Source: a virus. From it: a stretch of 25,082 nt of DNA. The DNA lies in the IMG/VR virus record IMGVR_UViG_3300044999_000016, positions 1 through 25,082 of that record. The stretch is one strand, 5' to 3'. The translations under genes were made by a program, and so were the position numbers. Shown in pieces: positions 1 through 25,082 of this stretch (the first letter of the stretch is position 1; each line of letters begins with the position of its first letter). Below the pieces are notes generated by a model that did no database searches, was not told the origin of the DNA, and saw only the letters and a program-made list of their open reading frames with translations.

Positions 1-74
1 GTGACGTGGCCTGCGCTCTCGCGCAGCAGGATCGGCTGACGTGTCGCAGGCGCGCGGGCAGTCTGGGCGGACAT
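1..74 (-). CDS. Host gene start, enoyl-CoA hydratase/isomerase-like (partial)
   Basis: The reverse strand from an ATG at 72-74 is open to the window edge (24 complete codons). The segment PILLRESAGHVT resembles the amino end of crotonase-family proteins, where such a stretch precedes the first conserved TLNRP-type strand. That family hydrates or isomerises enoyl-CoA esters in fatty-acid or aromatic-acid breakdown. The gene is divergent from the thioesterase-like fragment at 147, a sensible CoA-ester pairing. Only the amino end is visible, so the family call is tentative. It is interpreted as chromosomal flank outside the prophage. Confidence 0.45.
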   Translation of the reverse strand, partial: MSAQTARAPATRQPILLRESAGHV

Positions 75-146
75 ATCGAAATTTCCACTAGGGCTTTGAT
101 GACAACTTAATGTAACAGGCAATCTGAAGCGAGGGCAGGGGACGGC

Positions 147-209
147 ATGGCGGCAGCGAAAATGAGCGTGGCTGAACTGGAGAAGTTCCTTCACGAGGAG
201 CTGATCTAA
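147..209 (+). pseudogene. 5' fragment of host PaaI/hotdog thioesterase-like gene, cut by prophage
   Basis: ATG at 147 opens a 20-codon frame ending in TAA at 207-209. The peptide (MSVAELEKFLHEEL near its end) matches the typical start of hotdog-fold thioesterases, which usually continue FPQ. The frame stops one base before the integrase stop codon, as expected if phage DNA begins inside this gene. Inference: the phage integrated near the 5' end of the thioesterase gene and separated it from its remainder, which should lie beyond the other prophage end. The family assignment rests on about 15 residues. Confidence 0.5.
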
Positions 210-213
210 CTCA
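185..213. other. Probable left attachment site (attL) region
   Basis: Host-like coding sequence (thioesterase fragment) meets the phage integrase gene here with no spacer: TAA at 207-209 and the integrase stop on the other strand at 211-213. Tyrosine recombinase genes commonly lie next to their attachment site. The exact core cannot be set because attR is not in the window. The best guess is the stretch encoding the KFLHEEL peptide. Confidence 0.5.
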
Positions 214-1224
214 CGAAGTACCTGTTTTCGTGATGCTTTCTCCGTTGTCGCCGGACCACTGTGTCAGCGGTGCGCCAAGAAGCAAATCTGTCAGTTTCGG
301 GTTCTTGTTTGCATGCCCATAGGTCGCGAGCACCTGCGCGGCCGACTTCCAGCCACCCAGCCATGCGACCGTCACCACGTCCACGCCGCGCTGCAGGAGG
401 CCCGTAGCGAAGCCGTGGCGGCAGCAGTGCGGCGTCATGCGCTTGATGCCAGCGCGCCGGATAGCGGCCTCCCATGCGTTGTTAAGGTCGCCAGGGCGCT
501 CATAGCCGAATACTCCGCGACCGTCGATCCGCGGCAGGTTTGCCAGTGCCACGACCAGCGGATTCGGCAGATGCGAATCCCGTTCTTTGCTGACCTTGGA
601 TTCCTTGATCAGCGCCGTCATGGCCTGCAGGTTCACATCCTCCCATTGTAGCGTCACGGCCTCGCCGATGCGGGCGCCGGTCAGATACATGAAAAGCGCC
701 ATTGCCCCGACATGCGGGCCGGCCTCGACCATGAAGGCTTTCACCCACTCCAGCGTGGCGGGAACCTTGACCTTCTTGTCGATCTTGTACCGCTCGATTT
801 TGATCGGGCTGCACAGCTTCGACTTTGCGGCGTGGTTGATGACGGCCTGCGCCGGCACGATCGCCAAGCGGTTCAGGCTCGATCCGGAGCACGTCGGAAA
901 TAGCTCTTTCGCCATCAACTGAATTGCGCCTTCCGTGATGTCCTTGACTAGCGTGCGACCCAGATAGTCCTCGACGGGCGCGAGGAACCGCGTTGACTTG
1001 CCGGCAGCTTTGTATCGGCGCGCCGCCTCAGCAAACGTCAGGATTGCCGCTGGGCCATCGAAATGACCGTCCCAGTATTTCTTTTCGATCTCGGTAACTT
1101 GGCGCGCGGCGATGTCCTTGCTTTTGGTTCGAAGTGAGCGGCGAATGAGCTTTCGACGGCCATCTGGGCCAACTGTTCCTCGACAATGCCAGATCCCACC
1201 ACGCCTAAAGATTTCAAGCGACAT
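211..1224 (-). CDS. int: Phage integrase, tyrosine recombinase
   Basis: 337 aa, a normal length for a phage tyrosine recombinase. Catalytic residues are visible: Arg185 in the GARIGEA box, a Lys near 208-210, the H-x-x-R box His266/Arg269 (HCCRH), Trp292 in the usual His/Trp position and the nucleophile Tyr302 in ATYGH. Residues ~1-150 form the arm- and core-binding region. It would catalyse site-specific integration and, with an excisionase, excision. The ATG at 1224 is preceded by an AGGGGTGA-type ribosome site. The gene's 3' end abuts the attachment region, and its 5' end lies inside the frame of the upstream HTH gene. Confidence 0.95.
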   Translation of the reverse strand: MSLEIFRRGGIWHCRGTVGPDGRRKLIRRSLRTKSKDIAARQVTEIEKKYWDGHFDGPAAILTFAEAARRYKAAGKSTRFLAPVEDYLGRTLVKDITEGAIQLMAKELFPTCSGSSLNRLAIVPAQAVINHAAKSKLCSPIKIERYKIDKKVKVPATLEWVKAFMVEAGPHVGAMALFMYLTGARIGEAVTLQWEDVNLQAMTALIKESKVSKERDSHLPNPLVVALANLPRIDGRGVFGYERPGDLNNAWEAAIRRAGIKRMTPHCCRHGFATGLLQRGVDVVTVAWLGGWKSAAQVLATYGHANKNPKLTDLLLGAPLTQWSGDNGESITKTGTS

Positions 1225-1415
1225 TGTTCACCCCTGCGAATATGAGCCCGAACGCGGGCGATATCGGAAAGCTCGAATAGCTTGGTCCTGCCCGCCGGAA
1301 TATAAAAGGGCACGCCGGCCTCATCCACCGGGTTTTCGGCCAGCCACGCCTTGAGCCAGCGCGGCGTTTTGCGAAGATACTCGGCGGCTTCGTCCAGGGT
1401 TATCGCTCGGCTCAT
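1038..1415 (-). CDS. Excisionase-like helix-turn-helix protein
   Basis: 125 aa. Residues ~5-60 (LDEAAEYLRKTPRWLKAWL ... FELSDIARVRAHIRR) look like a MerR/excisionase-type winged helix found in small phage DNA-binding proteins. The next ~62 residues are basic and low in complexity and overlap the integrase coding region in another frame. Position immediately upstream of int on the same strand suggests a directionality factor or int regulator. The functional part may be only the first half. The start ATG at 1413-1415 opens on the noncoding gap 1416-1506. Confidence 0.65.
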   Translation of the reverse strand: MSRAITLDEAAEYLRKTPRWLKAWLAENPVDEAGVPFYIPAGRTKLFELSDIARVRAHIRRGEQCRLKSLGVVGSGIVEEQLAQMAVESSFAAHFEPKARTSPRAKLPRSKRNTGTVISMAQRQS

Positions 1416-1478
1416 AACTCTAATCTACTCCACAACTGCAAATTGCCAAGCCGCGCCATCGCGCAATGTTCGGTGCTA

Positions 1479-1488
1479 GGTGTACACC
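1479..1488. promoter_or_regulatory. Palindrome upstream of the HTH/integrase pair
   Basis: GGTGTACACC is a perfect 10-bp palindrome in the 91-base gap between the gene at 1507 and the HTH gene starting at 1415. It lies about 65 bases before that start on the minus strand, within an A/T-rich stretch. It could be an operator for the HTH protein or another regulator. There is no direct evidence of function. Confidence 0.3.
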
Positions 1489-1506
1489 GCGCAAAAATAT
1501 TTTCAT

Positions 1507-1746
1507 TTATCCACCGGCCTTTGGTGATCCCACAACACCTCGAATGCCCTCGGCAGCGATGCGGGCGGCCCGGCCCAAGTCGTCGGCTCGAATGCCCTTA
1601 GGGTCCATGGCCGCGATCTTTTCCAACACCTCACGCAGCCGTTCAATCTCGCAAACCGCTTCGTCAATATTGGTCGCAACTCCCTTCGAGAATTGCGTTT
1701 CGCATCTTACTGAGTCGAACCGCAGCCGATCCACGATGTCAATCAT
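1507..1746 (-). CDS. Hypothetical phage protein, short helical
   Basis: 79 aa. Residues ~27-47 (IDEAVCEIERLREVLEKIAAM) are predicted by eye to be a coiled coil, followed by an Ala/Arg-rich helix. Small proteins of this pattern are common in early regions of alphaproteobacterial phages, but I do not recognise a function. Its ATG overlaps the stop of the upstream gene (ATGA at 1743-1746), so it is probably translationally coupled in the leftward operon. It is the last small gene before the HTH/int pair. Confidence 0.75.
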   Translation of the reverse strand: MIDIVDRLRFDSVRCETQFSKGVATNIDEAVCEIERLREVLEKIAAMDPKGIRADDLGRAARIAAEGIRGVVGSPKAGG

Positions 1747-1976
1747 GGCTGTTTCCCTCCGGACACAGCAGCGTGCAACCGGATGGCCTCCAGGCCGGTA
1801 TCCGATATACGATATTGGAGCCGTAGTTTATCAGGTCGGTTGAAGGTCTCGACAAGACGCTCTTGCCGCAACCAGAACGCGGTCGTTAGATCGGCGCCTT
1901 GAGGACGCATACCTTCACGTCCTGCTCTGCTGATCTTGAGAAGGGTTTTCCAACGGGCGGGCGTAAGATTAGTCAT
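1743..1976 (-). CDS. Hypothetical protein, winged-helix-like
   Basis: 77 aa from the ATG at 1976; a GTG two codons earlier is possible. The pattern LTPARWKTLLKI ... LRQERLVETF ... YRISDTGLEAIRLH looks like a small winged helix, with the final strand-helix typical of MarR/ArsR-like folds, so DNA binding is plausible. The ATG at 1974-1976 overlaps the upstream stop (ATGA), which supports this start. No specific role can be assigned. Confidence 0.75.
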   Translation of the reverse strand: MTNLTPARWKTLLKISRAGREGMRPQGADLTTAFWLRQERLVETFNRPDKLRLQYRISDTGLEAIRLHAAVSGGKQP

Positions 1977-2221
1977 TGGCACTTCCCTGTGGGGGAGGGC
2001 GAGTCCTCCGGGATGGCCGAGCCCGTGACCGTGCCCGTCTCCGGAACCTCAACCGCCGTTTCGATCCAGTAGCGGCGTGGGTTGATCGTTGGCTTTTCGT
2101 GGTCGCACATTTCGTCCATCCACGACCAATCCGGCTCATCGACCATTTCGTAACTGCCGTTGGCGGCCCATTTGCCGTCCGCCGTTACGATCATCGGCAC
2201 GCGAATCTTGATCAACTTCAT
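1973..2221 (-). CDS. Hypothetical phage protein
   Basis: 82 aa. Start ATG at 2219-2221 with a GGAGA ribosome site 7-8 bases upstream. The frame is open further upstream but there lies out of phase over the next gene, so the long version is rejected. The sequence begins MKLIKIRVPMIVTADGKW and has an acidic Trp-rich middle (DEPDWSWMDEM). The pattern, with a strand-rich start and an ETAVEVPE tail, recurs in phage early genes, but no function is known to me. Confidence 0.7.
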   Translation of the reverse strand: MKLIKIRVPMIVTADGKWAANGSYEMVDEPDWSWMDEMCDHEKPTINPRRYWIETAVEVPETGTVTGSAIPEDSPSPTGKCQ

Positions 2222-2267
2222 GTCTATTTCTCCGGGGTTGAGAGGTGCGGCCGCGTCACCAAGTAGG

Positions 2268-2699
2268 TCACGACACGCTATCGGCGAACGCGATGGCCAT
2301 GCGCTTCGCATCTTCCATCGTCTTGGCTTCGAAACCGACCGGGACGCTATAGTCGGTCGCCTCAGGATCGAGAGAGCCGCTTTCGCAGACGCAATCACCC
2401 TCCTTGGCAATATCGCCGGGAGCGAAGCCGCAGATTGCGCGATGTGACCAGCCGTACCACTTTTGATCTTGATAACTGAAACCGATGCTGCACACGTTAG
2501 AATCTGTCCGCTTCGCTTCCGGTATGATCCCCTTACCGGCCAAGTAGTCGGCCCATTCCTTATCGCCAACGTAGACGCCGTTGGCATTGTAAACGGCGTC
2601 GATTTCGACGGACGGGTTGCCTTCCATCGACCAGATTTCACGGCGATAGCTCATGCCGTTGCGCGCTTCGGTTGATAAAACTTCGGTCTGAATGCTCAT
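2268..2699 (-). CDS. Hypothetical phage protein
   Basis: 143 aa from the ATG at 2699, preceded by AGGAGA. Rich in aromatic and acidic residues, with Cys at several points in its second half (NVCSIGF, AICGF, CVCES). I do not recognise the family. It starts two bases after the methyltransferase-like gene ends, so the two are probably co-translated. The Cys residues lack a clear zinc-finger spacing. Confidence 0.7.
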   Translation of the reverse strand: MSIQTEVLSTEARNGMSYRREIWSMEGNPSVEIDAVYNANGVYVGDKEWADYLAGKGIIPEAKRTDSNVCSIGFSYQDQKWYGWSHRAICGFAPGDIAKEGDCVCESGSLDPEATDYSVPVGFEAKTMEDAKRMAIAFADSVS

Positions 2700-2700
2700 T

Positions 2701-3261
2701 TCATTCTCCTGTGGTTGAATGGTGTTGCGAAGGAATCGCCAGAGCCTTGCGCTCGGCGAAGCAAATGGTGTCGTTGTGGCCGCCGCCGTGTGGCACCAAA
2801 AGGATTTCCAGCGGGATGTAGCAGCGCCCGATGCCCATCCCCATCGACTGCCAGCCGAATGAAAGAACAACGCCACCAGGGCGCACGATCCGGTCAATGG
2901 CATCGCGAACGCGCTTATAGAGCCGCCCGTTCTGCGTATCTTCGGCCGTGACTTCCCGGCCGGCGGCTTTGTAGTGCTCGGAAACCTGCCTGGGGCTGTA
3001 TGGCGGGTCGAATAGAACCAGATCTGCGATGACGCCGCGCTCAGCCAGATAGATCAGGAACTCTTCGGCGTCCATATGGGCCGATGCCGTCGTGTTCCGG
3101 TTGATGTCGTTCGTGTGGGTGGCCCAATCGCGATTGCGGGCGAACGGATCAACGCTGACTTCGGCCGCTGCCATGTATCGCTTCACGAACTCGCCAATGG
3201 GCCGTATGCCGAAAGTCTCGGCGCTCGGCATGGCGAAGCATCGACTGAACTGGATGGTCAC
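2701..3261 (-). CDS. Phage DNA adenine methyltransferase-like protein
   Basis: 186 aa with the catalytic motif DPPY at residues 85-88 (VLFDPPYSPRQVSEHYK), characteristic of N6-adenine or N4-cytosine methyltransferases. A second conserved-looking block PGGVVLSFGWQSMGM lies at ~128-142. The AdoMet-binding DPFxGxG motif appears only as DPFARN (38-43), without the glycines, so activity is uncertain or the motif is diverged. It may protect phage DNA or modulate expression. GTG start at 3261 with a strong GAGG-type ribosome site; it overlaps the upstream stop by 4 bases (GTGA). Confidence 0.8.
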   Translation of the reverse strand: MTIQFSRCFAMPSAETFGIRPIGEFVKRYMAAAEVSVDPFARNRDWATHTNDINRNTTASAHMDAEEFLIYLAERGVIADLVLFDPPYSPRQVSEHYKAAGREVTAEDTQNGRLYKRVRDAIDRIVRPGGVVLSFGWQSMGMGIGRCYIPLEILLVPHGGGHNDTICFAERKALAIPSQHHSTTGE

Positions 3262-3464
3262 GCCTCACCCCCTCGGTTGGCCGGAGGAATCGCTGAAGCC
3301 GCAACGCGCAATGCACTTACGACCCTTGCGCGATCCGAATCCGATAGCCGATAGTCGTCAATCCAAATCGAAGAATTGTCGGCTTCGATGATATCGGCGA
3401 TCCGCCCTTCAACGGTTGGAGCTTCGCCCGGCAATGCTGGCGACGTGGCGAGTATCTCGCTCAT
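3258..3464 (-). CDS. Hypothetical small protein
   Basis: 68 aa, acidic amino half, ending in a helix (DSDRARVVSALRVAASAI). The ATG at 3462-3464 overlaps the stop of the upstream FtsK-gamma-like gene (ATGA) and its own stop overlaps the methyltransferase GTG start, so it sits tightly in the operon. No recognisable domain; role unknown. Confidence 0.65.
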   Translation of the reverse strand: MSEILATSPALPGEAPTVEGRIADIIEADNSSIWIDDYRLSDSDRARVVSALRVAASAIPPANRGGEA

Positions 3465-4270
3465 GGGGCGGCCCGATCCGTGGAGGTCACCAAGACAGTC
3501 CTGCGCCCGGCGGAGTCCGGGGTAGAAATAAAACCCTCGTTCTCAAGTGCCAGGATCAAACTGCAGGCGTGATTGTATGTGATCAGCATTTTTCGCTGCA
3601 GATAGCTGGTAGACGGCTTCTCTCTCAAAAGCGTCTTCGCGCGATCTATCTCGGCATCAGCCCCGGCGTCCCCGCTGGCGTCACTGCCTGGCGAACCGGA
3701 ATTGTGAGCGGCGCTTTGAGCCGGGGCTGATTGGTGGGTCGATGGCCGCGACCAGGGATCATCAACCGCGTATTTATCGGTCGGTAGAGGTGAGGGTTGT
3801 GTCGATGAGACCAGTGAGGTGTCGGGAAGCGGCTGCCAGTGGGTCGGCTCGATATCAGGACCTTTGTATTCCGTCCCGAAGTCGCCCATGTAGCTGATGA
3901 CTTCCTGTTCGTCCCAGCTTGAACGCCACTTGCGGCCATCATAGGCGATCGTCCATGGCCCGTAGATCGTTGGCGGCGTCGTCTCATCGTATCGACGATG
4001 GAACATGCCGATGATTTCGGTGCCATCCTTCGGAGCGGTTTCGATATCCTGCCAAGTGCCGCAGTCAGCGGGTCGTTGGGCAACACCGCTGGGGCGCTTG
4101 TTTGCCCATGTCGCGCCTGTGATGAATGCAAATCGGAGATTGCCTCTATCGACCACGATTTTGCCTGCCGGATGATAATCTACCGGCTCGACATCATCAG
4201 GAAACAGCCTGTAAGCCTCATCGGCCGCAACCTTATCCACGCTGCCAGGATAGGATGAAACACCCGTCAT
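3461..4270 (-). CDS. DUF551-like / FtsK gamma-domain fusion protein
   Basis: 269 aa. Residues ~72-149 (TWQDIETAPKDGTEIIG ... PTHWQPLPD) match the DUF551-type pattern common in phages. A Ser/Pro/Ala-rich linker covers ~150-205. Residues ~206-262 (EIDRAKTLLREKPSTSYLQ ... ITYNHACSLILALENEGFI) closely resemble the winged-helix gamma domain of FtsK/SpoIIIE, which binds oriented KOPS-type DNA sequences. No motor domain is present, so this would be a DNA-binding protein, perhaps acting on host chromosome-segregation sites. The ATG at 4270 overlaps the upstream stop by 4 bases. The function is inferred. Confidence 0.75.
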   Translation of the reverse strand: MTGVSSYPGSVDKVAADEAYRLFPDDVEPVDYHPAGKIVVDRGNLRFAFITGATWANKRPSGVAQRPADCGTWQDIETAPKDGTEIIGMFHRRYDETTPPTIYGPWTIAYDGRKWRSSWDEQEVISYMGDFGTEYKGPDIEPTHWQPLPDTSLVSSTQPSPLPTDKYAVDDPWSRPSTHQSAPAQSAAHNSGSPGSDASGDAGADAEIDRAKTLLREKPSTSYLQRKMLITYNHACSLILALENEGFISTPDSAGRRTVLVTSTDRAAP

Positions 4271-5130
4271 AGCCCCGACTCCCCGGAAAACATTTTCGAC
4301 GGAACACAAATGCCGCAATTGACCTTCGCAATACCGTGCTCGCAATTCCCGCCGTCCTGTGGCTTGAGGGCGCGGATTTCATCGCGCATTTTCAGCGCTA
4401 TATCTCCAATGCGGTGCAACTCTCGGAAGGCCATCGCGATCAGCCCGCGAGCAACCTTGGCAGTCGGCCTGTAGTCCTCGCTAAGATCAAACTGCCATTT
4501 CGCCCGATGGCATTCGGCTGCGAGTTTGGTCAGCGCGGCGATTCCCCCTCCTGGCGCCTCGGGGATCGGGGATGGGGAGGCGTACACCGGCTGTGCGCGA
4601 ACATTCCAAGGCCGCGCCGAATACCACGACACCGCACCATCAGGCCAAACATATCGCCACGCTACCGGCTCCGCTTCCCGTGCTGGCGCATTCAGATATC
4701 CCAGCATGTCAGATGCATTATCGAAACTGGCTTCCGGAGGGGCGGCGTCGGCGCGTTTGATTTCGTCCGCGAAAGATTCCCGTGCTTGGGGAATTCCATC
4801 TTCCGGAAATGCCTTGTCGAGCAATTCCGCTGCGGCCGACATATGGTTTGCCGCTTCCGAATCTAGAAATCCGTTTGTGTATTGCGGAGCATCAAGCCAT
4901 TCGATTAATTCATTAATTGTCAGGTCGGCACACGGATCAGGAGACTGACTATTCCGGCTCGCTCTCACCCCGGCATTCCCCGCTGGCGCGGCGGCGCGAC
5001 GAAGGGCGGCGATAAGAATATCATGTTCAGTTTTTATGAGCGTGTAGCAGCCAGATTTGGCATCAGCTTCAAGTCGCTGCGCCAGCGTTTCGTCCCCGCT
5101 CGGATCTGCTGCGGCTTTGATGGGGGTCAT
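4267..5130 (-). CDS. Hypothetical phage protein with Cys-rich tail
   Basis: 287 aa from the ATG at 5130, chosen because it overlaps the upstream stop (ATGA); the frame is open further upstream but there it overlays the next gene. The middle segment AREAEPVAWRYVWPDG ... QPVYASPSP is a pattern widespread in phage proteins of unknown function. The tail CEHGIAKVNCGICVP has three Cys and one His that might bind zinc. Long Ala/Pro-rich spacers suggest a modular, partly disordered protein. Confidence 0.75.
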   Translation of the reverse strand: MTPIKAAADPSGDETLAQRLEADAKSGCYTLIKTEHDILIAALRRAAAPAGNAGVRASRNSQSPDPCADLTINELIEWLDAPQYTNGFLDSEAANHMSAAAELLDKAFPEDGIPQARESFADEIKRADAAPPEASFDNASDMLGYLNAPAREAEPVAWRYVWPDGAVSWYSARPWNVRAQPVYASPSPIPEAPGGGIAALTKLAAECHRAKWQFDLSEDYRPTAKVARGLIAMAFRELHRIGDIALKMRDEIRALKPQDGGNCEHGIAKVNCGICVPSKMFSGESGL

Positions 5131-5399
5131 GGCTGAGACTCGCAAAAGAATTCTACGTCTGCTCCGTTTCGAGCTACCGAGAACATCAGAACATCCGAAT
5201 TCATCCAAATATGTTGTGCGCGTATTATGCGAACCTGCATGCCGGCAGCATCGGCATTTTTGACGGATTGGTTGAGTGCTAGCATTTTGCAATAGACATC
5301 GAACGCTAAGTCGGCATCTGATATCGCTGACGCTGTGATAAAGTCGCGCAGAGAGGCTATATCGCTAGACCCGTCGTAACCTCTAATTTGCTCGCTCAT
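5127..5399 (-). CDS. Hypothetical phage protein
   Basis: 90 aa, ATG at 5399. Mixed helix/strand composition with no motif I recognise. It overlaps the upstream gene's end by 17 bases and the downstream start by 4 (ATGA), as expected for an operon member. Confidence 0.65.
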   Translation of the reverse strand: MSEQIRGYDGSSDIASLRDFITASAISDADLAFDVYCKMLALNQSVKNADAAGMQVRIIRAQHIWMNSDVLMFSVARNGADVEFFCESQP

Positions 5400-5640
5400 A
5401 CCGCCGCCCCCTTGGGCTGGAGAACGGCGCGCGGGCGAGTTTTCGAGCCTTCATGTGAGGCGGATAACCGAAGTTATCCAGGTGCGTGTCGATCGCCCGC
5501 AGCGCCTTCTCCAGTTCCTCCACCCGATCCGCCGCTTCATCCATTGTCCTGCAAGCGTCATTCAGGCTGGACGGCATCGTGCGCAGGCGCTCGTGGAGGG
5601 TTTCGCCTTTGGGCTGAGAGCATTCATGTGGGGCGGTCAT
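5383..5640 (-). CDS. Hypothetical phage protein with coiled coil
   Basis: 85 aa from the ATG at 5640, whose ATGA overlap with the upstream stop fixes the start. Residues ~20-50 (LNDACRTMDEAADRVEELEKALRAIDTHLD) form a probable coiled coil, a pattern frequent in small phage early proteins. The basic tail is KARKLARAPFSSPRGRRY. Function unknown. Confidence 0.7.
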   Translation of the reverse strand: MTAPHECSQPKGETLHERLRTMPSSLNDACRTMDEAADRVEELEKALRAIDTHLDNFGYPPHMKARKLARAPFSSPRGRRYERAN

Positions 5641-5831
5641 GCGCGTCGTATCCTCTCTAAATCCTCGTATAGCTCCTTGACCATGTGCCACGGCAGCATG
5701 ATCCGCTCGTGATTGTTCAGCCCATACTCGCGCCCGCAAGAGCACGTGATCTTGTCACTGATCTCGCTCACGCGCACGACCCTCGCCCATTTGTGCCAAG
5801 GCGAATGCAGGCACCACCACATCCTGAGCAT
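5637..5831 (-). CDS. Hypothetical small protein with single CxC pair
   Basis: 64 aa from the ATG at 5831, preceded by GGGAGATT; an earlier in-frame ATG at 5882 would overlap the membrane-protein gene. MLRMWWCLHSPWHKWARV ... ITCSCGREYGLN has a Cys-x-Cys pair plus another Cys, like half of a zinc ribbon. It ends with a charged helix. Function unknown. Confidence 0.65.
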   Translation of the reverse strand: MLRMWWCLHSPWHKWARVVRVSEISDKITCSCGREYGLNNHERIMLPWHMVKELYEDLERIRRA

Positions 5832-5847
5832 CACCAATCTCCCTTCA

Positions 5848-5997
5848 TCAGTGAAACAGTGCTCGCCGAACCAGCCCGGCAATCAAGCCGAGGGCAAGCG
5901 CAGCGCCAGCGGCCCAACAGAGGATCACTACGCCAGCCGCATAGATCGGCATCCATCGGTCAAAGAGCGTCCGCACGAAATCCGGTTCGTCGTTCAT
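5848..5997 (-). CDS. Small single-pass membrane protein
   Basis: 49 aa. Residues ~15-43 (MPIYAAGVVILCWAAGAAL and onwards) form one long hydrophobic membrane helix, flanked by an acidic start and an Arg-containing end. The start ATG at 5995-5997 overlaps the Sak4-like gene's stop (ATGA). Short membrane proteins of this kind in early operons may act in exclusion or as morons, but nothing here fixes a role. Confidence 0.65.
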   Translation of the reverse strand: MNDEPDFVRTLFDRWMPIYAAGVVILCWAAGAALALGLIAGLVRRALFH

Positions 5998-6938
5998 ACC
6001 GTCGCCCTCATCGAATCCACCGCCTTGAGAACCTTCGATTTCAGATCCTCGTAGCTGTGGCCGGCGGTCCATGCGATTTGCTTGTGCATCTGCTTGTCGC
6101 CGTTCCAGACCGGGCCGATGTGTTCAGCGCGCGTCGCATCCCTGATCCGCGTTTCCCATTGCAGGAAGTAGTCGGCGGCGGTGGGAATGTCGGCCGCTCC
6201 GTCCCGGGGCTGGGGTCCAGACGGAGCGGCCGATCCGCCCCGCGCCCAATCGTAGAGCATGCGGCCGGATTCCTCGGATATCGGTTGGCTTTCGGTGAAC
6301 ATGCCGCGGTGCTGGCGCTGCAGTTTGTGCGGCAGATCGAAATGCGGAACGCCTGGGCGATCCGGCGTCAGCGTGAAGCTCGCCGTCATCTCAAACATGA
6401 AACGCTTCTCGCAAATCGGCATCCAGCCGAGCGGTTCGACCACCGTTTTGCCGTTCTCGCGCGCAATCCGGATTTTTTCGTCGGCACGCAGGCAGAAGAT
6501 GATCGAGGCTCGGCATTGCAGCAGCGCGTTCATCAGCTTCTTGTGCGCGCCCTTCGGCACTTTCCAGTTGCCGGGCGATTTGGTACCGGACGCTTCGAGT
6601 TCGTCGGCCCAATCCATGATGCCGCCTTGGCCGTCGTACTCCATCGAAAAACTATCGATTACCACGACGTCGGCACCGGCCGCCTCGGCAGCGCGAATGC
6701 CTTCGATGAAGGCGGCGGGACGGAACGGCGGCCGCATGTCGGAATGCAGGAAGTCGAACTCCTCGGCATAGTGCAGGCCGCGCCGGGCCTCGGTATCGAT
6801 GAAGGCAATAGTGCCGTTGGGAGCCATGCCCTTCGCAAGTCGCAAGGCGCTCATGGTTTTCCCAGAACCGCTCGCCCCCGCGAGCGCAATCAGAAGGGAA
6901 ACCTGCTCTCGCTTGGCGGGCGAAAATTGAAACGTCAT
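5994..6938 (-). CDS. Sak4-like phage recombination ATPase (RecA-fold, P-loop)
   Basis: 314 aa. Walker A GASGSGKT at 21-28, Walker B VVVIDS at 91-96, and an early IDTE box at 47-50 resemble phage AAA_24/Sak4-type RecA-like proteins. These promote single-strand annealing in phage recombination together with an exonuclease. The neighbouring RecE-like nuclease fits such a pair. The last ~60 residues look like a separate helical tail. The ATG at 6938 overlaps the HNH stop by 4 bases. An alternative is another P-loop nucleotide-binding phage protein, but the context favours recombination. Confidence 0.8.
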   Translation of the reverse strand: MTFQFSPAKREQVSLLIALAGASGSGKTMSALRLAKGMAPNGTIAFIDTEARRGLHYAEEFDFLHSDMRPPFRPAAFIEGIRAAEAAGADVVVIDSFSMEYDGQGGIMDWADELEASGTKSPGNWKVPKGAHKKLMNALLQCRASIIFCLRADEKIRIARENGKTVVEPLGWMPICEKRFMFEMTASFTLTPDRPGVPHFDLPHKLQRQHRGMFTESQPISEESGRMLYDWARGGSAAPSGPQPRDGAADIPTAADYFLQWETRIRDATRAEHIGPVWNGDKQMHKQIAWTAGHSYEDLKSKVLKAVDSMRATV

Positions 6939-7447
6939 GCGACTCTCCGGTATCCGTTGATGACTTGCCATGCGCCGCTCGGCGTCAGGCCGTATTGAGC
7001 AGCAAGCTGGGCAAGGGCGCCCTTCTTCAGCTTCACGCCGCCAGTACTTCGCGGGAGATGCTTCGCGATCTCGATCATCTCTACCGCTTGGGCGTCGGTG
7101 ATCTTCGCGCTTCCATTGCGCTCGCCTCGGTTCGTCGTTCCGTGCTGAATTTTGTCGGCCTCGTTTTCTTCCTTCGTTATCCACTGCACGTTCGTCGGCG
7201 TGTTGTTTTTCTTGTTGCCGTCACGATGGGCGGCGTGATGCCGCGGCGAAGGTCGCGGGCCATGGAAGGCGAGGGCGATAAGCTGATGGAGGAAGCACGT
7301 CTTCCCCTTGCCCATGTGCCACATCGAAACCTGCAAATAGCCGCCGCGTTTTGCGACCGCAGGCTTTAGTGGCGATGACGAACCTTCGCGGAAAATCTCT
7401 CCGAGTGAGGTCGCATAATGCGGATATCCTGGGATCGGCTTGTTCAT
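6935..7447 (-). CDS. HNH homing-type endonuclease (NUMOD4-like)
   Basis: 170 aa. The start IPGYPHYATSLGEIFREG matches NUMOD4-type modules. Residues ~53-95 carry the HNH nuclease (LHQLIALAFHGPRP ... HRDGNKKNN ... NVQWITKEENEADK), with conserved His and Asn residues. The C-terminal part (ALAQLAAQYGLTPSGAWQVING) is a helix-turn-helix for DNA recognition. It sits between the two recombination genes, a typical free-standing homing position. Its ATG follows the upstream TAG directly, with only a weak ribosome site. Confidence 0.85.
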   Translation of the reverse strand: MNKPIPGYPHYATSLGEIFREGSSSPLKPAVAKRGGYLQVSMWHMGKGKTCFLHQLIALAFHGPRPSPRHHAAHRDGNKKNNTPTNVQWITKEENEADKIQHGTTNRGERNGSAKITDAQAVEMIEIAKHLPRSTGGVKLKKGALAQLAAQYGLTPSGAWQVINGYRRVA

Positions 7448-8404
7448 CTACCCAGCCATCAGGTTGCGAGGATTGAAATCGGTCCGCGGGCCGGCGGCTT
7501 GCTCAGCCTCGTATTCCTTGATCTCGCGGTCCATCCATGCGTTTTCAGCCCATGCCGGAAGTTCGGGGCGGATGATCCGCAGCGGGTAGGCGGGCCAGAT
7601 GCCGGACGCCATGCAATAGCGCCACGTCTTGAAGGCAAAATCGATCTGCTTGCGGCCGATGGTGAGCGCCGCCTCGCCGATCTCGTTGACGGTGAGCGCG
7701 AACGGCGGCTCATTCTCCTGGCAGACATAGCGATACTTGCGGCGGCCGGCGTTCTCCGGATCGAGTTCGTCGAGGATGCGTTCGTGCATCGCGGCCTGCA
7801 AATGCCAGCCTGCGGACGCCATCAGCCTGCCGGTCGCATAGGGCGAGGCCGACATGCCGGACGTTTTCAGATCCCACACCTCGGCGAGGTCCGGCGTGAT
7901 CCAGTCGATCATCGACCGCAGCCAGTGACCGTCCTCGCAATTGGCCACCACCACCTCGCTATCGCCGTGGCCGGTCACGAAGGCATCCTGGCAGTACGGG
8001 ATTTGCGAAAGCTGCTGCCTCGCCGCGACCACCATCTTGCTTGCGGTGTCGAAATGCTTGGCGAGGATCGGCTCCCGGCCGGCGTCAAAGGCCTCATCGC
8101 GTTCCGCCTTCGCGAGTTTGGTCATGAAGTTCGGATGGTCGATGATCGCCATCGACTTGCCGCGGCCCATCATGAGGCTGTGCGCGGCGTTCCCGATCGC
8201 CTTCACCTTGTCGTACTTCTCGCCTTCGTCCTCATCGCCAGTCGGCACATTCAGGCGAGGATGAGCCTGATAAGCGTGCAACGGCGACTGGGCGATGAGG
8301 ACTTTGGCGAGCGACTGGGTAAAGGATGGTTCGGGACAGGGATCAGCAAAGTAGTCCGCCGAATCCACACCGCGATAGATGCCGCCTTTGGTGATCTTCA
8401 GCAT
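7448..8404 (-). CDS. RecE-like PD-(D/E)XK exonuclease
   Basis: 318 aa from the ATG at 8404, preceded by AGGAG. Motifs: GNAAHSLMMGR (71-81) with a conserved His, SMIDWIT (D167), VWDLKTS (D178, K180) and a downstream HLQAAMHERIL helix (201-211). This is the layout of the exodeoxyribonuclease VIII/RecE-like family. Such enzymes resect double-stranded ends for phage recombination and probably work with the Sak4-like ATPase. The start overlaps the upstream gene by 7 bases. Confidence 0.85.
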   Translation of the reverse strand: MLKITKGGIYRGVDSADYFADPCPEPSFTQSLAKVLIAQSPLHAYQAHPRLNVPTGDEDEGEKYDKVKAIGNAAHSLMMGRGKSMAIIDHPNFMTKLAKAERDEAFDAGREPILAKHFDTASKMVVAARQQLSQIPYCQDAFVTGHGDSEVVVANCEDGHWLRSMIDWITPDLAEVWDLKTSGMSASPYATGRLMASAGWHLQAAMHERILDELDPENAGRRKYRYVCQENEPPFALTVNEIGEAALTIGRKQIDFAFKTWRYCMASGIWPAYPLRIIRPELPAWAENAWMDREIKEYEAEQAAGPRTDFNPRNLMAG

Positions 8405-8658
8405 GTCAGCGGCTCCTGCCACGTCTCGTTGCGGGCTTCATCTTCCGCGCGCAGCCGCCGGATGATCTCGCGGCCGCGATGGATGCGGCTTCTGACGGTG
8501 CCGGGCGCGAGTTCGGTTTGCTGCTCGATCTCCCGGTAGTTCATCTTCTCGTGGTGCAACAACTTGAGCGGCACCAGGAACAATGCGGGTATCCGGTCGA
8601 AGTACGCGGCGTCGGATGCGGCGAGCGTGAACGAAGGGTGTTGGCTGGATCGGCTCAT
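8398..8658 (-). CDS. Sigma-70 region 4-like DNA-binding protein
   Basis: 86 aa from the ATG at 8658 (ATGA overlap with the upstream stop). Residues ~38-68 (MNYREIEQQTELAPGTVRSRIHRGREII) are a close match in pattern to sigma factor region 4 / ECF HTH, including the GTVRSRIHRGR recognition helix. Region 2 is missing, so it is not a complete sigma factor. It could recruit or redirect host RNA polymerase or act as a simple HTH regulator. The preceding DAAYFDRIPALFLVPLKLLHHE resembles the helix before region 4. Confidence 0.75.
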   Translation of the reverse strand: MSRSSQHPSFTLAASDAAYFDRIPALFLVPLKLLHHEKMNYREIEQQTELAPGTVRSRIHRGREIIRRLRAEDEARNETWQEPLTC

Positions 8659-8777
8659 AGCGGCGTCGCCAGAATGATCAGCGCCGGACACCAGCCACCG
8701 AGGAACACGATGGTCGATATGATCTCGATCATCGTGCCGGTGCGGATTTCGGAGATTTCGCGGTTGTGATCACGCAT
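8655..8777 (-). CDS. Small membrane protein
   Basis: 40 aa from the ATG at 8775-8777: a short charged start, then IIEIISTIVFL-type hydrophobic sequence to the end (residues ~16-40), likely one membrane segment. It overlaps both neighbours by a few bases, which supports translation. The frame extends upstream, but there only over another gene. Function unknown. Confidence 0.5.
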   Translation of the reverse strand: MRDHNREISEIRTGTMIEIISTIVFLGGWCPALIILATPL

Positions 8778-8952
8778 CTGCCATCTCCATCTCAGCCGCG
8801 ACGTCGCGCAGGGTGATGTCAAACTCGGCCTCGCTGACCGTCGGCGGGGCGAAGAAATCGGCCATGATGGCTGCGATGCGATCATCGGGCGGCAGGGCGC
8901 GAAGCGATTGCCACTGTGCGAGCGCTGCGTCGGCGTGCTGCTGGCTGGTCAT
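8770..8952 (-). CDS. Hypothetical small acidic protein
   Basis: 60 aa, start ATG at 8950-8952 in an ATGA overlap with the upstream gene. All-helical looking (ADAALAQWQSLRALPPDDRIAAIMADFF). No recognised family. Confidence 0.65.
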   Translation of the reverse strand: MTSQQHADAALAQWQSLRALPPDDRIAAIMADFFAPPTVSEAEFDITLRDVAAEMEMADA

Positions 8953-9248
8953 GCCGGCTCTTTTCGAGTGAGCGGGCTCTCGATCGCGGCGAGCATGCGG
9001 CTGGACGTGAGTTCGACCGCCTCGAGCACGGCGCCAGACGCGTAGGTCTTGGCGTACTGCTCGATCAGCGAGGCTGCCTGCGTCACGCTGACAGACTTGG
9101 CCAGCACCGCGATTTCGAGGGCCGTCGCTATCGGAGCGGTAAAGCGCAAGGGCAGGGGATCGGGTGAAAGCGACGGCGGATCGCCCTGGCGCCAGTCGGC
9201 CTTGCGGAGATCGCGGTCGTGATCCCAGCGCTGTTCGGCGGTGCTCAT
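8949..9248 (-). CDS. Hypothetical phage protein
   Basis: 99 aa. The amino part is polar; residues ~38-95 are helical and Ala-rich (ATALEIAVLAKSVSVTQAAS ...). The ATG at 9246-9248 overlaps the stop of the tiny upstream gene. Function not recognised. Confidence 0.65.
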   Translation of the reverse strand: MSTAEQRWDHDRDLRKADWRQGDPPSLSPDPLPLRFTAPIATALEIAVLAKSVSVTQAASLIEQYAKTYASGAVLEAVELTSSRMLAAIESPLTRKEPA

Positions 9249-9346
9249 GCTGCCACCGGCGCGTCGAGCACTTCGCGGAACAGCGCGATGAGCTGATTGG
9301 TGGTCAGCGGCTTGTCGGGATTGGCGGGCTTTTTTGGCTTGGACAT
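9245..9346 (-). CDS. Tiny first gene of the leftward early operon
   Basis: 33 aa, beginning MSKPKKPANPDKPLTTNQL and continuing as an amphipathic helix (IALFREVLDAPVAA). A GGAGA ribosome site precedes the ATG at 9344-9346 and the stop overlaps the next start (ATGA), so translation is likely despite the size. It is the first gene after the operator-controlled promoter, a position where other phages encode antiterminators or leader proteins, but nothing proves such a role. Confidence 0.6.
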   Translation of the reverse strand: MSKPKKPANPDKPLTTNQLIALFREVLDAPVAA

Positions 9347-9376
9347 GGCGGGTCTCCAGCGGGTTTGCTGGAAACC

Positions 9377-9404
9377 TTCTTAAGACAATCCGTCTTTAAG
9401 TCAA
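9377..9404 (-). promoter_or_regulatory. Putative leftward early promoter (PL-like)
   Basis: On the minus strand TTGACT (9399-9404) and TAAGAA (9377-9382) are separated by 16 bases. The -35 box is good and the -10 box weak. One 17-bp operator fills the spacer and another lies just upstream, as expected for a repressed promoter. A short inverted repeat CCAGC-N6-GCTGG (9356-9371) lies in the leader before the first gene. Confidence 0.5.
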
Positions 9405-9419
9405 GGACTATTTGTCTTA
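9381..9419. promoter_or_regulatory. OL-like pair of repressor operators
   Basis: Two inverted repeats with identical geometry: TAAGAC-AATCC-GTCTTT (9381-9397) and AAGGAC-TATTT-GTCTTA (9403-9419), 5 bases apart. They share WARGAC-N5-GTCYTW with three sites on the other side of the repressor gene. The second overlaps the repressor stop codon. They overlap the putative leftward promoter, so repressor binding would silence the leftward early operon. Confidence 0.75.
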
Positions 9420-9704
9420 AGCCGCTTTAAGCCTTCTGCGCGTCCGCCGGCGCCGGGGCTTCGGCTCGCGGACTTCCACCACGGCCGTGAACAGCCACGC
9501 TGTCGTTACGTTGCAAAGCGAGCAAAACGGGATCACCAGGTGATGGGGGAGTTCCGTCCTGATCTCGTATTTGCTATATTTGCTCTGGTCCATGCCGAGA
9601 GCCTCAGCCATCGATTCCTGTGTATAACCGGCCTTCTCACGCGCGAGTGCGGTTCGGGCCAAAAACATGGCTTTGAACTGACTATCGGGCTGGGTCTTTG
9701 ACAT
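9417..9704 (-). CDS. XRE-family (CI-like) repressor
   Basis: 95 aa from the ATG at 9704. Residues ~15-57 (FLARTALAREKAGYTQESMAEALGMDQSKYSKYE) are a standard XRE helix-turn-helix, followed by a short region and a very basic tail (PRRRRTRRRLKAA). No LexA/CI peptidase domain is present, so cleavage-type SOS induction is not expected from this protein alone. It lies between two operator groups and is read leftwards, as CI is in lambda; the start codon abuts the operator at 9705-9721, implying autoregulation. The longer upstream frame is rejected because it covers operators and the Cro-like gene. Confidence 0.85.
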   Translation of the reverse strand: MSKTQPDSQFKAMFLARTALAREKAGYTQESMAEALGMDQSKYSKYEIRTELPHHLVIPFCSLCNVTTAWLFTAVVEVREPKPRRRRTRRRLKAA

Positions 9705-9778
9705 AAGGACATTATGTCCTTGAATTATCCCCACGTCCCCCGACAAGTTGTCCTTGCAATTTAAGACCAATTGTCTTA
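9705..9778. promoter_or_regulatory. OR-like cluster of three repressor operators
   Basis: Three 17-bp sites lie between the divergent repressor and Cro-like genes: AAGGAC-ATTAT-GTCCTT (9705-9721, perfect arms), CCCGAC-AAGTT-GTCCTT (9739-9755, one weak arm with inner palindrome GACAAGTTGTC) and TAAGAC-CAATT-GTCTTA (9762-9778). All keep the GAC-N5-GTC core. A GATAAT at 9724-9729 (minus strand) may be the repressor promoter -10. This is the expected target of both the repressor and the Cro-like protein. Confidence 0.75.
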
Positions 9779-9789
9779 GGGCTGCGGGC

Positions 9790-10035
9790 ATGGCTGATTT
9801 GACCTCGTTCCGATCCATCATCGAACTCTGGCCCTCACGCGAGGCCATGGCGCTCGAACTCGGCGCCGGTGCCCCTGCGGTTTCGAAGTGGTGGCAGCGC
9901 GATAGCGTGCCCGCTGAGTGGTGGTCCGCGATCTTGGCCACCGATGTGGCCAGCGTCGCCGGAGTGACTGCTGAGCGCCTTACGGCCTTGGCGGCGCGGC
10001 AACCAGCCGGAGTTGAGGAAGAGGCCCGGGCATGA
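9790..10035 (+). CDS. Cro-like regulator (carph-isopro type)
   Basis: 81 aa from the ATG at 9790. FRSIIELWPSREAMALELGAGAPAVSKWWQRDSVPAEWW is a helix-turn-helix of the Cro-like carph-isopro type seen in alphaproteobacterial prophages; the APAVSKWWQR segment would be the recognition helix. First gene rightward from the operator cluster, divergent from the repressor, so it probably acts as Cro: represses the repressor and starts the early rightward programme. Confidence 0.8.
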   Translation: MADLTSFRSIIELWPSREAMALELGAGAPAVSKWWQRDSVPAEWWSAILATDVASVAGVTAERLTALAARQPAGVEEEARA

Positions 10036-10108
10036 CGCTGCCGGAAGCGAACTACAATTCCCATTCCAGTCGTCCCCTCGTTGGGCTGAACTGGTATGCA
10101 AGCACATC

Positions 10109-10371
10109 TGTCCGCTTTCGGACATTAATCTTTCGCCGTCCTGACACAAATCGTCTTGGTTGCGTGGCGAACGGGTCACTATCGGCTCCAGTTTTAGTTT
10201 CATTTGTTTCGAATTTTGTAGCGTGGCGTAACAGGGGCGAGTTCCTATGCGTGTTGTGTACGAGGGTTCCGTTGCAGGAACCAGAAATTCAGACGGACAG
10301 GATTTGTCCACCGTTCCAGTTTTGGAACAACCTCAACAAAATCAGGATGAAAGGCCGGACAGAAATGTCCG
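10109..10371. promoter_or_regulatory. Cluster of short inverted repeats, possible second operator set
   Basis: Five inverted repeats in 263 bases: TGTCCG-CTTT-CGGACA (10109-10124), GGTTCC-GTTGCA-GGAACC (10265-10282), GGACA-GGATT-TGTCC (10295-10309), GTTCCA-GTTT-TGGAAC (10313-10328) and CGGACA-GAAA-TGTCCG (10356-10371). Two share a GTTCC-N6-GGAAC core and three use TGTCC/GGACA arms. They cover the gap after the Cro-like gene and the first part of the next gene. They may be operators for that gene's product; binding is not shown. Confidence 0.4.
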
Positions 10372-10579
10372 CCACATCAACGGTCACCGAATCCATTTCC
10401 GTGATCTCGCCATCATGGCGTTTCCGAAAAAGACTGAGGCGAACCTTGCGTTTCATGCGCGCGTCGATGGACGCACGGCTCGGCGCTGGCTTGTTCCCGA
10501 CGACAAAAACGAGCCGCCGGCCGACGTGCTTGGCATTGTTCTCTGCGAAATCATGCGGCGCTTTAACCAAAGGTCCTAA
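10247..10579 (+). CDS. Helix-turn-helix phage protein
   Basis: 110 aa. Residues ~50-84 (FRDLAIMAFPKKTEANLAFHARVDGRTARRWL) form a helix-turn-helix of the type seen in small phage and plasmid DNA-binding proteins; the first ~40 residues are polar and low in complexity. The start is uncertain: the ATG at 10247 has no clear ribosome site and an in-frame ATG at 10415 would give a 54-aa core but cut the first helix. Inverted repeats cover the 5' part, so autoregulation is possible. Not assigned a known role. Confidence 0.65.
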   Translation: MRVVYEGSVAGTRNSDGQDLSTVPVLEQPQQNQDERPDRNVRHINGHRIHFRDLAIMAFPKKTEANLAFHARVDGRTARRWLVPDDKNEPPADVLGIVLCEIMRRFNQRS

Positions 10580-10639
10580 GCGGAGGGCATTCTGATTTTC
10601 TGAGCTTCCAGGGGTTTCTCCGAGCCCTAGAGCGTCATT

Positions 10640-10668
10640 GCCGGTCATGGCGGGAAGAAAAGACCGGC
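10640..10668. repeat. Inverted repeat in the 10580-10723 gap
   Basis: GCCGGTC (10640-10646) and GACCGGC (10662-10668) form a 7-bp stem with a 15-base loop in the intergenic gap. No T-tract follows, so it is not a standard terminator. Nothing else stands out in this gap. Confidence 0.35.
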
Positions 10669-10723
10669 GCCGATTTCGTTCTTGTAGCCGTGCGTCCAGC
10701 TTCATCACCGGCCGGACACTTTT

Positions 10724-11101
10724 ATGAACCTCCCGAATCCGTTTCTGAGCTCCGCGGTCGAACCCTCCGCGGAAGAGTCGGCCGTCGCGTCACCAGTCCC
10801 CAGCCGTTCGGATGACGCGGCGGTCGATCACTATTCAGTTTCGCCCGGCGCGCTTACGAGCTCTCTGCCCTCGGGAGAGAGTGATCCTTCAGTGATGCTG
10901 GATTGGGCGCCGGGCGAATCCCATTCCGCGCTGGAGGCAGCAATGCCTGCGGGATCGGCTGCTGGCCCGGATTTATCTGATCCTCCGGTCCCGGCAGCCG
11001 AAGAATTTCGCTTCGTCCTCGACGAGGAAGCCTTCATCGAAGCCATCGAGCCGGTGCCGCTGTTCTTGCGGCCGGTGATCGAGTTGCTGGCGGGGTATTG
11101 A
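10724..11101 (+). CDS. Hypothetical acidic Ser/Pro/Ala-rich protein
   Basis: 125 aa, acidic and probably disordered for ~85 residues, then a more ordered acidic end (FRFVLDEEAFIEAIEPVPLFLRPVIELLAGY). There is no clear ribosome site before the ATG. Its stop lies two bases before the RusA start, so it is probably in the same transcript. No recognised domain. The DNA inside carries a large nested inverted repeat (10840-10918). Confidence 0.55.
   Translation: MNLPNPFLSSAVEPSAEESAVASPVPSRSDDAAVDHYSVSPGALTSSLPSGESDPSVMLDWAPGESHSALEAAMPAGSAAGPDLSDPPVPAAEEFRFVLDEEAFIEAIEPVPLFLRPVIELLAGY
10840..10918. repeat. Nested inverted repeat inside the acidic-protein gene
   Basis: TTCGCCCGGCGC (10840-10851) is the exact reverse complement of 10907-10918, a 12-bp stem separated by 55 bases. 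Within the loop CTCTCT (10861-10866) pairs with AGAGAG (10876-10881). The nested arrangement could form a cruciform or RNA structure. Its role is unknown. Confidence 0.5.
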
Positions 11102-11103
11102 GC

Positions 11104-11511
11104 ATGGACGCGATGGTGGACGATCCCATGATCGGCGGCGCGGTGATCGACCTGCCGTATCCGCCGTCGGTCAACAAACTGTGGCGCGCGACCTCGGCGA
11201 TTTCTTCCAAGCGCGTCTATCTGGCGCCAAGCTACGTGACGTGGAAAGCGGAGGCGGACGCGCTGCTGATGGCGACGCGCGGCTGGACCAACCGCCGCGT
11301 CATGGGTCCGTTCAGTATCAATATCGATCTGTGCGCACCGCCAAAGCATCCGCGGGGCGATCTCGATAATCGCATCAAGGCGGTGCTGGATTTTCTGCAG
11401 CGCGTCTCACTTATCCACAACGACAAGGATTGCCAGCGCCTGGTCGCGCAATGGGTCCCGATAGAACGCGCGCCACACGGTTGCCGCGTCACGCTGAGGG
11501 CGTTCGCATGA
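11104..11511 (+). CDS. rusA: RusA-family Holliday junction resolvase
   Basis: 135 aa from the ATG at 11104. LPYPPSVNKLWR (17-28) is the RusA opening motif; GDLDNRIKAVLDFLQRVSLIHNDKDCQRL (~85-113) carries the conserved acidic residues (D86, D88, D96, D107) and Lys92 of the active site. It cuts four-way DNA junctions made during phage replication and recombination. The stop overlaps the next ATG by 4 bases. Length is typical for the family. Confidence 0.92.
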   Translation: MDAMVDDPMIGGAVIDLPYPPSVNKLWRATSAISSKRVYLAPSYVTWKAEADALLMATRGWTNRRVMGPFSINIDLCAPPKHPRGDLDNRIKAVLDFLQRVSLIHNDKDCQRLVAQWVPIERAPHGCRVTLRAFA

Positions 11512-11807
11512 ACAAGCCCTTATCCACAGGCGCAATCGCTTCTCTCAACCGGGTGCTCTTGCTGGCCGCCACACGGGCCGAGCGGATTCTGACCGACCAA
11601 GCCGCCGAGGATCTTGCCCGAGACGTGGCGAGGCAATGCGACGAATATGCCAACGCGATCAAGAGACGGGACAAAGCTGCCCGCGCAGTCGAACTGCGCC
11701 GACAGGGTCTGACCTTGCCTGTGATCGCCGAGCGCATCGGAAGCAGCCAATCGAACGTCTGCAAGCTGCTCAAAGAGGCCAAGGGCCGGGAGGAAATCGC
11801 AACCTGA
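11508..11807 (+). CDS. Hypothetical protein with C-terminal HTH
   Basis: 99 aa, ATG at 11508 overlapping the RusA stop (ATGA). The first 60 residues are helical; residues ~63-94 (VELRRQGLTLPVIAERIGSSQSNVCKLLKEAKG) form a helix-turn-helix of the Hin/resolvase-like or sigma-like kind. Likely a small DNA-binding protein of the rightward early operon. No specific role recognised. Confidence 0.7.
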   Translation: MNKPLSTGAIASLNRVLLLAATRAERILTDQAAEDLARDVARQCDEYANAIKRRDKAARAVELRRQGLTLPVIAERIGSSQSNVCKLLKEAKGREEIAT

Positions 11808-11847
11808 TGATTTCACGCATGCCCTCACACGGGAACCGGTCCGGGGC

Positions 11848-11991
11848 ATGTGGATAAAGGCGCAATGGACGGGAGTGGATCACAGCGCCGCACGGGGTCT
11901 GGTCGAGAGAGAGGATGCCCCTGATCACGCTCGGATGAGCGAAAAAGTCTTCTCGGCCGCTGGCACATCCGAAAGCCAGCGCCTCCGGTAA
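11848..11991 (+). CDS. Possible small protein (weak)
   Basis: A 47-codon frame from ATG 11848 to TAA 11989-11991, polar, without a known motif or convincing ribosome site. It is the only reasonable plus-strand frame in the stretch 11808-12115, which otherwise shows no gene to me. It could equally be noncoding leader sequence. Confidence 0.3.
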   Translation: MWIKAQWTGVDHSAARGLVEREDAPDHARMSEKVFSAAGTSESQRLR

Positions 11992-12115
11992 GCGCCGCGG
12001 CTCCCTTGAGCATGCAGCCCCTGGACGGCCGCCAAACTCGCTTCACCGCGGGTAATGGTTTGGTCTGTCCGGATCACAACCGCTCACCGCTTGAGCATGG
12101 ACATGGAGATAGACG

Positions 12116-12268
12116 ATGAAGGTTTCGGAACAGATCGAGAGAACAAAAGCCGAGATGTCGAAATTGAAACCGCGATCGCGACGTTTGGTCCAATTGGAGT
12201 TGCGACTGCGGGATTTGAGATTGAAACAACTCAGAGTTGAAATGCGAAACGAGCGGAAAGCAGCATGA
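12116..12268 (+). CDS. Small basic coiled-coil protein
   Basis: 50 aa. ATG at 12116 with GGAGAT 9 bases upstream; TGA at 12266-12268 overlaps the next ATG. Nearly all Lys/Arg/Glu/Leu (MKVSEQIERTKAEMSKLK ... LRLRDLRLKQLRVEM), so a single basic coiled-coil helix that might bind nucleic acid. A different overlapping frame (12055-12240) is less likely because it lacks the coupling. Confidence 0.6.
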   Translation: MKVSEQIERTKAEMSKLKPRSRRLVQLELRLRDLRLKQLRVEMRNERKAA

Positions 12269-12369
12269 ACAATAGTGCAGCAAGGTTCGGTGATTGCTGG
12301 ATTACTGAGGTGCACCTGCGCGCTCTGTCCGTTGCCAAGCCAAAGCCTATCAACACGGGGATTCGATGA
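12265..12369 (+). CDS. Tiny hypothetical protein
   Basis: 34 aa starting MNNSAARFGDCWITEVHL. Both ends are 4-base ATGA overlaps with neighbours (12265-12268 and 12366-12369), the main support for it being translated. No function recognised. Confidence 0.5.
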   Translation: MNNSAARFGDCWITEVHLRALSVAKPKPINTGIR

Positions 12370-12569
12370 GCGATCAACAGATGGCCGAACTCTACGAGCG
12401 GATCTCCGGCGCGAGATCAAACCAGGCTACGGCTGAGCGGGTGTTTCTGTGCGGCTGGAATTGCGCGCTGGATTTCGCGATCAAGCAAATGCGGATTTCC
12501 TGCGATGAGGTGATCGAGCCCGCCGACATGCCCGTCGAGCAGGCCAGCCGGGAGGTGGTGAATGGGTGA
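12366..12569 (+). CDS. Hypothetical phage protein
   Basis: 67 aa. The helical segment MAELYERISGARSNQATAERVFLCGWNCALDFAIKQM occupies most of it. Coupled to the upstream gene (ATGA) and overlapped at its end by the next start. Unknown function. Confidence 0.65.
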   Translation: MSDQQMAELYERISGARSNQATAERVFLCGWNCALDFAIKQMRISCDEVIEPADMPVEQASREVVNG

Positions 12570-12666
12570 CGTAGCTCTGTGGGTGATCATGACGTGGGTG
12601 GTGTTGTTCATCACGCCGGCGCTCATGAGAATTGCCGATTCGCTCAAGAAGATTGCCGACCGATGA
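12562..12666 (+). CDS. Tiny membrane protein
   Basis: 34 aa with GGGAGG ahead of the ATG at 12562. VALWVIMTWVVLFITPALM is a single membrane helix, followed by a positively charged tail (RIADSLKKIADR), suggesting the tail faces the cytoplasm. It overlaps both neighbours. Function unknown. Confidence 0.6.
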   Translation: MGDVALWVIMTWVVLFITPALMRIADSLKKIADR

Positions 12667-12944
12667 CCGCGCCTCTCGCCCGCCGCAGCTTCATCACCGG
12701 CCTGATCTCGCTCGTCGCGGCGCCGGCGATCGTGCGGGCGGGCTCGCTGATGCCGGTGAAGGTGATGATTCAGCCGGCAATTCGATATCGCGCTATTTCG
12801 GTGGACGAAATGGTGGAGGGCATGATGGGCCGCCCGGCAATCTCAGCCGCCTTCTTCGATTTGATGGCGTTCGGCTCGTGCGCGGTCGAATTTGACGGTT
12901 CCGGTCAAGCTAGACACGTTGCGCTCCAAGAGATTTACCGATGA
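12663..12944 (+). CDS. Small protein with Tat-type signal peptide
   Basis: 93 aa from the ATG at 12663 (ATGA overlap). Residues 7-26 (RRSFITGLISLVAAPAIVRA) show a twin-arginine motif (RRSF), hydrophobic core and AxA-like end, typical of Tat export. The mature part includes a short ISVDEMVEGMMGRP segment. An exported protein in an early operon may act on the envelope or in superinfection exclusion; this is inference. The alternative is a chance hydrophobic start. Confidence 0.7.
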   Translation: MTAPLARRSFITGLISLVAAPAIVRAGSLMPVKVMIQPAIRYRAISVDEMVEGMMGRPAISAAFFDLMAFGSCAVEFDGSGQARHVALQEIYR

Positions 12945-13534
12945 CCGCGCCGATCCGCGAGATGCCGGCCTATGAACTCTATCGCGTCATCACCGATTAC
13001 GAGGCGCTGCAGGACGGGTTTCTCGATCGCATCGACGATCTCGATACGACGCTGGCGCTTCCGAGCTTTGCCGACGGGCAGGTGCAGAAGCTGCTGACCA
13101 AGAATCCGGGCAAGGCCATCACGCGGAAGCGGGACCACCGCAGCGCCTCGGCAAAACGCACATTCGGGTGGGAAAGCCTCGGAAAAATGCTCAAGGACAC
13201 GGGCCTGGCGCTGGTGCTGGTGGTCGATGATGCGCGGTTCGGGCCGGTGAAAGAGCAGTTGAGCAAGCGGAAACGGAAGCCCTCGCCGAGCATCGTGGGC
13301 CAAAAGCGGCCGACGTGGCTGTTCACACCCAAGAAAGCCAGCAAAATGCGGGCTAAATGGTGGAACAGCCTGACCGAGGCGCAGCAGAAAAAACATCAGC
13401 GAAAAGCACAAAAAGGACAGGCCGCGGCGCGGCGCAGGAAGAAATCAGTTGCGCTTGCCGCAGCTGGAGCACCGGAATCGGGGGGCGCTGGTGTTGTGCG
13501 GAACGCGTGCGCGGCCGCTATGACCGCAGTGTAG
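12941..13534 (+). CDS. Hypothetical basic phage protein
   Basis: 197 aa. Residues 1-125 are mixed (DGFLDRIDDLDTTLALP, ALVLVVDDARFGPVKEQLSKRKRK); residues ~135-175 are very basic (KKASKMRAKWW ... KKHQRKAQKGQAAARRRKK), so nucleic-acid binding is possible. The ATG overlaps the upstream stop. The last 30 codons run antisense over a zinc-ribbon gene on the other strand. It ends the rightward early operon. Confidence 0.7.
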   Translation: MTAPIREMPAYELYRVITDYEALQDGFLDRIDDLDTTLALPSFADGQVQKLLTKNPGKAITRKRDHRSASAKRTFGWESLGKMLKDTGLALVLVVDDARFGPVKEQLSKRKRKPSPSIVGQKRPTWLFTPKKASKMRAKWWNSLTEAQQKKHQRKAQKGQAAARRRKKSVALAAAGAPESGGAGVVRNACAAAMTAV

Positions 13535-13648
13535 ACACTGAATTGTGCGAAATGACGGCAGATAGCGCACGCGCACGCCGTCGAGCGTCTCGGCCTCATT
13601 GACCAAGATCTCGGCTTCCTGTCTCTGCCGCTCTTTTCGATTGAGCAC
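13445..13648 (-). CDS. Small zinc-ribbon protein
   Basis: 67 aa with GTG start at 13648 preceded by AAGGGA. Two metal-binding knuckles are visible: CLHCGH (C38, C41) and CSSCG (C60, C63), spaced as in zinc ribbons, after a charged amino helix. Likely a DNA- or protein-binding regulator. It is read leftwards after the HTH gene (53-base overlap) and converges on the rightward early operon, overlapping its last gene by 90 bases. Confidence 0.7.
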   Translation of the reverse strand: MLNRKERQRQEAEILVNEAETLDGVRVRYLPSFRTIQCLHCGHSGRARVPHNTSAPRFRCSSCGKRN

Positions 13649-13943
13649 GGTTGAAGTCCCTTACTGCCTTCGCTGCGATCTTTCTCAAATAAGCCTTCGA
13701 TGGTTTCCCTCGCGCTGGCTTGCCGTCCGCGTAGCGCTGTGCCTTGCGTTGCGTGCGCGCCAGGTATTGCAGCCTCGTGGCCCGGATATCGATCCCAGCC
13801 TCCCGCACCCACCGCGCCACCGTCTGCCTCGGTACCGACGCGACGGTCGCGCCCTCGGCCGGTGATGTCAGCGTGCCAGCCTTGAACATGCCGACGACCC
13901 AATCCCGAAGCGGATGACGTGCTGGTGCCATACGTTCCAGCAT
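13596..13943 (-). CDS. Helix-turn-helix DNA-binding protein
   Basis: 115 aa from the ATG at 13943; ATGs at 13931 and 14009 are alternatives. SPAEGATVASVPRQTVARWVREAG (~27-50) is a helix-turn-helix; the rest is basic and helical (TRLQYLARTQRKAQRY, AYLRKIAAKAVRDFNRAQSKR). A perfect palindrome (13931-13953) spans the start codons, implying autoregulation, and a GGTGCGTTGTT element lies 31 bases upstream of the ATG. Possibly a regulator of the late switch; this is inference. Confidence 0.7.
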   Translation of the reverse strand: MLERMAPARHPLRDWVVGMFKAGTLTSPAEGATVASVPRQTVARWVREAGIDIRATRLQYLARTQRKAQRYADGKPARGKPSKAYLRKIAAKAVRDFNRAQSKRAAETGSRDLGQ

Positions 13944-13953
13944 GGGGAACGTA
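13931..13953. promoter_or_regulatory. Perfect palindromic operator candidate
   Basis: TACGTTCC (13931-13938) and GGAACGTA (13946-13953) form perfect 8-bp arms with a 7-base spacer, sitting across the start of the leftward HTH gene. The core GTTCC-N7-GGAAC recurs at 14608-14624, and GTTCC-N6-GGAAC at 10266-10281 and 10313-10328. This is a strong candidate for autoregulation by the HTH protein or a sister regulator. Confidence 0.6.
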
Positions 13954-13962
13954 TCGATTTCG

Positions 13963-13974
13963 AACAACGCACCG
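13963..13974 (-). repeat. GGTGCGTTGTT element, copy 1 (leftward)
   Basis: On the minus strand CGGTGCGTTGTT, followed by CGAA then ATCGATA. The first 22 bases from GGTGCG differ from copy 2 at only three positions. It points towards the leftward HTH gene start 31 bases away. If that gene starts at 14009 the element would be inside its coding region. Confidence 0.6.
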
Positions 13975-14047
13975 TATTGTGCGGCCGCGCTCAATGCACA
14001 TGCATCCAAACGTTCAAGTTAGGCCCGTAAACATTGAAGAATGCGAC

Positions 14048-14060
14048 GGTGCGTTGTTGG
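14048..14060 (+). repeat. GGTGCGTTGTT element, copy 2 (rightward)
   Basis: CGGTGCGTTGTTGG at about 14048-14060, followed by CGATCGATA. It points towards the rightward gene at 14165 and is divergent from copy 1, 73 bases apart. The match to copy 1 extends over 22 bases. Confidence 0.6.
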
Positions 14061-14164
14061 CGATCGATAAATCATGCCATCACATCGCGCGTCCACACGC
14101 ACGCCCGCGTTCCTTCCACAGCGAGCCCGCGAGCGAGGACCACGACGAAGCGCAACGCGCGAGG

Positions 14165-14353
14165 ATGTCCGTGCCGCAGATCACAGCCCGCGAACTCCTG
14201 GCCGCCTATCGCCGCGGCCGCACAGCCGAACAGGAGATCGCACTCATCGAGTTTACGGAACTCAGCGAGGCCGAGCGGTGGGAGTTGCTGTTTATCGGCA
14301 TGGTCAGCGTCTCACACGATGCTCAAGCGGCTTTGAAGCAAGCACGGGATTGA
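14165..14353 (+). CDS. Hypothetical small acidic protein
   Basis: 62 aa from the ATG at 14165. Helical (ITARELLAAYRRGRTAEQEIALIEFTELSEAERWELLF), ending in DAQAALKQARD. The frame is open upstream to 13919 but would run over the divergent control region, so the shorter form is preferred. No recognised function. Confidence 0.6.
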   Translation: MSVPQITARELLAAYRRGRTAEQEIALIEFTELSEAERWELLFIGMVSVSHDAQAALKQARD

Positions 14354-14358
14354 CGTAC

Positions 14359-14499
14359 ATGCAGATTGTCATTCATCCAGATCAATTGCGTGACCTCAGG
14401 CTGATCGCCGATCCCTTCAGCATCTACGCTCAACGCAGAGCCCTTCGAACAGCCGGCATTGCTTGCGTCGTGTATCGCGGTGATGAGTGGTGGCATTGA
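14359..14499 (+). CDS. Hypothetical small protein
   Basis: 46 aa (MQIVIHPDQLRDLRLIADPF ... GDEWWH). Starts 5 bases after the previous stop, so probably co-translated with it. The composition is protein-like, with strand and helix, but there is no known motif. Confidence 0.55.
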   Translation: MQIVIHPDQLRDLRLIADPFSIYAQRRALRTAGIACVVYRGDEWWH

Positions 14500-14607
14500 C
14501 CTCATCGCACCAGCGAGTGAACTAACCTCACATCACACATATATCACACTCATATCGGGACTATATGCATGCACTCTATCGGCTCACTCCTACGTCAACA
14601 CCGTGCA

Positions 14608-14624
14608 GTTCCTGATGTAGGAAC
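14608..14624. promoter_or_regulatory. GTTCC-N7-GGAAC inverted repeat
   Basis: GTTCCT-GATGT-AGGAAC, perfect 6-bp arms. The core and spacing (GTTCC-N7-GGAAC) are the same as in the palindrome at 13931-13953, about 670 bases away. It lies ahead of the late genes, so the same regulator may act on both. Confidence 0.5.
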
Positions 14625-14760
14625 ATGGTGCTTCCATCAACGTATTGATATTGCTGATGTATATGGATGCGCGCGTGATGGCTGTGTCAGCTGTGCGTCA
14701 GTCGAGCGCTGGCGAAGCGGGTGAATCGGCGAAATGCATGGGCTTCCAGGGCAAAAGACC

Positions 14761-14781
14761 GGGGCGGGGTGGGGGTGGGGG
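14761..14781 (+). other. G-quadruplex-prone tract
   Basis: Four runs of 4, 4, 5 and 5 G separated by single bases (14761-64, 14766-69, 14771-75, 14777-81) fit a very stable G-quadruplex pattern on the plus strand. It lies ~150 bases before the small terminase gene in a noncoding stretch, so it could affect late transcription, replication or packaging initiation. Confidence 0.55.
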
Positions 14782-14886
14782 TGACCTGGAGCGCCGGCGG
14801 GATATTCGACCTACCCCCTTAATTTCGCGGCCCTTTCCCCAAAACCTGTTGCTGATATGTCACGCCCTGTTCTGAGGTCGGGCGTG

Positions 14887-14924
14887 CGGTGCGTTGCTGA
14901 CGCTAACCGTTAACCGCACCTTCC
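14887..14924 (+). repeat. GGTGCGTTGCT element, copy 3
   Basis: CGGTGCGTTGCTGAC begins at 14887; GGTGCG (14888-14893) is complementary to CGCACC (14915-14920), then TTCC at 14921. The start ATG of the small terminase is at 14929, only a few bases beyond. It shares both ends with copy 6, including AACCGCACCTTCCG. Confidence 0.7.
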
Positions 14925-14928
14925 GGGC

Positions 14929-15495
14929 ATGGATTTTTCGGAAATCGAACTTGGACCGCGGATGTCGGCGCTGCCGGAGCGCGAGCGGAAATTCGTGTGG
15001 TTTTACTTGACCAACGAGGGGAAGCCGAACGGGGCACAGGCGGCGCGGGATGCGGGGTATTCGGACAAATCGGAGGGCGCGAAGGTGCTTGCGCATGCGC
15101 TGCTGCACCGGGAGCGGGTGATCCTGGCGCTGGAGGAGGTCGGCCGGAAGGCATTCCGCGGATTGCTGGGGCCGGCAGTGAAGGCGGCGGCGAAGTTGAT
15201 CGAGGCGGACAAGCATCCGGATCACAGCAAGGCGGTGTTCACGACGCTGGCGCGGCTCGGGCTCGGCGAGAAATCGACGGTCGACGTCAATGTCGGCGGC
15301 GAGTTGACGGTCAACCATACGGACAGCGCGCTGAACGACCTGCGGACGCTGCTGGCGCTGGCGGTGCCGGAGGAGAAGCTGATCGAGATCTTCGGGTTCT
15401 CGGGCCTGTCGCGCTACCGGAAGATGCTGGCCGAGACGGACGCCAAGGCGCCGAAGCTGATCGAGCACCGGACGGATGAGGCGCCGGGTGGCTGA
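14929..15495 (+). CDS. terS: Terminase small subunit
   Basis: 188 aa. LPERERKFVWFYLTNEGKPN ... AARDAGYSDKSEGAKVLAHALL (~15-65) is the helix-turn-helix and opening pattern of Terminase_2-type small subunits. These bind the phage packaging site and load the large subunit. The start may be 14929 or Met12 (14962). No Shine-Dalgarno sequence precedes 14929; a repeated element sits there instead. First gene of the late module. Confidence 0.85.
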   Translation: MDFSEIELGPRMSALPERERKFVWFYLTNEGKPNGAQAARDAGYSDKSEGAKVLAHALLHRERVILALEEVGRKAFRGLLGPAVKAAAKLIEADKHPDHSKAVFTTLARLGLGEKSTVDVNVGGELTVNHTDSALNDLRTLLALAVPEEKLIEIFGFSGLSRYRKMLAETDAKAPKLIEHRTDEAPGG

Positions 15496-15961
15496 TCAGG
15501 AAACCTACTTCACCGGAAAGCCCTGCGGTCGTGGGCACGTTGCGCCGAGGCGGAAAAGTAATAGGACCTGCCTCGATTGTGAGTTGGAGCGCCAGAAAGC
15601 CTACTACGCGCAAAGTCCTGAGAAATATCAGGACCGCGCGCGCGGATATCGGTCAAGGGACCCTGAAAAAGCGCGGGCCTATGCGCGCCAGCGCTATGCC
15701 AAAAATCCAGAGAAGCACCGCGCCGTCCAGAGAAAGTTCAAATATGGGCTGACCAGCGAAGAATTCGAAGCGCTGGCGAAATCGCAAAACTATCGCTGCG
15801 CGATCTGTGAAACACCAGAATTGCACGTCGACCACGATCATGGCACGGGCGCCGTACGTGGGTTGCTTTGTGGGCCCTGCAACCGGATGTTGGGATGCGC
15901 GAAAGATGACCCGGATGTGCTCGAGCGAGCTATCGAATACCTCCGCAGATCAAAGACATGA
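15488..15961 (+). CDS. Phage endonuclease VII-like (recombination endonuclease)
   Basis: 157 aa from GTG 15488, preceded by GAGG and overlapping TerS by 8 bases; ATG 15476 is the alternative. A zinc-binding pattern (CGRGH near the start, CLDC) and the endonuclease VII core YRCAICETPELHVDHDHGTG ... LLCGPCNRMLGCAKDD are clear. It resolves branched DNA before packaging or acts as a homing-type nuclease. Placement between the terminase genes is seen in other phages. ATGA overlap with terL. Confidence 0.88.
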   Translation: MADQETYFTGKPCGRGHVAPRRKSNRTCLDCELERQKAYYAQSPEKYQDRARGYRSRDPEKARAYARQRYAKNPEKHRAVQRKFKYGLTSEEFEALAKSQNYRCAICETPELHVDHDHGTGAVRGLLCGPCNRMLGCAKDDPDVLERAIEYLRRSKT

Positions 15962-17493
15962 CCGATCATCTGGAGGAGGGTCCTGATCCCAATGATATCA
16001 GGCGCCACGCTAAAAAAATGTACACGGAGATGCAGTACCGGCAGAAGTACCGGCGCATCGATTTTTACAAGCCAAATTTCAAGCAGGAAGAGTTTCACAA
16101 CCTCGCCAAGACCGAGAAGATGATCCGGGCCGGCAACCAGCTCGGCAAGACGCAGAGCGCGGCCGCGCAGATGGCGATGGATTCCTGCAACATCTATCCG
16201 GACTGGTACACTGGCCGCCGCTTCACCAGTCCGCCAAAGATCGAGCGGCCCTATGACTTCATCGGCTGGGCCGGCTGCACCACCTCGGACAAGACCCGCG
16301 ACGGTGCGCAGGTCAAGCTGTTCGGCGACATCAAGAAGCAGGGCGGGCTCGGGCAGGGGCTGATCCCACTCGATAACATCGTCGGCCGGCCCGATATGGC
16401 GCGCGGCATCGCCAATTTCATCGATACCGTCAATCTGCGCCGCGAGGACGGCGGCGACGCCATCATCCGCTTTAAGACGTTCATGATGGGCCGCGAGGCG
16501 TGGCAGGGCGAGGCGGTGGACGTGGTGTGGGGCGACGAAGACCCCGGCGACATGGAAATCTACGAGGAGTGCCAGGCCCGCCTCACCACCACGCGCGGCA
16601 TCATCATCTGGTCGATGACCCCGATGCTCGGCTCCTCGCCGGTCCGCAAGCACTTCAAGAGTGCAACCGCCGACGTCGGCGAGGTGCTGATGACGATCTA
16701 CGACGCCGCGGTATCGAAGCGCGGCCACATCCCCGACGAAGACATCCCCGGCATCATCAAGCGGTACGGCAAGAAGGCCGCCACCCGCGCCATGGGCGGC
16801 GACGCGCAGGGCCAGGGCTCGGTGTTCGAAACTGAGCCGGACACGATCAAGCACACGCTCCGGCCGGCCAACGTTCCCGAATACTGGCCGTGGCTGTGGG
16901 CACTGGATTTCCGGCATTCCGGGCAGGAGACCGGCGGCCATCCGTTCGCCGCGGTGCTGCTGACCTGGGACCGCGACAACGACGTGGCCTACATCATGGA
17001 CGGCTTTCGCCTGTACGGCATGGCCGCCAGCCATGTGGCGCGGATCAAGGAAAACCCGATGTGGCGCGCACCGGTGGCATGGCCGCATGACGGCGGGGTC
17101 GGCGCCGGCGTCCAGACCAACGAGACCATTGCGGCCATCTACAAGAAACTCGGCCTCAACATGCTGCCCACGCATGCCACATTCTCCGGCGGCGGCTACA
17201 ATCTCGAGGCCGGCCTGACCGTGATGGAAGAGCGCTTCGCCGCCAAGAAGCTGCTGGTGGCCGCGCATTTCTTCGACTGGTTCGATGAATATGGCGGCTA
17301 TCACCGTAAGGACGGCAAGGTGATCAAGGTCGACGACGACCTTTTGAGCGCGACCCGCGTCGGCTGCATGGACCTCCGCTTCGCCAAGACGACCGAGCGC
17401 TTCCGCGCCTATGCCGCCAGCCAGGTCTCCGGCTTCGCCATCGGCACCCCGAACCATCCCGACGGCGACATGGACGCTTTTACGGGCTCCTGA
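15958..17493 (+). CDS. terL: Terminase large subunit
   Basis: 511 aa, typical length. ATPase: RAGNQLGKT at 57-65 (Walker A) and VDVVWGDED at ~187-195 (Walker B), with WSMTP (219-223) as a coupling-type motif. Nuclease: ALDF with D317 plus later acidic residues (PHDGG, VDDDLLSATR). It drives DNA into the procapsid and makes the cuts. The ATG overlaps the endonuclease VII stop by 4 bases. The stop codon is followed at once by a GGTGCGTTGCT element. Confidence 0.95.
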   Translation: MTDHLEEGPDPNDIRRHAKKMYTEMQYRQKYRRIDFYKPNFKQEEFHNLAKTEKMIRAGNQLGKTQSAAAQMAMDSCNIYPDWYTGRRFTSPPKIERPYDFIGWAGCTTSDKTRDGAQVKLFGDIKKQGGLGQGLIPLDNIVGRPDMARGIANFIDTVNLRREDGGDAIIRFKTFMMGREAWQGEAVDVVWGDEDPGDMEIYEECQARLTTTRGIIIWSMTPMLGSSPVRKHFKSATADVGEVLMTIYDAAVSKRGHIPDEDIPGIIKRYGKKAATRAMGGDAQGQGSVFETEPDTIKHTLRPANVPEYWPWLWALDFRHSGQETGGHPFAAVLLTWDRDNDVAYIMDGFRLYGMAASHVARIKENPMWRAPVAWPHDGGVGAGVQTNETIAAIYKKLGLNMLPTHATFSGGGYNLEAGLTVMEERFAAKKLLVAAHFFDWFDEYGGYHRKDGKVIKVDDDLLSATRVGCMDLRFAKTTERFRAYAASQVSGFAIGTPNHPDGDMDAFTGS

Positions 17494-17531
17494 CGGTGCG
17501 TTGCTGGCAATGGCCGGCCCGATCACCTTCC
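17494..17531 (+). repeat. GGTGCGTTGCT element, copy 4
   Basis: CGGTGCGTTGCTGGC starts directly after the terL TGA (17491-17493); CACCTTCC follows with TTCC starting 33 bases from GGTGCG. It resembles copies 3 and 6 in sequence and spacing but with a weaker inner stem. It lies just upstream of an intrinsic terminator. Confidence 0.65.
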
Positions 17532-17561
17532 CGCTGTCCTCCCTGGACGAAACGCGACCTT

Positions 17562-17598
17562 GCGGCGGGGAACTGGACAAGCGCCCCGCCGCCTTTTT
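17562..17598 (+). terminator. Intrinsic terminator after terL
   Basis: GCGGCGGGG (17562-17570) pairs perfectly with CCCCGCCGC (17584-17592) across a 13-base loop and is followed by CTTTTT. This is a standard rho-independent terminator. It separates packaging genes from the head genes, so downstream expression needs read-through, antitermination or a new promoter. Confidence 0.8.
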
Positions 17599-17609
17599 GG
17601 AGCACCCTG

Positions 17610-17921
17610 ATGCCTGACAGCGAAATCGATTCCGGCCCGGTCGATCCCTTCGAAGCCTCCGAACCCGCCGCCGCGTCACAGCGCCTGCGCGCGTTCGAGG
17701 ATGAACACCTCGGCGAGGGCGCGCCGCGCATCTCCGGCAAGCTCGAACGCGGCCACGGCTCGCTGTTCAGCCGCCTGCCGATCGAAAGGCAGAAGGAGCA
17801 TGCCGCGATCGAAAAGACGGTCGCCACCGAACAAAAGCTGGCCGATGCGCACACCGCGCTGCTGAAGGCCGAAGCGGATCACAACGCCGCCCTCGACGAC
17901 GCCTCCAGGTTCGGCGGCTGA
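17610..17921 (+). CDS. Hypothetical phage late protein, coiled coil
   Basis: 103 aa from the ATG at 17610. An acidic/Pro/Ala start, then FEDEHLGEGAPRISGKLERGHGS and a coiled coil at ~60-100 (RQKEHAAIEKTVATEQKLADAHTALLKAEADHNAAL). Four small genes of this kind often precede the portal gene in related phages. Exact role unknown. Confidence 0.7.
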   Translation: MPDSEIDSGPVDPFEASEPAAASQRLRAFEDEHLGEGAPRISGKLERGHGSLFSRLPIERQKEHAAIEKTVATEQKLADAHTALLKAEADHNAALDDASRFGG

Positions 17922-17922
17922 C

Positions 17923-18126
17923 ATGGCGATGCCGGGCATGACCGCCGGTCTTTCGCCCGCCGGCGCCGACCTCGGCCTTGGCGGTGCGCTGAGCCAGCAG
18001 GTTCAGAACGAGACCGAGGAGGAGCGCAAGAAGCGGATGGCGCAGATCCAGCAGCAACAAATGCTCGGTCCGTCCGGATCAATGGCGGTGACGGCGCTGT
18101 TCGGAGGAGGCTTCAATGGCCGATGA
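17923..18126 (+). CDS. Hypothetical small late protein
   Basis: 67 aa: Gly/Ala-rich start, then QQVQNETEEERKKRMAQIQQQQMLGPSG, a short charged helix. The pattern is common directly upstream of portal genes in phages of this type. Begins one base after the previous stop. Confidence 0.7.
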   Translation: MAMPGMTAGLSPAGADLGLGGALSQQVQNETEEERKKRMAQIQQQQMLGPSGSMAVTALFGGGFNGR

Positions 18127-18322
18127 TACTTGGGAGACCACGAAGGCAGCAATCCACAAAAGCGTCGCCGATCATCTTTCCAGCTTGGACTATGTGCTCG
18201 GCGGCCCGCAGAACGCTGAAAAATGGAAGCCTCGTGAGGGTGCTTCGGACGAATACAAGCGCGCCACCACGGGAATGGGCGAATCTCAGGCGGTCAACGA
18301 TCTCGGATTAGGCAAAAAGTAG
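18116..18322 (+). CDS. Hypothetical small late protein
   Basis: 68 aa, good GGAGGAGG ribosome site, 11-base overlap with the upstream gene. Polar helical sequence (ETTKAAIHKSVADHLSSLDYVLGGPQNAEKW). Function unknown; co-operonic with the portal. Confidence 0.65.
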   Translation: MADDTWETTKAAIHKSVADHLSSLDYVLGGPQNAEKWKPREGASDEYKRATTGMGESQAVNDLGLGKK

Positions 18323-18786
18323 TGCAGGCTATTGAAAAGCGGCTGGCCTTCGACCTGCGCGCCACATGGCAGGCGCGGGTTCTTTTGGCCGCCCAGGCCA
18401 GGAACGACGGCGTGATCGGTGCGGTGGCGCTGTCGGTGCTGGCGCATAATTACGACGATGCACTGCCGACGCTGCTCAAGGTTCTGTTCCCCGGCTTCGA
18501 ATCCATCACGCCGCCGTTTCTGTGCTCGGCCGGCAAGGTCGACAAGTCGGGTGCGGTGGTTGCCGACCTAGTCGAGCGCGCCGGCGTCATCACCAGGAAT
18601 TACCGGCTCTATCGCGACGAGATCGCGCTGCGCGACGATTTCCGCCGCCTCGCCGACGAACTCAAGCTGAAGGACGCCGACCGCATCGAACTGTTTGCCG
18701 CCGTGCAGCGCTGGGTGGTCGCCGACCGCCGTCTCGATCCGAGCATGGATCCGAAGGACCCCGATGCCAAGCGCCTCCTCAACTGA
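18322..18786 (+). CDS. Hypothetical late protein upstream of portal
   Basis: 154 aa from a GTG at 18322 that overlaps the previous TAG by one base. Helical throughout; the last segment WVVADRRLDPSMDPKDPDAKRLLN is acidic. A 23-base overlap with the portal start suggests translational coupling. No known domain recognised. Confidence 0.65.
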   Translation: MQAIEKRLAFDLRATWQARVLLAAQARNDGVIGAVALSVLAHNYDDALPTLLKVLFPGFESITPPFLCSAGKVDKSGAVVADLVERAGVITRNYRLYRDEIALRDDFRRLADELKLKDADRIELFAAVQRWVVADRRLDPSMDPKDPDAKRLLN

Positions 18787-20521
18787 GGTCACCCTGTACC
18801 GGGACGAGACCGCGCCGCGCGCGCCGCGGCAGATTTCCGATCGCGAGACCGAGATCGTCACCGGCATTTTGCGCGAGCTCGGACAATACCAGTCCCGCCG
18901 CTCGACTTTTGCGGCCCAATGGGAGGAAGTTTCCCAACTGATCCTGCCGACGTCGCGCAACACGTTCTATTTCGGCAATTACAATTTCCCCGGCGCCAAG
19001 AAAACCCAGCAGCAGGTCGACGCCTCCGGCGCGCTGGCGCTGCATCGGTTCTGCGCGATCGCCGATTCGCTGGTCACCCCGCGCAACATGCAGTGGCACG
19101 GCCTGCAGGGCGACGAATACGTGATGAAGGACCGCGCCACCCGGCTTTGGTTCGAGAACACCACCAAGCTCCTGTTCCGCCACCGCTACGCCGCGACCGC
19201 AAATTTTGCCTCGCAGAACTACAACAACTGGCAATCGCTCGGCGCGTTCGGCAATTCGACCATGTATGTCGACAAGTTCGACAACCGCTGGCACGGCGGC
19301 GGCCGGGGCCTGCGCTACAAATCCGTACCGCTCGGCGAGACGTTCTTCGGCGAAAACCACCAGGGCAAGGTGGATCGCATGATCCGCTGGTTCCGGCTGA
19401 CGCCGTATCAGGCGGTGCAGAAATGGGGCCGCGACCGGCTTCCCGAGCCGCTGGTCATGCCGCTGCAGCAGGACAGCCAGTTCGGCTACAGCTTCCTGCA
19501 TTGCGTCCGCCCGCGCACTGACGATTACGACCCGGAAGCCATCGACGAACGCTCGCTGCCGTATCAGTCGTTCTACGTGTCCGTCGAGGGCAAATGCCTG
19601 ATGCAGCCGGAGAGCGGCTATCGCGTGTTCCCGTTCGCGACCGCGCGCTACGACCAGGCGCCCGGCGAGGTCGAGGGCCGCGGACCGGCGCAAATCGTGC
19701 TGCCGTCCCTGAAAACCCTCAACGCGCAAAAGGTCACCTTCCTCAAATCCGGCCACCGCGCCGCCGATCCCGTGCTGCTGATGTACGACGACGGGCTGGT
19801 CGGGATGAACATGCGGCCCGGCGCGCAGAACGTCGGCGGCGTCACGGCGGACGGCAAGCCTTTGGTGCACACGCTCCCCGTCGGCGACATCCAGATTTCC
19901 GAAAAGATGATGGGCGAGGAGCGCGGCATCATCGACGACGTGTTCCTCGTCACCATCATGAAAACGCTGGTCGACAATCCGAACATGACAGCGACGCAGG
20001 TGATCCAGCTCGTCAACGAGCGCGGCATGCTGGTGGCGCCGACGCTCGGCCGCCAGCATACCGAATATGTCGGCGGCATCGTCCCGCGCGAACTCGATCT
20101 GCTGGCCGAGATGCAGATGCTGGACCAGGTCCCGCCGCGGCTGCGCGAGGCCCTCGGCCGCGATGGCCTCTCGGCGATCGGCGTCAAGGACACCTCGCCG
20201 CTTTCGCTGATGGCCAGCGCCGGCGAGGCCGCGGGCTTCCTGCGCACGCTCGAGCAGGTCCGGGAGCTCGTCAACATCACGCAGGACATGAGCCTGCTCG
20301 ATCCCTTCGACTTCGACACTGCGACGCCGGAGATCGCCCGCATCAACAACGTGCCGGAGCGCTGGATGGCGGACGGCCAGGCCATCGCCGCCAAGCGCCA
20401 GAACCGCGCCAAGCAGATCGCTCAGAAACAGGCAACCGACGCTCTGCCCAACCAGGCTGCGATGATCAAAGCCCGCGCGGTGGCCAGTAAGACCGGCGCA
20501 CTGCAAGGGGTTCCGCAGTGA
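18764..20521 (+). CDS. Portal (head-to-tail connector) protein
   Basis: 585 aa. Start ATG at 18764 has GAAGGA 7 bases upstream; the frame extends further but there overlaps the previous gene. Blocks such as RSTFAAQWEEVSQLILPTSRN, LVTPRNMQWHGL, FGNSTMYVDKFD, GRGPAQIVLPSLKTLN and EYVGGIVPRELDLLAEMQ match the podoviral head-tail connector family (BPP-1/P22-like portal group). It forms the dodecameric ring for DNA entry. The downstream gene overlaps by 4 bases. Confidence 0.9.
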   Translation: MPSASSTEVTLYRDETAPRAPRQISDRETEIVTGILRELGQYQSRRSTFAAQWEEVSQLILPTSRNTFYFGNYNFPGAKKTQQQVDASGALALHRFCAIADSLVTPRNMQWHGLQGDEYVMKDRATRLWFENTTKLLFRHRYAATANFASQNYNNWQSLGAFGNSTMYVDKFDNRWHGGGRGLRYKSVPLGETFFGENHQGKVDRMIRWFRLTPYQAVQKWGRDRLPEPLVMPLQQDSQFGYSFLHCVRPRTDDYDPEAIDERSLPYQSFYVSVEGKCLMQPESGYRVFPFATARYDQAPGEVEGRGPAQIVLPSLKTLNAQKVTFLKSGHRAADPVLLMYDDGLVGMNMRPGAQNVGGVTADGKPLVHTLPVGDIQISEKMMGEERGIIDDVFLVTIMKTLVDNPNMTATQVIQLVNERGMLVAPTLGRQHTEYVGGIVPRELDLLAEMQMLDQVPPRLREALGRDGLSAIGVKDTSPLSLMASAGEAAGFLRTLEQVRELVNITQDMSLLDPFDFDTATPEIARINNVPERWMADGQAIAAKRQNRAKQIAQKQATDALPNQAAMIKARAVASKTGALQGVPQ

Positions 20522-20781
20522 CCGCAACCCTTCCCGAAATTCTCGGCGATCGCCAGCGCGCGTATCAACTCACCATGAAGGATGCCGCCGGCGCTGCCGT
20601 GCTGGCCGACCTCGCCATTTTCTGCCGCGCCGACGAAACCTGTGTCGTCCCCGGCGATCGCGACCGCACCTATGTTCTGGAAGGCCGGCGCGAAGTGTAT
20701 TTGAGAATTATGGATCATCTCAAGCTATCGACCGAACAGCTTGTCAAAAAATACACCGTGCAGGCGAAGTCAGCCCAATGA
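20518..20781 (+). CDS. Bbp19-like phage protein
   Basis: 87 aa from GTG 20518 (GTGA overlap with portal). AAGAAVLADLAIFCRADETCVV ... TYVLEGRREVYLRIMDHLKLSTEQLV matches the Bbp19-type pattern named after a Bordetella phage BPP-1 protein of unknown function found beside portal genes. Supports a BPP-1-like head module. Confidence 0.7.
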   Translation: MTATLPEILGDRQRAYQLTMKDAAGAAVLADLAIFCRADETCVVPGDRDRTYVLEGRREVYLRIMDHLKLSTEQLVKKYTVQAKSAQ

Positions 20782-21275
20782 AAATCTGTCGCGTGTGCAA
20801 GATCGAAAATGACATATCCTATTTTTAGGCACGGAAGGAAAGCCGCGACGGGCGCTGCCATGAATGCAAGGCGTGTCTCGGTGCGAGAACATCGAAGAAT
20901 CAAAAGGCGGATCATGCTGGCCGCCGCGCAAAGGTAGATCGGTGGCAGGCCACCAACAGAGAAAAGAGCCTTGAACTCAAGCGGAAATACTATGCGGACC
21001 GGAAGGATTATTATCTCGCCAAGGGCAGAGAGCACCGCAAGTCGAGCCCTCACCTTCACCGCGCGCGTATAGCGCGTGGGTTGATCGCGAGGAAATCAAA
21101 GCGATCTACGAGCAGGCCGCCATTGCGGGAATGCAAGTCGATCACATCCATCCCCTGCAAGGGGAGACTGTCTGCGGACTTCATGTTCCGTGGAATCTTC
21201 AATTGCTCACTGCAACGGACAACCAGCGCAAGAGCAATAAGTTTGAAACCCGGCCCGCCAAAGGAGCGATAAGCC
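20778..21275 (+). pseudogene. Broken HNH endonuclease gene
   Basis: An ATG at 20778 (ATGA overlap) begins MKICRVCKIENDISYF then meets TAG. Reading on in frame gives more of the same protein (ARKESRDGRCHECKACLG ... KRKYYADRKDYYLAKGREHRK) to ~21055, where the frame must change to reach the HNH part SAWVDREEIKAIYEQAA ... VDHIHPLQGETVCGLHVPWNLQ. So there is one in-frame stop and one frameshift; the nuclease motif (VDHIHPL ... HVPWNLQ) is still recognisable. It was probably a homing endonuclease inserted between the portal and scaffold genes and has decayed; a sequencing error could mimic part of this. Confidence 0.75.
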
Positions 21276-22214
21276 ATGACGACCGAACCGACCCCTCCGA
21301 AGAGCCACCTCCATTTTTTCAACCATCACACCGGCCGCCCGCGATTTCATTTCGACGCGGTGAGCGACGCTGCTGCGGCCACGGCTGCTGCTGCCGCCGG
21401 CGGTGGTGCAAAGCCGTGGCACGACGGCGTCGAGCCCGAAGTGCTCGGGTTCTGGCAGAACAAGGGCCTGCCGCTCGACGATCCCAAGACGTTCGCCTCC
21501 AAGCTGACCGAACAGTATCGGGCGGCCGAGAAGCACATCGGCGCGCCGCCGGATCAGCTGGTGCGCCTGCCGAAGGCGGATTCCAAGCCGGAGGAGATCA
21601 GCGCGTTCCGCCAGCGTATCGGCGTGCCGGCCGAAGCCAAGGACTATGATTTCACCGCGATCAAGGACGGCGCCGGCCAACCGCTGGCGCAGCCGCTCGC
21701 GGATGCGATGCGCGCCAGCTTCCACGCCCACGGCATCACCAAGGACGCGGCGCCCGCCGTCGCGCTCGACGTCGTCAAGGCACTGGACAGCATCAAGACC
21801 ACGCAGGCCACGCTCAGCGCCGGCAAACTCGCCGACGAGAAACTGACGCTGGAAAAGAACTGGGGCGGCAAGGAATCGGCCACCTACCAGTTCAACCACC
21901 TGCAGGCGATGGAAGGCGCGCGCCGGCTCGGCATCACGCCGGAAGCGGTCAAGGCGCTGGAAAGCCAGATCGGCTATTCGTCGGTCATGGACGCCATGCG
22001 CAAGGTCGGTGCGGCCCGCAGCGAGGACATCTTCGTGAATCCGCCCAGCGGCGGTGGCCCCAACGGACAGGTGACAACCCGCGAGGGCGCGATGGCCCGC
22101 AAGACCGAGTTGATGGCGGACAGGGCCTGGGCCGCGCGTTTCACCGCCGGCGACGCCGAATGCCGGCGCGAATATGACCGACTCAACACCATGATCCACG
22201 GAGACGCAGCATGA
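21276..22214 (+). CDS. Capsid scaffolding/assembly protein
   Basis: 312 aa with an AAAGGAG ribosome site. The first 45 residues are Ala/Gly-rich; the body is Ala/Lys/Glu-rich and helical (DDPKTFASKLTEQYRAAEKHIGAPP, AALDVV-type helices), as expected of phage scaffolds, and it lies directly before the capsid genes. It would guide coat assembly and leave the mature head. Family assigned by position and composition. Confidence 0.7.
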   Translation: MTTEPTPPKSHLHFFNHHTGRPRFHFDAVSDAAAATAAAAAGGGAKPWHDGVEPEVLGFWQNKGLPLDDPKTFASKLTEQYRAAEKHIGAPPDQLVRLPKADSKPEEISAFRQRIGVPAEAKDYDFTAIKDGAGQPLAQPLADAMRASFHAHGITKDAAPAVALDVVKALDSIKTTQATLSAGKLADEKLTLEKNWGGKESATYQFNHLQAMEGARRLGITPEAVKALESQIGYSSVMDAMRKVGAARSEDIFVNPPSGGGPNGQVTTREGAMARKTELMADRAWAARFTAGDAECRREYDRLNTMIHGDAA

Positions 22215-22519
22215 GCATCGAGGAAAGCGCCGAGACCAAGATCCCCGCGCCGAAGAAAAAGCGCAAGGTCGCGAAGAAGCGCGCGGCCGCAGCCAAGCCG
22301 GCCCCGAAGGCCGCCGACGGCATCTACACCGGCCTCACGGTCAAGGATTGCTGTAACGCCTGCAACGCGCAGGGTTGCGTAATCTCGGGCAGTTTTTACT
22401 GCGCGCACCCGCGCAAGGGTGGCCTGCACGCGGCCGAACAGCAGGACGGCAGCGCGATGCAGCGCCGCCGGGATGCCGAGAAGGTAATCGGCAAGCAGAA
22501 GCTGGTCGTGAACGACTGA
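22211..22519 (+). CDS. Lys-rich/Cys-rich small protein
   Basis: 102 aa. The basic start PKKKRKVAKKRAAAAKPAPK (14-33) resembles histone-like tails, and a Cys cluster follows (CCNACNAQGC ... FYCAH; Cys 47, 48, 51, 56, 64), possibly zinc-binding. Coupled to the scaffold gene by ATGA. Possibly a DNA- or capsid-associated protein; not assigned. Confidence 0.65.
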   Translation: MSIEESAETKIPAPKKKRKVAKKRAAAAKPAPKAADGIYTGLTVKDCCNACNAQGCVISGSFYCAHPRKGGLHAAEQQDGSAMQRRRDAEKVIGKQKLVVND

Positions 22520-22520
22520 G

Positions 22521-22565
22521 CGGTGCGTTGTTAAATGGATTCAGGCGCGGCAGTTTCCGCGCCTG
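22521..22565 (+). repeat. GGTGCGTTGTT element copy 5 with hairpin
   Basis: CGGTGCGTTGTT starts two bases after the previous stop codon; TTCC again lies 33 bases from its start. A perfect hairpin CAGGCGCGG-CAGTTT-CCGCGCCTG (22542-22565) occupies the second half. There is no poly-T tail, so it is probably an RNA structure or inefficient terminator in front of the capsid gene. Confidence 0.6.
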
Positions 22566-22582
22566 TTGATACCCGAGTGTCC

Positions 22583-22680
22583 GGTCCCCGCAAGGGTAAG
22601 GCCGGTTCGGAAGTGACGGCCCCCGCAAGGACAAGGCTGAAGGACTGATGGCCCCCGCGCGCATTCGCATGGGCAAGGCC
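22583..22680 (+). repeat. Three short repeats in the capsid leader
   Basis: CCCCGCAAGG-like units at about 22586, 22621 and a diverged one near 22652, each followed by an AAGGC block, spaced 32-35 bases. They lie in the leader between copy 5 and the capsid ATG. This might be a regulatory leader for strong capsid expression. Confidence 0.45.
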
Positions 22681-22714
22681 GCCGATCGTTCAACCCCTTT
22701 CAGGCGGGATAGCC

Positions 22715-23635
22715 ATGTCCGAGAATCTCTCGAAACTCTTTACGACCCAGTTTTCCGACGTCCTCAAGCTGAAGCTCCAGCAGACGATGTCGATGCTCCG
22801 CGGCACGGTCATGGAAGGTTTCCATGTCGGCAAGCAGGCATCGCCCGTTCAGTATGCCGGTGCCGTGCAGATGAAGCCGCCGCAGGGCCGCTTTGCCCCG
22901 ATCGGCCGCCAGGATATCGATTTCACCCGGCGTTGGGTGGTACCCGTCGACAAGGACGCAGCCCAGTTGGTCGACAATTTCGACAAGCTCAAGACCGCGA
23001 TCGATCCTACCTCGCAGGAAACCGCCGCGGCCGCAGCCGCCGTCAACCGCGAATTCGACGACCGGATCATCGGCGCTGCATTCGCCACCGCGCTGCTCGG
23101 CGACGGCAACACGCCGAACGCCTTTACCAACGAGACCTTCTCGACCGCCAGCTGGCAGATTGCCTCGACCCTCGGCTCGTCCGCGGCGTCGGGTCTCACG
23201 GTCGCGAAGATGATCGAGGCCAAGCGCGTGCTGCGCAAGGCACAGGTTCCGCAGGAAGAAGCCAAGACCTGGATCACCAATTCGCAGGGCGAAAGCGACC
23301 TGCTCAACCAGGTGCAGGTGGTCTCGACCGAGTTCAACGACCGCCCGGTTCTGACCGATGGCGTCGTGTCTCGCTTCCTCGGCTTCAACATCAAATACTC
23401 CGAGCGCCTGACCTCGACGTCGAGCCTGCGCCAGAACATGGCCTATGTGCAGTCCGGCCTCTACCTCGGCCTCTGGCAGGACATTTTCAACGACGTCCGC
23501 CAGCGCCCCGACCTGACCGGCCTGCCGTGGCAGATCTACACCATGATGTCGTCCGGCGCGACGCGGCTTGAGCCGGGCCGCCTGCTGCAGGTGCTTTGTG
23601 CCGACACCTCGGCCGCCGCCGACGTAACGCCTTAA
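22715..23635 (+). CDS. Major capsid protein
   Basis: 306 aa. RRWVVPVDKDAAQLVDNFDKLKTAID ... NREFDDRIIGAAFATALLGDGNTPNAF and ETFSTASW/AKMIEAKRVLRKAQVPQEEAKTWITN are patterns of the BPP-1 Bbp17-like capsid group. Located after the scaffold and before a cement-like protein. The ATG at 22715 is preceded by GGCGGGAT, a modest site. It forms the icosahedral shell. Confidence 0.85.
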   Translation: MSENLSKLFTTQFSDVLKLKLQQTMSMLRGTVMEGFHVGKQASPVQYAGAVQMKPPQGRFAPIGRQDIDFTRRWVVPVDKDAAQLVDNFDKLKTAIDPTSQETAAAAAAVNREFDDRIIGAAFATALLGDGNTPNAFTNETFSTASWQIASTLGSSAASGLTVAKMIEAKRVLRKAQVPQEEAKTWITNSQGESDLLNQVQVVSTEFNDRPVLTDGVVSRFLGFNIKYSERLTSTSSLRQNMAYVQSGLYLGLWQDIFNDVRQRPDLTGLPWQIYTMMSSGATRLEPGRLLQVLCADTSAAADVTP

Positions 23636-23645
23636 GGAGAGACCA

Positions 23646-24179
23646 ATGGCTGTCGATCATGTGAAGTCCACCGTTATCACCAACCTCGACGCATCTCCGG
23701 CGGTTGCGCCGACTGCCGGCGAGGGCGGCCCCGCGCCGCTCAAGGTCAATTCGTCCGGCCCCGTCACCGGTCTCGCGGCGTCCTCGATCAACGCGACCTA
23801 CCAGTTCCTGCGGGTGCCCTCGAACGCCAAGATGAAGGCGCTGTTCTTCGAATCCGCAGCCCAGATCGCCGGTGCGATGAACGTCGGCCTCTATTACGCC
23901 ACCGACGGCGAGGGCGGGCAACCGGTCGCGCTGCTCGCGGCGAATGCGATCAGCGCGTCGCTGTTTGCTGCGGCGGTCTCGCTGGCGGCGCTGTCGCAGC
24001 CGACCAATATCGTCAACCAGAGCGGCACCTTCACCGCCGACAAGCAGAACCAGCCGCTCTGGCAGGCTGCCGGTCTGGCGTCCGATCCGGGCGGGTTCTT
24101 CGACATCGTCGGCACGCTCTCGACCGCGATCACTACCGGCACCGGGGTCATGGGCATGACCGCGATGTACACGGACTGA
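23646..24179 (+). CDS. Capsid decoration/cement-like protein
   Basis: 177 aa, GGAGA ribosome site. Strand-rich and Ala/Gly-rich (TYQFLRVPSNAKMKALFFESAAQIAGAM ...). In BPP-1 the gene after the coat encodes the Bbp16 cement protein, and this position and composition fit. Assigned by position, not by a decisive motif. Confidence 0.6.
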   Translation: MAVDHVKSTVITNLDASPAVAPTAGEGGPAPLKVNSSGPVTGLAASSINATYQFLRVPSNAKMKALFFESAAQIAGAMNVGLYYATDGEGGQPVALLAANAISASLFAAAVSLAALSQPTNIVNQSGTFTADKQNQPLWQAAGLASDPGGFFDIVGTLSTAITTGTGVMGMTAMYTD

Positions 24180-24188
24180 GGTGGAACC

Positions 24189-24413
24189 ATGGCTGACCAC
24201 TATGTGGCCTTGAACGATGGAGTCGAGGGGTTCAAATACTCCGACTTCATCACCGGCACTGCGACCACCGCCGGGACCAATCAGGTCGAACTGCGCGTGC
24301 AGGACGGCACCAACCTGACCGCCAAGGACGTCGACAACATACTGGAGGCGTTTCGGCGCTTCATCCAGAACAAGCAGCAGGTGGTCGCCGCCGGCTTCCA
24401 GCTGAATTTGTAG
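24189..24413 (+). CDS. Hypothetical small structural protein
   Basis: 74 aa (MADHYVALNDGVEGF...). Beta-rich middle and a helical end (KDVDNILEAFRRFIQNKQQVVAAGF). Probably virion-associated, judged by position only. Confidence 0.65.
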   Translation: MADHYVALNDGVEGFKYSDFITGTATTAGTNQVELRVQDGTNLTAKDVDNILEAFRRFIQNKQQVVAAGFQLNL

Positions 24414-24415
24414 CC

Positions 24416-24628
24416 ATGGCCCAGGACCGCTGGATCAACATCACGCTCGATCCGAATGCCGCGAGCAAGGCGGATCGAGCGAACGATCGCCACGGCAAGG
24501 CGCTCGGCGCCTCGGCGGCCGGTGACCTGACAATTTCCTTCGACACCTCGAAATTGACGTCGCTGTCGCTGTTCCGCTCGGCCGTCGCCGCTGCGGTTGA
24601 GCATGCGTCGTCTGGCCTGAAGCCTTAG
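24416..24628 (+). CDS. Hypothetical small structural protein
   Basis: 70 aa, strand-rich (RWINITLDP, LTISFDTSKLTSLSLFRSAVAAAVEHA). It follows the preceding stop after two bases, so is probably co-translated. Unknown role in the head or tail. Confidence 0.65.
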   Translation: MAQDRWINITLDPNAASKADRANDRHGKALGASAAGDLTISFDTSKLTSLSLFRSAVAAAVEHASSGLKP

Positions 24629-24638
24629 CGGGACCGTC

Positions 24639-24938
24639 ATGGCACTCTGGAACAAAACCGATCGCGTTGTCTTCACCAACCAGGCCCCGGGCACCATCGG
24701 GCCGTTCACGTTGCGCGGCGGCAGCTACTGGATCGAGACGGCATCCACCGGCGCTGGCACCATCGACCTCCAGAAGCTCGGGCCCGACGGTGTGACCTTC
24801 ACGGCGCGCATCACCCAGATCGTCGCGACCGCCGGCCAGCAGACCATTTCGCTGCCGCCCGGCACCTATCGATGGGTCATCGCGACGTTCACTGCCAATA
24901 ATTTAGAGATTACGAGAGTACCTACCGCCGTCGAGTAG
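24639..24938 (+). CDS. Hypothetical small structural protein
   Basis: 99 aa, beta-sandwich-like pattern (GTIGPFTLRGGSYWIETASTG ... QQTISLPPGTYRWVIATFTAN) of the kind seen in small virion or tail-surface proteins. Stop at 24936-24938 is followed within 5 bases by a repeated element. Confidence 0.65.
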   Translation: MALWNKTDRVVFTNQAPGTIGPFTLRGGSYWIETASTGAGTIDLQKLGPDGVTFTARITQIVATAGQQTISLPPGTYRWVIATFTANNLEITRVPTAVE

Positions 24939-24942
24939 CCAA

Positions 24943-24980
24943 CGGTGCGTTGCTGGCCTAGCCCGGCAACCGCACCTTCC
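24943..24980 (+). repeat. GGTGCGTTGCT element, copy 6 (strong hairpin)
   Basis: CGGTGCGTTGCTGGCC and CCGGCAACCGCACC form a 13-bp stem (24944-24976) with a single bulged C and a 6-base loop, then TTCC (24977-24980). The next ATG is at 24986. It shares both arms with copy 3. There is no poly-T, so it is not a standard terminator. Confidence 0.75.
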
Positions 24981-24985
24981 GCGGC

Positions 24986-25082
24986 ATGGTCGCATTCCGT
25001 ACCCCCGTTGATATCGGCAGCCGAGCCTTGCAGCATTGCGGCTCGGCGCGGATCGATCCCCTGCTTGGGTTTGCCGAGAATT
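24986..25082 (+). CDS. Start of a tail-adaptor (Gp11-like) protein, partial
   Basis: ATG at 24986 is open to the window end. MVAFRTPVDIGSRALQHCGSARIDPLLGFAEN resembles the amino end of T7-type tail tubular/head-tail adaptor proteins (…RALQHxGxxRI...). That fits the position after the capsid genes. Only 32 residues are visible. Confidence 0.5.
   Translation, partial: MVAFRTPVDIGSRALQHCGSARIDPLLGFAEN

Follow-up and report, generated by a model that had tools for sequence, protein, structure and literature searches.

The window, i.e. the whole stretch of 25,082 nucleotides analysed here (IMG/VR record IMGVR_UViG_3300044999_000016), comes from an uncultivated soil phage. It carries genes for the terminase subunits and the major capsid protein and, just upstream of this late region, the gene of a helix-turn-helix (HTH) protein (Table 1). 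Dispersed among them, the undecamer GGTGCGTTGYT is present in six exact copies, where base frequencies would predict about 0.02 on the two strands of 25 kb; read in reverse, the pattern has 0 occurrences. All six had been listed in a preliminary description, which placed copies 3-6 one base too low each. It had rightly seen that stop codons closely precede three of the copies 3-6 (they are copies 4, 5 and 6), that in copies 3-6 TTCC lies exactly 33 bases from the first G, and that copies 3 and 6 have AACCGCACCTTCCG in common.

Table 1. Coordinates of the promoter element and associated features in the window
Feature	Position	Strand	Details
Candidate regulator gene (family 10)	12941-13534	+	XRE/HipB-like HTH, basic C-terminal region
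Zinc-ribbon ORF, after the small HTH gene	13448-13648	-	Zinc ribbon 1.3e-4
Small HTH-protein gene (MAPARHPLRDW...)	13599-13931	-	ORF; predicted leaderless from copy 1
Copy 1, predicted complete promoter	13939-13973	-	Undecamer 13963-13973; box 1 13973-13961; -10 box CATGCT 13944-13939
Copy 2, box 1 only	14048-14058	+	Undecamer 14048-14058; box-2 score -6.2, lowest of 79
Copy 3, predicted late promoter before the terminase small subunit gene	14888-14922	+	Undecamer 14888-14898; -10 box CACCTT 14917-14922
Terminase small subunit gene	14929-15495	+	phrog_51 2.7e-8; predicted leaderless, no Shine-Dalgarno
Copy 4, predicted promoter just 3' of the terminase large subunit stop	17495-17529	+	Undecamer 17495-17505; -10 box CACCTT 17524-17529
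Intrinsic terminator between copy 4 and its gene	17562-17598	+	GCGGCGGGG...CCCCGCCGC + CTTTTT
Copy 5, predicted major capsid gene promoter	22522-22556	+	Undecamer 22522-22532; -10 box CAGTTT 22551-22556
Perfect 9-bp inverted repeat	22542-22565	+	CAGGCGCGG / CCGCGCCTG; exactly flanks the copy 5 -10 box
5' leader of the capsid gene with three small RNA hairpin modules	22581-22682	+	22581-22605, 22616-22640, 22648-22682
Copy 6, predicted promoter of the gene with ATG 24986	24944-24978	+	Undecamer 24944-24954; -10 box CACCTT 24973-24978, 7 nt, ATG

Comparison of 79 copies from 12 related phages, with 5-8 copies per phage on the late strand, places the undecamer in the -35-side half of a two-box element. 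Box 1, GGTGCGTTGYTGG, extends from about -41 to -29 and keeps TTG at -35. Box 2 is a -10 box, [C/T]AYNNT, recovered by EM with a total score of 448; the best of 100 shuffled sets reached 36. It begins at offset 29, 30 or 31 in 25, 40 and 14 of the 79 copies, which leaves spacers of 16, 17 or 18 bp after the TTGNNN of box 1. This is the spacing of sigma70-class promoters, and the A at -11 and T at -7 typical of the class are conserved as well (93% and 97% of the 79 copies). The class is departed from at two places: the TTG is followed by CTG- or TTG-like bases instead of completing a TTGACA-like hexamer, and the T expected at -12 is replaced by C in 69%. Scanning with both boxes yielded 353 matches, training copies and duplicate loci counted, versus 1 in reversed sequence. 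In Methylorubrum and other Alphaproteobacteria the -7 T is reported not to be conserved (PMC9320726); since it is near-invariant here, the form of the polymerase is uncertain.

At 40 of the 79 copies, the ATG of an open frame stands about 6-7 nt after the T of box 2, at the predicted +1, as against 6.4% of random positions. Only two of these 40 have a Shine-Dalgarno-like sequence, so that the corresponding mRNAs are predicted to be leaderless; at the other 39, the downstream start codon is mostly preceded by a Shine-Dalgarno sequence. In the window, the ATG at 14929 coincides with the predicted +1 of copy 3, and direct reading of copy 1 finds GGAACGT after the -10 box, then the ATG at 13931. 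The family 18 gene and the minus-strand HTH gene, an alternative candidate regulator, each begin where their own copy predicts +1. The copy 6 gene, predicted to be leaderless too, continues past the window end, and its counterparts in relatives begin in the same manner. The gene after copy 4 is leadered, with the Shine-Dalgarno GGAG before its ATG at 17610. As read from the boxes, copies 1, 3, 4, 5 and 6 are predicted complete promoters, while copy 2, which lacks an acceptable -10 box, is possibly a solo binding site.

In the related phages, copies mark the same gene boundaries on the late strand, so that the lack of between-gene enrichment, which the preliminary description had named as a refuting outcome, was not observed. 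The position of copy 3 is occupied in all 11 of the other 11 genomes, and minus-strand copies corresponding to copy 1 sit before an HTH gene in L127, G018, G004 and L149. Relatives without the element have TTGACA-type, sigma70-like promoters at the same site before the capsid gene; a search of these relatives for a repeated 11-mer of their own returned mostly codon-driven repeats. Loci retrieved through the family 18 gene, not through the element, are mostly element-bearing (52 matches versus 1 in the control), and 11 of their 13 contigs were not in the earlier comparison. Among them, a Bradyrhizobium genome contig bears the system beside an unrelated capsid gene, with a protein of another PHROG; such a prophage is carried by Bradyrhizobium sp. 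141 (L230). Searching bacterial genomes for the capsid protein returned no relative. The hosts of these uncultivated soil phages seem to be Bradyrhizobium-like bacteria. Their closest cultured relatives, the HTVC010P-type pelagiphages, have related capsid and portal genes, with a capsid identity of at most 42%; the literature searched offers no description of a late promoter in them.

Most probably, the undecamer serves as the upstream half of a late promoter on which host RNA polymerase and a phage factor would act together. Box 1 comes in variants that differ by phage (GGTGCG, AGTGCG, GGTACG): 0 of 2000 label permutations matched the observed within-phage excess, a test that is partly circular because the variants were gathered with genome-specific patterns. 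This circularity does not touch the finding that G002 and G003 lack GGTGCGTTG. Box 2 is not phage-specific (910 of 2000 permutations). That box 1 varies while box 2 stays constant suggests a phage factor at -35 and the host polymerase at -10. The polymerase would touch the -10 box, and a phage-encoded DNA-binding protein would read box 1, replacing or supplementing the contact of sigma at -35. With 5-8 copies in each genome, the system would activate the terminase, capsid and tail blocks and the later ones in concert; the mRNA would probably begin at the A of ATG for about half of the copies and carry a leader with a Shine-Dalgarno sequence for the rest.

The factor is most likely, as a guess from co-occurrence, the family 10 HTH protein, whose gene lies immediately before the late region. 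The family is present in 10 of 10 element-bearing genomes with the region covered, and was not found in four element-lacking relatives. Its sequence diverges fast; its model (pLDDT 77.8) has PDB fold matches mostly to the XRE family, at E of at least 0.2. The adjoining family 18 gene gives a good model with no fold match. Homologues of the small HTH protein were found by HMM in L127, L136, L149, L111 and L021, with weak Pfam matches only (YfeC-like, 0.0098; PhyR sigma-like, 0.065). Scans of the candidate regulators gave no informative family match, and none to Q. A phage sigma factor was also considered and rejected: no Sigma70_r2 match was found in 10 genomes, so that sigma is likely the host's. 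An ORF of the window resembling sigma region 4 (8401-8691, minus strand) and a partial match in G006 lack conservation in the other phages.

The lack of a Sigma70_r2 match would also fit host sigma reading the promoter alone, box 1 being just a long -35 element. The spacing is indeed that of sigma70-class promoters, and the variants of box 1 could reflect different host species. Sigma region 4, however, usually reads less than 10-13 bp at -35, a reach that the near-invariant block of that length exceeds, and box 1 shifts concertedly between phages while box 2 does not. We consider this account unlikely, though it fares best among the alternatives.

Rather improbable is a promoter-linked antitermination akin to that of lambda Q, in which a factor would load onto polymerase at box 1 and pass terminators. 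In the window as in G001, G004, G019, G018 and G008, an intrinsic terminator does lie about 25-50 nt past the predicted start, and terminators follow 9 of the 79 copies versus about 1% at random. Yet they occur mainly at the post-terminase copy, and most copies have none; in G008 and G018, the terminator stands between two copies, as if it merely closed the upstream unit.

An RNA element acting in the transcript, as a nut/put-like antitermination or processing site, had been proposed beside the late promoter or activator site; of these two options, the promoter is supported by the second box at sigma70 spacing, the start codons at +1, the sigma70-like promoters of relatives and the placement at equivalent gene boundaries in related phages. 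Hairpins are possible at copies 3 and 6, and the 13-bp one reported at copy 6 was confirmed (-21.5 kcal/mol, z -2.05), while copies 3 and 4 fold no better than shuffles (z -0.86 and -0.76). The first six bases of box 1 have an exact nearby complement in only 4 of the 79 copies from the 12 phages, so that the copy 6 hairpin does not belong to the element as such. The RNA reading is rejected as a general explanation, since neither copy 3 nor copy 6 has a conserved hairpin. Conserved blocks spaced like a promoter and genes devoid of Shine-Dalgarno sequence that begin at the predicted +1 also argue against it, making it very improbable. A conserved RNA hairpin was found in the capsid-gene copies only: copy 5 folds strongly (z -3.19), and its inverted repeat, conserved in relatives, stands out from shuffled sequence in the majority of capsid-gene copies and differs from phage to phage in a compensatory manner. 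This repeat and the copy 4 terminator are not accounted for by a simple promoter. In the capsid-gene leader, most relatives have two to three hairpin modules, with several pair types in the outer stem; they were compared singly because the whole-leader alignment is too gapped for covariation. Rfam 15, searched at E <= 1, matched nothing in the window, these modules included. Least credible is a promoter for a T7-like single-subunit polymerase: the abundance of short conserved sites on a single strand and a T7-type portal recall such phages, but a pair of boxes whose spacer varies from 16 to 18 bp differs from the contiguous T7-type site, and PF00940 matched 0 of 20 records, though the control likewise matched nowhere.

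Among known systems, the promoter read by polymerase and a phage factor is closest in its proposed working to T4 middle promoters, without being one of them. Those, which work through sigma appropriation by AsiA and MotA, combine a host-type -10 with a phage-specific box in place of -35 (PMC7403470), and several copies per genome are likewise found here. The MotA box, however, is centred near -30 and replaces the -35, while box 1 is a 10-13 bp block in which the TTG at -35 does not vary, and leaderless mRNAs are predicted for roughly half of the genes here. In the leaderless promoters of Actinobacteria, the -10 hexamer precedes an RTG start codon by about 6 nt (PMC4633059). The likeness extends to the 6-7 nt distance, the missing Shine-Dalgarno sequence and the A of ATG at +1; by contrast, theirs is the housekeeping form of the host, whereas here a phage-specific -35 block accompanies the -10, on late phage genes. 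Lambda Q and pR' share late control just downstream of a candidate regulator gene and, at one place, a terminator close after the promoter; yet pR' is a single promoter, while here several are dispersed and box 1 overlaps the -35.

The literature searched holds no account of this motif or system, and what seems to switch on the late, particle-building genes in a family of soil phages is a promoter not described before. A bolder, still tentative proposal is that of a new switch: an HTH protein unlike MotA, Q or a phage sigma might steer the RNA polymerase of Alphaproteobacteria to a -35 box dedicated to it and make leaderless late mRNAs common, and the module would have spread among phages with unrelated capsid genes. 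As the change between phages is concerted in one box only, the search for the cognate regulator is directly testable. Transcription units and true start codons of these phages become predictable from sequence, and the group provides a natural test of when phages employ leaderless mRNA. What is likely the late-gene control logic of uncultivated soil phages, formerly unknown, can now be put to the test.

The six exact GGTGCGTTGYT sites claimed in the preliminary description are all present in the window, an IMG/VR virus record, although copies 3-6 had been placed one base too low, and in these four TTCC does stand 33 bases from the first G. The phage carrying them encodes terminase, a portal of T7 type (PF12236) and a capsid protein classed as Phage_capsid_2; among cultured relatives HTVC010P-type pelagiphages come closest to it, and an uncultured spring-water podovirus is also among its nearest kin, capsid identity being at most 42% in either case. 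Sixty related loci were collected by capsid-protein search, and many of their contigs hold the exact motif: 54 of 56 matches lie on the late strand, and the motif read backwards, as a control, matches twice. Whole records having any exact copy have 2-8 of them. In several genomes the motif or a phage-specific variant ranks among the commonest 11-mers: the related genome G006 has eight occurrences of GGTGCGTTGTT, G002 has six of GGTACGTTGCT and G003 has four of AGTGCGTTGCT; by k-mer counts, GGTGCGTTG has zero occurrences in G002 and G003.

When 79 copies from 12 genomes are aligned, positions 1-12 (box 1) are near-invariant, conservation is weak up to about position 27, and a second conserved block follows. 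Sought by EM with variable spacing, this box 2 reads CAYNNTCC, with A in 93% and T as sixth base in 97% of the 79 copies; its first base falls at position 29, 30 or 31 in 25, 40 and 14 copies, and it scores 448 in total, a value to be compared with a maximum of 36 across 100 shuffled sets. With TTGNNN (positions 7-12) as a putative -35 and YAYNNT as -10, the two lie 16, 17 or 18 bp apart, which is sigma70 geometry. A two-box matrix scan of the collected loci gave 353 matches, training copies and overlapping loci included, against one in reversed sequence.

In 40 of the 79 copies an ATG opening a frame of at least 40 codons lies 5-8 nt (mostly 6 or 7) past the conserved T, an arrangement seen at 6.4% of random positions, and this ATG coincides with the predicted transcription start. 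Only 2 of the 40 have a Shine-Dalgarno-like sequence; in most of the other copies such a sequence precedes a start codon farther downstream. The contrast matches the mutual exclusivity reported in mycobacteria between a -10 hexamer and a Shine-Dalgarno ahead of the start codon (PMC4633059). In M. extorquens, 7% of mRNAs were leaderless (PMC9320726). Copy 6 fits the ATG-at-+1 group by its sequence, its frame exiting the window.

Element copies and neighbouring features of the window
Feature	Position	Strand	Description
Sigma-70 region 4 ORF	8401-8691	minus	97 aa; PF08281, 7.8e-6; other sigma domains absent
Family 10 gene	12941-13534		HTH protein
HTH + zinc-ribbon gene pair	13931-13448	minus	under copy 1
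Copy 1		minus	complete; box 1 and CATGCT, then seven bases and the ATG of a small HTH gene
Copy 2		plus	box 1 alone; box-2 score -6.2
G-rich tract (GACCGGGGCGGGGTGGGGGTGGGGG)	14757-14785		roughly 60-150 bp ahead of terminase promoter
CCCCYTNATTTCGCGG-like block	~14808-14833		roughly 60-150 bp ahead of terminase promoter
Copy 3		plus	predicted promoter, terminase small subunit gene
Endonuclease VII-like ORF	15476-15961		PF02945, 4.4e-26; between two terminase genes
Copy 4		plus	predicted promoter, gene following terminase large subunit
Intrinsic terminator	17562-17598		between predicted copy-4 start and its gene
Second endonuclease-like stretch	~20779-21270		apparently decayed; between portal and scaffold genes
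Copy 5		plus	predicted promoter, capsid gene; leader ~150 nt
Perfect inverted repeat	22542-22565		exactly around -10 hexamer
Small RNA hairpin (GGNCCCCGCAAGGACAAGNCC)	22581-22682		2-3 copies, capsid-gene 5' leader
Copy 6		plus	predicted promoter, next tail-region gene

Almost all of the 12 phages have the G-rich tract and the CCCCYTNATTTCGCGG-like block upstream of their terminase promoter; the two are possibly a packaging site or a G-quadruplex.

A late promoter and an RNA element had both been proposed for the motif. The promoter finds support in element-lacking relatives, where recognisable promoters occupy the same spot ahead of the capsid gene (TTGACA with TATATA in loci L181 and L182, TTGACA in L176 and L178). 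Attenuation at terminators of the copy-4 type, or a Q-like antitermination linked to the element, is possible: beyond the terminator after copy 4, similarly placed ones occur in several relatives, and in genomes G008 and G018 a terminator lies between two element copies. The RNA element is disfavoured, the first six bases being pairable with an exact complement nearby in only 4 of 79 copies, so that the hairpins of copies 3 and 6 look incidental.

Downstream leader hairpins are retained in relatives whose capsid-gene promoter lacks the element. The GGNCCCCGCAAGGACAAGNCC hairpin, which most capsid-gene relatives (L127-L186) also have in their leaders, persists even where that promoter has been replaced; it has an outer stem of 4-6 bp with several pair types, a 1x4 C/ACAA internal loop and a CC-GCAA-GG tip, and finds no match in Rfam. 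One similar hairpin was noted by eye in MW202898. The inverted repeat around the -10 hexamer is also found in the capsid-gene copies of relatives, its arms covarying between phages, and belongs chiefly to this promoter.

The two boxes of the proposed late promoter behave differently. Likeness of box 1 is 11.86 of 13 within phages vs 10.79 between them (0 of 2000 permutations), a test inflated by copy-collecting patterns that are partly genome-specific, a bias from which the 11-mer counts of G002, G003 and G006 are free; box 2 has no within-phage excess (910 of 2000). The simplest reading would be a phage factor acting on box 1 and the host polymerase on box 2. A candidate regulator is the family 10 protein, a fast-evolving HTH protein encoded just upstream of the late region, present in 10 of 10 element-bearing genomes whose contig spans that region and not detected in any of four element-lacking relatives; its model (pLDDT 77.8) matches XRE/HipB-type domains, only at E >= 0.2. 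The gene next to it is family 18 in many phages and a minus-strand HTH gene in others; either is preceded by an element copy of its own, often degenerate, at whose predicted +1 the start codon lies. Family 18, on the plus strand, holds in other phages the place of the HTH/zinc-ribbon pair; its structure model is confident, yet has no fold match. Minus-strand counterparts of copy 1 sit before related HTH genes in L127, G018, G004 and L149. The sigma-70 region 4 ORF is not conserved in the relatives compared.

Loci fetched independently, using family 18 and not the element, contain the element in 22 of 25 cases (52 matches vs 1 in the control), and 11 of the 13 contigs new to the comparison carry it. 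Among these is a contig of Bradyrhizobium sp. 141, whose capsid protein is of a different family, phrog_212; the element system therefore occurs alongside different structural cassettes, and the same contig makes Bradyrhizobium a plausible host genus for this phage group.
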